Source: an uncultured Bacilli bacterium (GTDB lineage Bacteria; Bacillota_I; Bacilli_A; RFN20; CAG-826). Taken from it: 64,000 nucleotides of DNA. This document shows, in pieces, positions 1 through 64,000 of this stretch. The stretch lies in NCBI GenBank assembly GCA_944372115.1, contig CALVYH010000003.1, forward strand, positions 1 to 64,000, in the 5' to 3' direction. The notes under the pieces were generated by a model, which worked only from the letters and a program-made list of their open reading frames with translations, had not been told where the DNA came from and did no database searches. Position 1 is the first letter of the stretch, and each line of letters starts with the position of its first letter. Position numbers and translations under genes: made by a program.

Positions 1-1309
1 AGTTGGTTTAATAGTTGGAATTTATCAAAAAGGACTTCAATATGTTTTTTCTTTTGCGTCCATAATGTTTAATAATAAAAATTGGTATTTAATTTTAGTA
101 AACTTAATAATTTTTATAACATTATCACTAATTAACTATTTTTTAATTTTAAAATTTAAAAGTATTGATGGAAGCTCGATTCCATTGGTAGAAAAGGTTA
201 TTGAAAGAAAAGAAGATAAAGAAAAATTAAAATTAATTGATGTTCCTTTAACAATCATTAATAGTTATATATCAACCTATTCTTTATTTACTTTAGGAAG
301 TGAAGGTCCTTCTATTTCAATAGGTGCTAGAATTGGAAAAAGTGTTAATAAACTTTTTAAAGAGAACGATGATTTAGTTAATATTGGTTTAAGTAGTGGA
401 GCGGGATTTGGTTGTGCTTTTCTTTCTCCTTTTTCAGGATTAGTTTATTCTTATGAAGAAGGATTACATAAATTTTCTTTTAAATCATTAATATTTGCAT
501 TAATTATTTCTTTTTCTTCTTTTTTTACGTGTTTTTTAATAAATAATGTTCATTTAATTAGCGTTTCATCTTTCTCATTTATAAACATAAACCAAATATT
601 AGTAATCTTTATTATTGCATTATTAACATTATTAATTAGTTATTGTTTTAAAAAGTTTATGTTATTTATAAGAATGAAATTTAATAAATATAGTAATAAC
701 TTATTTATTAAATTTCGTTCATTTATATTTTTTATAATATTTTTTATTTTAGGTTATTTTATTTTCAATTTATTAGGTAATGGTAAAAATATTATAACGT
801 CTTTATCTTTTATTAATTATTTAAGTAGTATAAAAAATGAATCCTTTCTTATTTTTAATAATATTTATATTTTAATAATAATTCTTTTATTTAGAAGCTT
901 ATTATTAGCTATTTTAGGAAATGGAAAGGTAAGTGGAGGGATAGTTATTCCACTTATGAGTATAGGCGCAATAATAGGTAAAATAAGTATTCTTCTTTTT
1001 AATAATAATATTAATAATAATTTATTATTAATTAATAATGAAAATGAAGAAATATTAATTCTTTTTGCTATGATATTATTCTTTTCTCTTATTAATAACG
1101 CTCCTTTTACATCACTTACTTTATTTATAGAAACATTATTTATATCTTCTTCTTTCAAAATAACAAATTTAACTATAATCTTTTCTTCTTTTTCATTTTA
1201 TTTAATGATTATAGTTATATTAATAATGAATTTAATAAATAAATATTTATTAAATTCTAAAAATATATATGAAGAATTTATTAATGTAGATAATATAAAA
1301 TTTAATTAA
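1..1309 (+). CDS. ClC-family chloride channel/transporter, 5' end outside the window
   Basis: Polytopic membrane protein that would move Cl- (channel or Cl-/H+ antiport) across the cytoplasmic membrane. The frame is open to the left edge of the window (VGLIVGIYQKGLQY before the ATG at 65), and that stretch matches the usual first ClC helix, so the true start lies upstream and ATG65 is internal. The ClC selectivity motif GSEGPSISIG is at about bases 296-325. The second signature, GKVSGGIVIPLMSIG, is at about bases 925-970. About ten hydrophobic segments follow through to the C-terminus. No CBS domains are present, so this is a short bacterial type. It stands alone on the plus strand and converges on the relic and tRNA that follow. 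Family assignment is firm; ion and mechanism are inferred. Confidence 0.88.
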   Translation, partial: VGLIVGIYQKGLQYVFSFASIMFNNKNWYLILVNLIIFITLSLINYFLILKFKSIDGSSIPLVEKVIERKEDKEKLKLIDVPLTIINSYISTYSLFTLGSEGPSISIGARIGKSVNKLFKENDDLVNIGLSSGAGFGCAFLSPFSGLVYSYEEGLHKFSFKSLIFALIISFSSFFTCFLINNVHLISVSSFSFININQILVIFIIALLTLLISYCFKKFMLFIRMKFNKYSNNLFIKFRSFIFFIIFFILGYFIFNLLGNGKNIITSLSFINYLSSIKNESFLIFNNIYILIIILLFRSLLLAILGNGKVSGGIVIPLMSIGAIIGKISILLFNNNINNNLLLINNENEEILILFAMILFFSLINNAPFTSLTLFIETLFISSSFKITNLTIIFSSFSFYLMIIVILIMNLINKYLLNSKNIYEEFINVDNIKFN

Positions 1310-1329
1310 AAAATATATTCGTTAAATTA

Positions 1330-1359
1330 AGTTTTTTTATATTTTAACGTTAAAAAACT
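1330..1359 (+). terminator. AT-rich hairpin after the ClC gene, possible bidirectional terminator
   Basis: AGTTTTTT at 1330-1337 pairs with AAAAAACT at 1352-1359, with a self-complementary TTTTAACGTTAAAA inside the loop. It lies between the convergent ClC gene and the minus-strand relic. It has no G+C-rich stem, so termination is only suggested. Confidence 0.3.
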
Positions 1360-1363
1360 ATAT

Positions 1364-1595
1364 TTATTTAAGATTAACAAACTCTCTATTTGTTAAATAG
1401 TATTTAGTATTACCATTTTTTTGGGTTAATAAAAGATAGTTATCAACGAGTTTTTTAATGATTTCGTTTCAAAAATAGGTGGAGTTAGAAATATTTAAAT
1501 GATTTGTTATTTCATTCACTGAATTTGCTTTATCATAACAAAATGTAAGAATAGATAAATCATATTTAGATTTATTTATTAATTCCTTAGTTAAT
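1364..1595 (-). pseudogene. C-terminal winged-helix relic of an ATP-binding/Fic-type transcriptional protein
   Basis: Reading the minus strand from the tRNA outward gives one long frame broken by a single TGA (1469-1471). Pieces are QLTKELINKSKYDLSILTF, then NSVNEITNHLNISNSTYF, stop, then NEIIKKLVDNYLLLTQKNG, then TKYYLTNREFVNL. The pattern S-x-YF-x(3)-I-x-x-LV-x-x-LL, followed by a K/N-rich tyrosine end, is the wHTH found at the C-terminus of AAA_4/Schlafen-type and Fic-type proteins. The frame starts directly at the tRNA CCA end and has no start codon, so the 5' part was lost at that point. It is either a pseudogene or a deletion scar left by an element that entered at the tRNA. Family is recognised from the motif only. 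Confidence 0.6.
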
Positions 1596-1681
1596 TGGTG
1601 CGGGCTAGGGAAGTCGAATCCCTACGCTTATAAGGCACAAGATTCTAAGTCTTGCATGTCTACCAATTCCATCAAGCCCGC
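1596..1681 (-). tRNA. tRNA-Leu (anticodon UAG)
   Basis: Class II tRNA of 86 nt with encoded CCA. The acceptor arms GCGGGCT and AGCCCGC pair, with discriminator A then CCA. The anticodon stem CAAGA/TCTTG encloses loop CTTAGAA with anticodon TAG. The long variable arm (TGCCTTATAAGCG) and a T-arm with TTCGAAT are present. It reads CUN leucine codons. Confidence 0.96.
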
Positions 1682-1765
1682 AAGTGATTAATATTATAAC
1701 TTAAAAATAATAAGATAAAAAGTTTATAAAATTTATAAATCTACTATTTTTAGTATGATATTTAT

Positions 1766-1801
1766 TAGATATCTAGTTTAATTCATTTTATAATATTAAA
1801 C
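1766..1801 (+). promoter_or_regulatory. Promoter with perfect -10, leaderless start
   Basis: TATAAT at 1789-1794 lies 7 nt before the ATG at 1802 and no Shine-Dalgarno exists, so transcription would start at or next to the start codon. The -35 is not recognisable. Confidence 0.5.
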
Positions 1802-2710
1802 ATGGTTAAAAGTATTGAAAACACTAAAAAAATAGCAATTAAAATAGACGAAAAAATTAATGTTAATGAACTTATTTCAGCTTTAAGAATATTTACAATT
1901 GCAAATTTAGATTTATATTTTTATTTATATAATTTACCAACAAAATATATTCCTTTAATAGACAAAAACAACAAAAATATCATTATTAATAATACTAACC
2001 AATTAAATACATACTCTTTATATAAAGATTTAATTAAAGAAGGAATGGATTTTGTTATTTCATTTGATGATATTTCTTTTATTAGTAACTTAATAAAAGA
2101 AAATAATAAAATGAATAACAAAGATGAAACTATAAAAAGAGGCTTATTTTTTAAAAATAAAAATGATTATTTATTAATTTCTGACTTTAATAGAGATTAT
2201 AAAGAAATCGATGAAATTGAAGATACATTTATTTCATCTTTTAACATTTTAAAACGAATGAAAACACTAACTAACAACAATAAAAAAGAAAATAAAAAAA
2301 TAGAAATTAATTATTTAAAAATAGGGGATTATAAAGATCAAAATATTATAGATATATTATCTAAAAGTAATGAATATAAAGGTGAAATATCTTTTAAAGA
2401 TTTATTTTTAACAACTTCTTCTTTTTGTTTGACTGATTCATTGTCGCTTTCAATTTTTATTGAAATTATGGAAGGAATTAATGAACTCGACCGAGTTAAT
2501 AAAGAAAATAGAAGTAATAAATCTTTGATAGGAGAATATTTTTCTAAACTTGTTTTTTCTTATCAAAAAATGAATGTAGAAGATATTAATTATTTATTGT
2601 TAAAAATAAAATTAGTTTTTAATTTCACATATCTTTTATTTATTTTACCTACTAATTTAAAAACTAATGAATATACTAAAATATTTAGACTTATAAAAGA
2701 TTTATTTTAA
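1802..2710 (+). CDS. Diverged PlsX-like (phosphate acyltransferase fold) protein, copy 1
   Basis: Soluble 302-residue protein. Its opening (KKIAIKIDEKINVNELISA, LRIFTIANLDLYFYLY) and its C-terminal third (GEISFKDLFLTTSSFCLTD, then a small-residue helix ending IMEGI) follow the order of PlsX, in which a beta-strand IAIDAMGGD and a late DG-x-GN segment shape the acyl-ACP phosphate site. The key PlsX glycines and Asp residues are mostly missing, so acyl-phosphate synthesis is doubtful. A homologous gene follows after 24 nt, and the two proteins align along their length. The pair may be a degenerate or regulatory PlsX derivative. It lacks a signal peptide or membrane span. Resemblance is by eye; an unrelated Rossmann-like fold remains possible. 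Confidence 0.45.
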   Translation: MVKSIENTKKIAIKIDEKINVNELISALRIFTIANLDLYFYLYNLPTKYIPLIDKNNKNIIINNTNQLNTYSLYKDLIKEGMDFVISFDDISFISNLIKENNKMNNKDETIKRGLFFKNKNDYLLISDFNRDYKEIDEIEDTFISSFNILKRMKTLTNNNKKENKKIEINYLKIGDYKDQNIIDILSKSNEYKGEISFKDLFLTTSSFCLTDSLSLSIFIEIMEGINELDRVNKENRSNKSLIGEYFSKLVFSYQKMNVEDINYLLLKIKLVFNFTYLLFILPTNLKTNEYTKIFRLIKDLF

Positions 2711-2734
2711 ATTAAAAAGGAGAGAATAATATTT

Positions 2735-3622
2735 ATGAAAAATGTTTTTATTGATGCAACAAATTTTAAATATACACAAGAAATTTCACAGGCTTTAAGA
2801 ATTTATCTTCTTAATAGACACGATCTTACATTTAATATTTTAGGAAGAAAAAACGATTTTATCACAATAATGGATGATAAAAACATCAACTTAATCGAAG
2901 ATTTAACACCAGTTAATCTTCAAAATTTAAGTGATGAACAAAAAGAAATGATGAAAGATGAAGAAAAAATCGATTATAACAAAGAATTAAAAGAAAAATT
3001 AATAAATGAAAATGATTTAACTATTACTTCAAAAGATTTTTCGTCCTTTTTTATCCATGATGAAGATATTATTATTCGTCCTTATAACAAAGATAAAAAA
3101 GACCATTCTTATGTTGTTGAACTTAATAAAAATGTTAATTATGAAAAATTAATTGATGATTTAAAAGATATTATAAAGTTATATAATTTAAAGCTTAAAA
3201 ACGAACGTCGTTTAAAGATTTATCTTTCTTCTTCTTACAACAACGATGAAACTCTAAATCAAAAATTAAAATTTTTTAGTGAATATGAAGGAATTTTGGC
3301 AATAAACGAGGTTTTATCTACTTCATTTGATATTTTAATTTTAGATAACACTTCTTCTTTCTATTTTTATTCATTATTAAATTCTTTATCTGATGATAAC
3401 AAAAAAGATCAAGATGAAAACAGCAAAAAAAAGAAGAAAAAAAGTGTTTTAGATTTTTTAAAAAGAGAAAAATCTCCGATTGAAGAGATTAATACTGATT
3501 CATTATTTTCTTTTTATATAATTAAAATTGATAAAAATAATAAATACACTTTTTATTTAAGGGATTTTTGTAATGCTAATTCCTTTTTTACAATCTTTGA
3601 CAAAGTGTCTTCTATTTTATAA
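2735..3622 (+). CDS. Diverged PlsX-like protein, copy 2
   Basis: Paralogue of the preceding gene, 295 residues, preceded by a good Shine-Dalgarno (aaaggagag, about 12 nt before ATG). The N-terminus (KNVFIDATNFKYTQEISQAL, then RIYLLNRHDLTFNILG) resembles PlsX more closely than copy 1 does, including the strand-Asp-Ala start and the DLTFNILG strand (PlsX: dleiiLVG). The late segment FDILILDNTSSFYFYSLL corresponds to the PlsX vvcDGFtGNvvLK region but has lost the Gly-Phe-x-Gly-Asn residues. A lysine-rich low-complexity loop (residues about 225-240) interrupts the C-terminal part. It very likely shares an operon with copy 1. The true function is unknown; a PlsX-derived partner or inactive homologue is the working idea. 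Confidence 0.47.
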   Translation: MKNVFIDATNFKYTQEISQALRIYLLNRHDLTFNILGRKNDFITIMDDKNINLIEDLTPVNLQNLSDEQKEMMKDEEKIDYNKELKEKLINENDLTITSKDFSSFFIHDEDIIIRPYNKDKKDHSYVVELNKNVNYEKLIDDLKDIIKLYNLKLKNERRLKIYLSSSYNNDETLNQKLKFFSEYEGILAINEVLSTSFDILILDNTSSFYFYSLLNSLSDDNKKDQDENSKKKKKKSVLDFLKREKSPIEEINTDSLFSFYIIKIDKNNKYTFYLRDFCNANSFFTIFDKVSSIL

Positions 3623-3980
3623 ATGATGTTAATAAATTTATTAAATTTTCTATTTCTTCACCGCTAACTTCACCACTATCTAATTTAATTACACCAAAAT
3701 AAAATAGTAAAACAATAGCGGTTATTTGAATAATAGTTAAAATTATTGAAGAAATTAACATTCGATATTTATGTGCACCATCTTCATATCTAATCTCATA
3801 AAAAGCTAATTCCATAACTAATAAAACTGGCGCACCAAAAAGAATCGAAGTTAATATACAATCAATATCTCTAACTTCTCTTTTTCTTTCTTTTCTTAAA
3901 TATCTTAAATATTGAATACTTAATAAATATGTTCCTAATAAACATATAACTAAAAGAGAAAAAAATGTATAAATACTCAT
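3612..3980 (-). CDS. Small membrane protein of unknown function
   Basis: A 122-residue protein with an N-terminal span (residues 4-24), a central span (about 46-63) and a third (about 75-98), followed by a short acidic, Ser/Gly-containing tail (LDSGEVSGEEIENL). A basic RKERKREVRD patch between spans 1 and 2 is probably cytosolic. No family was recognised. It ends inside the last 11 bases of the convergent PlsX-like gene and starts 19 nt downstream of the mgl terminator, so it may depend on read-through or on a promoter within that gap. Confidence 0.6.
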   Translation of the reverse strand: MSIYTFFSLLVICLLGTYLLSIQYLRYLRKERKREVRDIDCILTSILFGAPVLLVMELAFYEIRYEDGAHKYRMLISSIILTIIQITAIVLLFYFGVIKLDSGEVSGEEIENLINLLTSFIK

Positions 3981-3998
3981 AATTTAAAACCTAACATA

Positions 3999-4030
3999 AA
4001 TAAAAGAGCTATTTTCATAGCTCTTTTATT
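3999..4030 (-). terminator. Intrinsic terminator of the mgl operon
   Basis: Perfect 14-bp stem (AATAAAAGAGCTAT with ATAGCTCTTTTATT). On the minus strand it has a GAAA tetraloop and a U-rich run. It lies 23 nt beyond the mglC stop. Confidence 0.88.
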
Positions 4031-4053
4031 ATAACTTAAACAATACTTAAATA

Positions 4054-5712
4054 TTATTTTTTCTTTAAATATTTAGCACAGTCAAGTGCAACAGCGGCTA
4101 AGACGATAACACCTTTAATTGCAAGTTGATAGTTAGCGTCATTGATACCTAAAAAGAGGAGAATGACTGTAATCATTTGGAAGAGTAAAGCACCAATGAC
4201 AACACCTCTAATTTTACCAACACCACCAGTAAATGAAACGCCGCCGACAACACAAGCTGCGATAGCATCTGTTTCCATACCTTGACCAGTTTGAGCTCTA
4301 ACATTACCTGTATAAATACCATACATAGAACCACCGATACCATAATAAATACCAGCAAGAGCAAAAACACCGATTGTTACCCAGAAAACGGAAATACCTG
4401 ATACGCTAGCTGCTTCTGGATTTCCACCAACTGCAAACATATTTTTACCAAATTTAGTTTTATTCCAGATAAACCACATTATAATAATTCCGATTATTGC
4501 ATAGAATATCATATATGAGAACGAAGTTCCTGGAATATTTCCACTAACATAAGTTTTAACGGCACTATCTGGTGAACCAGTAAAGTTGTTTCCTGTAATA
4601 CCAGCTAAGAAACCGAAGACAAATAATTGAGTAGCAAGAGTTGAAATGAATGGGTGCATTTTAAATTTTGCTGAGAAATAACCTGCAAGTGAAGTAACGG
4701 CAACACAAGCAACTATTGAAAGCAAGAATGCAAAAACAACTCTTAATCCTAAAGGAAGTGCTGAGAAGTCAGGTTTATAACCAAAGAAACTCATATCTGT
4801 CTTACCACTAGTAGTGACAAGCATACCTGTTAAAACAGAAGCTAAACCGACTAATCTACCAACAGAAAGGTCAGTACCTGCAAGAACAATCAATCCTGCA
4901 ACACCTAATGCAAGGAACATCTTTGGAGATGTTTGAGTTAAGATAAGAAGAATTGTATCTAAACTTAAAAGGAATTTACCATTATTTTGTACTGCATAGA
5001 GAATAATAGCAAATATAAGTAAGAGAATAATAGCTAAATATAATCCATTATTAAGAATAAATTTACTTAATTTGAAGTTATATTTATAATTTTCAGCTTT
5101 TTGAGAAACGCTATCAACTATAGGCATTTTCTTATTATTAGCATTTTCAATGGCATTAAATCTACTTAAATAGATTTCATGTAATTCATCTTTTAATTTA
5201 GTTACGCCATCTTCATAATTAACTTTTAAATCAGCTAAAATTTGCTTATGAGCGACTTTTAAGTCTTTCAAATCATGAACATAATTTTCATCTCTATTTT
5301 GTTTTAATTCATCTAAAGCTTGAGAATAACGTTCATTTTCATTAGCAACATCTGCTTTATATTTAGCTTTTAATTCAGCAATAGAAGCTTTATTAGATTC
5401 TTTCTTTTCTTTTATGACATCGTTTGTTGTAACTTTAATATAGTTAATAAAATCAATTAATTTTTCTTTTATTGTATCTTTATTATCTTTATTATCTTGT
5501 TTTGCAATAGCGATGTCTTCTTTACATTTAGCGATAATTTGTTTTTTGGTCTCTTTATCTAATTGCTTATTTTTCTTAACGTTTGTAATTTCATTACGTA
5601 AATTCTCAATTTTTGTAACACCATTTAAACGTAATTCATCTAATTCGCTTTGTCTTTTAGCGACTTCTTGATCAAATAAGTTCATAGTAGAAACATTTAC
5701 ATTATTTTCCAT
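4054..5712 (-). CDS. mglC: Galactose/glucose ABC importer permease MglC with long N-terminal coiled coil
   Basis: Membrane subunit of the CUT2 sugar importer. Residues from about 216 onward are a normal BPD_transp_2 permease of ~330 residues: hydrophobic helices, the GTDLSVGRLVGLASVL segment, and the cytoplasmic loop with GGNPEAASVSGI that docks the ATPase. What is odd is residues 1-215, a highly charged, K/E-rich stretch with heptad-like spacing predicted as a long coiled coil. MglC normally has only a few residues there. Because the permease N-terminus is cytosolic, the extension should project into the cytoplasm near MglA. The start is supported by GAGG 12 nt upstream (agaggatttaaatt-ATG). 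It is the third gene of mglBAC, 22 nt after mglA. Confidence 0.93.
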   Translation of the reverse strand: MENNVNVSTMNLFDQEVAKRQSELDELRLNGVTKIENLRNEITNVKKNKQLDKETKKQIIAKCKEDIAIAKQDNKDNKDTIKEKLIDFINYIKVTTNDVIKEKKESNKASIAELKAKYKADVANENERYSQALDELKQNRDENYVHDLKDLKVAHKQILADLKVNYEDGVTKLKDELHEIYLSRFNAIENANNKKMPIVDSVSQKAENYKYNFKLSKFILNNGLYLAIILLLIFAIILYAVQNNGKFLLSLDTILLILTQTSPKMFLALGVAGLIVLAGTDLSVGRLVGLASVLTGMLVTTSGKTDMSFFGYKPDFSALPLGLRVVFAFLLSIVACVAVTSLAGYFSAKFKMHPFISTLATQLFVFGFLAGITGNNFTGSPDSAVKTYVSGNIPGTSFSYMIFYAIIGIIIMWFIWNKTKFGKNMFAVGGNPEAASVSGISVFWVTIGVFALAGIYYGIGGSMYGIYTGNVRAQTGQGMETDAIAACVVGGVSFTGGVGKIRGVVIGALLFQMITVILLFLGINDANYQLAIKGVIVLAAVALDCAKYLKKK

Positions 5713-5734
5713 AATTTAAATCCTCTATCTTATT

Positions 5735-7231
5735 TTATAAGTATTTTGCACTGAGACGTAATAACTCTTCTTGGTTAGTTTCTTTTGTGTTAACTATACC
5801 AGCAAGATGATAGTTACTCATAACTGCAATTCTATTGGTAATACCTAAAATTTCAGGCATTTCACTTGAAACAACTATACAAGTTTTGCCTTGTTTAGCC
5901 ATTTTAATAATTAATTCATAAATTTCATATTTAGCACCAACGTCAATTCCTCTTGTTGGTTCATCAAGTAAGAATAACTCAGGATCTCTTTCAAGCCATT
6001 TGCCGATAATAACTTTTTGTTGGTTGCCACCTGAAAGTGATGAAATCGAATCAGTTGGTCCCATACATTTTGTATGCATTGTATGAATTTCTCTAATCGC
6101 AGCTTCCTTCATTTTTCTATTGTCAAGAGCTGGACCAGTCATATATTTATCTAATGCTGTAATAGTAGTATTAAAAATTAAATCACCTTTAGCAAACATA
6201 CCATTTGCTTTTCTCTCTTCAGTAACAAAAGCAAAGTTATAATCCATTGCTTCTTTAGCATTTTTAAATCTAACATCTTTACCTTTATAGTAAATTTTGC
6301 CTTGTTTAATAGTTCTTAACCCAAAAAGTGTTTCTAAAAGTTCACTTCGACCTGCACCAACAAGTCCATAAATGCCAAATATTTCGCCTTTTTTTACAGA
6401 AAAACTTATATCTTTTAAATATGGAGCATATTGAGTCGATAAGTTTTCGATTTTTAAAACATCATCACCAGGAACATTATCAACAAGAGGGAATCTTTGA
6501 TCAAGAGAACGACCAACCATCGCAGAGATAATTTCATTCATATTTGTTTCACTAGTTGGCTTGGTCATAATCATTTCGCCATCTCTTAAAACAGATACTT
6601 CGTCACAAATTTCAAAAACTTCATCCATTTTATGAGAAATATAAACGAAACTAATACCTTGTTTTCTTAAATCATCGACAATTGAAAATAACTTTTTTAC
6701 TTCCCTTTCAGTTAAAGAGGATGTAGGTTCATCTAATACGATTATTCTTGCGTCATAAGAAACTGCTTTTGCAATTTCACACATTTGTCTTTGAGAAACC
6801 GACATTGTACGAATTAATTGTTTTGGATTAACTTGCATCTTTAATTTTGCAAAAAGATTTTTTGTTTCGTTGAACATATATCTTTCATCAACAACGCCGA
6901 ATTTTGTTGGATATCTTCCCAACCACATATTGTCCAAAACGGTTCTATCAAGACATTGATTTAATTCTTGGTGAACCATCGCAACTCCGTTTTCTAAAGC
7001 TTCTTTTGGGCCGCTAAAATTTACAGGTCTTCCATCAACAATAATTGACCCGTCATCACGATTATAAATACCAAATAAACATTTCATCATGGTTGACTTA
7101 CCAGCACCATTTTCGCCCATAAGTCCCATAACTGTTCCTCTTTTAACTTTGAGGTTAATATCTTTTAAAACATGGTTCTTACCAAAAGATTTTGAAAGTC
7201 CTTCAATTTCGAGGATATTTTCATTTTCCAT
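5735..7231 (-). CDS. mglA: Galactose/glucose ABC importer ATPase MglA (two nucleotide-binding domains)
   Basis: Energises sugar import with MglB and MglC at the cytoplasmic face. The 498-residue length is standard for the family. Domain 1 has Walker A GENGAGKST (residues about 38-46), signature MSVSQRQ and Walker B VLDEPTSSLT. Domain 2 has the degenerate P-loop GLVGAGRSE typical of the second half of CUT2 ATPases, with signature LSGGNQQK and LLDEPTRGIDVG. No insertion is present, unlike the CUT1-type ATPases of this window. It follows mglB after a stem-loop, so it is probably made at lower levels than the binding protein. Confidence 0.96.
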   Translation of the reverse strand: MENENILEIEGLSKSFGKNHVLKDINLKVKRGTVMGLMGENGAGKSTMMKCLFGIYNRDDGSIIVDGRPVNFSGPKEALENGVAMVHQELNQCLDRTVLDNMWLGRYPTKFGVVDERYMFNETKNLFAKLKMQVNPKQLIRTMSVSQRQMCEIAKAVSYDARIIVLDEPTSSLTEREVKKLFSIVDDLRKQGISFVYISHKMDEVFEICDEVSVLRDGEMIMTKPTSETNMNEIISAMVGRSLDQRFPLVDNVPGDDVLKIENLSTQYAPYLKDISFSVKKGEIFGIYGLVGAGRSELLETLFGLRTIKQGKIYYKGKDVRFKNAKEAMDYNFAFVTEERKANGMFAKGDLIFNTTITALDKYMTGPALDNRKMKEAAIREIHTMHTKCMGPTDSISSLSGGNQQKVIIGKWLERDPELFLLDEPTRGIDVGAKYEIYELIIKMAKQGKTCIVVSSEMPEILGITNRIAVMSNYHLAGIVNTKETNQEELLRLSAKYL

Positions 7232-7300
7232 ATTTATTACCTCACTATAATTTACTTATTTTAATATATCTTTTAAAAAAGAAAACATATACTAAAATAA

Positions 7301-7329
7301 AGCACCCCAAAGGTAGTCAATGGGGCGCT
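7301..7329 (-). terminator. Intercistronic stem-loop between mglB and mglA
   Basis: AGCGCCCCA and TGGGGTGCT pair (9 bp, one G-U), followed on the minus strand by TTATTTT. It looks like a partial terminator that leaves binding-protein mRNA in excess over the ATPase and permease genes. Confidence 0.82.
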
Positions 7330-7348
7330 AGTTTTTTCTAAAAATTGA

Positions 7349-8470
7349 TTAAGCTAATGCGTGATACCAATCTTTAATAATTTGTCCTTGAGCAACACCT
7401 TGACCTTCTGAACCAGAACCAACGAAGTAAACATTGTCTAATCCTGAGAGATCAGCAACACTTGAGTTGTCAGAAGTTTTTGGTTGTCTGTTGAAGAATA
7501 CAACTGGTTTATCACCGACAATATTAAGATAATCTTCATAGTTAGCATGAGTAATAATATTTAATGCGAAACAATCATATGTATCTTCAGCAACTGCTGT
7601 TCTAATTAAATCTTGTAAAGCAGCATCGTCTGAACCATTACCTTCGACGACTTCAACTTCGAAACCTAATGCTCCAGCATAGTGTGGTAATGCTTGTCTA
7701 TATGTTTCTTTAATGAAGTTATCATTATTTGAATATGTAGCAACTAACATCTTTTTGCCACTTAATGCAGAATCAGCAGCAACATCAACATATGCACCAG
7801 GTTTTAATGATTCAGCATTTGAAGCTGTAACAGCTGCGAATTCTGTTTGAATAATATGTTTATCTAATTGATCAAGATTTAAAGCAGCTTTTCCACCATA
7901 TGTATCATCGATAACAGGTGTTTCACCTTTAAGAAGGTTACCTAATGTAACTGCAGTAGCTAAAGCTTGATCGTCACCGTTTTGTGAAACAGAACCAGCT
8001 AATGTGCCTTCGATAATCATATCACATGCGGAAGATAAAGCATCAAAACCAACGATTGGAGTTCCTTTTAATAAGTTTGAACAACCAGCAGCAGCAACAG
8101 CCATACCATCGTTGTTAGAAACGATAAAGTCTAAACTTGAACCATATTGAGTAATACATGTTTCAACGAATTCTTTAGCAGCTTGGTCTGACCAAGAGTT
8201 ACCATTTGTATCGATACAAGTTTTTCTTGTAAGTTCTTTAGCAGTAAATCCGCCTTCTTTAGCGATTTCATTTAATGCGTCGATACAACCTTGAGTTCTA
8301 TCTTCAGCTTCTGGGTTTCCATCTTCACCAACTAAGATGATGTAGCCTAATTCACCATCAGAAAGAGCATTTTCTAATGTCCATTCTGTAGCAGCTGAAT
8401 CACCACAAGATGCTAAACCAGCAGCCATTAAAGCGACAGCAGCAATTCCAGGAATTAATCTTCTTTTCAT
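7349..8470 (-). CDS. mglB: MglB-type galactose/glucose-binding lipoprotein, halves in swapped order
   Basis: Surface lipoprotein that captures hexose for MglAC. The signal peptide ends in LASC with lipid Cys22. Residues 39-185 correspond to the C-terminal half of E. coli MglB: GEDGNPEAEDRT matches GEPGHPDAEART, SNNDGMA matches ANNDAMA, and IVGFDAL matches VFGVDAL. Residues 240-370 correspond to its N-terminal half: ATYSNNDNF matches TIYKYDDNF, FALNI matches LAINL, and KPVVFFNRQP matches VPVVFFNKEP. So the chain is circularly permuted, joined by a linker at about 186-239. The expected sugar residues are mostly kept: Asp250, Phe252, Asn304, Arg58, Trp93, Asn120 and Asp143. His152 and Asp154 of E. 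coli are replaced by Asn52 and Glu54, and Asn256 by Gln163. Start is supported by taggagg upstream. Sugar specificity is inferred. Confidence 0.9.
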   Translation of the reverse strand: MKRRLIPGIAAVALMAAGLASCGDSAATEWTLENALSDGELGYIILVGEDGNPEAEDRTQGCIDALNEIAKEGGFTAKELTRKTCIDTNGNSWSDQAAKEFVETCITQYGSSLDFIVSNNDGMAVAAAGCSNLLKGTPIVGFDALSSACDMIIEGTLAGSVSQNGDDQALATAVTLGNLLKGETPVIDDTYGGKAALNLDQLDKHIIQTEFAAVTASNAESLKPGAYVDVAADSALSGKKMLVATYSNNDNFIKETYRQALPHYAGALGFEVEVVEGNGSDDAALQDLIRTAVAEDTYDCFALNIITHANYEDYLNIVGDKPVVFFNRQPKTSDNSSVADLSGLDNVYFVGSGSEGQGVAQGQIIKDWYHALA

Positions 8471-8560
8471 ATTATTTAATTTTTCCTCCTAATAATTCCG
8501 TTTAAATTAACCAAGATAAAGTAATTTCGATAAGAATTTATTTATCTTTTAGTCCCCTCT

Positions 8561-8589
8561 ATTATAATTTGAAAGCGCTTTCATATCAA
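8561..8589 (-). promoter_or_regulatory. mglBAC promoter with LacI/CcpA-type operator in the spacer
   Basis: On the minus strand, -35 TTGATA (8584-8589) and -10 TATAAT (8561-8566) are 17 nt apart. The perfect palindrome TGAAAGCGCTTTCA (8570-8583) fills the spacer. This matches the cre/LacI-family consensus, so binding would block RNA polymerase. The mRNA leader would be about 85 nt and ends in a strong Shine-Dalgarno. Confidence 0.88.
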
Positions 8590-8673
8590 CTTTTTTTCAC
8601 TTTACATTAATATTAATGTTGATTAATGTGCATTTTACCGAAATTTTTATTTAAAATTTTTTTCAATTTTAGA

Positions 8674-8735
8674 TTGACAAAAGTATCTAATTAATATAAT
8701 TAATAATGAAAAGTGTGAAATTAATTAAAAAGTGA
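8674..8735 (+). promoter_or_regulatory. Orphan promoter-like motif with a 9-codon leaderless ORF
   Basis: TTGACA (8674-8679), 15-nt spacer and TATAAT (8695-8700) precede ATG8706, which encodes only MKSVKLIKK before TGA. The motif ttgacaaaagtatcta matches the repeat unit upstream of the DUF4143 gene at 26047, where it also overlaps the -35. It may be the remains of a lost copy of that gene. No downstream gene exists on this strand. Confidence 0.35.
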
Positions 8736-8756
8736 GAAAAGTCAAGAAGAAAAACA

Positions 8757-9329
8757 TTATATATATCGTTTGCTGAATTTAGTTCGTATTTCATTTGAAG
8801 AACTAGCTTCAAAGTATGAATAATAAATGTAATCAACAAATCTATAATATTCATTTTGTAAACCGCATAAAAAGTATGAATATTTATAATCAAGTAGAAT
8901 TGTCTCTAAATCCGAAGCAAAAAAAGGAGTTTTTACATCCTTTTCACTTTTAAAGAAAAAATTTTTAAGATTATCTTCATATTGGATCGGCAAATATACA
9001 TTTAAATTTATTTCTAAGTAAGAATGTTCTTCTATTTTATAATATAAGGAAATTTTATTCATATAATTTAAGGTAACTAATAAACCATCGTTTAAGTTCC
9101 CTTTATTAGCTGATTTAACATTAAATTTAATTGATTTTAAGCAACAAAAAGATAAAGGATAGCTTTTTTCAAAATTTATAAAAGATGTAACTAATTTTGT
9201 CTTATCTAAATTTATATAATTAGATAAAAAAGATTTAAAATCATTTAATTTATAAAAATAAAAATCTTCTTTTTCATAATTTTTAGAGCAGGAAACGTTA
9301 CTTAGTAATGAAAAATAATTAAATTGCAT
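8757..9329 (-). CDS. Hypothetical protein
   Basis: A 190-residue protein rich in Tyr, Phe, Asn and Ser with no signal peptide or membrane span. No family was recognised. Notable features are a CxCS near residue 14, a Cys pair (FCCLK) at about 60, and a beta-rich middle (YLEINLNVYLPIQYEDNL). It lies downstream of the LacI gene with a 52-nt gap. A TATAAT on the minus strand (9358-9363) lies 28 nt before the ATG, and no Shine-Dalgarno is visible. Codon use matches its neighbours, so it is probably a real gene, but its role is unknown. Confidence 0.55.
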   Translation of the reverse strand: MQFNYFSLLSNVSCSKNYEKEDFYFYKLNDFKSFLSNYINLDKTKLVTSFINFEKSYPLSFCCLKSIKFNVKSANKGNLNDGLLVTLNYMNKISLYYKIEEHSYLEINLNVYLPIQYEDNLKNFFFKSEKDVKTPFFASDLETILLDYKYSYFLCGLQNEYYRFVDYIYYSYFEASSSNEIRTKFSKRYI

Positions 9330-9381
9330 TCCAAAAATTTTTAAATCTTTTATTCATATTATATTTAAAATTATTATATTT

Positions 9382-10341
9382 TTAATTTTCATTTAAATAA
9401 ACATCATATTTTATCTTTATAGCGTTTTGTTTTTTCTTATATACTAAACGATCTTTAAGTAATTCAATTGATTTTGATGAGATTTTATCATAATCAAAAT
9501 CAATTGAAGGAAATTTATAATAAAATCCTAATCTTTTGATATCATTATCAAATCCTATAATATGTATTTTTTTAAGTAATTCATAGTATTCTTTTTTATA
9601 TATTAAAGCATCTAATAATATACGGTCATTGTAAAAAAATATTCCATTATAATTTTCATTTTTTATTAAATTAGGAAACGTTTTTAATCCTTCTTCTATT
9701 GTTACTAACTTATATTCTTTATTATATTTTTTTACGATATTTAAAAATCCAATCAATCTTCTTTTAGAAGCTTCACTAGCTTTTTCATAAACATAAATTA
9801 GTTTTTTGGCGTTTTTATTTATTAAATAAGATGTAGCAATTTCTCCACCCTTAATATCATCAGTATATAATGAATCAACATATTGATTTCCACTAACTCT
9901 ACCAATAAGTTGAAGATAAATATTATTAATTTTTGCAAGTTCAATTGCTTTTTCTTCAAGTTCATTAAAAGAAATAATCGCATCAACTTTTCGATATAAA
10001 CATTTTTTAATAATTTCTTCATCAATCTTTTTAAATTCATTAGTGTTTATAACTAAAAGATCAAACTTTTCGTCTTCAATTTTATCAACTATAAGTTGAC
10101 CCATTAAAGCAAAATAAGGATTATGAAAAGAATCAAAAACTAAAGCAACAGTATAAATTTTAGAAAATTTAAAAGTATAGCCTTTAGCTTGATAGTCAAC
10201 TCTTAAAGCTTCTTTTCTAACTATTTCTTTAGTTTCTTCACTGATATCACTTAAATCTCTTAAAGCATGTGAAACAGTATTTATAGATAAATTTAAATTT
10301 TTAGCAATATCTTTTAATCCAACTTTTTTTGTTTTTAACAT
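9382..10341 (-). CDS. LacI/GalR-family transcriptional regulator
   Basis: A 319-residue repressor. The N-terminal HTH (residues 6-30, VGLKDIAKNLNLSINTVSHA) and the hinge helix region (to about 60) are followed by a periplasmic-binding-like effector domain with KKIHIIGFDND near the end. It lies between two transport operons whose promoters carry matching palindromes (8570-8583 and 18574-18587), which makes it the natural candidate to control both. CcpA encoded elsewhere is the alternative. The effector sugar cannot be read from the sequence. Its own promoter has an extended -10 and starts almost at the ATG. Confidence 0.93.
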   Translation of the reverse strand: MLKTKKVGLKDIAKNLNLSINTVSHALRDLSDISEETKEIVRKEALRVDYQAKGYTFKFSKIYTVALVFDSFHNPYFALMGQLIVDKIEDEKFDLLVINTNEFKKIDEEIIKKCLYRKVDAIISFNELEEKAIELAKINNIYLQLIGRVSGNQYVDSLYTDDIKGGEIATSYLINKNAKKLIYVYEKASEASKRRLIGFLNIVKKYNKEYKLVTIEEGLKTFPNLIKNENYNGIFFYNDRILLDALIYKKEYYELLKKIHIIGFDNDIKRLGFYYKFPSIDFDYDKISSKSIELLKDRLVYKKKQNAIKIKYDVYLNEN

Positions 10342-10348
10342 AACAAAA

Positions 10349-10360
10349 ACTATTATAACA
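10349..10360 (-). promoter_or_regulatory. Extended -10 promoter, leaderless start of the lacI-type gene
   Basis: The minus strand reads TGT-TATAAT, with the -10 at 10352-10357, only 10 nt before the ATG. No Shine-Dalgarno fits in between, so the mRNA 5' end should be at or within a few nt of the start codon. Confidence 0.55.
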
Positions 10361-10380
10361 ATGTTAAAAACAAAATTTAA

Positions 10381-11331
10381 TTAAACTTTAGTTAATACGT
10401 ATTTAATATTTGAATGACCTTTAATCAAAAATTTAGTATTAGCTTTTATAAAATAAGATTTATATTTACTTACTTTTTTATTATTAATATATCCTTCTCC
10501 TTCTATAACTGTTAAACACGAAAAAGAATCATTAAATAAATATTCTTTTTCTTCATTTTTATTTAAATTTTCTAAAAAACAAGTAAAATATTTTCTTTTT
10601 ATTTCTTTTTCGTTTGTTAAAGTAATTGTAGAAAGATCTAATTTCCTTAAATTTATAACATCTATTGCTTTTTTTATATGTAATTCTCTTTTTTTACCAC
10701 TTTTTTTATCAATACGATTATAATCATATAATCGATACGTTAAAAAAGAAGATTCTTGTATTTCTAAAAGAGTTATTCCTTTTCCTATAGCGTGTATTGT
10801 ACCCGGTTTAATTAAAAAGATGTCTCCTTTTTTTACCATCACCTTATTTAATAATGATAATAAATTATTATCATTAATAGATTTAACAAAATCTTCTTTT
10901 GTTAAATCTTTATTTAATCCTAAATATAAATAAGATGATCGTAAAGAATCTAAGATAATCCGCATTTCTTCTTTACCTAAACTATTTTCATATTTTAAAG
11001 CGTATTCATCGCTAGGATGAACTTGAATAGATAATGAATCATTAGAATCAATTAATTTAATTAAGGTAGGAAAAAATAATTTATTATTATAAACAAAAGA
11101 AGATATATTACTTCCTAAATCTTTTTTATAATTAACTTCTTTTCTTACTTCTTTTAACTTTTTATTATCATTTTCATCAATAAATAAAGAAGGTCCTTCA
11201 TCTAAAAAAGATAATTCCCAAGATTCACTTATTTTTTCATATTTATTATTTATATCTTTATAGCTTTTTAATTTTGTTCCACCCCAAAGATATTCTTTTA
11301 AAGATGGAATAAGTTCAACAATATCTTCCAT
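10381..11331 (-). CDS. manA: Mannose-6-phosphate isomerase, class I
   Basis: Interconverts mannose-6-phosphate and fructose-6-phosphate in the cytosol using Zn2+. At 316 residues it is the short Bacillota form. Visible signatures are LKEYLWGGTKL near the start, the metal-site motif SLSIQVHPSDEYAL (His and Gln ligands) at about residues 98-111, PGTIHAIGKGITLLEIQ, and YRLYDYNR. It follows the phosphohexomutase gene by 52 nt on the same strand and precedes the LacI regulator by 39 nt. This groups phosphosugar interconversion with sugar uptake. A weak Shine-Dalgarno (aaaggtaa) lies about 14 nt before the ATG. Confidence 0.93.
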   Translation of the reverse strand: MEDIVELIPSLKEYLWGGTKLKSYKDINNKYEKISESWELSFLDEGPSLFIDENDNKKLKEVRKEVNYKKDLGSNISSFVYNNKLFFPTLIKLIDSNDSLSIQVHPSDEYALKYENSLGKEEMRIILDSLRSSYLYLGLNKDLTKEDFVKSINDNNLLSLLNKVMVKKGDIFLIKPGTIHAIGKGITLLEIQESSFLTYRLYDYNRIDKKSGKKRELHIKKAIDVINLRKLDLSTITLTNEKEIKRKYFTCFLENLNKNEEKEYLFNDSFSCLTVIEGEGYINNKKVSKYKSYFIKANTKFLIKGHSNIKYVLTKV

Positions 11332-11383
11332 ACTAAATATTTATTACCTTTATTTATATTTTTATTTATCTTTAATTTTATTT

Positions 11384-13150
11384 TTATAAATTCATTAAAA
11401 GATTAAATAAATCTTGATATTTATTAATTAATTCTTCACTCTCTTCTTTATTTAAAGAATTAACTTCGATATAACATTTTAATTTTGGTTCAGTTCCACT
11501 AGGGCGAATCATAAAACGAGTTTCGTTTTTAAAAATAAGAATTAAAACATCGCTTGAAGGTAAATTTATTTTCTTTTTATTATTATTTATATCAATACTT
11601 TCTTTATTTAAATAATCTTCTTTTATAATTACTTCTTCTTTTAATATATTAGATAATTCATTTAATGAAAGATTTCTTATTTTTTCCATAATTTCTTTCA
11701 TTTTTTTCATTCCGTTTTCACCATCAAAATTATGTGTTAATAAAATGTTTTTATAATAACCATATTCTTTATAAATAGAATCTAGTTTATCAATTAGTGA
11801 AATGTTCTTTATTTTATAAAAATAACACATTTCACTAATCAATAGGGAAGCATTAATACTATCTTTATCTCTTATATCAGTATTTGTTAAATATCCATAG
11901 CTTTCTTCAAATCCTAATAAATAATTATCTAATTTATTTTCTTTTTCTAAAGAATTAATAATTTCTCCTATAAATTTAAAACCAGTTAAAACTGTTTTTA
12001 AATTTATATTATATTTTTTAGTTATTTTATCTACTAATGAAGTAGATACAATACTTCTAACTACTACTTTATTATTAAAATAAGATTTATCTATTTTATT
12101 AATGTTTAAATTATAGTTAATAATAAAATCAAGTAATAAAATAGCAATTTCATTTCCTGAAGGATAATAAATTTCATCTTTTATTTTATCATTAATTACT
12201 AATCCTACTCTATCAGCATCAGGATCAGTAGCAAGTAAAATATCACTAGAAGTATTTTTTAAATATTTAACTCCTAAAAAGAGTGTTTCTTTTAATTCTG
12301 GATTAGGTTTAGGACATGTTAAAAATAAAGGATCTGGTTTTTCTTGTTCTTTAACAATTATTAAATCATTAAACCCACTTTTAACTAAAACTTCTTTTAC
12401 ATATCTTAATCCTGTTCCGTTTAAAGAAGTATAAACTATTTTAAAATTTTCTTTTTTATTTCTACTTTTTAATAAAGATGAAGATAGAGTAGAGTTTATA
12501 TATTCATTAAAAATATCATCATTTATATAAGATATATATGATTTATCGATATTTTTTTCATCGCTATTTAATTTAAAATCTTTAAAAGTATCAACGCTAT
12601 TTATTTTAGCTAATATTTCATTAGCTTCATTTAAAGTAATTTGATAAGCATTTTCATTATAAACTTTATATCCATTATATTCTTTTGGATTATGAGAAGC
12701 AGTAATTATAATTCCTCCATTAGCTTTAAGTTTTCTTATTGCAAAAGAAACTACTGGAGTAGGGGTAAGTTCTTTAAATAAATATACTCTTATTTTATTA
12801 GATGCTAAAACAAGAGAAGAAAGATAAGCAAACTCCTTAGAATTATAGCGGGAGTCATAACCGATAACTACGCTTATTTCTTCATTATTATTAATTTTTT
12901 CTTTATATTTTTCTTTTAAATATAAGGCAAAACCTTCAGTTGCTTTATATATATTATATTTATTAAGTTTAGAAGAACCTAAAGACATTATTCCTCTAAG
13001 TCCTCCGGTACCAAAACTTAAATCTTTATAAAATAAATCATTAATTATTTCTTCATTTTGTATACTTTTTAGCTCATTATAATCATTTTCATCAATATTT
13101 TTTAAAGAATCTAACCAATATTTATATCTAGACAATGTTTCTTTTTCCAT
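11384..13150 (-). CDS. pgcA: Phosphoglucomutase/phosphomannomutase (alpha-D-phosphohexomutase)
   Basis: Cytosolic enzyme interconverting hexose-1- and hexose-6-phosphates. At 588 residues it matches the PgcA subgroup. The catalytic phosphoserine loop is GGIIITASHNPKEYNGYKVY (about residues 134-153). The metal loop is DPDADRVG, the sugar-specificity loop is GFEESYGYL, and the phosphate-binding loop is RPSGTEPKLKCYIEV near the C-terminus. It begins just downstream of the terminator closing the transporter operon, so it is probably the first gene of a pgm-manA-lacI transcript. Shine-Dalgarno ataagga is present. Substrate preference between glucose and mannose phosphates is not determinable here. 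Confidence 0.94.
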   Translation of the reverse strand: MEKETLSRYKYWLDSLKNIDENDYNELKSIQNEEIINDLFYKDLSFGTGGLRGIMSLGSSKLNKYNIYKATEGFALYLKEKYKEKINNNEEISVVIGYDSRYNSKEFAYLSSLVLASNKIRVYLFKELTPTPVVSFAIRKLKANGGIIITASHNPKEYNGYKVYNENAYQITLNEANEILAKINSVDTFKDFKLNSDEKNIDKSYISYINDDIFNEYINSTLSSSLLKSRNKKENFKIVYTSLNGTGLRYVKEVLVKSGFNDLIIVKEQEKPDPLFLTCPKPNPELKETLFLGVKYLKNTSSDILLATDPDADRVGLVINDKIKDEIYYPSGNEIAILLLDFIINYNLNINKIDKSYFNNKVVVRSIVSTSLVDKITKKYNINLKTVLTGFKFIGEIINSLEKENKLDNYLLGFEESYGYLTNTDIRDKDSINASLLISEMCYFYKIKNISLIDKLDSIYKEYGYYKNILLTHNFDGENGMKKMKEIMEKIRNLSLNELSNILKEEVIIKEDYLNKESIDINNNKKKINLPSSDVLILIFKNETRFMIRPSGTEPKLKCYIEVNSLNKEESEELINKYQDLFNLLMNL

Positions 13151-13210
13151 AAACTACTACTTATCCTTATATATTTAAATTATTATTTAATTTATTATTC
13201 TTTTTTTAAA

Positions 13211-13238
13211 ATAAGGGCATCAAGATTGATGCCCTTAT
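13211..13238 (-). terminator. Intrinsic terminator after the FbpABC-type transporter operon
   Basis: ATAAGGGCATCA pairs with TGATGCCCTTAT (12 bp, 4-nt loop), and a TTTT run follows on the minus strand. It is 6 nt beyond the ATPase stop. Confidence 0.9.
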
Positions 13239-13243
13239 ATTTT

Positions 13244-15256
13244 TTATTCATTATTTAAATATTTTAAACTACCTTGAGAAAGAAGTTTTCCACTCTTTCT
13301 ATCAAAAAGTAATATTTCTTTACCAATGAAATTAAGTTTACAATTTGATCCAACCTTATAATCGACTCCACCAAATATGACACCAGTAAGAATAAATTCA
13401 CCTAATCTAATTTTAACAGTTGTTTCCATTCCACTAGGAAGAGCATTATAAATTTCTCCATTGATTAATCCATCATCATTAAGAGAAATAAATTCTGGAC
13501 GAATACCAATAACATATTCATTTTCATCGATAACTCTTTCTTCAGTTGAATCAACTGTTTCAGTAACTTTTTGAATAGAGAATTTAAATTCTTGATCTTT
13601 ATTACCTTTCTCAACGAATTTTTTATCTTTTTTCAAAGATTCAACTTCTTTTTCTTTTTCTTTAACTTCATTATCTCTTTCTTCTTTTTCTTTAGTTAAA
13701 TTTAAAGATGTTGTAGGAACATATTCAAACTTTAACCCATCAAACATCGAAAGAGTAATTTTTTCATTTTCATCTTGAGAAGCAATTGCTTCAACAAAGT
13801 TAATGGCTGGAGAACCAACGAAATCAGCAACAAAAATATTATTTGGTTTTTTATAAACATCTAATGGGGCATCATATTGTTGTAAAACACCATTATTAAT
13901 TAAACAAATTTTTGTAGCTAATGTCATAGCTTCTAATTGATCATGAGTGACATAAACGAATGTTGACCCAGTTTCAAGATGTAAACGTTTAAGTTCACCT
14001 CTCATTTCAAGTCTTAACTTAGCATCAAGATTAGAAAGAGGTTCATCCATAAACAATACTTTTGGTCCAGGAGCTAAAGTTCTAGCAATAGCAACTCTTT
14101 GTTGTTGACCTCCAGAAAGTTCACTAGGATATCTTTCCATGAATTCACCAATCTTAACAACTCTAGAAACATGTCTTACTTTTAAATCGATTTCTTCAGC
14201 GCTTAATTTTCTATATTTCATTAAGTGAACTTTCTTTCCATCCCAAGATTTATTATCAAAATCAATTGAAGGAATTTTTTCACCCTTATTATTAAGATGG
14301 AAATTATTATTTAAATAATCACTTCTTATTCTAGCTAATAATGTTTCATAATCTTTAAGTTCATTTTCTACTAAACTCTTTTGTTCTTCTTCACTCTTAT
14401 CTTTAATTGATAAAGCAAATTCATATAATTTTTTAGCAGTTTTTAATGAAACATTGGTTTTTCTCATAATAACTTTTAAAGGTTTTTCATTTTCATTAGC
14501 TGCATAATCGAAATAAGAAAGAAGCGTTTTATAATCTTTGATTGCTTCATAACTCAAATTTAAAGCAATATAATCTTCAGCAAGTTCAGGTTCACTTAGA
14601 ACATAACCTTCACTATTTAAATCAATACCTTTTTCTTCATATTTATGAGTAATTGATTCTAATTCTTTTTCCTTATTTTCAATTTCTTTAGTACAAATAG
14701 AAGATAAATCGTCCTTTTCTTCCAAATGTAAATCAAAAATATATTTTGCAGTAAAATTAGAAACTTTAAATTGATCAATAATTGCAATTAAAGTTCTTCT
14801 TTTATCGACTTTTCCGTTTTTATCAATATTTTGTTTTATGAGTTCAACTACTTTTTGAGGATTTTTTAAAACTAAAATATCATTTTTAATTTTTGTATAG
14901 TTTGAATCAACAACTGGTAAATATTCTTTTAAATTTTGTAAGCCAAACTCGATATTTTTTTGTACTGTCATATGTGGCCAAAGAGCATAGTTTTGGAAAA
15001 GGAAGCCAACATGTCTTTTACTTGCTGGAACGTTAATTCCTAAATCACTATCAAAAACTGGGATACCATTAATTAAAATTTTTCCACTAGTTGGAGTTTC
15101 AAGGCCTGCAATCATACGAAGTGTAGTAGTTTTACCACATCCTGATGGGCCAAGTAATGTAATGAATGAATAATCATCTATATGGAGATTTAAATTATCA
15201 ACGGCATAGAAATCTCCCCATCTTTTTGTAACATTAATTAAATCAATTGTAGGCAT
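13244..15256 (-). CDS. FbpC/UgpC-type ABC importer ATPase with ~240-residue insertion
   Basis: Energises the permease encoded just upstream. Walker A is GPSGCGKTTT (36-45), the Q-loop FQNYALWPHM (87-96), the signature LSGGQQQ (380-386), Walker B LFMDEPLSNLDA, and the H-loop VTHDQ. A C-terminal TOBE/OB region closes the protein (IGIRPEFISL). Family members have about 50 residues between Q-loop and signature; here there are about 285. The insert (roughly 108-350) is charged and helical. It contains two similar HTH-like units: residues 155-176 (LIAIIDQFKVSNFTAKYIF) and 259-280 (PLKVIMRKTNVSLKTAKKLY). A related single unit occurs in the ATPase at 33420. A second Lys/Glu-rich insert interrupts the C-terminal domain. 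Its Shine-Dalgarno (aggagg) overlaps the permease end, with a 2-nt gap. Confidence 0.9.
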   Translation of the reverse strand: MPTIDLINVTKRWGDFYAVDNLNLHIDDYSFITLLGPSGCGKTTTLRMIAGLETPTSGKILINGIPVFDSDLGINVPASKRHVGFLFQNYALWPHMTVQKNIEFGLQNLKEYLPVVDSNYTKIKNDILVLKNPQKVVELIKQNIDKNGKVDKRRTLIAIIDQFKVSNFTAKYIFDLHLEEKDDLSSICTKEIENKEKELESITHKYEEKGIDLNSEGYVLSEPELAEDYIALNLSYEAIKDYKTLLSYFDYAANENEKPLKVIMRKTNVSLKTAKKLYEFALSIKDKSEEEQKSLVENELKDYETLLARIRSDYLNNNFHLNNKGEKIPSIDFDNKSWDGKKVHLMKYRKLSAEEIDLKVRHVSRVVKIGEFMERYPSELSGGQQQRVAIARTLAPGPKVLFMDEPLSNLDAKLRLEMRGELKRLHLETGSTFVYVTHDQLEAMTLATKICLINNGVLQQYDAPLDVYKKPNNIFVADFVGSPAINFVEAIASQDENEKITLSMFDGLKFEYVPTTSLNLTKEKEERDNEVKEKEKEVESLKKDKKFVEKGNKDQEFKFSIQKVTETVDSTEERVIDENEYVIGIRPEFISLNDDGLINGEIYNALPSGMETTVKIRLGEFILTGVIFGGVDYKVGSNCKLNFIGKEILLFDRKSGKLLSQGSLKYLNNE

Positions 15257-15258
15257 AA

Positions 15259-17085
15259 TTAACCTCCTATACCTTTATCTAAACTTGCTCCAGTAACCTT
15301 ATTAATAAGCCAGTTAAAGAGTAAGATAACAATAACAAGAATTAAGTTAGCACCATTTTCTAATGCTGGAAGACCAGTTTCTTCAAGTTGGAACATTAAT
15401 GTTGTAAGAATCATTCCAGTAGGAGCAATAAATACGAACAATGAAAGTTCCCTCATACAGCTAATAAATGGTAATAAATATCCACTTAAGAAACTTGATT
15501 TTTGAATTGGGAAAACAATTCTAACCATACGTTTCCACCAAGGAATGTTTTGAATCATTGCAGCTTCTTCAATTTCTCCACTAAGTTGAAGCATTGCATT
15601 TAAACTACTTCTACTTGCAAATGGAATATATTTATAAGCACCAACAATAACACAAAGTAAGAACGGAGCTGCATATAACCATGAAATATTTAAAGAAACC
15701 ATAAAGAAGATAGCTGAAATTGAAATTGATGGTAATAAGTAAGGTAAGAAAGCTAGAGCATTAACACCTTGAGCCATCTTTGATTTCCTTTTTTTAGAAA
15801 CTGCATAACCGATCAATAATCCAAATGTACCAGCTAATAATGAACAAACTAAAGAAAGAACAATCGATCCTCCTAAAGCTTCCCAAATTTGAGGTGTATA
15901 GAAAATACCCTTATATCCGTTCCTTAAAACTTCCTTAGAAGTCCACCATTTAGTAGTAAATCCAATAGAATAATCGCCACTATTTGGTAATAATGATTCA
16001 AAAATAAATGAAACCATTGGACCAATACAGAAAAATAAAACTAAGATTGAAAGAATTATAGCAACAACCCATTTTCCAATCTTTCCAAGATTATTTTTTG
16101 TAACTTGTCCAGATTTTCCACTAACGGTTGTATATTGTTTTCTACTTCCTGTTGAGAATTGGTTAATCATTAAAATAAGAACACCAATTGCAATAAGAAT
16201 TATTGAAATAATTGCACCCATACCAGCTTGAGAAGAGAATTTTCCAGCTTGTAACATGACTTGTAATTCAGTAGCTAAAACTTCAAAATTAATTGGTTTT
16301 CCTAATGTAACAGCAACTGGATAAGAAGACATTGCTGAAGAGAAAACTAATAAAATAGTTGATAAAATAGCTGGTTTTACAATTGGAACTGTAATTCTAG
16401 TAAAAATTTTATAACGAGGAATATTTAATATTGTTGCGGCTTCTTCTAAGTTTGCATCCATATTTCTTAAAATTCCACCAATTAAAATGTAAGCGAATGG
16501 AGCGTAATGTAATCCTAAAACTAATGAGATAGAAAAAGGACCATAAACTAACCATTCAGGTGAGGCAAATCCAGTTAATGCTTGAAGTTCCCCAACATAT
16601 CCAGCAGTACAATTTGTAGAAATAAAGAAGTTTTTCCAGAAAAGTGCTAAAGTCCATTGTGGCATGATGTATGGGAAAATAAAAACATTAGATATGAATT
16701 TTTTAAAAGGCATATTAGTTCTTGTAACTAAAAATGCAACTACTCCACCAAAAATAACAGCGAACACACATGCTAAAACTGAAACAAGTAACGAATTTCC
16801 TAATGGTTTATAAAAATATCCTAAACTTGTTTCAGATGCAAAAAGTTCTTTCCAATGATAAAAAGTAAAACTTCCTAATGGAAGGCCACTAGCCCCTACT
16901 TCCATTAAATGAATTGTAAAAGCATCTATTAAAACATAAATCATTGGAATTAGGTTAAGAATAAGTAACATAATTCCAAAGATTACTAATATAGAATTAG
17001 CTGGTACACCAAAAAAAGTTAATCCTTTATTAACATCTTTTTTAACTTTTAATTTGAAGGAGTTTAAATTAAGTGTATTTTCCAT
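15259..17085 (-). CDS. FbpB/ThiP-type fused double permease of an ABC importer
   Basis: One 608-residue chain containing two binding-protein-dependent permease domains, giving about 12 membrane helices. Each half carries an EAA loop for ATPase docking: EEAATILNIPRYKIFTRITV in the first half and EEAAMIQNIPWWKRMVRIVF in the second. This layout is the one seen for ferric-iron, thiamine and aminoethylphosphonate importers rather than for MalF/MalG pairs. Substrate is uncertain: the LacI-type operator in front of the operon argues for a sugar or sugar-phosphate. It starts after aaggagc and lies downstream of a strong stem-loop following the binding-protein gene. Confidence 0.9.
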   Translation of the reverse strand: MENTLNLNSFKLKVKKDVNKGLTFFGVPANSILVIFGIMLLILNLIPMIYVLIDAFTIHLMEVGASGLPLGSFTFYHWKELFASETSLGYFYKPLGNSLLVSVLACVFAVIFGGVVAFLVTRTNMPFKKFISNVFIFPYIMPQWTLALFWKNFFISTNCTAGYVGELQALTGFASPEWLVYGPFSISLVLGLHYAPFAYILIGGILRNMDANLEEAATILNIPRYKIFTRITVPIVKPAILSTILLVFSSAMSSYPVAVTLGKPINFEVLATELQVMLQAGKFSSQAGMGAIISIILIAIGVLILMINQFSTGSRKQYTTVSGKSGQVTKNNLGKIGKWVVAIILSILVLFFCIGPMVSFIFESLLPNSGDYSIGFTTKWWTSKEVLRNGYKGIFYTPQIWEALGGSIVLSLVCSLLAGTFGLLIGYAVSKKRKSKMAQGVNALAFLPYLLPSISISAIFFMVSLNISWLYAAPFLLCVIVGAYKYIPFASRSSLNAMLQLSGEIEEAAMIQNIPWWKRMVRIVFPIQKSSFLSGYLLPFISCMRELSLFVFIAPTGMILTTLMFQLEETGLPALENGANLILVIVILLFNWLINKVTGASLDKGIGG

Positions 17086-17105
17086 TTTGTTGCTCCTTAA
17101 TAAAT

Positions 17106-17142
17106 ATATCTAGTTAGGCCAAATTTTGACCTAACTAGATAT
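17106..17142 (-). terminator. Strong intercistronic stem-loop after the binding-protein gene
   Basis: ATATCTAGTTAGG and CCTAACTAGATAT pair perfectly (13 bp) around an 11-nt loop between the binding-protein stop and the permease start. There is only a short T-run, so it probably stabilises upstream mRNA or terminates partially, as at 7301. Confidence 0.75.
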
Positions 17143-17162
17143 TAAATAAACGAAATTATTAA

Positions 17163-18524
17163 TTATTTGTTAGCAATAACGTTTTTAATGAAATTGTTAA
17201 CATCATTATATTCAGTAACAATAAATGCTGGATCTTCAATAACAACATTTGCTTCATCTTCCCACCAACTTGATGCTGGGTCATTTAAACATGAGAAGAC
17301 ATTTTCACCATTATCATCTTGTGTCCAAGTATAATCATCAGCAAGTGTTCCATGTCCATATTTAGTTCTATCAACATTAATTGAAGGCATTGATGGATAA
17401 TCACCAATATCAACTGCCCAAGCACTATAACCTTCTTTTGTTGTACTTAAGAAGTTAATAAATGCACATGCTGTCCAAGGATGAGCTGCATAAGGCATAA
17501 TTTGGAGATAGTGTTTATACATAAATCCACCAAATCCTTTAACAAGTGAAGCGCCTTGAGTTGCTCCATCACTAGCATCTTTACCTAAAGCTGCAATAGT
17601 AATATCTTTCTTTGTAATCGCAGCTGTTTCTTGAATTGATGCGATTTTTGAATAAACAATCCAACCAAATCCACCTTGATCTTTCATAAATGCGTCTCTA
17701 GCAGCACCATCATCAGCATAGAAGATTGCATTTTTAAGGAATCCTTCGATAAATGCATAAGCATATTTTTGATCGCCATATTTTTCATATGGAGTTAAAT
17801 CTAAATCTTTATTATCGTTAGTTGGATCATTGAAGGCTTCTTCTAAAACTGAACACCATTCTTCACCAGTTAACATAATTAACCAGTCTCTATTGACGTT
17901 TTCATTATCTGGAGACATTGTATGGATTCTTGCTCCATCAACAGTAACATCCCATACGTTATCTAAAACAACATCTGCACCACTTCCACCATTATTAACC
18001 ATCCAAGTTTTCATATTATATTGTAATGAGAATGGGTTAGCATTTAATGATTTATTGGTATCTGGGTCATCATTCCATTCTTTTGGAACATAATTTAAGA
18101 AATAACCAGTATTAATACCTAAATTTTGTAATTGATAACCATCTTGGACTAATGCTGCATCATATCCATCTGTAACACCTGCTTCGATTTCTCCACAAAG
18201 TGTTAAATAAATTTCGCCATCAACTGCTGTATCAGTTGTAATTGTCATATTTGAACAAGCGGAATTATATTTTGATAATTCAGCTTTGAAAGCATCAATA
18301 GCATTTTTAAATCTTGATGATGTACCAATGAATTTTAATGTTCCGCCACCGATTTCATCAGCAGCTTTTTTCATTAACTCATCTCTACTCATACTTTGAG
18401 CTTCTTTAATAACGTTTTGATTTGTTTCTTTAATTTCAGATGTTCCTGTATTACCACAGCCTGTCATAGCACATGCACAGAGCAAAGCAGCACTAACAGT
18501 AAACAAATTTCTAACTTTTTTCAT
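17163..18524 (-). CDS. Extracellular solute-binding lipoprotein (FbpA/AfuA-like)
   Basis: A 453-residue lipoprotein whose signal peptide ends AMTGC (lipid Cys at about residue 23). The mature part opens with GGGTLKFIGTSSRFKNAIDAF, the first strand-helix of the type 2 periplasmic-binding fold. Later it shows EDPAFIVTEYNDVNNFIKNVI, a C-terminal pattern seen in Fe3+/polyamine/aminoethylphosphonate-binding proteins. Acidic, Trp-rich patches (WTACAFINFL, WAVDIGDYP) would line the cleft. It leads the operon binding protein-permease-ATPase, with a strong Shine-Dalgarno (aggagg). The LacI-like operator in its promoter suggests a carbohydrate or related organic ligand rather than iron. The ligand is not identifiable from sequence alone. 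Confidence 0.85.
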   Translation of the reverse strand: MKKVRNLFTVSAALLCACAMTGCGNTGTSEIKETNQNVIKEAQSMSRDELMKKAADEIGGGTLKFIGTSSRFKNAIDAFKAELSKYNSACSNMTITTDTAVDGEIYLTLCGEIEAGVTDGYDAALVQDGYQLQNLGINTGYFLNYVPKEWNDDPDTNKSLNANPFSLQYNMKTWMVNNGGSGADVVLDNVWDVTVDGARIHTMSPDNENVNRDWLIMLTGEEWCSVLEEAFNDPTNDNKDLDLTPYEKYGDQKYAYAFIEGFLKNAIFYADDGAARDAFMKDQGGFGWIVYSKIASIQETAAITKKDITIAALGKDASDGATQGASLVKGFGGFMYKHYLQIMPYAAHPWTACAFINFLSTTKEGYSAWAVDIGDYPSMPSINVDRTKYGHGTLADDYTWTQDDNGENVFSCLNDPASSWWEDEANVVIEDPAFIVTEYNDVNNFIKNVIANK

Positions 18525-18565
18525 TATAAATTATTCCTCCTGATAGAAATTTTTTTGATACTTTA

Positions 18566-18593
18566 ATTATAAATGGAAGCGCTTACATTTCAA
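18566..18593 (-). promoter_or_regulatory. Promoter of the FbpABC-type operon with LacI/CcpA-type operator
   Basis: -35 TTGAAA (18588-18593) and -10 TATAAT (18566-18571) flank the near-palindrome TGTAAGCGCTTCCA (minus-strand reading of 18574-18587). The layout is the same as at the mglB promoter, with the operator inside the spacer. Shared control by one LacI-family protein is inferred. Confidence 0.83.
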
Positions 18594-18691
18594 GAGAAAA
18601 ATTTTACATTTTATTATAAATAAATGTTTATAATTAAAATTTTAACGATATTTGTCGAATATTTTCTAATTTATTAATTGTAAAGAAATTT

Positions 18692-20359
18692 TTAAAAATT
18701 AATTATAAATTCTGAACCTTTTCCTAACTCAGAATCAACTTTAATTTCAAAATCATAATATGAGCAAATATATTTAACAATAGATAAACCTAAACCCGTA
18801 CCGCCATTTTGTCTACTTCTAGCTTTATCAACTCTAAAAAATCTTTCAAATATTCTTTGTTGGTTCTCTTTTGATATACCAATTCCGGTATCTTTAATAG
18901 AAATATAATGATTTTTATTATTGATAGTAATAAAAATCTTTCCACGTGGTAAATTATAACGAATACTATTTTCAATTAAATTCTTAAAAAGATTATAAAA
19001 ATCATCTGGATTCATTTTTATAATACATTTTTCATAGTGTTTAACGATGACAATTTCTTTTTCTTTAATTTGATTATCAAGCATAGAAAGGATTTTATTG
19101 ATTTCTTCACTTACATCAATTTTTTCAATAGGTCTCAAGTTGTTATTCTCTAAAGAAGAAAGTTCAAGCATTTCAACAATAAGTTTATTCATTCTTTCAC
19201 CTTCTTTTATCGTTCTTTCATTAGCATTAGCAATTTCTTCTTTGCTAGATAAAAGTCCATCTTTAATTAATTCTTGGAAACCTAAAATTGATGTTAAAGG
19301 TGATTTTAATTCATGAGCAGCATTAGCAAAGAAATCTCTTTTCATTTTTTCTGAATTATATTTATCAGTAATATCAATAATTAAAATAGAGACTGATTTA
19401 TTATTTTGATTTTCTTCAAAAGAAGAATTAATTGAATTTGTGTTAAATTCATAAACTCTTCCGTTAATTTCTTTATTAAAAACCATTTTTCTATTCGTTG
19501 ATAAAGTAATTTTTATATTTAAAGATAATTCTTTTGGTAAATCATTTTCATTAAATCTATGTAAATTCTTATCAAAATTTAAAATATAACGAGCTTTTTG
19601 ATTAGATAAAATAATCTCGTTAAAAGTATTTAAAACTAAAATTCCTTGATCAATTGAATCGAGTAAAAAATCTAACTTTTTTTCACTTAAATAGTTATTT
19701 TGAAGTTCAATATCGAGTTTTCGCCTTGTATCTTTTAAAATATTCGCTAAATTTTCAACATCATCATCATATTCAACCATCGTCTCAATTTTAGCAATTT
19801 GTCTAAGTTTTCTTACTTGATGTTTTAAATATAAAGTTTCTTTTTTATATTTTTTATAAATTAATATCCATGAAGTTAAAGTTATACTTAAAATTAATAT
19901 AGGAATAATTATAAGTAAAGATTTTAAAATTAAATATGTAGTAGAAATACTAACGATTGTTATTAAATAAAGATTTGTATTTTTATTTAAAGAAATATAA
20001 GCAAAACCTTCATAATTTAATATATTTGAATCATAAATAGTAATTATTTTATTTTCTTTAAATGAAAATGATAATAAATCTTCTTTGCTATAATCATTTT
20101 TTAATGAAGTAGAAAAAGTATTATCATTTAAAGAAAATACCATTAATTCATAGTTTTTAAAATTATTAGTTATAAAAGAAATATAAGAAGTATAATTCTC
20201 TTCATTTATATTTAAAGATATATTTTCATTTAGATTAAAAACATTCTCTTTTAATCTATTTTCTTCATAGTAAAAAGGTATTAATAAACTAACTAATGAG
20301 ATAATAGTTATTAATAATCCGATTAAAAGAGGTAAGACAATTCTTTTAAATTTAACCAT
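18692..20359 (-). CDS. Sensor histidine kinase, PhoR-like
   Basis: A 555-residue membrane kinase paired with the response regulator encoded immediately upstream. An N-terminal span (about 8-28) and a second span (about 130-168) bracket a ~100-residue extracytoplasmic sensor. A PAS-like region (about 225-330) follows. The H-box is FFANAAHELKSPLTSILGF, with the phosphoacceptor His. The N-box is NLFKNLIENSIRYN, the G1 box DTGIGIS and the G2 box GGTGLGLSI. The order matches phosphate-type PhoR kinases, but the stimulus cannot be inferred. The start codon overlaps the regulator stop by one base, so the two are translationally coupled. Confidence 0.93.
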   Translation of the reverse strand: MVKFKRIVLPLLIGLLITIISLVSLLIPFYYEENRLKENVFNLNENISLNINEENYTSYISFITNNFKNYELMVFSLNDNTFSTSLKNDYSKEDLLSFSFKENKIITIYDSNILNYEGFAYISLNKNTNLYLITIVSISTTYLILKSLLIIIPILILSITLTSWILIYKKYKKETLYLKHQVRKLRQIAKIETMVEYDDDVENLANILKDTRRKLDIELQNNYLSEKKLDFLLDSIDQGILVLNTFNEIILSNQKARYILNFDKNLHRFNENDLPKELSLNIKITLSTNRKMVFNKEINGRVYEFNTNSINSSFEENQNNKSVSILIIDITDKYNSEKMKRDFFANAAHELKSPLTSILGFQELIKDGLLSSKEEIANANERTIKEGERMNKLIVEMLELSSLENNNLRPIEKIDVSEEINKILSMLDNQIKEKEIVIVKHYEKCIIKMNPDDFYNLFKNLIENSIRYNLPRGKIFITINNKNHYISIKDTGIGISKENQQRIFERFFRVDKARSRQNGGTGLGLSIVKYICSYYDFEIKVDSELGKGSEFIINF

Positions 20360-21030
20360 TATTCTATTTTATATCCATTCCCATATATAGAAACAATAAA
20401 ATTTTTATCATTATCATTTATTTTTTCTCTTATAGATTTAATATGCATATCAATAGTTCTAGAAGAATTGTTTTTATCTTCTTTTTTCCAAATAACTTTA
20501 AAAAGTTCATCTCTAGATACTACTTTACCTCTATTTTTAAATAAGTATTCAATTATTTTATATTCGTTTTTAGTTAAATCTACTTTGTCATCAAAATTAT
20601 ATAAAGTTTCATTTTTTTTATCTAATGAGTAATGACTAATTTTAATAATAAATTTAGTTTCTAAATATTTACGATAATTAACATTTACTCTTGAGATTAA
20701 TTCTTTAATATTAAATGGCTTAACAATATAATCATCCGCTCCATCATTTAATCCATTAACTTTATCTTCAATTAACGATTTAGCGCTAATTATAATTACA
20801 GGAATTGAAGAAGAAAATTTTCTGATTTCTTTTAAGACTTCATCACCTTGAATATGAGGAAGCATTAAATCAAGTAAAACTAAATTAGGTTTAGCTTTAT
20901 TAAATTCTTCTAAGAAAAGTTCTCCAGTTTCAAAAGATTTAACATTAAAACCAGATTTAGTTAACGCAATATTAATTAAATCTGAAATTTCTTTATCATC
21001 TTCTACTGAATAAATTAAATATTCATCCAT
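20359..21030 (-). CDS. OmpR/PhoP-family response regulator
   Basis: A 223-residue DNA-binding regulator. The receiver domain starts YSVEDDKEISDLI with the acidic pair. The phosphoacceptor Asp is in LVLLDLMLPHIQG (about residue 54), and the conserved Lys is in DDYIVKPFN. The C-terminal winged helix contains DLTKNEYKIIEYLFKNRGK and ends RTIDMHIKSIREKI plus YGNGYKIE, as in PhoP/OmpR proteins. A Shine-Dalgarno (caaggtaaaag) lies before the ATG. It leads a two-gene operon with the kinase. Confidence 0.95.
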   Translation of the reverse strand: MDEYLIYSVEDDKEISDLINIALTKSGFNVKSFETGELFLEEFNKAKPNLVLLDLMLPHIQGDEVLKEIRKFSSSIPVIIISAKSLIEDKVNGLNDGADDYIVKPFNIKELISRVNVNYRKYLETKFIIKISHYSLDKKNETLYNFDDKVDLTKNEYKIIEYLFKNRGKVVSRDELFKVIWKKEDKNNSSRTIDMHIKSIREKINDNDKNFIVSIYGNGYKIE

Positions 21031-21098
21031 ATACTTTTACCTTGTATTTAATTTTACATATTTTTAAACAAAAATTGTAATTATTTGAAATTTTAATC

Positions 21099-21579
21099 TT
21101 ATAATTTATAAATTTTAATTCCATCTTTTAATATTTCATTTAATAATTCAACATTTTAATTTATATAATAAGCACTCAAAAAATCTATCTTTTTAGTAAG
21201 CGATTCTCTTAATTCCTCTACCAAAGCAAAAATTCTCCTCCTTTGATATTTCCTCCAACTAATAAATCTATATTGCTATTTTCTCTAGCTTTATTTTTAG
21301 CATATGAACCAAATAAATAACAAAAAGTTGTGTTATATTTTTTTAAATTAGCCTAGATATATGAGTTATTTCTTCAAGTGATAAAATACCATGTTCATCA
21401 TCAATTTTTGTTTTTTCTAATAATATTTTATAAATACTCGCATATTTAAAACTGCCTATTTTTGAAGAATCATTTTCATAATTTTGATAAGGTCTTAAAA
21501 GAATAGAAACTAATTTTGCTGCTTCTTTTGAGTTAACTTTTTTCTTTTTCTTAACTCTTTTAACAAATTATTTTTCCAT
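21099..21579 (-). pseudogene. Decayed HTH plus MNT nucleotidyltransferase gene
   Basis: Conceptual repair of the minus strand gives MEK/NLLKELRKRKKLT, KEAAKLVSI, YQNYENDSSKIGSF, HGILSLEEITHISRLI, CYLFGSYAKNKARENSNIDL (the GSYA...D nucleotidyltransferase motif), FALVEELRESLTKKIDFL, and LLNEILKDGIKIYKL. That is an N-terminal XRE-like HTH followed by a minimal nucleotidyltransferase. At least five lesions are visible: a frame change just after MEK, one in the LTQKEAA segment, an extra T after SRLI, a lost base at GEFF, and an in-frame TAA before NVELL. The gene is therefore dead. Such proteins often act in toxin-antitoxin-like or defence settings. Confidence 0.8.
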
Positions 21580-21599
21580 TAATAAAAGTTTAATCTTTT

Positions 21600-21662
21600 A
21601 TTGCGTATTTTTAAAATGTAAATATGCAAAAATTAAGTTTTTATAATTTAAAAATACGCAAT
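21600..21662. repeat. Perfect 16-bp inverted repeat with 31-nt loop
   Basis: ATTGCGTATTTTTAAA (21600-21615) and TTTAAAAATACGCAAT (21647-21662) are exact reverse complements. They lie between the start of the dead nucleotidyltransferase gene and the polymerase promoter. It could be an operator pair, an mRNA hairpin or mobile-element termini; the sequence does not decide. Confidence 0.75.
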
Positions 21663-21694
21663 AAATTTTCCTTCTTATCTATTTTATAAATAGA

Positions 21695-21710
21695 TATAAT
21701 TTTCTTGTCT
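21695..21710 (+). promoter_or_regulatory. -10 box and leaderless start of the Y-family polymerase gene
   Basis: TATAAT at 21695-21700 is 10 nt before ATG21711, with no Shine-Dalgarno between them. An upstream in-frame TTG at 21705 would lie inside the promoter and is not preferred. Confidence 0.5.
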
Positions 21711-22982
21711 ATGGAAGAAAATTTATCTTTAAAAAATAAAGTAATTGCTGTAATTGATATGAAGTCTTTTTATTCTTCTGTTGAATGTGTTGAAAGAGGA
21801 TTAGATCCATTTTTCACTCCGCTTGCAGTAACAGATTTATCTAGAAAAGAAGCTAGTATCGTTCTTTCAGTAACTCCATATTTAAAAAGTTTAGGTGTCC
21901 CAAGTGTTTGTCGAAGAAGAGATTTACCTAAAGATATAAAAAATATGATATACGCTACACCTCGAATGGAATTATACGTTAAAAAAAGTGCCGAAATAGT
22001 CTCAATATTTTTAGATTTTGTTGGTTTAGATGATGTTCATACTTATTCCATAGATGAATCTTTTTTAGATTTAACACCATATTTAAAATTATATAAATGT
22101 TCTCCTTATGAACTCGCTAGAAGAATTTTGAAAAGGATAAAAGATCAAACTGGCTTAACTGCAACTTGTGGACTTGGTTCAAATATGTTTTTAGCCAAAG
22201 TAGCTGATGATATTTATGGGAAAAAAGATCCAAATTTTATTGGAGAAATATATTGCAACGAAATAAAAGAAAAATTATGGCCAATAAAACCTTTAAATAA
22301 AATTTGGGGTATTTCAACTGGTTATTTAACTAGATTAAACCGAATTGGAATTTATTCTGTCAAAGATTTAGCAACATACCCAAAAGAAAAATTAATAAAA
22401 CTTTTTGGTGTTTTAGGTGAAGAATTACATAATCACGCTAATGGAATTGATGAAACTAATATAAGAGAAAAATATATTCCAGTTAATAAAGCTATATCAA
22501 ATGGCCAAGTTTTAATGAAAGATTATACTAAAAAAGGAGCATTACTTGTTTTAAAAGAGATGAATGATGACTTATGTTTTCGCCTTAGAGAAATAGGTAA
22601 AAAAACTAGTGTAATTCATTTAGCAGTTGGATATTCTTTAACTAGTGAAGATCTTGGTTATTCTCATGAATTATCACTTTCTTATCCAACTAATAACAAT
22701 AAAGAAATATATGAAGGAATTAAATATTTATTTAATAAATATACTTTAGATAAACAAATTAGAAGACTCGGAATATCTTTTTCTCATCTTTCTTCTCCTT
22801 CTTTTGATCAACTAGACCTATTTAAAGATTTTAATGAATTAGATAAAGACGAAAGACTTTATGATTATATCGATTTAATTCAAGAAAAATATGGCAAAAA
22901 TAAATTATTAAAACTAGATAGTAAGAAAGAAGACTCTACTATTAAAGAAAGACATAATCAAATAGGCGGACATAGAAGATAA
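21711..22982 (+). CDS. Y-family (UmuC/UvrX-type) translesion DNA polymerase
   Basis: Error-prone polymerase that copies past damaged bases. Catalytic site 1 is VIAVIDMKSFYSSVECVERG (metal-binding Asp16, steric-gate Phe20-Tyr21 region). Site 2 is HTYSIDESFLDLT with the Asp-Glu pair. The little-finger region carries AISNGQVL and YSLTSEDLGY, and the protein ends ERHNQIGGHRR, a tail typical of Bacillota UvrX/ImpB-type enzymes rather than DinB. Length is 423 residues from ATG21711. It is a single-gene unit with no LexA-like box that I can recognise. Confidence 0.92.
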   Translation: MEENLSLKNKVIAVIDMKSFYSSVECVERGLDPFFTPLAVTDLSRKEASIVLSVTPYLKSLGVPSVCRRRDLPKDIKNMIYATPRMELYVKKSAEIVSIFLDFVGLDDVHTYSIDESFLDLTPYLKLYKCSPYELARRILKRIKDQTGLTATCGLGSNMFLAKVADDIYGKKDPNFIGEIYCNEIKEKLWPIKPLNKIWGISTGYLTRLNRIGIYSVKDLATYPKEKLIKLFGVLGEELHNHANGIDETNIREKYIPVNKAISNGQVLMKDYTKKGALLVLKEMNDDLCFRLREIGKKTSVIHLAVGYSLTSEDLGYSHELSLSYPTNNNKEIYEGIKYLFNKYTLDKQIRRLGISFSHLSSPSFDQLDLFKDFNELDKDERLYDYIDLIQEKYGKNKLLKLDSKKEDSTIKERHNQIGGHRR

Positions 22983-23000
22983 TTAAAATAAATCACTAAA

Positions 23001-24230
23001 TTAATTTAATTTATTTACTCTCATTGCAAAAATAGGAATATCATTTTTTAAGGTTATAAATAAATAAAATGGTTTATCTAAATAAATATCAGGTAAATCT
23101 ATAGCTCCTGAAGTAGGAGCTCCACCAGTTGAAACGCTCACTCCTTCAAAACCATCTTCATTTATTTCAAAATAATTATCTTGGAAAAATCCTTCAAGAG
23201 GATAAGAAATTGATCCTTCAGTTACTTTATTTCCTACATATCTTCCATATATTTCTCTTGACTTTGCGACTTCTTCATAATTAGAAATTGAATTTGATGA
23301 AGTATAGGTGAAAAACGGAAAAGCAACATTAATATTTTTAGAATTTCCGTTTTCATCCCTATATTGAGAATATGTTCTTCGGTTATTTGAAAAATATTCT
23401 TTTAAAGAAAGATTATCAATTGTTTTATCTTCATTTGAATTTATAACAAAAATCATATCAAAATTAGTTGTTTCACCTTTAAAACTTAAAACTTCATTTG
23501 TTTTATCAATATGATATTTTGTAGGAATAACACCAAATCTTGTTTCTTTTTCATTTCCATTTATATCTTTAAAAATATGACTTGTTGTAGAAAACTCTCT
23601 CTTTTCTTTAATTTTTAATCCTGAAACATAATTTAAAGAAGAATCATAATTAAACTTATATTCATAATTTATTTTAGTTTCTAAATCAGCACTTAATTTA
23701 TCACTTATAGCCGCTTCTAAACTTTCTTTATCTTTAGCAAAATATGAAGAAAAAGCATATTCATTACAATATTTTTTTAAAGATTCTTTATCAAAATTTA
23801 TATTTAATCCTGCAATTAGGTTTGTAAATTTAAAAACGTTATTTTCATTATTTGAAAAATTAACGTTTTTAAATTTATTAAAATGTTTTAACGTCTCTTC
23901 ACTATTTTCTTTATTAATATTATAAGAATTTAAAATTTCATTAGTTGAAGTAATTTCTATAGTTAAAAAATTTAAAAATGAAGAAAAAGGGGAAAACAAG
24001 ATGTTTTTTTCTTTACTTTCATTACCATTTAAAGCAATAGAAGAATCTTCGTAAAGTAAAGAAGAAATATTAATTGAAGAAAAAGAAATAAACTCATCAT
24101 AATTTATTACACTACTTTTATAACTTTTCATTTTTGTTTCATAAATTACTTCATATGGCTTAAAAAGATTACAAGAAGAAATTAAAGCAGTTAATAAAGT
24201 TAAACTCATTAATTTAAAAAGTTTTTTCAT
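23001..24230 (-). CDS. Serpin-family lipoprotein
   Basis: A 409-residue surface lipoprotein with signal ending ALISSC (lipid Cys20). The serpin pattern is visible at both ends. NILFSPFSSFLNFLTI matches the helix B motif NvlfSPlSi. The C-terminal block has the hinge EINEDGFEGVSVSTGG (356-371), a candidate reactive loop APTSGAIDLP, then DKPFYLFITLKNDIPIFAMR, matching the dkPFlf-I strands. The canonical hinge alanines are replaced by Gly/Val/Ser, so true inhibitory loop insertion is uncertain. It would act outside the cell against host or microbial serine proteases. It is the third gene after sigma and anti-sigma-like genes, suggesting inducible expression. Shine-Dalgarno aaaggag is strong. Confidence 0.8.
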   Translation of the reverse strand: MKKLFKLMSLTLLTALISSCNLFKPYEVIYETKMKSYKSSVINYDEFISFSSINISSLLYEDSSIALNGNESKEKNILFSPFSSFLNFLTIEITSTNEILNSYNINKENSEETLKHFNKFKNVNFSNNENNVFKFTNLIAGLNINFDKESLKKYCNEYAFSSYFAKDKESLEAAISDKLSADLETKINYEYKFNYDSSLNYVSGLKIKEKREFSTTSHIFKDINGNEKETRFGVIPTKYHIDKTNEVLSFKGETTNFDMIFVINSNEDKTIDNLSLKEYFSNNRRTYSQYRDENGNSKNINVAFPFFTYTSSNSISNYEEVAKSREIYGRYVGNKVTEGSISYPLEGFFQDNYFEINEDGFEGVSVSTGGAPTSGAIDLPDIYLDKPFYLFITLKNDIPIFAMRVNKLN

Positions 24231-24349
24231 CTTAGTTTTCTCCTTTCTTTGTTAAAAAGTTTTTTATTTATATTAAATTAGATTATGTTTAATTATTTTT
24301 TGGTACAAATATATTAATTATTTGCACGTGGAAATAAAAATAGTATGCA

Positions 24350-25192
24350 TTAATCGTTATTTTTTAAATTAAAGAAATATTCTTTTAATTCTTCTTTAAA
24401 AGAAAACAATGATTCATTATTTATTAAAGAAGAATCATATATAAACGTATATTTCTTATTATTGTTTTCTTTATCAATTAAACTAGAATATAAAAGATTG
24501 TTGTGTTCATTACTAAATAAATTACTTACATCATAAAAATAATTATTTTCAATATTTTCATATATTAAATTAGATAAACTACTACTTTTTATAGAATTTT
24601 CTTCAAAAAGTAACATAAATTCTGAATTATTATTATCTATATTAAATTTAATAAAGATCATTCCTTCGTTTATTCTATCATTAGAAATAATATAATAATT
24701 TTTAATATTTAAATTGTTTTTATCTAATAATGAATAAGGTATATCAAAAACATAATAATTCGATAAAAAATCATATTTTTCTTTTTCTATATCTAATTCT
24801 TTTTTAAATGTTTCTTCATTATTAGAAATTTTAATACTTTCATTTACTTCTTCATCACTTCCCTGAGATCCGTCTTCTCCACTAGGATATTTATCTCCTG
24901 GAGTATTTCCTACATCTCGAATATTTAAAACAAAAGGTAAAGAAATAACACCAACAAGAATTAAAGAAACTAAGGAAGTAACACTAATTTGCAAAAATAA
25001 TTTCTTATTAAACATAAAGACATGTTTTTTCTTTTTTGATTTTTCTTTCTTTTCAAGAATAGAAAAATCAAGTGAAGAAAAAACATTACTTTTCATTTCG
25101 TTTAATTTTTCTTCGTTAAAAAAGTTACTATTATTAGAAATAGTTTTGTTTATACTTGTTTCTAATTCTTTTTCAATTCTTTTATTTATCAT
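24350..25192 (-). CDS. Putative membrane-bound anti-sigma factor
   Basis: A single-span protein of about 280 residues: a cytosolic N-terminal part of about 60 residues (helical, acidic, then KKEKSKKKKH), a membrane helix (about 64-90) and a large Asn/Ser-rich extracytoplasmic domain. It directly follows the sigma-factor gene, overlapping its last bases, which is the usual arrangement for an anti-sigma factor. No zinc-binding HxxxCxxC is present. The codons ATG AAA ATG give two candidate starts. The Shine-Dalgarno GGAAGG is only 2 nt from the first ATG and 8 nt from the second (25190-25192), so the second is preferred. Sensing function is inferred from position and topology. Confidence 0.6.
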   Translation of the reverse strand: MINKRIEKELETSINKTISNNSNFFNEEKLNEMKSNVFSSLDFSILEKKEKSKKKKHVFMFNKKLFLQISVTSLVSLILVGVISLPFVLNIRDVGNTPGDKYPSGEDGSQGSDEEVNESIKISNNEETFKKELDIEKEKYDFLSNYYVFDIPYSLLDKNNLNIKNYYIISNDRINEGMIFIKFNIDNNNSEFMLLFEENSIKSSSLSNLIYENIENNYFYDVSNLFSNEHNNLLYSSLIDKENNNKKYTFIYDSSLINNESLFSFKEELKEYFFNLKNND

Positions 25193-25763
25193 TTTCATGA
25201 CCTTCCTTTTTATTTTCTTTTTTTAATAAATTCTTTTTTAACTTTTCTAAGCTTCTTCGATAAATACTTTTAACTGTATTTATCGAAGAAAATTTATTGT
25301 TAGAATTTATTACTATTTCTTTAAATGTTTGATCTAAATAAATGTGCTTAATAATAATATCTAGTTCAGTTTCATTTAAAATAGATAAATATTCATCCAT
25401 TTTATATTCGTTTTTAGAATAATCATCTTTTTCATTTATATTGATTTCTTTTAATGAAATAACATCTTCAATATCAACTCTTTTATTTTCTTCTTTTTTA
25501 AATTCGATAATTTTATTTTTAACAATCGTTAATAAATAGTATTTAAGATTGTTAATTTTCTTATGTTCTTTTAAAAGTTCATTAAAAAGAATAATAAAAC
25601 TATCTTGAGTAATATCGAATATATCATCTTTACTTTTTAATTCATTCGAAACAATAAATAAAACTAATCGATAATATTTCTCATAAATTTCATTAAATAA
25701 AGAAGATATCAAAGTTTCATTTTTAGAAACGAGTGCTAGCTCAACTCTTTTTTCTAATTCCAT
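25182..25763 (-). CDS. ECF-like RNA polymerase sigma factor
   Basis: A 193-residue sigma-70-family protein. Region 2 includes LFNEIYEKYYRLVLFIV and DIFDITQDSFIILFNELL (the D-I-x-Q-D-x-F core). Region 4 near the C-terminus has LNETELDIIIKHIYLDQTF and NTVKSIYRRSLEKLKKNLL, the DNA-reading HTH. The frame is open for 43 codons further upstream, but that stretch is hydrophobic and unlike sigma factors. The internal ATG at 25763 begins MELEKRVELALVSKNETLIS, which is a normal start. It heads a sigma/anti-sigma/serpin unit. Confidence 0.8.
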   Translation of the reverse strand: MELEKRVELALVSKNETLISSLFNEIYEKYYRLVLFIVSNELKSKDDIFDITQDSFIILFNELLKEHKKINNLKYYLLTIVKNKIIEFKKEENKRVDIEDVISLKEININEKDDYSKNEYKMDEYLSILNETELDIIIKHIYLDQTFKEIVINSNNKFSSINTVKSIYRRSLEKLKKNLLKKENKKEGHENDK

Positions 25764-25920
25764 AAAAATATTTTTACACTTATTAAGAGAAGAAAAAAGA
25801 AATTTTGGTGCAATTATTTTATTTAATTTATTTGATTTATGGAAAATAAAATGAACTATGAGATTTATGATTATTAATTTGATTAATATCATTTTATTAC
25901 TTTATTACTTTTATAAATAT

Positions 25921-26028
25921 CACAAAAGTGTCTAAAAAAAGCGCAAAAGTGTTTAATAAATTACCACAAAAGTATCTAGAAAAACAGCGCAAAAGTGTCT
26001 AAAAATAATTGACAAAGAAATCTAAAAA
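25921..26028 (+). repeat. Five-copy interspersed repeat upstream of the DUF4143 ATPase
   Basis: Units are cacaaaagtgtctaaaaa (25921), gcgcaaaagtgtttaataa (25941), cacaaaagtatcta (25965), gcgcaaaagtgtctaaaaa (25987) and gacaaagaaatctaaaaa (26011). Spacing is about 20-24 nt, roughly two helical turns. The last unit supplies the promoter -35. A single similar copy is at 8674. Confidence 0.8.
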
Positions 26029-26037
26029 CCTTATTCT
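26009..26037 (+). promoter_or_regulatory. Strong sigma-70 promoter, leaderless DUF4143 gene
   Basis: TTGACA (26009-26014), 17-nt spacer and TATTCT (26032-26037). ATG26047 is 9 nt beyond the -10, with no Shine-Dalgarno, so the mRNA probably starts at the initiation codon. Confidence 0.75.
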
Positions 26038-26046
26038 TTTAGTAGA

Positions 26047-27330
26047 ATGAAGTATTTAAAAAGAATTAGTGATGAATTATTAAAAAGAAAGCTTAAAACT
26101 TTTGGCGGCGTTTTAATTGTAGGCCCTAAAGGATGTGGCAAAACAACAAGCGCCAAAAGATTTGCTAAAAGTTTTATTGAATTTCAAGATGAAGATAGAA
26201 GAGAAGGTTATTTAGAAGTAGCAAATACAATGCCTTCACGACTTTTAATTGGTGATAAACCACGTCTTTTTGATGAATGGCAAGATGCTAGTAAAATATG
26301 GGGAGCTATAAGAAAAGATTTAGATGATACTCAAAAAAAAGGACAATATATTTTAACCGGCTCATCTAGCAAAGATATAAAAACTCCTCATAGTGGAACT
26401 ACGAGAATATCTACTTTAAAAATGTATCCTCTTTCATTATATGAAAGTAAAGAAAGTAATGGGAAAGTTTCTTTAAGTAAATTATTTAATGATAAAAAAA
26501 TAGATGATAATGTTTCTTCTTCTTTGAATTTTGAACAACTTATTTTTGCTATTTGTCGAGGTGGTTGGCCCTCTTCTTTAAGTAGTTTTGAAAAAGATGA
26601 ATACCGTTTAGATATTGCTAAAGATTTAGTTTATCAATTAATAAATAATGATATCTCATCAATAATGGAAAAAAAGATACCTGCATATATTTCAGAATCT
26701 TTTTTAAAATCTTATTCCCGTAATCTCGCTTCATTAGCTAGTTCAAAAACCATTATTGAAGACATATCTTCTAATAATGACTTGACCAAAAATAATTTTT
26801 ACGATTGTTTTGAAGCTTTAAATAGATTAGTAATAATTGATGAAGTAAGTGCTTGGTCGCCATCTATTAGATCGGCTTCAGCAATAAGATCTAAAAATAA
26901 GCGAAATTTTATAGATCCTTCAATAGCTGTTGCCGCATTAAATTTATCTCCATCTTATTTTAATGAAGATTTTAAAACATTGGGATTTTTATTTGAATGT
27001 TTATGTATTCGTGATTTGAGAATTTATTCTTCTTCTTTTAATGGTAAAATCTCTTATTACCATGATCGATATGATTTGGAAATCGATGCAGTTTTAACAA
27101 TGGAAGATAATCGCTATGCATTAATTGAATTTAAGCTTGGAATTAATCAAGTAGAAAAAGCTTGTCAACATTTAAATGAAGTAGAAATGTTAATAAAGAA
27201 GAATAATGAAGAGAGCAAAAAAAATGTAATTCCTCTTCCAACTTTAAAAATAGTTATTACTGGTTTTGGGGATGCTTATAAAAGAAATGATGATATTTTT
27301 GTAATACCTATTACTTGTTTAAAAGATTAA
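26047..27330 (+). CDS. AAA-type ATPase with C-terminal DUF4143
   Basis: A 427-residue ATP-binding protein of the AAA_14/DUF4143 family, common in variable genome regions and of unsettled role. The P-loop is IVGPKGCGKTTSAKRFAKS (residues about 24-42). The Walker B-like stretch is LFDEWQDASKIW, and the sensor-like stretch is YILTGSSSKDIK. The C-terminal restriction-like half has LEIDAVLTMED and ALIEFKLGINQVEKA, a D...ExK pattern resembling a PD-(D/E)XK nuclease core. Its promoter is embedded in a repeat array, and a 3' fragment of a second copy lies 222 nt downstream. It is typical of a repeatedly duplicated, horizontally exchanged gene. Confidence 0.9.
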   Translation: MKYLKRISDELLKRKLKTFGGVLIVGPKGCGKTTSAKRFAKSFIEFQDEDRREGYLEVANTMPSRLLIGDKPRLFDEWQDASKIWGAIRKDLDDTQKKGQYILTGSSSKDIKTPHSGTTRISTLKMYPLSLYESKESNGKVSLSKLFNDKKIDDNVSSSLNFEQLIFAICRGGWPSSLSSFEKDEYRLDIAKDLVYQLINNDISSIMEKKIPAYISESFLKSYSRNLASLASSKTIIEDISSNNDLTKNNFYDCFEALNRLVIIDEVSAWSPSIRSASAIRSKNKRNFIDPSIAVAALNLSPSYFNEDFKTLGFLFECLCIRDLRIYSSSFNGKISYYHDRYDLEIDAVLTMEDNRYALIEFKLGINQVEKACQHLNEVEMLIKKNNEESKKNVIPLPTLKIVITGFGDAYKRNDDIFVIPITCLKD

Positions 27331-27551
27331 TATTAATTGAGTTTAATTGGTTTAAGTTAAATTTTTAAATTAAAATCAAATAGAAAAAGTTTAATATTGA
27401 TAATTAATTAATAATGATTTTAAAAGATAAGTAAATATCTAAAAGAAAATTTTTATAAATATTAATTTCCAAAATGTATGGTAAAAATGAAATTCATATG
27501 GTTAAAAATCAAAAAAGTAAACGGTTAAAAATTAAAAATATCTATGATTGA
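27331..27551. other. AT-rich spacer with no recognisable gene
   Basis: I see only AT-rich sequence with scattered stops between the DUF4143 gene and the relic of its second copy. No hairpin or promoter of good quality is present. Confidence 0.5.
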
Positions 27552-27650
27552 AAAAAGAGAATACTTTTAGTAATTTCTGGTTTAAGTAATGCCGCATATC
27601 AAAGAGATGATGGGGTATTTGTTGTACCTATTACATCATTAAAAAATTAA
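27552..27650 (+). pseudogene. 3' relic of a second DUF4143 ATPase gene
   Basis: The frame reads KKRILLVISGLSNAAYQRDD and then GVFVVPITSLKN-stop. It aligns with the end of the complete gene (KIVITGFGDAYKRNDDIFVI, then PITCLKD). A TGA precedes it, and the remaining 400 codons are gone. Confidence 0.8.
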
Positions 27651-27667
27651 AATATAAAAATATATTT

Positions 27668-28324
27668 TTAAAAATAATAGTCATCGCCTTTATAAGCTTT
27701 ATGAACTCTACGATATTTATAAGTAAATTCTTTATTTTCTTTATCTATATCAATTTCATTATCAAAATCTTTAAAATCATTAATATCATTATCAAGCCCA
27801 AAATTAATTGGTAACCATTGTTTAACTTCTCTTCTAATTGAAGTTATACTTCTTCCTTCAAGATAATCTAATAACAAAGATTTAGAATCTTCAAAAATTG
27901 CTCCTCCTTTTGCTTTTAAAAGGTAAGCAATTTTTGAACATTCTTTTTTAACTATTGGATCTTCATATTCAATATATCCAACAAACATATAATCCACACC
28001 AAAATCATAATTATATAAAAATAAAGATTCTTCAATATTTAAATCTTTATTTTTATAACGATATTTAAATAAATGATTCATCTTATAATCTTTTTGATAA
28101 ACTTGTTTACGTTTATTATTAAAATCATAAAGTTCAGTAAATCTATTTTCATAGACATATTTATTATTTTCTATTGAAAAAAGATGATATGCTGCAGTAT
28201 TTAAAAATGTAGTTATTACACATCCTAATTCTTCAATGTTTACATCACTTCTTATTAAAAATTTACGATAAAATCTTGTTGGTTCTTCTAAGAAAAATAA
28301 ATTTACTTCATAATATGTAGCCAT
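27668..28324 (-). CDS. Plasmid pRiA4b ORF-3-like family protein
   Basis: A 218-residue cytosolic protein. The N-terminal part shows EEPTRFYRKFLIRSDVNIEE, followed by an Asn/Ala helix with YHLFSI. The middle has LFLYNYDFGVDYMFVGYIEY, the diagnostic YxYDFGDxW-type core (here YDFGVDY), and then AKGGAIFEDSKSLL where the family usually has the E-D-x-G-G segment. The end is acidic, then basic-aromatic. The family occurs on plasmids and mobile regions with unknown function. Shine-Dalgarno aaagagg precedes the ATG. It sits between the DUF4143 relic and a toxin-antitoxin pair, consistent with an accessory island. Confidence 0.72.
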   Translation of the reverse strand: MATYYEVNLFFLEEPTRFYRKFLIRSDVNIEELGCVITTFLNTAAYHLFSIENNKYVYENRFTELYDFNNKRKQVYQKDYKMNHLFKYRYKNKDLNIEESLFLYNYDFGVDYMFVGYIEYEDPIVKKECSKIAYLLKAKGGAIFEDSKSLLLDYLEGRSITSIRREVKQWLPINFGLDNDINDFKDFDNEIDIDKENKEFTYKYRRVHKAYKGDDYYF

Positions 28325-28645
28325 TTTTAAACCTCTTTATTAATTTTTAAAGTTATTAAAATTATATGGTATTTTTGATATTTAAAAAATGAATTATTTA
28401 TTATCTTTATAAAAAAGAATAAAACATTCAAAGTTTGAGTGAATTTTAATTTAATAAAAATTCATTGTTTTCATAAATAACATATAGAGAAAAAATTATT
28501 CACTTAATTGAGTAGATTTTAAAGTTAGGGTTAAGTCACCTTAAGTTAAAATTTAAATCATTATCTAATAAATTTCATTTTTGTTTATTATTTATTTTCT
28601 TTTTGAATAACATTTGTTATACTAGAATAAGACAAGGAGATATTT
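28325..28645. other. Intergenic region holding divergent promoters
   Basis: Contains a TATAAT for the minus-strand gene near 28360, a weak hairpin (TGAATTTT 28440-28447 with AAAATTCA 28457-28464), and the extended -10 TGTTATACT (28615-28623) plus Shine-Dalgarno aaggag (28634-28639) of the antitoxin gene. I see no coding sequence in it. Confidence 0.5.
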
Positions 28646-28948
28646 ATGAAATTTTACGGAATGAGGGAACTAAGCAATAACACAAAAAAAGTAATTGAAT
28701 CATTATCTTTTGGAAATCCAACAATCATCACTGATAAAGGTAAACCTAAAGCAATTTTATTAAAAATAGATGAAGATAATTTCGAACTGATATTAGATTC
28801 TATAAATCGCTACATTGCCTTACAAACTTTAGAAGCGATACAGAATGAATCTTTGAAGAAATATCCAAACGGTGTTAGTCAAGAAGAAATTAACGAAGAA
28901 GTTGATAGGATTAGAAAGGAAATAAATAGTGATAAACATAGTAATTGA
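28646..28948 (+). CDS. Phd/YefM-type antitoxin
   Basis: A 100-residue DNA-binding antitoxin. The N-terminus (MKFYGMRELSNNTKKVIESL, then TIITDKGKPKAILLKI) has the Phd fold order: strand, a helix with the N-x-x-K pattern, then a hairpin ending in P-x-A-x-L. The C-terminal charged helix (EEINEEVDRIRKEINSDK) would mask the toxin. It ends in TGA and overlaps the toxin start by 20 nt, so the two are coupled. It is expected to repress its own extended -10 promoter. Confidence 0.85.
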   Translation: MKFYGMRELSNNTKKVIESLSFGNPTIITDKGKPKAILLKIDEDNFELILDSINRYIALQTLEAIQNESLKKYPNGVSQEEINEEVDRIRKEINSDKHSN

Positions 28949-29324
28949 TACAAATGTAATAGTGTCATCGTTTCTTAATAAATTTGGCGTCCCATCTCAA
29001 ATTGTAAAATTGGTTTATGATAAAAAGGTCCAGCTTTTCTTAAGCGAAGAAATATTTTATGAATATAAAACCGTTTTAAGAAGAACAAAGTTTAATATTG
29101 ATGAGATAAAAATAAATGATTTTCTAACTTCGATTTTGAAATTTTCGATGCTATTAAAACCTAACAAAATAGAAGAAATCAAATTTTCCGATAACTCAGA
29201 TTTGAAGTTTTATAAACTAGCTATTTTTGCTAAAGCAATATTAATAACAAGAAATAAACATTTTCCTAATGAAAGTTTAGTTCAATCTCCAAGAGAGTTT
29301 ATAAATTTATTGATGGATAGTTAA
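28929..29324 (+). CDS. PIN-domain toxin (COG1569-type ribonuclease)
   Basis: A 131-residue putative endoribonuclease with a GTG start inside the antitoxin gene. The PIN acidic residues are visible: Asp in INIVIDTNVIVSSF, Glu in LFLSEEIFYEYKTVLRR, and Asp in SDNSDLKFYKLAIFAKA. The C-terminal LITRNKHFPNESLVQSPREF matches the COG1569 tail, which carries N rather than D at the fourth acidic position. RNA target is unknown. Confidence 0.87.
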   Translation: MINIVIDTNVIVSSFLNKFGVPSQIVKLVYDKKVQLFLSEEIFYEYKTVLRRTKFNIDEIKINDFLTSILKFSMLLKPNKIEEIKFSDNSDLKFYKLAIFAKAILITRNKHFPNESLVQSPREFINLLMDS

Positions 29325-29356
29325 TTTTTTAAAAGATAAAACAATATTTGAGATTA

Positions 29357-29405
29357 TAAAAAAGTGAAATATACTCACTATTATCGAGTTTATTTCACTT
29401 TTTTA
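29357..29405 (+). terminator. Terminator after the toxin-antitoxin operon
   Basis: TAAAAAAGTGAAATA (29357-29371) pairs with TATTTCACTTTTTTA (29391-29405), giving a 15-bp stem with a 19-nt loop and a T-rich end. It probably works in both directions between convergent genes. Confidence 0.75.
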
Positions 29406-29435
29406 TTTTTAAAATTATAAATATTTAATAAAACA

Positions 29436-29828
29436 CTATTTATTATTTAATTTATTAATTAATAAAGAAATATTTTCTTTATTAATTTTATAGTTAATTA
29501 TATAAATAATTAAATATATAATCCCTAAAATAAATAATATACTTCCTATTCCTATTCCTAAATATGCTATAAAAGCTTCTAAAGATAAATAAGAAAAATA
29601 TGTTTCTCTAATTGTATTAATTATTGCCATTGGAATAAATATTATTCCAATAATTAATAAAATAATACCAATGATTATAAAAGAAAGAGAATAATTCTTC
29701 TTTTCTTTTAATAAAGAAGAATTATTATATTCTTTCTTTAAAATCATTTTTATTTCTTCTTCATTATTAAAAGAAGATATTCTATTAATATCTATTTTAT
29801 TAAATAATATCTTCTTTTTTTCTTTCAT
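29436..29828 (-). CDS. Small membrane protein of unknown function
   Basis: A 130-residue protein with a cytosolic, basic N-terminal part (about 45 residues, Lys/Asn-rich, no signal) followed by three close membrane helices: SFIIIGIILLIIGIIFIPM, a central YLSLEAFIAYLGIGIGSI and a LFILGIIYLIIYIINY segment. No family was recognised. It lies 13 nt after the binding-protein stop, so it is probably the last gene of the CUT1 operon. It may be only a bystander. Confidence 0.6.
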   Translation of the reverse strand: MKEKKKILFNKIDINRISSFNNEEEIKMILKKEYNNSSLLKEKKNYSLSFIIIGIILLIIGIIFIPMAIINTIRETYFSYLSLEAFIAYLGIGIGSILFILGIIYLIIYIINYKINKENISLLINKLNNK

Positions 29829-29841
29829 AATAATTTAAAAA

Positions 29842-31350
29842 CTAAATATTTTCGTAAGCTTTATTAAGTTCTTCTTTAATGAAGTTAGTTAATTCTTCTC
29901 CACTTAATGTTGATCTTAAAACTTCAACTAAAACTGTTCCAACAGCATCTCTAACTGAACTAGAGAATTGAGAAACAGGAGCGATAAATGCTTGGTTATT
30001 AGCAGTATAATCAGCATAAATATCATAAATTTGTGCTGTCATATAAGAAGTTGAATCTTCAGTTTCTCCATCTCCAGTAGTAGAAACAGGAGCATTCATA
30101 ACTTCTTTAACATTATCTTCTTCATAAGAAGATGCTCTAATAGGGGCAGCACCATAAAGTAAGCTTAATTCAGCATTATTTTCAGTGTTAGTTAAGAATT
30201 TATAAAGTAACCATGCGCCTTTATTTTCTTCATCGCCCTTATCAAACATGCAAACAGATGGACCTTGAGACATAACTTTTGCTTCTGAAGCACTAACATT
30301 TCCACCAGTTAACATATTTTTATCAATTGCAGGCATTGATGCAACTCCAGGAACAAAATCATCAGTAGCACACCATGAAGCACCGGTTGTTGAATTTAAA
30401 ACCATGAATGAAGTTTGTGATGTGAATGGTTCATTAATCCAGTGATCATATGGTTCATCAAAAACTAAAGTTGGTGAAACAGTAATTAAACCTTCATCAT
30501 ACCATCCTTTAATTAATGAAAACATAGAAATCATCTCATCATTATTAAATAAAACAGCTTCATCTTTAGTTAAAGTGCCATCTTTATTAGCATCAACATT
30601 GCTTGAAAGTGGGACACCCATCATTTCAGCAAATGTAATCATCATATTATCATATGAATCATATCCGATAGGAGCAACTGCACCACTTCCTGCATTTCCT
30701 TTGTTTTCATCGGTAAAAACTTCTGGATAATCTGCTCTCATTTGACGAGCTAAAGTGATCATCTCGCTCCAATTTGTAGGAACTTCATAACCTTTTTCAG
30801 TGAAAACATCGCTATTATAATACATAACTTCACTTGTTCTAGCGAAAGGCATTGAATATGTACCTTCAACTTGGAATCCTTGTCCATCAGAAATATATGC
30901 TGAAGACATATCGTCTTTAACTGTATTTGTTTCATCAACAACTTCACCGTTTTCATTAGTTGTATGTCCGAAACCATATTCTTGATTATTCATAAAATCA
31001 TCAAAGTTCATGACTGCACCTTGATCTAACCATGAATAAACATAATCAGGATAGCAAACTGCTAACGAAGGAAGTCTTGTTGGAGTATTAATAACTTGAT
31101 TGACTGCTTCTTGAATATTTGGATAATCTCCTGATTCTTCCCAAACTACTTCATATTGAGGATATAAATCTTCAAATTCAGCAGCTTTTTTATCCATCCA
31201 TTCTACTTGTTGATCTTGATAGAAGTTAGTCCAAAATGTAATAGTTGTTTTTTCTTCTTCAACAGGTGTTTTAGGATTACAACTAGCTAAAGCCATGATA
31301 GATGCGCTTGCTACGACTAAAGGCATAACTCTTTTAAATAATTTGTTCAT
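29842..31350 (-). CDS. CUT1 solute-binding lipoprotein (UgpB/MalE-like), nuclease-cluster side
   Basis: A 502-residue lipoprotein; signal ends IMALASC (lipid Cys24). The mature start ITFWTNFYQDQQVEWMDKKA is the family 1 solute-binding opening. Acidic and Trp-rich ligand-cleft segments follow (MPFARTSEVMYYNSDVF, WLLYKFLTNTENNAEL). It lies downstream of its two permeases and ATPase, behind its own promoter. The neighbouring 5'-nucleotidase and nuclease lipoproteins make nucleosides or sugar-phosphates possible ligands, but nothing in the sequence proves this. Confidence 0.88.
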   Translation of the reverse strand: MNKLFKRVMPLVVASASIMALASCNPKTPVEEEKTTITFWTNFYQDQQVEWMDKKAAEFEDLYPQYEVVWEESGDYPNIQEAVNQVINTPTRLPSLAVCYPDYVYSWLDQGAVMNFDDFMNNQEYGFGHTTNENGEVVDETNTVKDDMSSAYISDGQGFQVEGTYSMPFARTSEVMYYNSDVFTEKGYEVPTNWSEMITLARQMRADYPEVFTDENKGNAGSGAVAPIGYDSYDNMMITFAEMMGVPLSSNVDANKDGTLTKDEAVLFNNDEMISMFSLIKGWYDEGLITVSPTLVFDEPYDHWINEPFTSQTSFMVLNSTTGASWCATDDFVPGVASMPAIDKNMLTGGNVSASEAKVMSQGPSVCMFDKGDEENKGAWLLYKFLTNTENNAELSLLYGAAPIRASSYEEDNVKEVMNAPVSTTGDGETEDSTSYMTAQIYDIYADYTANNQAFIAPVSQFSSSVRDAVGTVLVEVLRSTLSGEELTNFIKEELNKAYENI

Positions 31351-31391
31351 AAAATACTTTTTCTCCTTTTATTTTTTATAAACACACGAAT

Positions 31392-31452
31392 ATTATATCA
31401 CTAACAATTCATGCTTTTATATTAGGAATTTATTAACAATTTATTAACAATT
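31392..31452 (-). promoter_or_regulatory. Binding-protein promoter with TAACAATT repeats
   Basis: The minus strand has an extended -10 TGATATAAT (31392-31400). Upstream, TAACAATT (plus-strand reading) occurs three times: 31402-31409, 31434-31441 and 31445-31452. The last two lie in a tandem 11-bp repeat (31428-31449). These are candidate operators for separate control of the binding-protein gene. Confidence 0.45.
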
Positions 31453-31508
31453 TTTGCAATTTTAATGTTTTTTTATTTGGATATTATTAATAAAATGCTT
31501 AATTATTT

Positions 31509-32468
31509 CTATCCCTTAATTCCAGCTCTTCCAACTCCTCTCATAATATATTTTCTAAAGAAAATAAAAATAAGCAATAAAGGAATTGTTACAATTACAG
31601 TTGCGGCCATTTGCAAAGTTACAAGTTCTCTTCTTTCTGAACCATTTCCAACAAAGAAGTTAGCAAAATCTCTTAAAGCAACTGTAATTTGAGCATATGT
31701 TGGATCATTTAATACAACTGCTTTTGGCCAAGCATAAGCATTCCATCCACTAATAACTTTTAAAATAATTATTGTAATTAATGTTGGAGAAGCAATTGGA
31801 ACCATAACTTTCCATAAATATTGCCAATCATTTTTACCATCTACCTTTGCCGCTAAATATAATTCGTTAGGTATTTGTTTAAAATTTTCATTTAATAAAT
31901 AAATATAGAAAACATTTACTAAAAACGGAGCCATTGTTGCAAAATAAATTTGCCACCTTCCATCTAATAAATTTAATCTATACATCGTAATAAAATTAGA
32001 CGTAACAAATAATTCAGAAGGAATCATCATTGTTGCTAAAAAGATAAAAAACACAGCATCTCTTCCTTTAAATTGAAGTCTAGTAAAAGCAAAAGAAGCA
32101 AAAACAGTTATAAAAAATGTTCCTACAGTTGAAATAATAACAACTGTTAAAGTGTTGATTAATAAATTTGGAATATCAAATCCATCTACTTGAAACACTT
32201 TAACATAATTACTCCAAGCAATTTCATCAAAAGGAATAAAAAAACTATTCCCGATTTGATAATGTTCGGCATCTTGATATTTTAAAGATGTTAAAATCAT
32301 CCAATAAAATGGAAGAAGACAAAAAAGCGCAAAAGCAATAAGAAGAGCGTAAACAAAAATTAAGCCAATAATTTTTAAGACTTTGTCTAATTTTTTTCCT
32401 TCGTTTAGATTTTTACTTTTACTAACAATAACTAAACGAGTATTTTGATCTAAACTTGATACTTTCAT
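31509..32468 (-). CDS. CUT1 permease, MalG-like
   Basis: A 319-residue inner-membrane subunit with six helices. The EAA docking motif reads LYLAAKVDGKNDWQYLWKVM, followed by PIASPTLITIIILKVISGW. The tail YIMRGVGRAGIKG is typical of MalG/UgpE proteins. The N-terminal 35 residues are polar and cytosolic. It follows the MalF-like gene by 2 nt. Confidence 0.94.
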   Translation of the reverse strand: MKVSSLDQNTRLVIVSKSKNLNEGKKLDKVLKIIGLIFVYALLIAFALFCLLPFYWMILTSLKYQDAEHYQIGNSFFIPFDEIAWSNYVKVFQVDGFDIPNLLINTLTVVIISTVGTFFITVFASFAFTRLQFKGRDAVFFIFLATMMIPSELFVTSNFITMYRLNLLDGRWQIYFATMAPFLVNVFYIYLLNENFKQIPNELYLAAKVDGKNDWQYLWKVMVPIASPTLITIIILKVISGWNAYAWPKAVVLNDPTYAQITVALRDFANFFVGNGSERRELVTLQMAATVIVTIPLLLIFIFFRKYIMRGVGRAGIKG

Positions 32469-32470
32469 AG

Positions 32471-33403
32471 TTAATAAATGACTCTCTTTTTAGAAATAAT
32501 AAATTGTAAACCAGTAAATAAAAGAATAATTAAAAATAAAATAACAGCAGCTGCGCAAGCATAATTTATATTTCTTCCACCAGTTTGAATTTGGTCATAA
32601 ATAAAATAAACAGCAGTATAAAGATTGTATTCTAAAGGGGAAGTTCCTCTAGCGTTGAATAATCCAGCTATCGCTTGATATTCTTTAAATCCATCAATAA
32701 ATGAAGTAATTGATATATATAAAATTTGAGGTGAAAGTAAAGGAACGGTTATTTTACTAAACTTTTTTATTGCAGGAGTTGAATCAATTCTTGCTGCTTC
32801 ATAATATTGCTTATCTATATTTTGTAATCCGCCAATAAAAACTAAAATTTTAAAAGGCATTTCATACCAAACAAGTTCAATACATAAAACTATCATTGCA
32901 TTTAAATAAGTTGTTTGTCCTCCTGCTCCTGGCATCCATGAAATATCTAAATCAAATATTTCATTAATTAAGCCATTTTGAGCAAATAAAACACCAAAAA
33001 CCATACCGATTGCAATAATATTAGTTACGTATGGAGTAAAAAATATTGTTTGGAAGAATTTTTGTAAAACTTTAATCGAATTTAAACTAACTGCAATAAT
33101 TAAAGACAAGATAATTGAAATAGGAACAGTTATAAATGTAATTAAAAGAGTATTAGGTAGGGCATATTTTAAAAATGCTTCTACTTGTCCTTTTCCTGTC
33201 ATATTAGAAGGAAAATCACTTAAACCTAAAATAACTCCATAATTATCGAAAGTAAAACCAGTATTTGCTCCGGTTGCATAAGTATAATCTTTTAAAAATG
33301 AAATATAAAAAGTATTAATAATTGGGTATAAAGTAAAAACAACTATCAAAATGATAGCAGGCATTAAATATAACCATCCTTTATAATTGTTTTTACTTTC
33401 CAT
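32471..33403 (-). CDS. CUT1 permease, MalF-like
   Basis: A 310-residue permease with six membrane helices and a short N-terminus, of the UgpA/LacF type (no large MalF P2 domain). The EAA motif is YYEAARIDSTPAIKKFSKIT, followed by VPLLSPQILYISITSFIDGF. It ends LQFIISKKRVIY. It is second in the ATPase-MalF-MalG order and pairs with the MalG-like subunit encoded directly downstream. Confidence 0.94.
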   Translation of the reverse strand: MESKNNYKGWLYLMPAIILIVVFTLYPIINTFYISFLKDYTYATGANTGFTFDNYGVILGLSDFPSNMTGKGQVEAFLKYALPNTLLITFITVPISIILSLIIAVSLNSIKVLQKFFQTIFFTPYVTNIIAIGMVFGVLFAQNGLINEIFDLDISWMPGAGGQTTYLNAMIVLCIELVWYEMPFKILVFIGGLQNIDKQYYEAARIDSTPAIKKFSKITVPLLSPQILYISITSFIDGFKEYQAIAGLFNARGTSPLEYNLYTAVYFIYDQIQTGGRNINYACAAAVILFLIILLFTGLQFIISKKRVIY

Positions 33404-33419
33404 AATTAATTACTTTTAT

Positions 33420-34898
33420 TTATTTAATTTCTATTCTTTCTTCACTGTCTATATCAAAAACAAACATCTTGTTTGTTTTTATTTTAAATTGATATGTATC
33501 AATATTTATATTTAAATCACTATCTACTACTATTTTAATATTTTCTCCAATAAAAGAATCATGTTCTAAAGTTAATGTTGTATCTTTCCCGTTTAATGTA
33601 ATTTCTTTTACTCTTAAAGATATAGTATCTAAATTATCTTCATCTTTTTTTGATGAAACAAAAATAAATCCTTCAGGTCTAATTCCTACGTAAACTTCTT
33701 TGTTTATATAATTTTCATTTTTTAAAGAAGATATTTTTTCATTATCAACATAAATTCCATCTTCTTTAATTATTCCTTTAAATACATTAATTGGAGGTGT
33801 TCCTAAAAATTTAGCAACAAATAAGTTAGAAGGATTTTTATATATTTCAATAGGTTTTCCTTCTTGCATTACTTTTCCATTATTCATAACAACAATCTCA
33901 TCACAAATTGACATTGCTTCTTCTTGATCATGCGTTACAAATACAGTAGTAATTCCTGTTTCTTTTTGAATTCTTTTAATTTCTTCTCTAGTTTTTATTC
34001 TTAAACGAGCATCTAAATTTGACAATGGTTCATCTAAAAGTAAAACACGAGGTTTTTTTACTAATGCTCTAGCAATAGCGACTCTTTGTTGTTGACCTCC
34101 AGATAATTCTTTAGGTTTTTTATCTAGTTGTTCTTCAATTTGAACAAGTCTAGCTACTTCTCTAACCATTAAATCTATTTCATCATATACTAATTTTCTT
34201 CTTTGAATTATCTTTTCATCATTTAAATTAGTAATATAAAAAGAATCATCTATTTTTAAGTTTCTTTTTAAATATTTATCTTTTATTTCTTTAATTTTTA
34301 TATTATTTTCATTAATAATATTATCAACTTTATTTTTTAATTCTTCTTTAGAAGAAATAGTAAAAAGCTTATGATTAAAAAGTCTTTTTGCAAAAGAAGG
34401 CGAAATAATATATTTATCGATTATAAAAACAATTGCTCTTTCTTTACTTATCTTATTATTTAAAGAAGAATCTTTGATAATATTAACTAATTCTTCATAA
34501 TTAGATAATATTTCGTTTTCTTTAGTTAACATTTCGATTTTATATTCTTTTTTATAAGCATCTATTTTTAAATTAGTTAAAGGAAACGCAATATTTTTAT
34601 AAACATTCATATGAGGATATAAAGCATAATTTTGAAAAACAAAACCAATTCCTCTTTTTTCACTAGCTAAATTAGTTACTTCTTCATTATCAAACCAAAT
34701 TTCTCCTGAGGAAGGTTCTTTTAATCCAGCAATCATATAAAGCGTAGTTGATTTACCACATCCCGAAGGACCTAAAAGACCTACTAATTCATTATTTTTA
34801 ATATTGATTGATACATTATTAACAGCAATAGTATCATCAATTCCTTTTTTCTCATCACCTTTAAATATTTTAGATAAGTTTTTAATTACTATTTCCAT
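33420..34898 (-). CDS. MsmX/UgpC-type ABC ATPase with ~125-residue insertion
   Basis: Energises the CUT1 permeases that follow. Walker A is GPSGCGKST (43-51), the Q-loop FQNYALYPHM (88-97), the signature LSGGQQQ (265-271), and Walker B LLLDEPLSNLDA. A TOBE domain with VGIRPEGFIF closes it. Between Q-loop and signature lie about 170 residues instead of about 50. The insert (roughly 110-235) holds an HTH-like unit, AIVFIIDKYIISPSFAKRLF (155-174), which corresponds to the two units in the ATPase at 13244. The helix just before the signature (DEIDLMVREVARLVQIEEQL) is also shared. Confidence 0.9.
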   Translation of the reverse strand: MEIVIKNLSKIFKGDEKKGIDDTIAVNNVSINIKNNELVGLLGPSGCGKSTTLYMIAGLKEPSSGEIWFDNEEVTNLASEKRGIGFVFQNYALYPHMNVYKNIAFPLTNLKIDAYKKEYKIEMLTKENEILSNYEELVNIIKDSSLNNKISKERAIVFIIDKYIISPSFAKRLFNHKLFTISSKEELKNKVDNIINENNIKIKEIKDKYLKRNLKIDDSFYITNLNDEKIIQRRKLVYDEIDLMVREVARLVQIEEQLDKKPKELSGGQQQRVAIARALVKKPRVLLLDEPLSNLDARLRIKTREEIKRIQKETGITTVFVTHDQEEAMSICDEIVVMNNGKVMQEGKPIEIYKNPSNLFVAKFLGTPPINVFKGIIKEDGIYVDNEKISSLKNENYINKEVYVGIRPEGFIFVSSKKDEDNLDTISLRVKEITLNGKDTTLTLEHDSFIGENIKIVVDSDLNINIDTYQFKIKTNKMFVFDIDSEERIEIK

Positions 34899-34925
34899 CT
34901 TAAAAAGCCTTTTTTTAATACCTCT

Positions 34926-34950
34926 ATATTTTATTTAAAAAATAAAATAT
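34926..34950 (-). terminator. AT-only hairpin between nucleotidase and transporter genes
   Basis: ATATTTTATTT pairs with AAATAAAATAT (11 bp, 3-nt loop). All pairs are A-T, so its strength is low. It may be a weak terminator or just part of the promoter region of the ATPase gene. Confidence 0.35.
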
Positions 34951-34983
34951 TTAAAACAATTAATTTATTTTTAAAAAGGGAAA

Positions 34984-36420
34984 TTAAACTTCAACATAGC
35001 CAACTGTTTTTAAAGTTTCTTTAACTACATCTCTAGCTAAAATATTAGTTTCAATTATTTCTTCTGCTAATGAGGAAGTCGTTTTATAAGCTATATAGTC
35101 TATTGTAGCTAAATAGAATTTACCATTATAAGAAGTTGGTGGATTACTTCTAACAACATTTTCTTGTCCATTTAAAAACATGTTATACATCGAAGCATCA
35201 AATTTCATTAAACATAAAGTATTTTCAAATGGATAAATTTTAAGTAAATCACCATAAGTAAATTCACCCTTCATTACATCACTTCTTATTCCACCACTAT
35301 TTATACTTCCACTATCGCAAGGAATCGCTATGTTTTCATTATTAGAAGCATAAGTCATTAAAGAATAAGAAATAAATCTAGCAAATTTAGCCTTTGAAAC
35401 ATTATTTTCAAAAGTATATAAAACTTCATCTCTAATACTTTCAATATTATCTTTATATTTATTATAAACTTCATCTACTTTTAAAGATGATTCATTAAAT
35501 AAACTATCCTTATTATCCCAAGTAGAAATATTATTGAAAGACGAGGAAATTATTTCATATTCATTATTAGAATTAAGTTTTAAATCTAAAGAAATATTTG
35601 AAAGATAACTTCCATAATTTTTTCCTTCAATATATGGAACTAATTTATTTTCTTCGTCTAAATACCCGTTTTTTAAATTATGATCATGCCCTAAAAATAG
35701 AGCATCAATATAATCAACTAATTCTAAATATCTTTCATATTCACCATCATGAGTAGATAAAACTACAACTTCACATTTTTCTTTTTCTCTTAAATTTTTA
35801 GCTTCTTCTTTTATTAATTCTATATTTTCATCATAAATAAAATCATCGGCAATAGTCGCTAAAATATCATCTTCAATTCCAGGCATAATAGCACCAATAA
35901 TTCCAACATTAATCCCTTCTTTATTAATAACAGTTGAAGAAGATAAATAATAAGGTCTTTTATTAGTAGAAGCATGAAAAACATTAATTCCTAAAAGAGG
36001 AAAATCCATTTTAGAAGCCATTTCTTCTAATTTTTCTTCTCCCCAGTCAAATTCATGATTACCTATTGTCATTGAATCAAAACCAATTGCATTCATTGAT
36101 TCAATGACTACTTCTCCATAAGTAATATTGCTTTCTGCTCCACCCTGAAACATATCTCCACTAGAAATAATAAAAGTATTATCAAAATTATTATTTTTTT
36201 CATTTATTAAATAATTACCAATTCTTGATAAACCTACTTGTTTATAATCTTCATCATAAAGATATGCCCCATGAAAATCATTTAAAGCATAAAAATTTAA
36301 AGTTCTTTCTTCTATCCTTTCACCTAGCTCATCATAAGATACTTTATTTTGACAAGATGCAATTGTAATTAATGATAAAAATGTTACAAAAATATAAGAT
36401 AATCCTTTTTTTAATTTCAT
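34984..36420 (-). CDS. 5'-nucleotidase/UDP-sugar hydrolase-like lipoprotein
   Basis: A surface metallophosphoesterase that would release nucleosides and phosphate from nucleotides. Metal motifs are visible: LNDFHGAYLYDED, IGNHEFDWG, LSTHDGEYERY and LFLGHDHNLK. The C-terminal 5_nucleotid_C domain shows NSGGIRSDVMKGEFTYGDLL and IYPFENTL. The preferred start is ATG36420, preceded by aaaaggaaaaac and leading to a clean signal ending ITIASC (lipid Cys23). An upstream in-frame ATG at 36465 would add 15 basic residues. It follows the nuclease and OB-fold lipoproteins after a terminator, so it has its own promoter. Confidence 0.93.
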   Translation of the reverse strand: MKLKKGLSYIFVTFLSLITIASCQNKVSYDELGERIEERTLNFYALNDFHGAYLYDEDYKQVGLSRIGNYLINEKNNNFDNTFIISSGDMFQGGAESNITYGEVVIESMNAIGFDSMTIGNHEFDWGEEKLEEMASKMDFPLLGINVFHASTNKRPYYLSSSTVINKEGINVGIIGAIMPGIEDDILATIADDFIYDENIELIKEEAKNLREKEKCEVVVLSTHDGEYERYLELVDYIDALFLGHDHNLKNGYLDEENKLVPYIEGKNYGSYLSNISLDLKLNSNNEYEIISSSFNNISTWDNKDSLFNESSLKVDEVYNKYKDNIESIRDEVLYTFENNVSKAKFARFISYSLMTYASNNENIAIPCDSGSINSGGIRSDVMKGEFTYGDLLKIYPFENTLCLMKFDASMYNMFLNGQENVVRSNPPTSYNGKFYLATIDYIAYKTTSSLAEEIIETNILARDVVKETLKTVGYVEV

Positions 36421-36448
36421 AAGTTTTTCCTTTTTTTTATTTCTTCTT

Positions 36449-36476
36449 AAATTTATATATTTCAATATATAAATTT
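36449..36476 (-). repeat. 12-bp inverted repeat in the nucleotidase leader
   Basis: AAATTTATATAT and ATATATAAATTT are perfect complements with a 4-nt loop. It lies in the mRNA leader between the likely -10 (tataataa) and the Shine-Dalgarno. It could be a protein-binding or mRNA element; no G/C pairs support it. Confidence 0.5.
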
Positions 36477-36501
36477 TATTATATTTACTTTATAAGTGTC
36501 A

Positions 36502-36530
36502 AAAAGGATATGGCTAAGCCATACCCTTTT
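36502..36530 (-). terminator. Terminator after the OB-fold lipoprotein gene
   Basis: AAAAGGaTATGGC and GCCATAcCCTTTT pair (12 bp with one mismatch, 3-nt loop), followed by a T-rich stretch on the minus strand. It closes the 45.9-36.6 kb operon. Confidence 0.85.
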
Positions 36531-36555
36531 ATCTAGTTTCTATAGATTAATTAAA

Positions 36556-38745
36556 TTATTCAGCTAATCTAACATTGTCACAAACGATTTGGATATTTCC
36601 GTTGTAATCACTTCTAACACATGTGAAGGTAATCTTATCACCAACTTTTAAGTCTTTAGTAACTTCATTTGTTAACCAATCTTTTGGATTTCCAATTGAA
36701 TATTTACCACTACCATTATAGTTATATGAAATTTTACCATCTTGTGCTGTTGCACCATAAACTGCTACTTCAAGACCACTTTCATCAGTAACAACCATAT
36801 CACCATATTCAGTAGCGCCAGGTTTATTAGTTGCCCATGATTTAATTGTAGCTGTGACCTCATAGATATATTGACCAGAAGCAGTTGCACTTGTTGCAGA
36901 TAATGGAGCACCTTCAACAACTTCTTTTAATGTTGCTTTTGTTGGAGCAATTCTTGTATCGTTTGTAGCTGCTAAAACACCAACGATTTCTTTTGTATCT
37001 TTATAATCTGATCTAATTGCGACCATTGAAATTGTATCGCCGACTTTTAAATCTTTAGTATTTGCGTGAGTATTAGCATCTTTTGGATTACTGAATTTAT
37101 ATTCACCAGTTGCTTCATCATAACTTAAAGCTGTATAAGTAGCACTGATTCCATATACAAGAATTTCTTTAGTTGCATCTTCTTCGTCAACTAAAATGAT
37201 ATTTCCGAATTGATCGATTGCTGTTTGATCACCTTTACTACCAAATCCTTTAATCTTACCTCTAACGACATAAGCTTGTTCTTTAGTATTTTGAGCTTCT
37301 AAAACTTCAGCTACTGAAGCATGGAGATAATCTGGTTCACCTTGTCTAACTGAAGCAGTTAAAGTAACAACACCAATAGCACCTGATTCTGTTGAAGCAC
37401 TAATTGTAACAGTTCCTTCACTAACACCAGTAACTAAACCATTTTCATCAACTGTAGCGACTGAAGAATCTGAAGTTGCCCATGTAATTGTTTCACCTTC
37501 TAAAGAAGCGGTGAGTTGTAAACTACTTCCAACAAATAAGTTACCTGTATAAGTAATATCAATACTTGTTGCTTCTTGATATGGTTCATCAACAACTTCG
37601 ATTAAGCTTGAATCAACTAACATTAAAGCTGCACCATCAGTAGTTTGCATGTCATTATTGTCACCTTCCCAAACTACTTCTTTATTCATAGCTTGCATAC
37701 CAGTGATATTAACAGTTTTTTCACCATTTGAATCTAAGGCTTCTTTTAAAACATCGTAAGCAGCTTTTTTAGCTTCCATATTGCTATTGTATCTATCAGC
37801 ATAGAAGAACATTTCAGCACCTTTATATTCTAAAGTTGCAACTACATAATCACCTTCAGTAACTTTACCATCAAAATGATTATCAACTAATTCAACACTT
37901 GTAACTTTAGCGCCTTCAACTCTAGACATAGTTCCATATGTTGCTTGGGAAATAAATCCTGGGTGACCTAAAACACTGAATTCAGCTGGAGCAACGCTAC
38001 TTGCATCTTCTCCACTTAAAATAGTAATTTGTGCATCACTACCTTTAATTTGTTTTGTTCCATTGTATGGTGAAGAAGTACCACTAACTTCAACGATATC
38101 ACCAACTTTTAATCCACTTGGAACTTTATTCTTTTTAATATTATAAATCATGAATCCATGATTACCTGATTGAACAAGAATTCCATACCATTGATCATCA
38201 TCGCCATCGATAAATCCAACAACTTCACCTCTAACAGCAACTAATCCGCTATTTGGAATATCTTCGATTGCAATAAGATTTTTATTATTATCGATTGTTA
38301 ATGTATATGTTAATGAGGCACTTGCGTCATTTAATGTAGCTGTAGCTGTTAATTTTACAGTACTAGTTGTTCCAAAATCTCCCCAAACAGGTCTTAATTC
38401 TAAGTGTGTTGAGCCATTAGAAGAAACTGTTTCTTCTTCTAAAGTGCCTTGAGCATAGTCCCAATCAATTGCAACATCATAAGTATTACCGCTATCTGAT
38501 AAATAACTATAAGATGTTTGAGCAATAAGGTAACTTGCAGCCTTTTGTTCGAGTTTGTTGGTGACTCCGTATGAATCATCTCTAATTGGAGCAGCTTTAT
38601 TATCTGTAATAACTGCGGAAGAATTTAAAACAGCTTTAACGATATCTTCATCTGTCATTGTTTCGCTAGCTGGTTTATCTCCACATGAAGCAAGAACTGC
38701 ACCTGCACTTAAAACTAAAGCGAGTAATAATTTAGTTTTTTTCAT
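36556..38745 (-). CDS. OB-fold/Big2 multidomain lipoprotein (YhcR-like accessory domains)
   Basis: A 729-residue surface lipoprotein; signal ends AVLASC (lipid Cys21). After about 160 residues of beta-rich sequence comes an OB-fold unit (about 168-250) with LVAVRGEVVGFIDGDDDQWY and LKVGDIVEVSGTSSPYNG. A bacterial Ig-like Big2 domain follows (about 395-465, TWATSDSSVATVDENGLVTG). Two more OB-like units are at about 475-590 and 600-728, both with LKVGD and RSDY motifs. OB units of this type occur in YhcR endonucleases, where they probably bind nucleic acid. No catalytic domain is apparent. It is cotranscribed after the nuclease gene (15-nt gap), so it may present nucleic acid to it. Shine-Dalgarno taggagg is present. 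Confidence 0.8.
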   Translation of the reverse strand: MKKTKLLLALVLSAGAVLASCGDKPASETMTDEDIVKAVLNSSAVITDNKAAPIRDDSYGVTNKLEQKAASYLIAQTSYSYLSDSGNTYDVAIDWDYAQGTLEEETVSSNGSTHLELRPVWGDFGTTSTVKLTATATLNDASASLTYTLTIDNNKNLIAIEDIPNSGLVAVRGEVVGFIDGDDDQWYGILVQSGNHGFMIYNIKKNKVPSGLKVGDIVEVSGTSSPYNGTKQIKGSDAQITILSGEDASSVAPAEFSVLGHPGFISQATYGTMSRVEGAKVTSVELVDNHFDGKVTEGDYVVATLEYKGAEMFFYADRYNSNMEAKKAAYDVLKEALDSNGEKTVNITGMQAMNKEVVWEGDNNDMQTTDGAALMLVDSSLIEVVDEPYQEATSIDITYTGNLFVGSSLQLTASLEGETITWATSDSSVATVDENGLVTGVSEGTVTISASTESGAIGVVTLTASVRQGEPDYLHASVAEVLEAQNTKEQAYVVRGKIKGFGSKGDQTAIDQFGNIILVDEEDATKEILVYGISATYTALSYDEATGEYKFSNPKDANTHANTKDLKVGDTISMVAIRSDYKDTKEIVGVLAATNDTRIAPTKATLKEVVEGAPLSATSATASGQYIYEVTATIKSWATNKPGATEYGDMVVTDESGLEVAVYGATAQDGKISYNYNGSGKYSIGNPKDWLTNEVTKDLKVGDKITFTCVRSDYNGNIQIVCDNVRLAE

Positions 38746-38760
38746 AATTTTAATTTCCTC

Positions 38761-40170
38761 CTAATTAATATGTTCGCTTATATAATTTTTATATTCACTT
38801 GCTTTGAAAAATGGGAATTCAATTTGATATGAAACATCATCGGTATCGTTATATTGGAAAATTCCTAATAAAACATTAACATCATAAGATTTCCCTCTTT
38901 TAAATACAGTTCTAATTGTAGATTCTGAAGAGAAGAAATTATGATTTTCACAGCGAATATTAAGGTCAATTCCATTGCATTTTGCATGAATTGTAAAGGT
39001 AGAAGCATCAGTTTGTGATTGATAAACGAAATCATCGCTATCTTCAATAGTAATTGTTGTCTTAACAAGGTTTCCAGCATAAGGATCAAAAGAATCAACA
39101 TTTGTAATTAAACTTGGATCCATATAAACAGGGTCTGTATTATAAACATAACCTAATTCTTCAGCTTCTTCTTTTGTTGTTGCTAAAATTTCGAATGGAT
39201 AATGGTCGTTATTAAGCTTTACGTCGGTTAATTGCATATTTCCATAATATTTCGTAATTTTCGCATAAAAACGAATAATGTCTCCAACCTTTACACCGGC
39301 ACTCTTATATTGAGTGAATGCAAAAATTGATGCAGGAACAACATCGTCATCCGCAGGATTAACATCTCTTACATAGAAATCACTTCCGCTTAAAGCAATA
39401 ACTTGGCCAATAATTCTTAATTGTTTTCCACTACTTGCAGTTGCATCGTCAACTCCAAGAGTATCAAAATTTTCTTTAGCATTTGAAATAGTTGTTTCAA
39501 CTACTTCACCACTAGAGTCAAAATCACAGTCTTTTTCTCCATTAACTCTTCTTCCCTTAGCAACTTCTTGTGCTTCTTGGAAAGCTTCATAATATCCATC
39601 TAAGATACGAGAATTTTGATTTAATAAATTAATTGAATATCCTTGTTCAACAATTTCTAAATTTAATAATCTAAAATCTTCACCTTCGCTTGGTTGATAC
39701 CAAACAAATCCCATATATCTTCCGCCACTAGAATCGAATTTTTCAAACATATCTAAATCATTGACGACAACGATTCTAGAAGCGTTAGTTAATTTTGATT
39801 TTGTGAAATGGGAAGCTTTAATTCCCCATTCTTGGATTGCACCAGTAGATTCAGGTGTATCTATACCTTCATATCTAAAACGGAATCTTGCTGTTGCTGA
39901 TTCATCATTTAAAGGATAAAAGTTAGTAGTATCTCCATCAGTATTAGATGCTAAACTAACTTCCATAATCGCTAATCCACTAGTTGCAGTTAAAAAATTA
40001 TTATTTGGAATACTACCCTCATTTGCAAACTTAAAAGAATCAGTTACAGGAGTATCATACTCAGTATTTGCCCCACAAACATCATCTTTTTGCTTCTCGC
40101 CACAAGAGGCGAGAGCAAAAGATACAAATAGAACAGAAATAATATTTTTAAATAATTTTTTCATTTTCAT
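38761..40170 (-). CDS. Staphylococcal-nuclease-like lipoprotein with OB-fold
   Basis: A 469-residue surface lipoprotein; signal ends ALASC (lipid Cys23). Residues about 65-215 carry the SNase fold with its catalytic residues recognisable: Asp80 (TDGDT), Arg99 and Asp104-Thr105-Glu107 (RFRYEGIDTPES), and Arg151 (SSGGRYMGFVW). LNLEIVEQGYSINLL ends the domain. An OB-like segment (about 250-340, LRIIGQVIALSGSDFYVRD, VKVGDIIRFYAKI) and a beta-rich tail follow. It likely cleaves DNA or RNA outside the cell in a Ca2+-dependent way. The gene is within the CUT1 operon directly after the binding-protein gene, linking nuclease action to uptake. Confidence 0.87.
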   Translation of the reverse strand: MKMKKLFKNIISVLFVSFALASCGEKQKDDVCGANTEYDTPVTDSFKFANEGSIPNNNFLTATSGLAIMEVSLASNTDGDTTNFYPLNDESATARFRFRYEGIDTPESTGAIQEWGIKASHFTKSKLTNASRIVVVNDLDMFEKFDSSGGRYMGFVWYQPSEGEDFRLLNLEIVEQGYSINLLNQNSRILDGYYEAFQEAQEVAKGRRVNGEKDCDFDSSGEVVETTISNAKENFDTLGVDDATASSGKQLRIIGQVIALSGSDFYVRDVNPADDDVVPASIFAFTQYKSAGVKVGDIIRFYAKITKYYGNMQLTDVKLNNDHYPFEILATTKEEAEELGYVYNTDPVYMDPSLITNVDSFDPYAGNLVKTTITIEDSDDFVYQSQTDASTFTIHAKCNGIDLNIRCENHNFFSSESTIRTVFKRGKSYDVNVLLGIFQYNDTDDVSYQIEFPFFKASEYKNYISEHIN

Positions 40171-40202
40171 ATTTTTAATTTAAATAAATAATAAACACTT
40201 AA

Positions 40203-41717
40203 TTAAGCAGGAATATTATTTGGGTTTAATTGATAATATGTATCAAGTAAATCGTACCAGTAATCATCGCTTGCCGCTTCTTCTTCACTAGCTCCTTCAC
40301 AAGCTGCCATAATACCAGAAACGTTACTTCTAATTGATGATGAACCAACAAAACCTGGATCAACATATTGAGTCCAACCTTCTCCACCTTGATAAACATC
40401 AAAGTTTAATTTAACAGCATCTCTCATTGTTTTTGAAGTGCCAGTTAATGATTCATCAGTTAAATAATCTTGATAAACAGTTGATTCATAAGCATCTGTT
40501 GTAACAGGGATATAGCCAGTATTTTTAGCAAATGTTGCGTTAACTTCTGGATCATAAGTTAATGTTTTTAAAAGATCAAATGTTTGAGCTCTGTTTTCAG
40601 CATCTACATTTTTAAACATAACTAAGTTAGTTCCTTGAGAAATAACATATTTACAATCTGGTTTATCAGCATTATATGGTAATGGGTTAATTTCAACTTC
40701 AATACCATCTTGGACACAGTTACTAACACCAGCGGATGAGCCAATTGTGAAAATTGTTTTATAAGCCTTAAATGGTGTAGATGTATAACTTGATTCACCA
40801 AATGTTGATGGAATACCGATTAATCCTTCTCTGAATAATCTATTAAAGAATTTAAGCATTTCAACAGTTTCTGAACTCTTATATTGCATATAGCCTTGAG
40901 TTTTACCATTAGGTAATGTTTCAACTGTTGTATATGTGCCACCCCATTGTCTAACCATAGTAATAAAGAAGTTTGCTTGAGAGTCATAAGAACAAACTCT
41001 AAAGTCATTCTCACCGACATTAGTTAAATCAATAGCAACATCTTGTCCTGCTTCACCAGCAGCAACAGCATTTTCATAAACTACACCGTCAGCGCCAATA
41101 ACTTTATTGAAAGCACCTGTTTCTTTTAAAACTTTAAGAGTGGCTAAACCGAAAGTTTCCATTTCTTGCCATGTTGTAGGGACAGTTGTAATTTTATCAG
41201 CACCTGTTTTGTTTGCTGTCATTTTAACTAAAACATCAATAAATGTTCTATTTGTTGTTAAAACTTCAGTTGATTTATTAAATGGTAAACCCATTACATG
41301 TTCTGGAACGATTTCTAAATTTTCTTGTAAATAGTTTGAATAGAATTTATCTAAATCCATATCTTGCTCTTCGATTGTTGAAGTTAAATCAAATAAAATA
41401 CCTGATTCTTGATATTGAGCCATATGATCTGGATAAGCAACGGCTAATTGTGGATAAGTTCTAGTAGAAACAGAACCAACAATAGCAGCAAGTAAGTTAT
41501 CATAACCACCTTGTCCAGTATGAACGACTTCCCAACCTTCGTGATCAGCTTCGTAATCATTTAAAATATTGACTAATTGAGTTGTCATTGATTCACCGAA
41601 ACCAGTCCAAATGTTAATTGTCTTGCTTCCGCCAGTAGTTGAACCTTGATTACAACTTGTTAATGCAAATAAACCAATTACTGGAACTGCAGCTAACAAT
41701 TTAATTTTTTTGTTCAT
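40203..41717 (-). CDS. CUT1 solute-binding lipoprotein upstream of the nuclease
   Basis: A 504-residue lipoprotein; signal ends FALTSC (lipid Cys22). The mature start INIWTGFGESMTTQLVNILN is the family 1 binding-protein opening. LPFNKSTEVLTTNRTFIDV and ISQGTNLVMFKN match the UgpB-type core, which binds polyol- or sugar-phosphates in known members. It is the fourth gene of a unit ATPase-MalF-MalG-binding protein-nuclease-OB lipoprotein. This arrangement suggests that a nuclease-released product might be imported, but this rests on context only. A strong Shine-Dalgarno (aaggagg) is present. Confidence 0.88.
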   Translation of the reverse strand: MNKKIKLLAAVPVIGLFALTSCNQGSTTGGSKTINIWTGFGESMTTQLVNILNDYEADHEGWEVVHTGQGGYDNLLAAIVGSVSTRTYPQLAVAYPDHMAQYQESGILFDLTSTIEEQDMDLDKFYSNYLQENLEIVPEHVMGLPFNKSTEVLTTNRTFIDVLVKMTANKTGADKITTVPTTWQEMETFGLATLKVLKETGAFNKVIGADGVVYENAVAAGEAGQDVAIDLTNVGENDFRVCSYDSQANFFITMVRQWGGTYTTVETLPNGKTQGYMQYKSSETVEMLKFFNRLFREGLIGIPSTFGESSYTSTPFKAYKTIFTIGSSAGVSNCVQDGIEVEINPLPYNADKPDCKYVISQGTNLVMFKNVDAENRAQTFDLLKTLTYDPEVNATFAKNTGYIPVTTDAYESTVYQDYLTDESLTGTSKTMRDAVKLNFDVYQGGEGWTQYVDPGFVGSSSIRSNVSGIMAACEGASEEEAASDDYWYDLLDTYYQLNPNNIPA

Positions 41718-41775
41718 TTATAATTTTCCTCCTTGAACAACACTTTTAAATATATCTAATATGCGATATGCATTA

Positions 41776-42825
41776 TTAGCCTTTAATACCACTTCTAGAA
41801 ACACCTCTCATAATATACTTATGGAAGAATATAAAGAGGATAAATAGTGGCAAAGTAACAACAACGGAACCAGCCATTTTACCTGGTTGGTTATCGCTAA
41901 ATTCTGAAGAGAATGAAGCCATTAATCCGTTTGAAACTAATCTAATATCATAATCATCGCCGAAAATAACTGAATGTTGAATTCTTCCATTAGCAACAAG
42001 TTGAGGCCAAACGTAAGCATTCCATCCACCCATCAGCGAAAGAATAATAATTGTAACAATAGTTGGCATACCGATTGGAATCATAACTTTTAAAAGATAT
42101 TTCCAGTCTGTATAACCATCAACTTTAGCAGCTAAATATAATTCGTTAGGAATTTGTTGGAACGTTTGTCTTAAATAGAAAATATAGAAAACAGAAACAC
42201 CATGTACCAAAATAAGTGCATAGAATGTATTTTCCCAATTAAATTCCTTGACCAATGCATAATTAGTAATAACCATCATTTCACCAGGAATCATCATAGT
42301 TGCTAAAATAACTAAGAAAAGTGCATTTTTGCCTTTAAAATTTAATCTTGCAAAAGCAAAAGCGGCTAAAACAGAAGTAATAACTGTAACCAACATTCCG
42401 CCTGCTGCACTAATAAATGTATTCAAAAAATAAATCCAGAATGATGTTTTTTCTTGAACAATTCCTAAATTATCAACATATGTTGGAGCAAAAACCGAAA
42501 CATAATTTTCAAAAGTAAAAGGAATTGGCAAAAGTGTAATTGTATTATTGCTCTTATTCATTTCAAATGTTGTTTGAGAAATGAATGATGTTGAAATCAT
42601 AAAAAGGAATGGTAAAAGAATAAAAATTGCAAAGACAATTAAGAAAATATACATTAAAGTTTGCGAAAAAATTAATTTTGGTAAATAACTTTTACCAATT
42701 GTATATTCACCTTGTTTCTTATTACCTCTATGTTCGAGACGATATCTCTCACTTTCAGCTAACTTTTTATTACCAGTTTCTAAGTAAGCTTGTAATTCTT
42801 GTTCACTCTTAATAGCGTTTCTCAT
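41776..42825 (-). CDS. CUT1 permease, MalG-like
   Basis: A 349-residue, six-helix inner-membrane subunit. Its N-terminus is longer than usual: about 65 polar residues (AYLETGNKKLAESERYRLEH). The EAA motif reads LYLAAKVDGYTDWKYLLKVM, followed by PIGMPTIVTIIILSLMGGW. It ends YIMRGVSRSGIKG. It lies 12 nt after the MalF-like gene. A Shine-Dalgarno (aaggagg) is visible. Confidence 0.94.
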   Translation of the reverse strand: MRNAIKSEQELQAYLETGNKKLAESERYRLEHRGNKKQGEYTIGKSYLPKLIFSQTLMYIFLIVFAIFILLPFLFMISTSFISQTTFEMNKSNNTITLLPIPFTFENYVSVFAPTYVDNLGIVQEKTSFWIYFLNTFISAAGGMLVTVITSVLAAFAFARLNFKGKNALFLVILATMMIPGEMMVITNYALVKEFNWENTFYALILVHGVSVFYIFYLRQTFQQIPNELYLAAKVDGYTDWKYLLKVMIPIGMPTIVTIIILSLMGGWNAYVWPQLVANGRIQHSVIFGDDYDIRLVSNGLMASFSSEFSDNQPGKMAGSVVVTLPLFILFIFFHKYIMRGVSRSGIKG

Positions 42826-42837
42826 TATAAAACCTCC

Positions 42838-44082
42838 TTAATAGTGGACTCTTTTCTTACTAACAGCAAATTGAATGGCTGTAATTAAAAGAATAATAAT
42901 TAAAAGTACAATACTTCCTGCGGCAGCATACCCTGGATTTAATGGATTTATTTGTTTCATATCGCGATATAAATAACCGACAACCGTAATCCATTCAACA
43001 CCTTGATATCCACCAAAGAAATAGTTGTTTTGTGAAATATAAATCGATCTAACATCAGTATACATTTTGAATGCACCAATGAATGATGTTATTGTAATAT
43101 AAAGAATTTGTGGAGAAAGTAATGGAACAGTGATTTTTCTAAAAATTTTTGCTCCGCTTGCTCCATCAATTCTGGCAGCATCATAATATTGCTTGTCAAT
43201 TGTAGATAATCCTGAAAGGAAAACTAAAATTTTGAAAGCCATTTGATTCCAAACTGAATAAGTTACAATAACAACTCCTTGAGCCCATCTTGGAGCACCT
43301 TCTGTAACCCATTGTTGATTCAAACCAAAAAGAGTATTAAATAAGCCACCACCAACAGCTCCATTGGTATAGCTTGTAAAAATAAGGTTAAAAACCATAC
43401 CTAATGCAATTGTATTTGTAACATATGGTAAAAAGAAAACAGTTTGAAAAAATCCCTTTAAAAACTTAATTCTATGAATAAAATAAGCAATTAAAAGGGA
43501 AACCAAAATGGTTAATGGAACTTCTAAAATAACAAGTTCAAAAGTATTCCATAAACTCTTAATGAATAATGAGGTAGGAATATTTTGACCAAATAAATTA
43601 ATTGAATAACTAGTATTACTAAAAAGATATGTAAAATTTCCAAAACCAAAAGTTGTTGGATAAGGAGCTTCAGTACAAACAATTCCACTTCCTCCAACAG
43701 CACTCATATCTTCGCAAATTGTTGAATTTCCTTTAATGATATTAGCAATTGAGAAAGAACCTGCTCCGTCTACCCATGTAAAATCTTCGGTAAAAGCGAT
43801 AATGAAGCTATTAAAGATTGGATAAATCATGAATAAACAGATTAAAATGAAAGCAGGAATTAAAACCAAGAAAGCTAAAAGGTTTTGATTCATGTGGAAT
43901 AATCTTTTTTTTGCTTCTAATGGTCTATTAATATTAAATTTGCATGTTCCGTCAGCATTATAATAATAAGATTCTTCGTGCCCTCTATGTCTTAATCTTA
44001 AATATAAGTTATAGAAGGATTCTTTTACTTTGTTGAAGAAACTATTTTTCTTACTCGCATTATTTTCCATAACAATTACCAA
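42838..44082 (-). CDS. CUT1 permease, MalF-like
   Basis: A 414-residue permease with a ~75-residue charged cytosolic N-terminus (LRHRGHEESYYYNADGTCKF) before the first helix, and an extracytoplasmic insert of about 75 residues between helices 1 and 2 (WVDGAGSFSIANIIKGNSTI). The latter makes it larger than the companion MalF at 32471. The EAA motif is YYDAARIDGASGAKIFRKIT, followed by VPLLSPQILYITITSFIG. It ends IQFAVSKKRVHY. The start chosen at 44082 gives MVIVMENNASKK; the inner ATG four codons on is an alternative. Confidence 0.92.
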   Translation of the reverse strand: MVIVMENNASKKNSFFNKVKESFYNLYLRLRHRGHEESYYYNADGTCKFNINRPLEAKKRLFHMNQNLLAFLVLIPAFILICLFMIYPIFNSFIIAFTEDFTWVDGAGSFSIANIIKGNSTICEDMSAVGGSGIVCTEAPYPTTFGFGNFTYLFSNTSYSINLFGQNIPTSLFIKSLWNTFELVILEVPLTILVSLLIAYFIHRIKFLKGFFQTVFFLPYVTNTIALGMVFNLIFTSYTNGAVGGGLFNTLFGLNQQWVTEGAPRWAQGVVIVTYSVWNQMAFKILVFLSGLSTIDKQYYDAARIDGASGAKIFRKITVPLLSPQILYITITSFIGAFKMYTDVRSIYISQNNYFFGGYQGVEWITVVGYLYRDMKQINPLNPGYAAAGSIVLLIIILLITAIQFAVSKKRVHY

Positions 44083-44085
44083 AAA

Positions 44086-45870
44086 TTAATAAATTCTTTC
44101 TCCAGTTTCTTCAAAAACATAAATACGTTTAGCAGAGAAATTTAAGATTTCTTTACCAACACATTCTTTTGCAAGTTCTGAAGAAATAATGATTTTGACA
44201 TGTCCTTCTTCAAGTCCAACAACATCACCAATAACAGATATATCTCTACCGATATGTTCGATATTAAAAACTTTAACTGCAATTGGTCCGTTTGGATCTA
44301 AAACGAAGGATTCAGCTCTAATACCAATTTTGCATTCTCTAATAGGATTTAAACGTCCTTCTAAGGAAGCAATAATCTTTTCTATTCTCTCTTTTGATTC
44401 CTCTGAATCAATTCCATTTGAATTTCTTAAAATTTCAATTTGATAATCTTTAATTTTCTTTGTGCCTTCCCAATCGCTATCTTTATATAAATCTTCGATT
44501 TGATGTGCAAAAGGAATAACATCAATTGCAACCTTAGCTTTTTGAACGAGTTTTTTAATTTTTTTAAGTCCGTTTGGAGAAGATGCCGCTTCAACTTCTT
44601 CTATTTCTTTTAAAACTGCATTAACAAGGACTTTTTCTTCATCGTTATTAGTTTTAACTCTACTAACTTCCATTTTTCCTCTAGCAATTGCAATTTTATC
44701 TTTAATATTTAAAAGTATTTTTTCGACTTCATCCTCACTTGCAGAAGAAATGTTTTGAACTTCGCTGTTATAAACATCAATAACGCTTTGATCATCATAT
44801 TTGCAAAGAGATTTTTTAATCTTTTTAAGACCTTTTAAAAGTTGTTTGTTCTCAATTGATGGTAATGTAGCGTTTAAATAACAATCAAATTCAGGTAAAG
44901 ATTGGTTATTTTCTTCATTGTTTGCTTTTTTATCTTTTTTAGTTTCGAATTCGTTTATACCAGAAATAATATTTGTGCCGCAAACATTACAATATTTACC
45001 ATTATGAGAAACAACATTACCACAATTAGGGCAGATAACCTCTTCAATGTGTACTTTGTCTAATTCTGGGGAAGATAAAACTTCTTTTTCCGCCATATAA
45101 AGTTTTCCGTTTTCAATTCTTCCATCAAAAACATTGATTGCAGGTGTACCTAAGAATTTAGCAACGAATAAATTAGCAGGTTCATCATAAACTTTTTGTG
45201 GCTCATCTTTTTGTTGAACAATTCCATCTTTCATAACAACAATAAAATCAGAAATTGACATTGCTTCTTCTTGGTCGTGTGTAACGAAAACTGTTGTAAT
45301 TCCAGTTTCTTTTTGGATTCTCTTAATTTCTTCTCTTGTTTGAAGTCTTAATCTAGCATCAAGATTTGATAAAGGTTCATCAAGTAAAAGGACTCTTGGT
45401 CTTTTTGCTAAAGCTCTGGCAATAGCGACTCTTTGTTGTTGACCACCAGATAATTCTTTTGGTTTTCTATCTAATAATTTTTCAATATTAACAATTTTTG
45501 CATTTTCAAGTGCAATAGCACATTTTTCATCAAATGTAAGTTTAGGGACGACATTATCTAAAGGGAACATAATGTTTTGTCTAACATTAAAGTGTGGGTA
45601 AAGAGCATAGTTTTGGAAAACTAAACCAATACCACGATTTTCTGGAGGTACGTTGGTAACATCTTCATTACCGAAATATATTTTTCCTTCGGTAGGATTA
45701 TGAATTCCAGCAATCATATAGAGAGTGGTTGATTTACCACATCCAGAAGGTCCTAAAAGTCCACACAATTTTCCATCAGGAATATCGAAAGTCATATTAT
45801 TAACAGCAACTGTTTTAGCGCCTTTCTTTCCTTCAAATGTTTTAACGAGGTTTTGAATCTTAACTTCCAT
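44086..45870 (-). CDS. MsmX/MalK-type ABC ATPase with zinc-ribbon insertion in its regulatory domain
   Basis: The ATPase core is normal: Walker A GPSGCGKST (40-48), Q-loop FQNYALYPHF (85-94), signature LSGGQQQ (140-146, ordinary spacing) and LLLDEPLSNLDA. The C-terminal TOBE/OB domain is split. After about residue 270 comes an insertion to about 508. It begins with a four-Cys ribbon (Cys280, 283, 294, 297; CPNCG...CNVCG) and continues with two helical repeats, each opening GLKKIKK. The TOBE end resumes at about 514-520 (KIGIRAE). Family members have about 360-380 residues; this one has 594. It heads the operon, with Shine-Dalgarno aaaaggatg. Confidence 0.92.
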   Translation of the reverse strand: MEVKIQNLVKTFEGKKGAKTVAVNNMTFDIPDGKLCGLLGPSGCGKSTTLYMIAGIHNPTEGKIYFGNEDVTNVPPENRGIGLVFQNYALYPHFNVRQNIMFPLDNVVPKLTFDEKCAIALENAKIVNIEKLLDRKPKELSGGQQQRVAIARALAKRPRVLLLDEPLSNLDARLRLQTREEIKRIQKETGITTVFVTHDQEEAMSISDFIVVMKDGIVQQKDEPQKVYDEPANLFVAKFLGTPAINVFDGRIENGKLYMAEKEVLSSPELDKVHIEEVICPNCGNVVSHNGKYCNVCGTNIISGINEFETKKDKKANNEENNQSLPEFDCYLNATLPSIENKQLLKGLKKIKKSLCKYDDQSVIDVYNSEVQNISSASEDEVEKILLNIKDKIAIARGKMEVSRVKTNNDEEKVLVNAVLKEIEEVEAASSPNGLKKIKKLVQKAKVAIDVIPFAHQIEDLYKDSDWEGTKKIKDYQIEILRNSNGIDSEESKERIEKIIASLEGRLNPIRECKIGIRAESFVLDPNGPIAVKVFNIEHIGRDISVIGDVVGLEEGHVKIIISSELAKECVGKEILNFSAKRIYVFEETGERIY

Positions 45871-45988
45871 AAAATAAGCATCCTTTTAAATTATTGAATT
45901 ACATTTTAACATTTTAGAATACTAAAAAAAATGTAAAACTTTATAATCTTAAAAAACTAATATAAAAAAAGAAAATTTTCGATAATTA

Positions 45989-47146
45989 TCATAAATTTTT
46001 ATCATTTTTCTGAATTAATTTTACCCTTTCATTTACTTGATTAGATAGTTTGTCTTCCGTTTCCTTATTTAAAAACCAAACACTATTTTTTGTGTCAATA
46101 ACTCTAGTAACAGAAATTAAATCTCCTATTGAAGTATGATGTTTAGTAAAAATAATTATTAAATAATCAATTAAATAAAATAATCCTAAAGTAAAATATC
46201 CAACAAATGCTTCAGCTGAAATAAACAAATATTTAACAAAAATTTGAATCTTTTTTACTTGATACTCTTCTTTTCTAATTAAACCAAGCTTCATCATTCT
46301 CATTGATAAAGTTTCGCCGTTTTTTGATAACAGTGGAATTAAAATAAAATAAATTAATAAAGCTATAGTTAAAGAAATATAAAAAACATAACGCCCAATT
46401 CTTTCTAAATCTATATAAATTTCATAGTATTTATCAGTTTCTCTTAAATAAAAACAAGCTTGATGATAACTTCCAGGATAAGCATCTGTATCTGCAAAAA
46501 TTCTTAAATAAGCTCTAATATAAGATTGGTTTTCATTAGCAGAAAAAGATTTAGATTCATCTTTAGTATAAGTTACTCCATTATAAATTACTTGATTATA
46601 AATACCTATATTTGAAGAAGCCACTTCTCCATCTTCATCAAAAGTTAATGGATCAGAGCTTTTATCGCCATTAATAATATAAAAAGCTTTAAAATTTGGA
46701 TACTCTTCATTATCGATATTGCAAACATTTTTATAAAACCATTCATTTAATTCCTCATGATTAGGAACTTCATCAAAAATAATGTTATATCCATTTATTT
46801 TATCTAAATAATTAAAATAAAAGTTATAAAGCATTTTTAAAAATATCATATGTGAATCATATGTAAAATAACCATTTTCATCAGTTAATTTATCTGCGGA
46901 AATATAATTTACTTCAGTTAATGGTTCTTCATCGATACCAGAATCATCAAAAAATAATCCGCTATCAACCTGTATTTCTTTTACTTCTTTTAACTTTTGA
47001 GGAATATGAAAACCGTAATCAATATACCCCTCAACAGTAGGTAAATAGGTTGGGATAATAAGAATAATAATAAATAATAAATCTAAAATATATCCGAAAG
47101 TTCTCTTTCCTAAAGAACCATAATGAATCGATCTAATCTTCTCCAT
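45989..47146 (-). CDS. RDD-family membrane protein, array member 1
   Basis: A 385-residue membrane protein with the RDD-type opening (LGKRTFGYILDLLFIIILII: Arg, then an Asp inside helix 1). A large extracytoplasmic region (about 37-235) is inserted before a second helix (FYISLTIALLIYFILIPLL). GETLSMRMMKLGLIRKEE follows, the conserved loop after helix 2 (RDD: G-x-T-x-G-K-r). It ends with a further helical pair and HTSIGDLISVTRVID, matching the RDD H-D-l-x-x-T-x-V end. Function of RDD proteins is mostly unknown; some are ion antiporters or secretion-linked. Its ATG lies inside the end of array member 2. Confidence 0.8.
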   Translation of the reverse strand: MEKIRSIHYGSLGKRTFGYILDLLFIIILIIPTYLPTVEGYIDYGFHIPQKLKEVKEIQVDSGLFFDDSGIDEEPLTEVNYISADKLTDENGYFTYDSHMIFLKMLYNFYFNYLDKINGYNIIFDEVPNHEELNEWFYKNVCNIDNEEYPNFKAFYIINGDKSSDPLTFDEDGEVASSNIGIYNQVIYNGVTYTKDESKSFSANENQSYIRAYLRIFADTDAYPGSYHQACFYLRETDKYYEIYIDLERIGRYVFYISLTIALLIYFILIPLLSKNGETLSMRMMKLGLIRKEEYQVKKIQIFVKYLFISAEAFVGYFTLGLFYLIDYLIIIFTKHHTSIGDLISVTRVIDTKNSVWFLNKETEDKLSNQVNERVKLIQKNDKNL

Positions 47147-48125
47147 TTATTTTGTCTGCCTCTAATTCTTCAAAATTATTATAAATGATAGATTCTTTTT
47201 TATTTGCAACCCTAGAAAAAGATAAAAGATCAAGAAGCGAAGCGTTTTCTCTATTCATTAAAGTCGCTAACCAATTAAATAAAAAATACCCTCCATAAAT
47301 TGGTGCTAAAATAAAAACATTATCTTCAAAAAGAATAACAATTAATAAAATAACCATCGGAACATTTCTAATCAAAAAGAAATATCTTTTTTGATATAGA
47401 CCATCTTTAGAAACCAAAGCTATTTTTGTTAAAAACCTCCCTAAAGTGAATCCATATTTATTTGTAACTGGAGGAATAACAAAAATTAAGAAATAAGGTA
47501 TGAAAGCTGAAAAGAATATACGATAAACCCCTTTTTGAACGATTGAATTTCTAGCTATTTCATAAAAACTATCATTATAAAGATCACTGAAAATTTCACG
47601 ATAATGTCGAGAATAAAATGTTAAAAGGTCAGCTTTAGCATCATCAGTTAAATCCTTCGTCTTATCTTCATCTTCATAATATTTAGCTTTTATTACTCCG
47701 ATTTTAGAAGTATCTATTTTTCCATTTTCATCATATTGATATTCAAAATAAGTATAATCGGTTCCAAGTTGAAGGATTTTCTCGTTATATTCTTCAACTT
47801 TATAACAACTTCTTTCTCCACCATTTTCCTTATAAAATGAAGAGCCAAAATATTTATCAGTTAAATAATAATTTTCAACAACTTCTTGATACTTAATATA
47901 ATCTGAAGAATTTAATTGATTATAATACCCATTTTTATCTTTTATTAATAAACCCGAATAAACTTGGGCTTTAGCAACTATTTGATCTTCATCGTAAGAA
48001 TTAAATATATATTTAAAAATAAATGTTGATGCGATGAAAAATAAAACACCAAAAATAATGAAATCTATACAAATTCCAAGGAATCTTAACGACATTTTTG
48101 GATAAACAATTCTTTTATTTTCCAT
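47133..48125 (-). CDS. RDD-family membrane protein, array member 2
   Basis: A 330-residue paralogue of its neighbours. The opening is PKMSLRFLGICIDFIIFGVL (R, then D in helix 1). The extracytoplasmic region (about 38-205) is Tyr/Asp-rich. It contains helices at about 206-222, then the GFTLGRFLTKIALVSKDG loop, two more helices, and ENASLLDLLSFSRVANKKES. Shine-Dalgarno gaaggga precedes the start. Overlap with member 1 (14 nt) indicates one transcript. Confidence 0.8.
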   Translation of the reverse strand: MENKRIVYPKMSLRFLGICIDFIIFGVLFFIASTFIFKYIFNSYDEDQIVAKAQVYSGLLIKDKNGYYNQLNSSDYIKYQEVVENYYLTDKYFGSSFYKENGGERSCYKVEEYNEKILQLGTDYTYFEYQYDENGKIDTSKIGVIKAKYYEDEDKTKDLTDDAKADLLTFYSRHYREIFSDLYNDSFYEIARNSIVQKGVYRIFFSAFIPYFLIFVIPPVTNKYGFTLGRFLTKIALVSKDGLYQKRYFFLIRNVPMVILLIVILFEDNVFILAPIYGGYFLFNWLATLMNRENASLLDLLSFSRVANKKESIIYNNFEELEADKINGED

Positions 48126-48192
48126 TTAAAACATCCCTTCAAAATTTAAGTATATTAACTTTATCAAAAAATGAACTTAAATAATATAAAAA

Positions 48193-49290
48193 TTAACTTA
48201 ATATATCTTCTTTAATTAAGTAAGTTTTACTTATAACCTCGAATAAATTCTTATTTCTTTTATTAACTAAAATAAAGATAAGATTAAATAATATAAATAA
48301 GAATCCTATAAATGGAAGAGTATATAAAGTTAAATAAGAAGAATAATTTTTAATACCTATTTTAAAGATAGGTATTAAAAATAATATTGGAAAACATTCA
48401 ACACTTTTAATTAAAAAAAGGAATAAACATTCTAAATTATTAATATATGACTTATCTTTTTCTTTAATTCTTTCTACTTTAACTAAATTTTCGCCAATAC
48501 TTTCTTTTTTCTTTGAAAAAGCAGGATAAATGAAAAACAAAATAAAAGAAACTAGAAAAAACGTTATTAATGCACAATAAAAATAATTATCATTAATAAT
48601 TTTATCATTTTCATTTATTTTGTTTCGTAAAAGTAAATAAGAAGTTGAATTATCTAACGAAACTAAATCATTAACTTTAATATCATTTAATAAATATTCA
48701 TAAAATTTTGTAAATAAAACGCTTAAATTTGCATAATCTTCATACCCCTTAACACTCATTTCTTCATCTTCGTTAAAAAGTAAAATAAACTCATCTTGAT
48801 ATTCTTGTTTTAAAGAAACACTGTTATTGATTAAATAAACATCTTTTTCAAAAAAAGGTGATAAAAATTCTAACTTTAAATTATTTAAAGAAGAAACATC
48901 TTCTTTTTTTATACCAACAAAATAATTATAAAAAACATCGTATTTTGAAGTTTCTTCATTATTTTTAACTAAAAATTTGCAAAAATAATAAAATGTTTTA
49001 CTTAAAGAATCACTTAAAGAATATTTATCGCTACTTTCACTATCATCAAAAAATAAAAGTTCATGTTCATATAAAAGATTGAAAATTTCTTTTTCACCCT
49101 TCTCATTCTCTTTAATTAAATTATCATAAGAAATTATTGGTCTTGATATTTGAAATATAACAAGATTAAAAATAACTAATGAAAGTATTAAAGAAGTAAT
49201 AATATCAATAAAAAAAGAAAACATTCTATCTTTTAAAGTGACTTTCTCATTAAAACTACTTACTTCTTTTTTAATATCTTTATTTTCCAT
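48193..49290 (-). CDS. RDD-family membrane protein, array member 3
   Basis: A paralogue of about 365 residues. An in-frame GTG at 49308 would add six residues; ATG49290 is preferred because it begins MENKDIKKEVSSFNEKV, a polar N-terminus like its neighbours. RDD-like opening LKDRMFSFFIDIITSLILSL, extracytoplasmic region to about 225, a helix, then KESIGENLVKVERIKEKD in the post-helix 2 loop position. It ends NKNLFEVISKTYLIKEDIL. No Shine-Dalgarno is clear. Confidence 0.75.
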   Translation of the reverse strand: MENKDIKKEVSSFNEKVTLKDRMFSFFIDIITSLILSLVIFNLVIFQISRPIISYDNLIKENEKGEKEIFNLLYEHELLFFDDSESSDKYSLSDSLSKTFYYFCKFLVKNNEETSKYDVFYNYFVGIKKEDVSSLNNLKLEFLSPFFEKDVYLINNSVSLKQEYQDEFILLFNEDEEMSVKGYEDYANLSVLFTKFYEYLLNDIKVNDLVSLDNSTSYLLLRNKINENDKIINDNYFYCALITFFLVSFILFFIYPAFSKKKESIGENLVKVERIKEKDKSYINNLECLFLFLIKSVECFPILFLIPIFKIGIKNYSSYLTLYTLPFIGFLFILFNLIFILVNKRNKNLFEVISKTYLIKEDILS

Positions 49291-49362
49291 ACTTAGAAAA
49301 AATAACACAATTTTGATAAATATATATAATTAATTTTTCTTTAAAATCTTAACAAACTATTT

Positions 49363-50310
49363 TTACCTTCCTTCATTTTTCTTCTTACTATATAAATACT
49401 CTTCATAATTTAAATAAAATTTCTTATTTTCATTACTTAAACTATAGGATTGAGATAAATATTCGTTTAAATTTTGGTGAGAAATAGAAAAAATCATCAT
49501 CCCTATACTTATTAATAAGGGAATAAAAAATGTAAAAAGAGATAATAAAAATTCAAGGAAGAAAAAGTATAAAAACTTAATTAAGAAATCTTTTTTAGAT
49601 AATGAAAATCCATTTACTTTTAAATTTCCAAATCTAAAAATTAATTTTCCGATTGTTTTATTTCCTCTTTTTATAATTAAAGGAATAAAAAGATAAAATA
49701 TTAAAACACTAATAATAATTGATGAAACTAATAAAATAATTTGAAAAATAAATATTTTATTAGTTTCATTTTTATAAATATCGTTTTGAAGTAAATATCC
49801 TATCGCATTTTCATTAATTATATAAATATAAAATTCAACAAAATCTTTATCTAAAGCATCTACTTTTTCTTTTATTTCGTTACTTATTTCATCTTTATAA
49901 AATAAATTATTCCCATATTCTAACTTTAATTCGTTTAATAAATTATTGCCAAAAGAAGAAATACCACTATAACAATTTAAATTAATATAAAAGTAATTAA
50001 CTCTTTTTTCTAAATCTTTTCTTTTTTCATTATTAGAAATAGTTTTATTATTTTCATAATAATCACTAATTAAAATATATTCTTCATTACTTTTTATATA
50101 TAAAGAAGAATCTTCTATAACCGTGTTTATAGAAGATATACTTTCTTTATATATAGAAGTATTTGTATAAATAAAAAGTGAAGATAAAGTTAAAATTAAC
50201 GCTAAAAAGATAGTAATAAATATATCGATTATCGCACTAAAAAACCTTTTATATAAAGGAACATAATCATATTCTATTTCTATTACATTTTCTTTTTTTT
50301 CTTTTTCCAT
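49363..50310 (-). CDS. RDD-family membrane protein, array member 4
   Basis: A 315-residue paralogue. It opens VPLYKRFFSAIIDIFITIFL (R, then D in helix 1). A Ser/Asn/Tyr-rich extracytoplasmic region runs to about 185. A helix precedes GNKTIGKLIFRFGNLKVNG, the best-preserved RDD loop (G-x-T-I-G-K) of the five. It ends NLNEYLSQSYSLSNENKKF. An AT-rich possible -10 (TAAAAT) lies 9 nt before the ATG, so internal leaderless transcription is possible. Confidence 0.78.
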   Translation of the reverse strand: MEKEKKENVIEIEYDYVPLYKRFFSAIIDIFITIFLALILTLSSLFIYTNTSIYKESISSINTVIEDSSLYIKSNEEYILISDYYENNKTISNNEKRKDLEKRVNYFYINLNCYSGISSFGNNLLNELKLEYGNNLFYKDEISNEIKEKVDALDKDFVEFYIYIINENAIGYLLQNDIYKNETNKIFIFQIILLVSSIIISVLIFYLFIPLIIKRGNKTIGKLIFRFGNLKVNGFSLSKKDFLIKFLYFFFLEFLLSLFTFFIPLLISIGMMIFSISHQNLNEYLSQSYSLSNENKKFYLNYEEYLYSKKKNEGR

Positions 50311-50366
50311 CGTTTAATTATTTTATTAAATTTAAAAAATAATATAAAACTTATTTATTTCATTCT

Positions 50367-51536
50367 TTATTTCATTTCATTTATAAATTCATCACTTTTT
50401 TTAATAATTTCATTACTGCCTAAATTTATTAAAGAATAGTGTTTTTTATTTAAAAGAGGTAAAAACATATTAATTAATAAAAGTAGAAAAGAGAATATTG
50501 ATATATTAAAAATATTTATAAAACCTATAAAAATCATATTTAAATATGAAAAATAAAATAAAAATATAAAAATAAGCAATGAAAATAAGAATATTAAATA
50601 AAGAAGTATAAATTTTGTTAAATAATTTATAAATTTTAAATTTAAGTTAGTTTTTTTATTTGCCCCAACAAGTTTAAACATCTTCATCATTAAAGTTTGA
50701 TCTTTTTTGAAAATTAAAAGCGGAATTAAAAAATAAATAATAAAAGCTAATGTATAAGAAATAAATAGTTCATAAATTAAGTAAATATAATATTCATCAT
50801 TTAATTTTTTAAAATCAGAAAATGATAAATTATAATTACTATCATTACTTTCAAAATCTTTAATTAATTCATTATAAAAAAGTGAGTAATTATCTAAATA
50901 TTCATTATAAAACGAACTATATTCATTAGAATAATCTTCTTCAAAAATATATTTTGTTAATTTTAAAGCAACTTCTTCTTTAAAAAGAAAATAGTTAGTT
51001 TCTAAAAAGTTATTTTCATAATAATTAATAAAATATTTATTAAAAAGCTCTAAAATAAACTCATCATTTTTACTTTTATCTTTTGTTATATTATTTAAAC
51101 GATAATTAAATAAATAAAAATTTATATTTTCTTCACTATAATCATCAAAAATTTCATAATCTTTATATAAATTTCCTTTAAATTCATAGTTAATACCAAC
51201 TAAATAAGTTTTTAAGCTCCTTCTTATTTCTTTATAAATAGTATCTTCAAAAGAAATTAAGTTATTATCTTCTATTTCTAAAAGCGAAGAAGATTCGGAA
51301 ATTTTATATAAATTTCCTCTACTTTCATTAATTTCACTAATTTTATTACTTACACTAGGAATTAAAAAACCAATTTGATTAGTAAAAATACCTTGAATTA
51401 ATGAAAAAAGAATAAAAAATAAAGCAAAATCTAATAAAAATACTAAAAATCTCTTTTTTGAAGGAGCATTTTCATTTAAAGAATAATTAAAATTCTTATT
51501 AATATTTTTATCTTTTATTAAAAATATATTTTTCAT
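50367..51536 (-). CDS. RDD-family membrane protein, array member 5
   Basis: A 389-residue paralogue, first of the array after the SIR2 gene. The opening APSKKRFLVFLLDFALFFIL has R and D in the RDD positions. The extracytoplasmic region (about 50-255) is long and Tyr/Asn-rich. Then a helix, KDQTLMMKMFKLVGANKKTN (post-helix 2 loop), two helices, and KHYSLINLGSNEIIKKSDEF. Its ATG is 7 nt beyond the SIR2 stop, and no Shine-Dalgarno is evident. Confidence 0.77.
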   Translation of the reverse strand: MKNIFLIKDKNINKNFNYSLNENAPSKKRFLVFLLDFALFFILFSLIQGIFTNQIGFLIPSVSNKISEINESRGNLYKISESSSLLEIEDNNLISFEDTIYKEIRRSLKTYLVGINYEFKGNLYKDYEIFDDYSEENINFYLFNYRLNNITKDKSKNDEFILELFNKYFINYYENNFLETNYFLFKEEVALKLTKYIFEEDYSNEYSSFYNEYLDNYSLFYNELIKDFESNDSNYNLSFSDFKKLNDEYYIYLIYELFISYTLAFIIYFLIPLLIFKKDQTLMMKMFKLVGANKKTNLNLKFINYLTKFILLYLIFLFSLLIFIFLFYFSYLNMIFIGFINIFNISIFSFLLLLINMFLPLLNKKHYSLINLGSNEIIKKSDEFINEMK

Positions 51537-51543
51537 TTAAAAA

Positions 51544-52842
51544 TTAATCAATTTTTCTAAGCCAATCACCGATTTCACTATAATCATCAATCCAAATAGT
51601 AATCAAATCATATGAGAAAAAATAATTTGTAACATCTCTAAATGTTTTTTCACCATATCTTTCTTCTTTTTTCATAAATATAAAATTAAATTTTAAAAAG
51701 TTAGAAGCTAATTCTAATAATCTTTTCATATTTGGATCAGTTAAAGATATTCCAATAAAAATTGATGTTTTAAACATAAAATCATGTAATTGCTTAGCAA
51801 TATTCCATGAATATGGGTTGTTATAAAGATAAAAATATTCAGATTCATTAAAAATTAATGAATCTGTAAATTTTTCTTCATTGTATTTATCAAAAGGAAG
51901 TAATCCATGCACATGATAAATATCCACCTTTGCATCTTTAGTTAAAAAGGCGTTATCATCATAAACCGTGTTATATAAAATACCCCTTCTTTTAAGAATG
52001 TACTCTAAGTTTGTGTCGTAATTATATGTGATAACTGTTGTTTTATTCTGTCTTTCAATAAAATTGGTTAATTCATATAAAGTAGAATTAGGATCATCAA
52101 AATCAATATTGTCCTTAAAAAGATATAATTCTTTATTTAATTCTTTATAAGTATCAAATCCGTTAGTTTTTAAAATTTTTGAAGAAACGAAAAGTTCATT
52201 TCCAACATAATGAGAAATTTCTTCCATTCTTTCCTCATTTCCTTCATAAAAAGTTGAATTTAAGGCTGAAATTAAATGTTTCCAATCTTTTGCACCATAA
52301 TTTACATTCATTCCCGCTCCTAAAATAAGGTCAGTATCAAGTTGATAAGTAAAAAGTTTTAAAAGATAAAGAATGAAAGAATCTTCATTTTCTTCTTGTC
52401 TATCTAAGTTTAAACGATATAAAAGTTCATCTTTAAATAAAGATTCATCTTTTTTCTTTAAAGTGTAGTTAATTTTCTTTCCTTCAATATATCCAACAGC
52501 TAAAAAATTATCTTCATCGAAGTAAATATTTAAACTCGATAACGGAATATAAGGATCTAAATTTTTTAAAGATTTTACTTTAAAGAAATTTACGTTACCC
52601 ATAATATCTACCTCCTCTAAATTAACTTTAAAAATAGAAGAGTAAATATGAACAACATATTTATGAATATGGTCATGAGATGAATAAACAACAACTTTAA
52701 AATTACATTTTGGATCGAAATGAAATCCGAAAGATCTAAAAATTATTTTTTTATAACTAACTCCATTTAAATAATATAAATAAAGTAAGATAAGTAAGCA
52801 TTTTTTGCTAAATATGTAATTTTCTCTTTCTTTTTTTCTCAT
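51544..52842 (-). CDS. SIR2-like domain protein (predicted NAD+ hydrolase or binder)
   Basis: About 432 residues from ATG52842; an upstream TTG would add 16 residues. The first ~165 residues are an uncharacterised domain. The SIR2_2-type core follows: LILGAGMNVNYGAKDWKHL (175-177 GAG loop), VITYNYDTNLEYI (Asn274, normally TTNYD), and IYHVHGLLPFD (the catalytic-type His312). SEYFYLYNNPYSWNIAKQL, then FIGISLTDPNMKRLLELA, complete the SIR2_2 pattern. Such domains act as NADases in bacterial antiphage systems (ThsA, DSR, SIR2-containing Argonaute partners). Here it leads five RDD membrane genes with a 7-nt gap. No transmembrane region is seen. Immune function is inferred, not shown. Confidence 0.85.
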   Translation of the reverse strand: MRKKERENYIFSKKCLLILLYLYYLNGVSYKKIIFRSFGFHFDPKCNFKVVVYSSHDHIHKYVVHIYSSIFKVNLEEVDIMGNVNFFKVKSLKNLDPYIPLSSLNIYFDEDNFLAVGYIEGKKINYTLKKKDESLFKDELLYRLNLDRQEENEDSFILYLLKLFTYQLDTDLILGAGMNVNYGAKDWKHLISALNSTFYEGNEERMEEISHYVGNELFVSSKILKTNGFDTYKELNKELYLFKDNIDFDDPNSTLYELTNFIERQNKTTVITYNYDTNLEYILKRRGILYNTVYDDNAFLTKDAKVDIYHVHGLLPFDKYNEEKFTDSLIFNESEYFYLYNNPYSWNIAKQLHDFMFKTSIFIGISLTDPNMKRLLELASNFLKFNFIFMKKEERYGEKTFRDVTNYFFSYDLITIWIDDYSEIGDWLRKID

Positions 52843-52956
52843 AAACACAAATTTCCTAACGTTTAAAATTTTAGCATGTTTTAGGTTCAAATAATAAACT
52901 TATTCTCAAAATTTTCTACTTCATTTTGTTTTAAAAATATAGAAAAAATAAGTCAA

Positions 52957-52974
52957 TATAATTAGAATAATTAC
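52957..52974 (+). promoter_or_regulatory. -10 box of the esterase gene, near-leaderless
   Basis: TATAAT at 52957-52962 lies 12 nt before ATG52975, and there is no Shine-Dalgarno. A 5-nt or shorter leader is expected. Confidence 0.45.
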
Positions 52975-53949
52975 ATGCGTTATTTTATTTTTAAAAAATT
53001 ATACGATTATATATGGAAAAACGCTGATATAGGCGATAAAAAGATAAAAAGTAAAGAAATTAAACCTGAAGGAATTATAAAAAAAGAATATTCCATCTTT
53101 TTCCCTAAGAATAAAACAATCAAATATAAATCTAACGAATTAAAATTTAATATTTATTATGATAAAAATATTAAAACTCGTCCTGTCATTATTGATATTC
53201 ATGGTGGTGGATGGAAATACGGCGATAAAGATTTAAATGATAATTTTTGTTATCATCTTGCAAAAAATGGATTTAACATTGTTTCTTTATCATATTCATT
53301 AGGTTATAAAGCAAAATTAATTAACCAACTCCAAGAGATCCACTTTTTAATTAATCATTTAATTTCAAATAGTGAAAATTTTTTTCTTGATATGTCTTCA
53401 TTATTTTTAACTGGTGATAGTGCTGGTGGAGAACTTGCTTTTCTTTACACTGCTATTATAGTAAATAATTTTAAATACGGAGAAATTTATAAAATTTTCA
53501 ATAAAAACAATATAAATGTCAAAGGAATTGCTCTAAATCATGCAACTTGTTATTTGAAAGATTTAGGTGATTTCCCAGGACATAAATTTTTAACTTGGAT
53601 ATGTAAAAACGGTATTAAAAGGATGCTTTATGGCCCTTTCTTTAAACAAAGAAAAATATATACAAAAACTGACCCAAACGATATTTTCCCCACATCAAAT
53701 CCATTCCCTCCAATTTTAATTCTTACTTCAAGAGGCGATAAACTATATTCATTCCAATCAATTTTATTAAATGATGATTGTAACTTATATGCAATTCCTC
53801 ATAAATTTATTAATTTGGATAATGAAAAAGCTATTCATGTTTTTAACGTTCTATATCCAAATTTAGACGATTCAATCTATTTTAATAATGAAATTACAAA
53901 TTTTTTCAAAACTGAATTAAATAAAAAGGAAGAAGAAACTAATAAATAG
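52975..53949 (+). CDS. HSL/BD-FAE-type alpha/beta hydrolase (carboxylesterase-like)
   Basis: A 324-residue serine hydrolase without a signal peptide, so probably cytosolic. The oxyanion-hole motif is IDIHGGGWKYGDKD (HGGGW). The nucleophile elbow is LTGDSAGGELAFLY (GDSAGG). A late Asp is in ILILTSRGDKLYSF and a His in KAIHVFNVLYP, completing the catalytic triad. Members cleave short-chain esters, including acetyl or feruloyl groups on sugars. It is a single gene; its stop abuts the stop of the convergent nadD gene, with no base between. Confidence 0.9.
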   Translation: MRYFIFKKLYDYIWKNADIGDKKIKSKEIKPEGIIKKEYSIFFPKNKTIKYKSNELKFNIYYDKNIKTRPVIIDIHGGGWKYGDKDLNDNFCYHLAKNGFNIVSLSYSLGYKAKLINQLQEIHFLINHLISNSENFFLDMSSLFLTGDSAGGELAFLYTAIIVNNFKYGEIYKIFNKNNINVKGIALNHATCYLKDLGDFPGHKFLTWICKNGIKRMLYGPFFKQRKIYTKTDPNDIFPTSNPFPPILILTSRGDKLYSFQSILLNDDCNLYAIPHKFINLDNEKAIHVFNVLYPNLDDSIYFNNEITNFFKTELNKKEEETNK

Positions 53950-54576
53950 TTATAGATAATTGTTTTCTTTCAATATATTAATTACAAAATCATAAGTTAG
54001 TTTTTCTAAATCTTTTTCATCTTTTTTATACAAATATTCTCTAATTTTTGTAGACGAAATTCCTGTTAAATCAAAAGATGGATCAATAAAAATAAATGAT
54101 TTTTCATGGCCTTTTAAGAATGAATTTTCATTAATAATTCTATTTAAAACACCATTATTTCTTTTAACTACGATAAATTTAAAATCTTTTAAAATATCAT
54201 CAATTCTATACCATTTATCTAAATTTTGAAGTTTTTCACTACCTATTACGAATAAAATTTCATCATCTTTATATTTTTCTTTTAAGTAATTTAATGATTT
54301 ATAAGTAGTAGAATTTTCATCATCTATTTCATGTAAATCTAATTCAATATTTTTATTTTGTTTTATAAATTCGTTTAATATTTTAATTCTTAATTCAATA
54401 GGTAAAATTTCCTTATTATTAAAATTATTTATTGAATGATTATGAATTTTATTTGTTATTAAAAGAATGCCTTTTTCGGCATCAAAGAAATTAACTAAAT
54501 ATTTAATTATTTTTCCATGAGCTTTCGTTAAAGGATTAAAACTTCCTCCTAAAACAATAATTTTATTAGATCGCAT
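53950..54576 (-). CDS. nadD: Nicotinate-nucleotide adenylyltransferase
   Basis: Makes deamido-NAD from nicotinate mononucleotide and ATP. The nucleotidyltransferase start is IVLGGSFNPLTKAHGKII (GSFNPxTxAH). The core has VIGSEKLQNLDKWYRIDDIL, and the end has ISSTKIREYLYKKDEKDL (the ISSTxIR motif). Its 208 residues match NadD; no fused HD domain is present. It follows the thioredoxin-like lipoprotein gene by 3 nt. The unusual pairing carries no clear functional meaning. Confidence 0.93.
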   Translation of the reverse strand: MRSNKIIVLGGSFNPLTKAHGKIIKYLVNFFDAEKGILLITNKIHNHSINNFNNKEILPIELRIKILNEFIKQNKNIELDLHEIDDENSTTYKSLNYLKEKYKDDEILFVIGSEKLQNLDKWYRIDDILKDFKFIVVKRNNGVLNRIINENSFLKGHEKSFIFIDPSFDLTGISSTKIREYLYKKDEKDLEKLTYDFVINILKENNYL

Positions 54577-54579
54577 AAT

Positions 54580-55509
54580 TTATTTATCCAATTTTTCTAT
54601 AATCTCATCTTCACCTATATAACAAGCCGAATAATGATTATCACTTATTTCAAATAAAGAAGGTACATATCTAAAATATGTTTCACTAACTTTATTAACT
54701 TTATTTTCAATATTTTCTTTTACATATCTATTTTTAAAATCATCAACACTAGAAACATCATTAGGAACTTTAAATTTATTTCTAATTTCTTTTCCTTCTT
54801 CACTTGAAGAAGGAAATACATTAAATGTAAAAATAGGTACTTCTTTATTTTTAGGTGAACTTAAATAATTTAAAAGAGTGGGTTTAACCTTAAAACAATG
54901 AGGACACGTATCAAAATATAAATAAATATAATATCTTTTATAATTTAATGTATAAAATTCTTCTATTTCTTTTAATATAGCATTATTAAAATCACTATAA
55001 CTTCTACTATCTAAAGTCGTAGATATTAAATATTTAGCAGGTTCAACTCCTCCAGCAATATAATCATAAATAACTCCATTATTAACAATATATAAAGATG
55101 GAACTAGATTAATAATTGTATCTTTTAAAGTAGAAACTTTATTATTTACCATTATATTTTTACATTCTTCAATAGTTAATGAAGAATCAGAAATATAATT
55201 AGCACCTTCTTCTTTTAATCTAATAGTATTATAAATATAAACTTTAAAATGCTTATTTCCTTTTTTATATTCATTTAAATGATTTAAGATAACATTTTTA
55301 TTTTTATTACAACTTTCGCAATCAACTCGATATAAATAAACTCCATATGTTTCTTCTTTTTGAAGATAAAAATTATTGATATTATCTAAATAATATTCTT
55401 TAAAAGAAGAATAATCTAAAGAAGGATCTATCTCAAAAGTAGGTAAAGAATTACAAGAAGTTAAAAATAATAAAATAAATAATATAAAACTTTTAAAAAT
55501 TTTTTTCAT
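54580..55509 (-). CDS. Lipoprotein with two thioredoxin-like domains
   Basis: A 309-residue surface lipoprotein; signal ends FLTSC (lipid Cys19). The mature chain carries two CxxC sites: VDCESCNKNKNVIL in the first half and LYFDTCPHCFKVKPTLL in the second, which has the thioredoxin active-site context. A thioredoxin-like YRYVPSLFEISDN (x-cis-Pro) is near the end. It may be an extracytoplasmic disulfide reductase or oxidase. The gene precedes nadD on the same strand. trxB is 6 kb away and opposite in strand, so direct coupling is not suggested. Confidence 0.75.
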   Translation of the reverse strand: MKKIFKSFILFILLFLTSCNSLPTFEIDPSLDYSSFKEYYLDNINNFYLQKEETYGVYLYRVDCESCNKNKNVILNHLNEYKKGNKHFKVYIYNTIRLKEEGANYISDSSLTIEECKNIMVNNKVSTLKDTIINLVPSLYIVNNGVIYDYIAGGVEPAKYLISTTLDSRSYSDFNNAILKEIEEFYTLNYKRYYIYLYFDTCPHCFKVKPTLLNYLSSPKNKEVPIFTFNVFPSSSEEGKEIRNKFKVPNDVSSVDDFKNRYVKENIENKVNKVSETYFRYVPSLFEISDNHYSACYIGEDEIIEKLDK

Positions 55510-55603
55510 AACTAAATATTTTTTTATAAACTTATTAAAAATAAATAAGTCTTAATAATTATACTAAACTAATCATAAACATATAAAACAAAATTCATTA
55601 TTT

Positions 55604-55618
55604 TGGTATACTTTATAC
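55604..55618 (+). promoter_or_regulatory. Extended -10 promoter, leaderless start
   Basis: TGG-TATACT with the -10 at 55607-55612 lies 6 nt before ATG55619. With a normal 6-7 nt spacing the first transcribed base would be the A of ATG. Confidence 0.65.
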
Positions 55619-57238
55619 ATGCAAAACGAATTTAAAAAAGCAAAAATAGCAATTGTAATTCCTCTTTTATTCTTTTTACTTATTTTAGTTTTTTTCTTAT
55701 TAAATTTATATGCTTTAACTGGTGAATACTCTTTATTAAATTTAATTATTGAAATAATTTTAGGTTTATTTTTATTATTTTTCTTTTACAAAATATTGAT
55801 TTTTTTATTTACACCTAAAAAATTATTAAAAATCAATGATGATGAAATAATAGTTTATAAATTTAATAAAAGAACTGAGATAAGTTATAAAGATATTTTT
55901 ACTCTTTATAACGTCCCTAGTTCATTTTTAACTACTTCTATTTTTATTATTTATCTTAAAAATGGTAAAAAAATAAAAATAAAATATTTAAAAGAAGATA
56001 AGCTTGCTTCTTTAATGATTTTTTCTAAATTAGATCATAACTTTTTTATTGATAAAGAAAATTTATTTTTCAAATTTTTTATCAGAATTTTTAATTTCTT
56101 TGAAAGTTTTTTCTTACATTTTATTAAATATAAAATTCCTAAAGAAATTAAAAATATCGAAGATATCACTTTAAAATTTAAAGAAATGGGCGCAAAAAAA
56201 GTATTTATTGTTAAATACAATCATTTAAATCTTACTTTTATTGATAATATTTTTGAAAATTCTGATATATCTTATTTTGTTTTTGATAAATCAATTCCTA
56301 ATCCAAGTGAAGAAATAGTTTTGGAAGCTAAAAAAGCATATATAAATAATAAATGTGATTCAATTTTAGCGATTGGAGGAGGATCAGTGATTGATCTAGC
56401 TAAAGCTTTAGGAGTAGTAATTAAAAATAACTCTAAAGATTTAGAAAAATATAGTGGTTTATTTAAAGTTAGACATCATCTTCCTCCTTTTATAGTTATT
56501 CCTTCTACTCCTGCTAGTGGAAGTGAGATGTCTTATGCTTCAGTCATTACTTTTAAAGATAAAAAATATTCAATTATTTCTGCTAAAATTATTCCTAAAT
56601 ATATCTATTATAGCGATGAATTAATTTCTTCTTTATCAAAAGAAATATTAGTTAATAGTATTATGGATGCTTTAACTCATGCTTTAGAAAGTTATTTAAA
56701 TGTTTTTAAATATAAAAAGTATGATAATTATGCTTTAAAAGCGATAAAACTTACCTATGAAAATTTAGATGGTGCTTTTAATAATAATGATTTAGTTTCA
56801 AAAAAGAATTTATTTAAAGCTTCTTCTTTAGCAGGTATAGCTTTTTCGCTTAAAGGAGTAGGAAATGTTCATGCCTTATCTCATGCTTTATCTTATAAAT
56901 ATAATCTAGCACACGCTAAAACTAACGCTATTATCTTACCTTTAGTTATAAAAACTTATCTTTATAATAAAACTGCTAGAAAAAAGATGAATTATATATC
57001 TAAAAATATATTAAATAATACTTCATTAATCACTTATTTAGACGAATTAACCAATAAATATCATTATAATGTTAATATAAAAGAAATTAAAAAAGATGAT
57101 ATCTCTTTTTTAGCAAAACATGCTAAAAAAGAAGCTATTCCTTTATATGGAACACCGATTATATATTCAAAAATTATGTATTCTTATATGTATTTAAATC
57201 TATATAGTTATTATAAAAAGGAGATAAAAAATAAATAA
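55619..57238 (+). CDS. Iron-type alcohol dehydrogenase fused to an N-terminal membrane PH-like domain
   Basis: A 539-residue protein. Residues 1-65 contain two membrane helices (about 10-30 and 40-64). A bacterial PH-like segment (70-135, DDEIIVYKFNKRTEISYKDI) follows, as in YdbS/bPH proteins. From about 180 a class III (Fe-ADH) dehydrogenase begins, with the nucleotide loop AIGGGSVIDLAKALG (251-265) and metal residues Asp350, His354, His418 and His432 at the spacing seen in FucO. An iron-ADH normally has about 380 residues and no membrane part. The enzyme would thus be tethered at the cytoplasmic face. The substrate is unknown. The following DUF2804 gene is 4 nt away, with its Shine-Dalgarno in the end of this gene. 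Confidence 0.85.
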   Translation: MQNEFKKAKIAIVIPLLFFLLILVFFLLNLYALTGEYSLLNLIIEIILGLFLLFFFYKILIFLFTPKKLLKINDDEIIVYKFNKRTEISYKDIFTLYNVPSSFLTTSIFIIYLKNGKKIKIKYLKEDKLASLMIFSKLDHNFFIDKENLFFKFFIRIFNFFESFFLHFIKYKIPKEIKNIEDITLKFKEMGAKKVFIVKYNHLNLTFIDNIFENSDISYFVFDKSIPNPSEEIVLEAKKAYINNKCDSILAIGGGSVIDLAKALGVVIKNNSKDLEKYSGLFKVRHHLPPFIVIPSTPASGSEMSYASVITFKDKKYSIISAKIIPKYIYYSDELISSLSKEILVNSIMDALTHALESYLNVFKYKKYDNYALKAIKLTYENLDGAFNNNDLVSKKNLFKASSLAGIAFSLKGVGNVHALSHALSYKYNLAHAKTNAIILPLVIKTYLYNKTARKKMNYISKNILNNTSLITYLDELTNKYHYNVNIKEIKKDDISFLAKHAKKEAIPLYGTPIIYSKIMYSYMYLNLYSYYKKEIKNK

Positions 57239-57242
57239 ACTT

Positions 57243-58265
57243 ATGGAACAAAAAGAATTAAAAGAAGGTCGTTTACTCGATTATGAAGGTAATTTATATG
57301 AAGCTGGATATTCAACTTCATTAATTAAAAAATATAAAAGAAAAGATATTATTGGTTTAAAATCTAGAATTAAAGAATGGGATTATTACGCTATATTTAT
57401 TAAAGATTACGCAATATGTTTTACTATTTCAGATTGTTCAATCTTTTCTCTTGTTTCAATTTCTATAATTGATCTTGCTAAAAAAGGATTTAAAACTAAA
57501 TCAAAAATAAAATTTTTCACTTTTGGAAAATTAAATTTACCTTCTTCTAGTGAAATAGGAGATACCGTATATTCTTCAAAAGATTTTTCGCTTACCTTTT
57601 TAAATAATGGAAATAGTAGGGAAATAAAAGCCAATATTAAAAACTTTTCTAATGATAAAGATTTAGATGTTGATATTATTCTTTCTTCTACTTCATCTAA
57701 ATCAATGGTTATTGCTACCCCATTTAAAAAGAAAAAACACTTCTACTATAATCAAAAAATCAATAATTTAGTTGCAAATGGCTATTTTAAACTTGGTGAT
57801 AAATTAACTTCGATTAAAGATGGATTAGCTGTTTTAGATTGGGGAAGAGGTGTTTGGACTTATAAAAATACTTGGTATTGGGCTTCTTTATCTATTAAAG
57901 ATAATGATGGTTATAAAGGATTTAATCTAGGTTATGGATTTGGTGATACATCTAATGCTAGTGAAAATATGTTATTTATTAATAAAGAAGCTTATAAACT
58001 CGATGATGTTAAATTTTATTTTACTAAGAAAAATGGAAAAGAAGATTTTTTAGGACCTATTAAAATAGAATCTTCTGCTAAAGATATTCTTTTAACCTTT
58101 ACACCAATAGTTGATCGTCATGAAGATACTAACGCTTTATTTATCGCTTCTTTTCAACATCAAATATTTGGTAAATTTAATGGAAAAATTAAAACTAAAG
58201 ATAATAAAGAAGTTATATTTAAAGATGCTGTTGGGTTTTTAGAAAAAGTAAAAAATAGATGGTGA
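57243..58265 (+). CDS. DUF2804 family protein
   Basis: A 340-residue soluble protein. The diagnostic part is AVLDWGRGVWTYKNTWYWAS, followed by GFNLGYGFGDTSNASENMLF, which recurs in DUF2804 proteins. These are beta-rich, related to carotenoid-1,2-hydratase-like folds, and of unknown role. It begins MEQKELKEGRLLDYEGNLYE. Translation starts after aaaaggag, inside the end of the dehydrogenase gene, so they form an operon and could act on the same compound. It ends in TGA, which lies in the loop of the terminator hairpin. Confidence 0.85.
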   Translation: MEQKELKEGRLLDYEGNLYEAGYSTSLIKKYKRKDIIGLKSRIKEWDYYAIFIKDYAICFTISDCSIFSLVSISIIDLAKKGFKTKSKIKFFTFGKLNLPSSSEIGDTVYSSKDFSLTFLNNGNSREIKANIKNFSNDKDLDVDIILSSTSSKSMVIATPFKKKKHFYYNQKINNLVANGYFKLGDKLTSIKDGLAVLDWGRGVWTYKNTWYWASLSIKDNDGYKGFNLGYGFGDTSNASENMLFINKEAYKLDDVKFYFTKKNGKEDFLGPIKIESSAKDILLTFTPIVDRHEDTNALFIASFQHQIFGKFNGKIKTKDNKEVIFKDAVGFLEKVKNRW

Positions 58266-58279
58266 ATCCATCTATTTTT
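58251..58279 (+). terminator. Terminator overlapping the DUF2804 stop codon, bidirectional
   Basis: AAAAATAGATGG and CCATCTATTTTT pair over 12 bp; the TGA stop is in the 5-nt loop. T-runs flank both strands, which fits convergent genes on either side. Confidence 0.9.
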
Positions 58280-58303
58280 TATTTAATAGATATTATTAAA
58301 AGG

Positions 58304-58996
58304 TTAAAAATCTCTCTTTTTAAACATTAAAAGTGCTAAAAAGAAGAATAATATATACATTAATAATCCGAAAACAAAAAAGTTAATTATTCCAAATATC
58401 CATAAAGAAGAAATCATTCCTTCCATAACTGTTGGAATTAAAATAACACCCATAGGAATAAGGGTAGTTAAAAATGAAAATATAGAACTTAAAACAAGTG
58501 CTTTACTACTTCCAATAGCCGAACACATAAATAGAGACATCGAACCTGAAAATAAGCATGATGCTAAAAATGTTAAAATTAATCCTACATAAATACTTAT
58601 ATCAAATGGTGCATCCATAACAAATAAAGCTACTAAAAATGGGATTAATAAAATAAATGTAGCAATAAGATGAAGTAAAACTTTTGATAATAAAACTTTA
58701 CTTTTTTTAACACCAACCGAAAGAATAAATGGAGTCCAATGTGATTTTTCATCAAAACTATATGAAGAAATTAGCATATTTCCTGGATAAAATCCTCCGA
58801 TAAACATTAAAGGCATAAGTAAATAAATTCCATTTCTACACATTTCTTCAACACTAGGTAAACTTCCATCTTGAGTTGGTTCATTTATTACATTTCCATC
58901 GCTAAAAGCTATAAAACAAAGAAAAATAACTACCAAAAGATAGATAACAAATACCATTCTTAAATTGTAAAATTCTTTTAATAATAAACCTTTCAT
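58304..58996 (-). CDS. ABC-2 type exporter permease
   Basis: A 230-residue membrane protein with about six helices. It has the ABC-2 layout: cytosolic start MKGLLLKEFYNLRMVFVIYL, an extracytoplasmic loop (FSDGNVINEPTQDGSLPSVE) and SYSFDEKSHWTPFILSVGVKKSKVLLSK after helix 2, a pattern of YtrC/BcrB-type permeases. It overlaps the ATPase gene by 4 nt (ATGA) and would form a YtrBC-like exporter. Cargo is unknown: lipid, peptide or antibiotic are all possible. Confidence 0.88.
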   Translation of the reverse strand: MKGLLLKEFYNLRMVFVIYLLVVIFLCFIAFSDGNVINEPTQDGSLPSVEEMCRNGIYLLMPLMFIGGFYPGNMLISSYSFDEKSHWTPFILSVGVKKSKVLLSKVLLHLIATFILLIPFLVALFVMDAPFDISIYVGLILTFLASCLFSGSMSLFMCSAIGSSKALVLSSIFSFLTTLIPMGVILIPTVMEGMISSLWIFGIINFFVFGLLMYILFFFLALLMFKKRDF

Positions 58997-59835
58997 AGTT
59001 TCTTACCTCTAATAATTAGAATCATAATCTCTGAAAGATTAGCTCTTCTTTTATTTTCTAAATCATATTTATCTGATAGAGTAATAAATTCAATATAATC
59101 ATCATTAAATCTTTTATATTTAATAACAAATTCTTTATTTAAATTTTCCCATGTTAAATTATCTACTTTAAAATAATCATACATATTTAAAAGTTCGTTT
59201 TTAGAAGAATTTAATATGATTTTACCTTCATGAATAAAAACTATTTGATCACAAATTCTTTCTAAATCTTCAACAATATGAGAAGAAATTAATACGCTTC
59301 CACCGTTATTTTTAATTTCATGAAGTATATCTAAAATTTCATCTCTAGCAATTGGATCAAGTCCATTAGTTGGTTCATCTAAAATAAATAATTTAGCGTG
59401 ATGAGAAAAAGCGATGGATAAATTTAGTTTAACTTTCATTCCTTTAGAAAGTTCACGACATTTTTTATTTTTATCTACCCCAAATTTAGTTAAATATTTA
59501 TAAAATGTATCGCTTTCCCACCCTTTAAAGATATTTTTTAAAACTTTTTCAAGTTGAAAAAGTTTAATATTTTCTGGGAAATTTAATTCATCAAGAATAA
59601 AAGAAATCTTTTCTCTTTCTTCATTAGTTAATTTATTAATTTCTTTATCAAAAATATGAACAACTCCTTCTTTAAATGAAGTTATCCCGGCTAAAATTTT
59701 CATAGTAGTAGATTTACCAGCACCATTTTCACCGATAAACCCACATATTTCTCCTTCATTTAATGATAAAGAAACGTTATCTAAACTAAAATTTTTATAG
59801 TGTTTATTTAAATTTGATATTTCGACTACTTTCAT
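58993..59835 (-). CDS. ABC exporter ATPase (YtrB/BcrA-like)
   Basis: A 280-residue ATPase with one nucleotide-binding domain. Walker A is GENGAGKST (36-44), the signature-like element ELSKGMKVKLNLSIA, and Walker B LFILDEPTNGLDPIARDEIL; the H-loop is VLISSHIVEDLERICD. The C-terminal part of about 60 residues is the short extension typical of antibiotic-type exporters. It pairs with the permease encoded directly downstream. The GntR repressor usual in YtrB operons is absent, and instead the transcript begins with a Nudix gene. Confidence 0.92.
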   Translation of the reverse strand: MKVVEISNLNKHYKNFSLDNVSLSLNEGEICGFIGENGAGKSTTMKILAGITSFKEGVVHIFDKEINKLTNEEREKISFILDELNFPENIKLFQLEKVLKNIFKGWESDTFYKYLTKFGVDKNKKCRELSKGMKVKLNLSIAFSHHAKLFILDEPTNGLDPIARDEILDILHEIKNNGGSVLISSHIVEDLERICDQIVFIHEGKIILNSSKNELLNMYDYFKVDNLTWENLNKEFVIKYKRFNDDYIEFITLSDKYDLENKRRANLSEIMILIIRGKKL

Positions 59836-59839
59836 ATTT

Positions 59840-60415
59840 TTATTCCATATAATTTGATGAATCTAAATAGGTTAAAGCTTCTAAAACGATATTTTTAACT
59901 ATTTTTTCATTTTCTCCTTTTGTTTTTTCTTCAATTTCTAATCGATGAGAGCCACCATTTATTACGTTTAAATTAATAAAACGATATTTAAGTTTATTCC
60001 TTGCTTCTTCACTTAAATATTTATCATTGGTGCCATAAGCAATATAATCAGTTTGTTCTAAATAGCAAATTGATTGATCTAAAGGAGTTAAACAAATATA
60101 TTTAATTTTACTTATTAAATTTGGATATTTTTCTTTAATTAATTGTCTCAATTTTCCAGCAAAAATAGTTCCAATACTTTTAGAAATTAAAATAATTTCG
60201 CTATATTCATTTAAAGAATTAAAATTTATTTTCGATAAAACGAATTCATAGGCTTTCTCTTTATTAAAAAAATCATTTTTTTCATCATAAAAATAGGAAT
60301 AATCTAAATAAAGAGTATCTCCCTTTATAGCTTCATCAAGTTCTTTTAAAAGTGGTTTATTTAAACCATATCGAATTCCTGGAAAAATAATTTTAATTGT
60401 TTTTAGTATATTCAT
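59840..60415 (-). CDS. Small alpha/beta-hydrolase-fold protein
   Basis: A 191-residue protein with no signal. A nucleophile elbow is seen in ILISKSIGTIFAGKLRQL (S-K-S-I-G). TDYIAYGTNDKYLSEEA offers the acid and VINGGSHRLEIEEK the His, so a catalytic triad is plausible. No substrate can be inferred. The gene overlaps the NERD-like gene by 23 nt and precedes the ATPase gene by 4 nt, so it belongs to the Nudix-to-exporter operon. Confidence 0.72.
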   Translation of the reverse strand: MNILKTIKIIFPGIRYGLNKPLLKELDEAIKGDTLYLDYSYFYDEKNDFFNKEKAYEFVLSKINFNSLNEYSEIILISKSIGTIFAGKLRQLIKEKYPNLISKIKYICLTPLDQSICYLEQTDYIAYGTNDKYLSEEARNKLKYRFINLNVINGGSHRLEIEEKTKGENEKIVKNIVLEALTYLDSSNYME

Positions 60416-60905
60416 ATTTATTGATTTCTTTAATTTTGGAAGTTAGTTCATCAACTTCTCTATTATTATATATTTGCGTTGTGTTTTTTAAAATCTTTTT
60501 GAAAGTTTTTAAAGTAAAAATTTTATCATCCTCTTTTACTTTTTTAAGATTGTTAAAAAGAGGTATTAAATAACAAACAATGTTTAAATTTTCTTTAATA
60601 TTTCTTTTCAAATAATCTTCTACTTCTTTTAAATCTAAATATGGATTTTTTAAAGTAATTAAGCCTTTATAATTATCATCAATTTTTAAAATTTCATCAT
60701 TTTGATTAAAAAATGAAGCTATTTCGCCTTCACAATTTTCAATTAAAAATATAAAAATCCCTGAAGAAGCAACAATTATTGTATATTCATTTAAATCATC
60801 TTTAGAAATTTTAAAATTATAAATTAAATTTTCTTTTTCAAAGAAACATTCGTAAAGTTTGTTAGCAATTTTTTCTTTATAAGGTTTAAAAAAGAAAAGA
60901 CCCAT
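60393..60905 (-). CDS. Degenerate NERD-like domain protein
   Basis: A 170-residue protein. The segment EYTIIVASSGIFIFLIENCE, followed by GEIASFF, parallels the NERD (nuclease-related) core, where h-D-H-v-v-v-s-p-x-G-i-f-v-i-E-x-K-n-x-x-G-x-I is expected. NPYLDLKEVEDYLKRNI parallels the later NERD helix. The catalytic Asp and Lys are missing (ENC for ExK), so nuclease activity is unlikely. A basic C-terminal helix follows. Weak match; it could be a different fold. It is one nt after the Nudix stop. Confidence 0.5.
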   Translation of the reverse strand: MGLFFFKPYKEKIANKLYECFFEKENLIYNFKISKDDLNEYTIIVASSGIFIFLIENCEGEIASFFNQNDEILKIDDNYKGLITLKNPYLDLKEVEDYLKRNIKENLNIVCYLIPLFNNLKKVKEDDKIFTLKTFKKILKNTTQIYNNREVDELTSKIKEINKYEYTKNN

Positions 60906-60906
60906 T

Positions 60907-61452
60907 TTATAAATTTCCTTCTTCTTTTTTTAATAGATAAAGTAAAAAAGCGTGAACAGTTTTTGCATCACGAATTTCACCATTTAAAATCATCTTTTTG
61001 ATTTCATCTTCGCTTTTATAAATGACATCAACAAATTCATTTTCATCTAAATGAGTTTCTTTTAAAGTCAAATCTTCACAATAATATAAATAAATTTTTT
61101 CATTTGTATAAGCAACACTTGGATATGTTTCGCCTAAATAAACACACTTTTTTGCTTCATATCCAGTTTCTTCTTTTAATTCTCTTAAAGTTGTAATTTT
61201 TGTATCTTCGTTTTTATCTGTTTTTCCTGCTGGAAATTCAATCATTACATCATCGTAAGGATAACGAAATTGTCTTTCTAAAATAAATTTATCATCTTTT
61301 GTTTTAGCGATTACACAAGCAGCAGGTCCTTTATTAATGTATTCACGATAAGATTCGTGATTGTTTGGACATAAAACTTTATCTTTATGAACCTCTAGTA
61401 AATGTCCATTAAATACTATTTCACCACTTAATTTCTTTTCTTTTAAATCCAT
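60907..61452 (-). CDS. Nudix hydrolase, ADP-ribose pyrophosphatase-like
   Basis: A 181-residue protein. Nudix box: G-x5-E-x7-R-E-L-x-E-E-x-G (within residues about 100-123; ends LRELKEETGYE). The N-terminal part has FILERQFRYPYDDVMIEFPA, the arrangement of NudF/ADP-ribose pyrophosphatases. It would clear ADP-ribose, an NAD+ breakdown product. A SIR2 enzyme is encoded in this window, but the two are far apart. Promoter TATAAT and Shine-Dalgarno gagg are present upstream. Confidence 0.9.
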   Translation of the reverse strand: MDLKEKKLSGEIVFNGHLLEVHKDKVLCPNNHESYREYINKGPAACVIAKTKDDKFILERQFRYPYDDVMIEFPAGKTDKNEDTKITTLRELKEETGYEAKKCVYLGETYPSVAYTNEKIYLYYCEDLTLKETHLDENEFVDVIYKSEDEIKKMILNGEIRDAKTVHAFLLYLLKKEEGNL

Positions 61453-61584
61453 AAATATACCTCAGCATGTAAATTATACTAATTTTTGCCAAATTTATCT
61501 CATAAAGTTAATTTTTAACACTAAATTTAATTTTTCTTCAAAAAAGTGAATATTTTTCTTAACTCGTGGCATTCTTGTATATAT

Positions 61585-61613
61585 AAGGGTATGGGAAATT
61601 CCTTTATACCCTT
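61585..61613. other. Hairpin in the trxB upstream region
   Basis: AAGGGTAT (61585-61592) pairs with ATACCCTT (61606-61613), with an inner GGA/TCC stem. It has no T-run on the plus strand. It may be a regulatory leader or protein site; unproven. Confidence 0.4.
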
Positions 61614-61707
61614 AATATATTATATAGGTATATATTTAATATAAATTAGAGCAAAATCATTTATTTTTATTAATCAATAAACTAATATTTATACGTGAGG
61701 AAACATT

Positions 61708-62616
61708 ATGGAAAGATTTGACACAATTATTATTGGAGCTGGACCAGCAGGAGTTACTGCTGCTATTTATGCACATAGAAGCGGATTATCATATTTACTT
61801 TTAGAAAAAGGAGCAATCGGTGGTAAAGTTGTCACTGCTTTTGAAATTGAAAATTATCCTGGTATTAGTAAAATTGGCGGAAGCGAATTAGCTTTAGACT
61901 TTAGAAAACAGGTTAAAGATATGGGTATTAATTTTAGACGTGAAGAAGTTTTAAGTGTTGAAAAATTTGATGACCATTTATTTTTTATAACTACTAATAA
62001 AGATAAATATCAATGTGAATCAATTATTATTGCAACAGGAACTAAAGAAAATGAATTAAATTTACCAAAAGAAGATCAATTTAGGGGTAGAGGTGTTTCA
62101 TTCTGTGCAACTTGTGATGGTGCTTTTTATAAAGATAAAGATGTTGTTGTTTATGGAGGAGGAGATAGTGCTATAACTGAAGCTACTTTTTTAGCACCAA
62201 TCGTTCATTCAATTACAATGATTTCTCGTCATAACTTAAGAGGAGAAAAAAACAATATTGAAAAATTAAATGCTCATTCAAATATTACTTATTTACCAAA
62301 TACAATTATTACTGAATTGATTGGTGATGATCATCTTGAAGGAATAAAAGTTTTAAGTGAAGGAAATAAAATATCTACTATTAAAACAGATGGTATATTT
62401 GTTTATATTGGTTCAAAACCAGAATTAAAATTTTTAAATCACTTAGATGTTTTAAATTCAAAAGGTTATATTGAAGTAGATAATGAATTTAGAACAAAAG
62501 TTAAGGGTGTCTATGCAATTGGTGATGTAATTGAAAAAGAGTTAAGACAAATTGTTACCGCTACTAATGATGGCGCAATAGCAATTCATACATTACATAA
62601 AGATTTAAATAAATAA
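61708..62616 (+). CDS. trxB: Thioredoxin reductase
   Basis: Cytosolic FAD/NADPH flavoprotein that keeps thioredoxin reduced. FAD motif: DTIIIGAGPAGVTAAIYAHR at the start. Redox site: CATCDGAFYKDKDVVVYGGG (CATC, followed by the NADPH-binding GGGDS). C-terminal FAD end: GVYAIGDVIEKELRQIVTA. Length 302 is standard. The start follows GTGAGG (a good Shine-Dalgarno). It is monocistronic and closed by a strong terminator. Confidence 0.96.
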   Translation: MERFDTIIIGAGPAGVTAAIYAHRSGLSYLLLEKGAIGGKVVTAFEIENYPGISKIGGSELALDFRKQVKDMGINFRREEVLSVEKFDDHLFFITTNKDKYQCESIIIATGTKENELNLPKEDQFRGRGVSFCATCDGAFYKDKDVVVYGGGDSAITEATFLAPIVHSITMISRHNLRGEKNNIEKLNAHSNITYLPNTIITELIGDDHLEGIKVLSEGNKISTIKTDGIFVYIGSKPELKFLNHLDVLNSKGYIEVDNEFRTKVKGVYAIGDVIEKELRQIVTATNDGAIAIHTLHKDLNK

Positions 62617-62619
62617 TGA

Positions 62620-62647
62620 AAAATGGTTTCCACGTGGAAACCATTTT
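62620..62647 (+). terminator. Bidirectional terminator between trxB and lysS
   Basis: A perfect 28-bp palindrome: AAAATGGTTTCCAC and its complement, followed by T-rich sequence on each strand. It lies between convergent genes. The centre TTCCACGTGGAA resembles the core of ParB parS sites (TGTTnCACGTGnAACA) but differs at the outer TG/CA. Confidence 0.88.
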
Positions 62648-62650
62648 ATT

Positions 62651-64000
62651 TTACTTTTGATCTTTCATTGTTGGGAAGAGAATTACTTCTCTAATAGATG
62701 GTTGATTAAGTAATAACATTACTAATCTATCAATACCAATTCCAATACCACCAGTAGGAGGCATACCATAATCCATAGCCTCTAAGAAATCATAATCCAT
62801 TTCATTTGCTTCATCATCACCAAGTTCTTTAGCTTTAAGTTGAGCAACGAATCTTTCTTTTTGATCAATAGGATCATTTAATTCGCTATATGCATTAGCA
62901 AATTCCCATCCATTGATATAAAGTTCAAATCTTTCAGTAAATCTTGGGTCTGGGCTCTTTTTAGTTAATGGCGAAACTTCGATTGGATGATGACAAACAA
63001 ATGTTGGTTGAATAAGTTCATTTTCGCAAAGTTCTTCAAATAAAGCATTTAAATAATAACCTGTTGAAGTCCAATGTTTTTCTATTTTTATATTGTATTT
63101 TTTACATAATTCTTGAGCTTCTTCTAAAGAAATATCTCCTTTAAAATCAACTCCAGTCTTTTCTTTAACAAGATCAGACATATCAACCCATCTAAATTCA
63201 GGTCTAAAATCGATTTCTTTACCTTGATAGTTTAAAACATCTGTTTTAATAACATTTTTTAAAACATATCTAATGACATCTTCGCTTAATTGTCTCATTG
63301 AAGATAAATCACCATATGCTTGATATAACTCGACAGTTGTAAATTCAGGATTATGTCTTGTATCCATTCCTTCATTTCTAAATAATCTACCAAATTCATA
63401 TACCTTTTCTAAACCACCAACAATTAATTTCTTTAATGGTAATTCGGTAGCGATTCTTAAATAAAAATCTTTATTTAGTGCATTATGATGAGTAATAAAT
63501 GGTCGAGCATTTGCTCCTCCTAAAATTGGAGAAAGAACACTAGTTTCAACTTCTGTAAATCCTAATGAATCAAAATAATGTTGCATACATCTAATAATTT
63601 TTGGTCTTAAAAGAGCAACTTGTTTTGCTTCATCATTCATAATCAAATCAACATATCTGTGCCTATATCTTTCTTCAACATCAGTTAAGCCATGGAATTT
63701 TTCAGGTAATGGTCTTAATGATTTTGTTAAGAAAGTAAAATCTGTTACTTTTAAAGTTAATTCGCCGGTTCTTGTTTTCATTAAATGACCGCCTAAACCA
63801 ACAATATCACCGACATCACATAATTTAAAAATAGCATAATTATCAGCATTTACAGTTTCAACTGAAATATATGCTTGTATTCTTCCTTCTTTGTCTTGAA
63901 TTGTTAAAAAGGAAGCTTTTCCCATTTTTCTAAGAAGCATGATTCTTCCAGCAACTTTTACTTCTATTGGATTTGCTTCTAATTCTTCATTAGTTTTTTC
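62651..64000 (-). CDS. lysS: Lysyl-tRNA synthetase, class II (5' end outside the window)
   Basis: Charges tRNA-Lys. The frame is open to the right edge: codons before the ATG at 63940 read ANPIEVKVAGRI, the normal OB-fold start, so the true start is further upstream. Visible parts: OB-fold anticodon-binding domain (LLRKMGKASFLTIQDKEGRI), motif 1 (VEERYRHRYVDLI), motif 2 (FRNEGMDTRHNPEFTTVELY) and motif 3 (GGIGIGIDRLVMLL). All catalytic motifs are intact. About 450 residues are seen of the usual 490-500. Confidence 0.97.
   Translation of the reverse strand, partial: EKTNEELEANPIEVKVAGRIMLLRKMGKASFLTIQDKEGRIQAYISVETVNADNYAIFKLCDVGDIVGLGGHLMKTRTGELTLKVTDFTFLTKSLRPLPEKFHGLTDVEERYRHRYVDLIMNDEAKQVALLRPKIIRCMQHYFDSLGFTEVETSVLSPILGGANARPFITHHNALNKDFYLRIATELPLKKLIVGGLEKVYEFGRLFRNEGMDTRHNPEFTTVELYQAYGDLSSMRQLSEDVIRYVLKNVIKTDVLNYQGKEIDFRPEFRWVDMSDLVKEKTGVDFKGDISLEEAQELCKKYNIKIEKHWTSTGYYLNALFEELCENELIQPTFVCHHPIEVSPLTKKSPDPRFTERFELYINGWEFANAYSELNDPIDQKERFVAQLKAKELGDDEANEMDYDFLEAMDYGMPPTGGIGIGIDRLVMLLLNQPSIREVILFPTMKDQK

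What the first reader, a model, noticed from the sequence alone, without database searches (positions are those of the whole stretch)
45989..52842. SIR2-like gene followed by five tandem RDD membrane proteins: possible uncharacterised defence or membrane cassette
Six minus-strand genes are packed from 52.8 to 46.0 kb. The SIR2 stop is 7 nt from the first RDD start, and the last two RDD genes overlap. All five RDD proteins share R/D in helix 1, a large extracytoplasmic domain between helices 1 and 2, and an RDD-type loop. SIR2 domains act as NADases in several antiphage systems, usually coupled to a sensor. Five diverged membrane partners would be a novel sensor or effector set. Paralogue divergence in extracytoplasmic domains suggests different ligands or fast evolution.
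Basis: partly seen in the sequence, partly recalled or inferred. Interest (0 to 1): 0.75.

Follow-up and report, generated by a model that had tools for sequence, protein, structure and literature searches.

The report
Membrane pairs in nucleic-acid salvage operon
The five membrane genes and the sirtuin-like gene head a long operon that probably lets uncultured gut bacteria digest outside nucleic acids and import the pieces; the membrane genes belong to the importers, the sirtuin-like gene is an optional but ancient extra, and an antiviral role is not supported.

Summary
Observation confirmed. At 52842-45989 (minus strand) lie a SIR2_2 gene (catalytic Asn274/His312 invariant) and five RDD-type genes (four above the Pfam cut-off; RDD_A 19.3 bits against 24.1).

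The interpretation changes. The RDD genes come as pairs: class 1 (A, C, D) and class 2 (B, E). The window holds pairs A-B and D-E plus orphan C. Such RDD genes occur in 253/279 genomes of the order; the SIR2 gene in only 37 (33 clear orthologues). They stand in front of CUT1-type ABC importers followed by a secreted SNase: in 40 genera, 24 of 29 SNase genes lie 0.8-12 kb downstream of RDD genes on the same strand (0.33 expected). RDD and importer trees are congruent (r 0.76-0.90). The window is one 18-gene directon, 52842-29436, with two importers, an SNase and a 5'-nucleotidase. It resembles the Mycoplasma SNase-ABC nucleotide-import operon plus RDD pairs and, optionally, SIR2.

The SIR2-RDD link is real: RDD within 4 kb in 23/31 loci, several overlapping by 4 nt. 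SIR2 is vertically inherited (Mantel r 0.80), strongly constrained (dN/dS 0.03-0.12) and patchy. That fits salvage physiology better than mobile defence. Its biochemical role is unproven.

The parts
51544..52842 (-). SIR2_2-domain protein (432 aa): N-terminal unknown alpha+beta domain (about 1-165) plus SIR2 domain (about 168-431), catalytic Asn274 and His312
   Evidence: PF13289 52 bits; Asn/His/GAGxN invariant; aligned to EcThsA Asn/His region; Foldseek best matches ThsA, KomC, DSR2
50367..51536 (-). RDD_A, class 1 (first gene) of the type II pair A-B
   Evidence: Pfam RDD 19.3 bits (below cut-off); family HMM E 7e-69; RDD tree
49363..50310 (-). RDD_B, class 2 (second gene) of the type II pair; confident model, mean pLDDT 91
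   Evidence: Pfam RDD 33 bits; tree; model
48193..49290 (-). RDD_C, class 1 member of the type I pair; its class 2 partner is missing here (orphan)
   Evidence: Pfam RDD 35 bits; tree; intact type I pairs in L050, L053, L054
47133..48125 (-). RDD_D, class 1 of the type III pair D-E
   Evidence: Pfam RDD 29.6 bits; tree
45989..47146 (-). RDD_E, class 2 of the type III pair
   Evidence: Pfam RDD 42 bits; tree
44086..45870 (-). Importer III ATPase (MsmK/UgpC-like) with an insertion in the C-terminal part that carries a zinc-ribbon-like motif
   Evidence: ABC_tran 127 bits, weak zinc-ribbon matches at 277-298
42838..44082 (-). Importer III permease 1
   Evidence: position and homology to the permeases of the other importers; perm1 tree
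41776..42825 (-). Importer III permease 2
   Evidence: position and homology
40203..41717 (-). Importer III solute-binding lipoprotein
   Evidence: SBP_bac_8 82 bits
38761..40170 (-). Secreted SNase (thermonuclease) lipoprotein with R/E/R active-site residues present
   Evidence: PF00565 43 bits; residues aligned in 20 proteins
36556..38745 (-). OB-fold/Big_2 lipoprotein, recurrent neighbour of the SNase
34984..36465 (-). 5'-nucleotidase/UshA-like surface phosphoesterase
   Evidence: PF02872, PF00149; below-cut-off NCBIfam nucleotidase matches
33420..34898 (-). Importer II ATPase (about 110-residue insertion before the signature motif)
   Evidence: homology to the MsmK set; sequence
32471..33403 (-). 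Importer II permease 1; groups with type II importers, whose RDD pair is A-B-like
   Evidence: perm1 tree
31509..32468 (-). Importer II permease 2
   Evidence: position and homology
29842..31350 (-). Importer II solute-binding protein
   Evidence: homology to importer SBPs
29436..29828 (-). Last gene of the directon (130 aa, unknown); homologues beside importer genes in relatives

Best explanation
This is the head of a surface nucleic-acid salvage operon. Proposed mechanism: a membrane-anchored SNase and a 5'-nucleotidase break down outside DNA/RNA; solute-binding lipoproteins capture the products; CUT1-type ABC importers take them in. Each importer has its own pair of RDD membrane proteins (class 1 + class 2), most likely a heteromeric accessory complex whose ectodomains organise the nuclease and binding lipoproteins at the permease. 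The SIR2 protein is a probably cytosolic, probably NAD-cleaving enzyme that rides at the head of some of these operons and most likely tunes salvage or nucleotide/NAD balance. Shown: gene content and order, conservation, pairing, congruent trees, vertical descent, active-site residues. Inferred: substrate, the physical RDD complex, and all of SIR2's biochemical role.
For: The gene order RDD(1-4)-[510-717 aa]-ATPase-perm1-perm2-SBP(1-2)-SNase was read in 12 loci of as many genera and in the SIR2-bearing operons of G020, G239, G243 and G236. 24 of 29 SNase genes lie downstream of RDD genes on the same strand, against 0.33 expected; the other five lie on contigs with no RDD hit, three of them within 2.4 kb of a contig start. 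RDD class 1 and class 2 halves of the tree mirror each other, and RDD, ATPase and permease trees agree (r 0.76-0.90, 0/1999). The SNase keeps its catalytic residues in 20 aligned proteins, and the window operon also encodes a 5'-nucleotidase. Precedent: the polycistronic SBP-SNase-ABC locus MAG_5030-5070 (PMC3585158), M. hominis MHO_720-760 (PMC5533444) and M. bovis MBOVPG45_0307-0311 (PMC4045577). SBPs of relatives weakly match Pfam Lipoprotein_X, Mycoplasma MG185/MG260. SIR2: RDD within 4 kb in 23/31 loci, gaps mostly from -4 to +20 nt; vertical descent; dN/dS 0.03-0.12.
Against: The importer substrate is not determined by sequence: CUT1 importers usually carry sugars, and 13 of 40 genera have RDD genes but no detected SNase. 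No RDD structure matches the PDB, so no complex can be modelled from homology. SIR2 is missing from most genomes that have RDD genes and is unlinked in 8/31 loci, so it cannot be an obligate part. Tree congruence partly reflects shared species history.
Confidence: 0.68

Rival explanations
1. Anti-phage cassette: the RDD proteins sense phage attack at the surface and the SIR2 protein answers by depleting NAD+, as in Thoeris or DSR2.
For: The nearest folds of the SIR2 protein are ThsA, KomC and DSR2; the ThsA-critical Asn and His are kept (PMC7272460); patchy presence, 37/279; RDD genes evolve faster than their neighbours.
Against: No other defence gene was seen beside it; PADLOC hits are weak and partial. 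RDD genes are near universal without SIR2 and belong to nuclease-importer operons. SIR2 is vertical and not far below AsnRS in conservation, unlike typical mobile defence genes.
Confidence: 0.15
2. Carbohydrate importers: the CUT1 systems carry sugars, the RDD pair is a general CUT1 accessory in this order, and the SNase is a passenger.
For: CUT1-type components; 13 of 40 sampled genera have RDD genes but no SNase hit.
Against: The SNase is at a fixed place in the operon across several families, with a 5'-nucleotidase in several loci; the Mycoplasma counterparts are regarded as nucleotide importers.
Confidence: 0.2
3. The RDD proteins are ion/H+ antiporters, as reported for Halobacillus RDD, that energise or buffer the surface.
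For: Reported antiport by an RDD protein, with conserved Arg/Asp needed (cited in PMC7568657); Arg and Asp of helix 1 are kept here.
Against: Large ectodomains, pairing and cognate importer co-evolution are not explained; the related SppI showed no salt or pH phenotype; the third RDD Asp is lost in RDD_A, B and C (by inspection).
Confidence: 0.1
4. SIR2-RDD adjacency is an accident of gene order with no functional link between them.
For: SIR2 persists without RDD neighbours in 8/31 loci, and RDD genes persist without SIR2 in most genomes.
Against: RDD lies next to SIR2 in distinct genera with different upstream genes and with different RDD pair types; overlaps of 4 nt.
Confidence: 0.15

Closest known systems
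Mycoplasma SNase-ABC nucleotide-import operon (MAG_5030-5070; MBOVPG45_0307-0311; MHO_720-760)
   Same: Surface SNase lipoprotein, SBP lipoprotein, sugar-type ATPase and two permeases in one operon
   Different: Here an RDD pair heads each importer, often with a 500-700 aa membrane protein, OB/Big_2 lipoproteins and sometimes a 5'-nucleotidase, and in some lineages a SIR2 gene; the SNase comes last, not before the ATPase
RDD family (PF06271), e.g. B. subtilis SppI and Halobacillus RDD
   Same: RDD membrane core with Arg and Asp in helix 1
   Different: Ectodomain of about 120-200 residues between helices 1 and 2, class 1/class 2 pairs, cognate ABC importers
SIR2_2 NADases: Thoeris ThsA, KomC (HAM1-SIR2-HerA), DSR2
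   Same: SIR2 fold and catalytic Asn/His
   Different: No C-terminal SLOG or large helical domain; instead an N-terminal alpha+beta domain with no PDB sequence match; vertical inheritance, mostly at the head of a salvage operon

Membership tests
RDD family (PF06271) | Score above the Pfam gathering cut-off | tested here: met
   Four of five above 24.1 bits; RDD_A 19.3, but within the family HMM built here
RDD family (PF06271) | Conserved Arg and two Asp | tested here: inconclusive
   Arg and Asp of helix 1 present in all five; the last Asp is kept in D and E and lost in A, B, C (by inspection)
Mycoplasma-type SNase-ABC nucleotide-import operon | SNase lipoprotein, SBP, ATPase and two permeases co-directional | tested here: met
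   Window 38761-45870; 12 further loci
Mycoplasma-type SNase-ABC nucleotide-import operon | Import of nucleic-acid precursors | not testable with these tools
   Needs binding or uptake assays
SIR2_2 NAD-cleaving proteins | Catalytic Asn and His | tested here: met
   Asn274 and His312 invariant; aligned with EcThsA
SIR2_2 NAD-cleaving proteins | NAD+ hydrolysis | not testable with these tools
   Needs an enzyme assay
Thoeris | ThsB TIR partner and ThsA SLOG sensor domain | tested here: not met
   No PADLOC ThsB hit among 10 local proteins; the SIR2 domain ends at the C terminus and nothing follows it
Anti-phage defence system in general | Clustering with other defence genes and horizontal spread | tested here: not met
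   Neighbours are transport and salvage genes; SIR2 tree follows AsnRS

The most novel reading that the evidence does not exclude
RDD class 1/class 2 heteromers are a previously unrecognised subunit pair of ABC importers that feed on extracellular nucleic acids, and a ThsA-like SIR2 enzyme has been domesticated as a metabolic switch of nucleotide/NAD salvage rather than a defence NADase.
Probability: 0.3. Interest if true: 0.8.

Novelty: new variant of a known kind. Interest (0 to 1): 0.55.

Why it matters
RDD proteins (PF06271) are widespread and almost without assigned function. A tight genomic and phylogenetic link of paired RDD proteins to nuclease-linked importers across an order gives a testable function. 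It also shows a ThsA-like SIR2 protein held by vertical descent and strong purifying selection at the head of a nutrient operon, a warning against calling every SIR2_2 gene a defence gene. Scavenging of outside DNA/RNA may be a core trait of these small-genome gut bacteria, as in mycoplasmas.

Tried and rejected
After the genus survey I first concluded that SIR2 and RDD were unrelated neighbours; the genome-contig scan showed SIR2 directly upstream of RDD pairs in other genera, so I revised this. I considered a SIR2-NAD-synthesis module because PncB-NadD-NadE lie beside SIR2 in G020 and G017 (for G020; G017 by synteny); it is lineage specific, and PncB is rarer in SIR2-positive genomes of the genus (4/15 against 9/11, Fisher 0.015, not corrected for phylogeny). 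Foldseek of the RDD model gave no significant PDB match, and profile searches of the PDB gave none for SIR2 or RDD. A search for decayed SIR2 remnants at SIR2-less loci found none. The promoter scan was uninformative; three terminator-like sites, no more than chance. Literature searches for MG186/MG187 and FAM8A1 found nothing.

Full report
Observation. Six minus-strand genes lie at 52842-45989 as described. Pfam finds SIR2_2 in the first and RDD in four of the other five; RDD_A is sub-threshold but clearly in the family by an HMM built from the genus set. The directon does not stop at 45989. All genes down to 29436 share the strand with gaps of at most 159 nt: ATPase, two permeases and SBP of importer III, an SNase lipoprotein, an OB/Big_2 lipoprotein, a 5'-nucleotidase, then ATPase, two permeases and SBP of importer II, and a 130-aa ORF.

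Taxonomy. The window lies in a 1.25-Mb, 96%-complete draft genome. Named relatives are uncultured gut Bacilli, including Candidatus Onthovivens merdipullorum.

RDD genes are paired and belong to importers. In 26 genomes of the genus, RDD genes sit mostly beside CUT1-type importers with or without SIR2. A tree of 119 RDD proteins splits into two mirrored halves, first gene and second gene of a pair (root split weakly supported). A, C and D are first-type; B and E are second-type. Intact relatives show three pair types: type I (C-like, with a roughly 510-aa membrane protein), type II (A-B) and type III (D-E). The window therefore holds two pairs plus an orphan. The permease at 32471-33403 groups with a type II importer, so A-B most likely belong to importer II, and D-E to importer III directly downstream. 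Across 36 operons the trees of RDD1, RDD2, ATPase and permease 1 agree (r 0.76-0.90, none of 1999 permutations as high).

Order-wide test. RDD proteins of this type occur in 253/279 genomes and 48/56 genera. In one genome from each of 40 genera, 24 of 29 SNase genes lie 0.8-12 kb downstream of RDD genes on the same strand; 0.33 were expected. Eleven of the twelve loci then read (all chosen to hold an RDD cluster; L192 without a prior SNase hit) show RDD(1-4)-[510-717 aa]-ATPase-perm1-perm2-SBP(1-2)-SNase intact, and L187 shows it with several genes broken. In L103, L184 and L190 the gene upstream of SIR2 or RDD is, or includes, EF-Tu, so in several lineages the operon lies after the str operon, a stable core location. 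The SNase R/E/R active-site residues are kept in 20 aligned proteins, by inspection.

SIR2. The catalytic Asn274, His312 and the GxGxN motif are invariant in 28 aligned relatives. Its best structural neighbours are ThsA, KomC and DSR2 (model pLDDT 78). The Asn/His region aligns with EcThsA; mutation of Asn112 or His152 in ThsA abolishes NAD+ cleavage (PMC7272460). The N-terminal ~165 residues have no PDB sequence match. Hits occur in 37/279 genomes of the order, four of them weak or broken; a scan of 84,980 species found 30 loci in uncultured Bacilli-type genomes (a few with other labels) plus one distant Prevotella hit. In 31 distinct loci an RDD gene lies within 4 kb in 23, is the next gene on the same strand in 19, and several overlap by 4 nt. 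SIR2 and AsnRS trees agree (Mantel r 0.80, 0/9999). dN/dS against close relatives is 0.03-0.12 for SIR2 and 0.12-0.56 for RDD genes, none above 1; the ectodomain is not consistently faster than the core. At SIR2-less loci in syntenic relatives, such as L075, the gene is absent without remnants.

Mechanism. Mycoplasmas have a polycistronic SBP-SNase-ABC locus thought to import nucleic-acid precursors (PMC3585158; PMC4045577; PMC5533444). The operon here has the same parts plus the RDD pair. The best reading is surface digestion of nucleic acids and import of products, with the RDD pair as cognate accessory membrane subunits. A precedent for RDD proteins as regulatory partners is SppI, which binds and inhibits SppA in B. 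subtilis; an antiporter role is reported for Halobacillus RDD (PMC7568657). For SIR2 I commit, with low confidence (about 0.4), to an NAD-cleaving or NAD-dependent enzyme that tunes salvage; a defence role (0.15) is not excluded.

Limits. Function is inferred from sequence only. Genomes are mostly draft MAGs, so absences can be assembly gaps. The SNase chance estimate assumes uniform gene placement and 1.1-Mb genomes. Tree congruence is not corrected for species phylogeny. Gene calls in relatives are mechanical ORFs.

Noticed in passing
window 53950-54576; L050 1897-5859; L051 11238-15188: NadD-like gene beside SIR2; G020 has PncB-NadD-NadE there and G017 the same arrangement. In the genus, PncB is rarer in SIR2-positive genomes (4/15 against 9/11).
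   Followed up: partly
window 44086-45870, 33420-34898, 13244-15256: CUT1 ATPases carry unusual insertions: a zinc-ribbon-like plus helical insertion in the C-terminal part of one, and roughly 110-residue or longer insertions before the signature motif in the others.
   Followed up: no
L050 10584-12113, L054 1277-2812, L184 9732, L190 9395: A 500-717 aa membrane protein with a large predicted extracytoplasmic part and no Pfam family sits between type I RDD pairs and the ATPase.
   Followed up: partly
L172 5672-6145, L173 3798-4274, L171 4602-5294: Small protein with weak zinc-ribbon and membrane-protein matches between the SNase and the OB/Big_2 lipoprotein in type I operons.
   Followed up: no
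L102, L103, L105, L184, L190: The RDD-importer operon lies after the str operon (EF-G, EF-Tu) in several lineages.
   Followed up: partly
window 51840-51866: A 12-bp hairpin followed by a T-run lies inside the SIR2 coding sequence.
   Followed up: no
window 48000-52000: RDD_A to RDD_C have very low GC (about 18%) against 29-32% for the importer III genes.
   Followed up: no
window 4054-5712: BPD_transp_2 permease next to an ABC-like gene, possibly a separate nucleoside-type importer.
   Followed up: no
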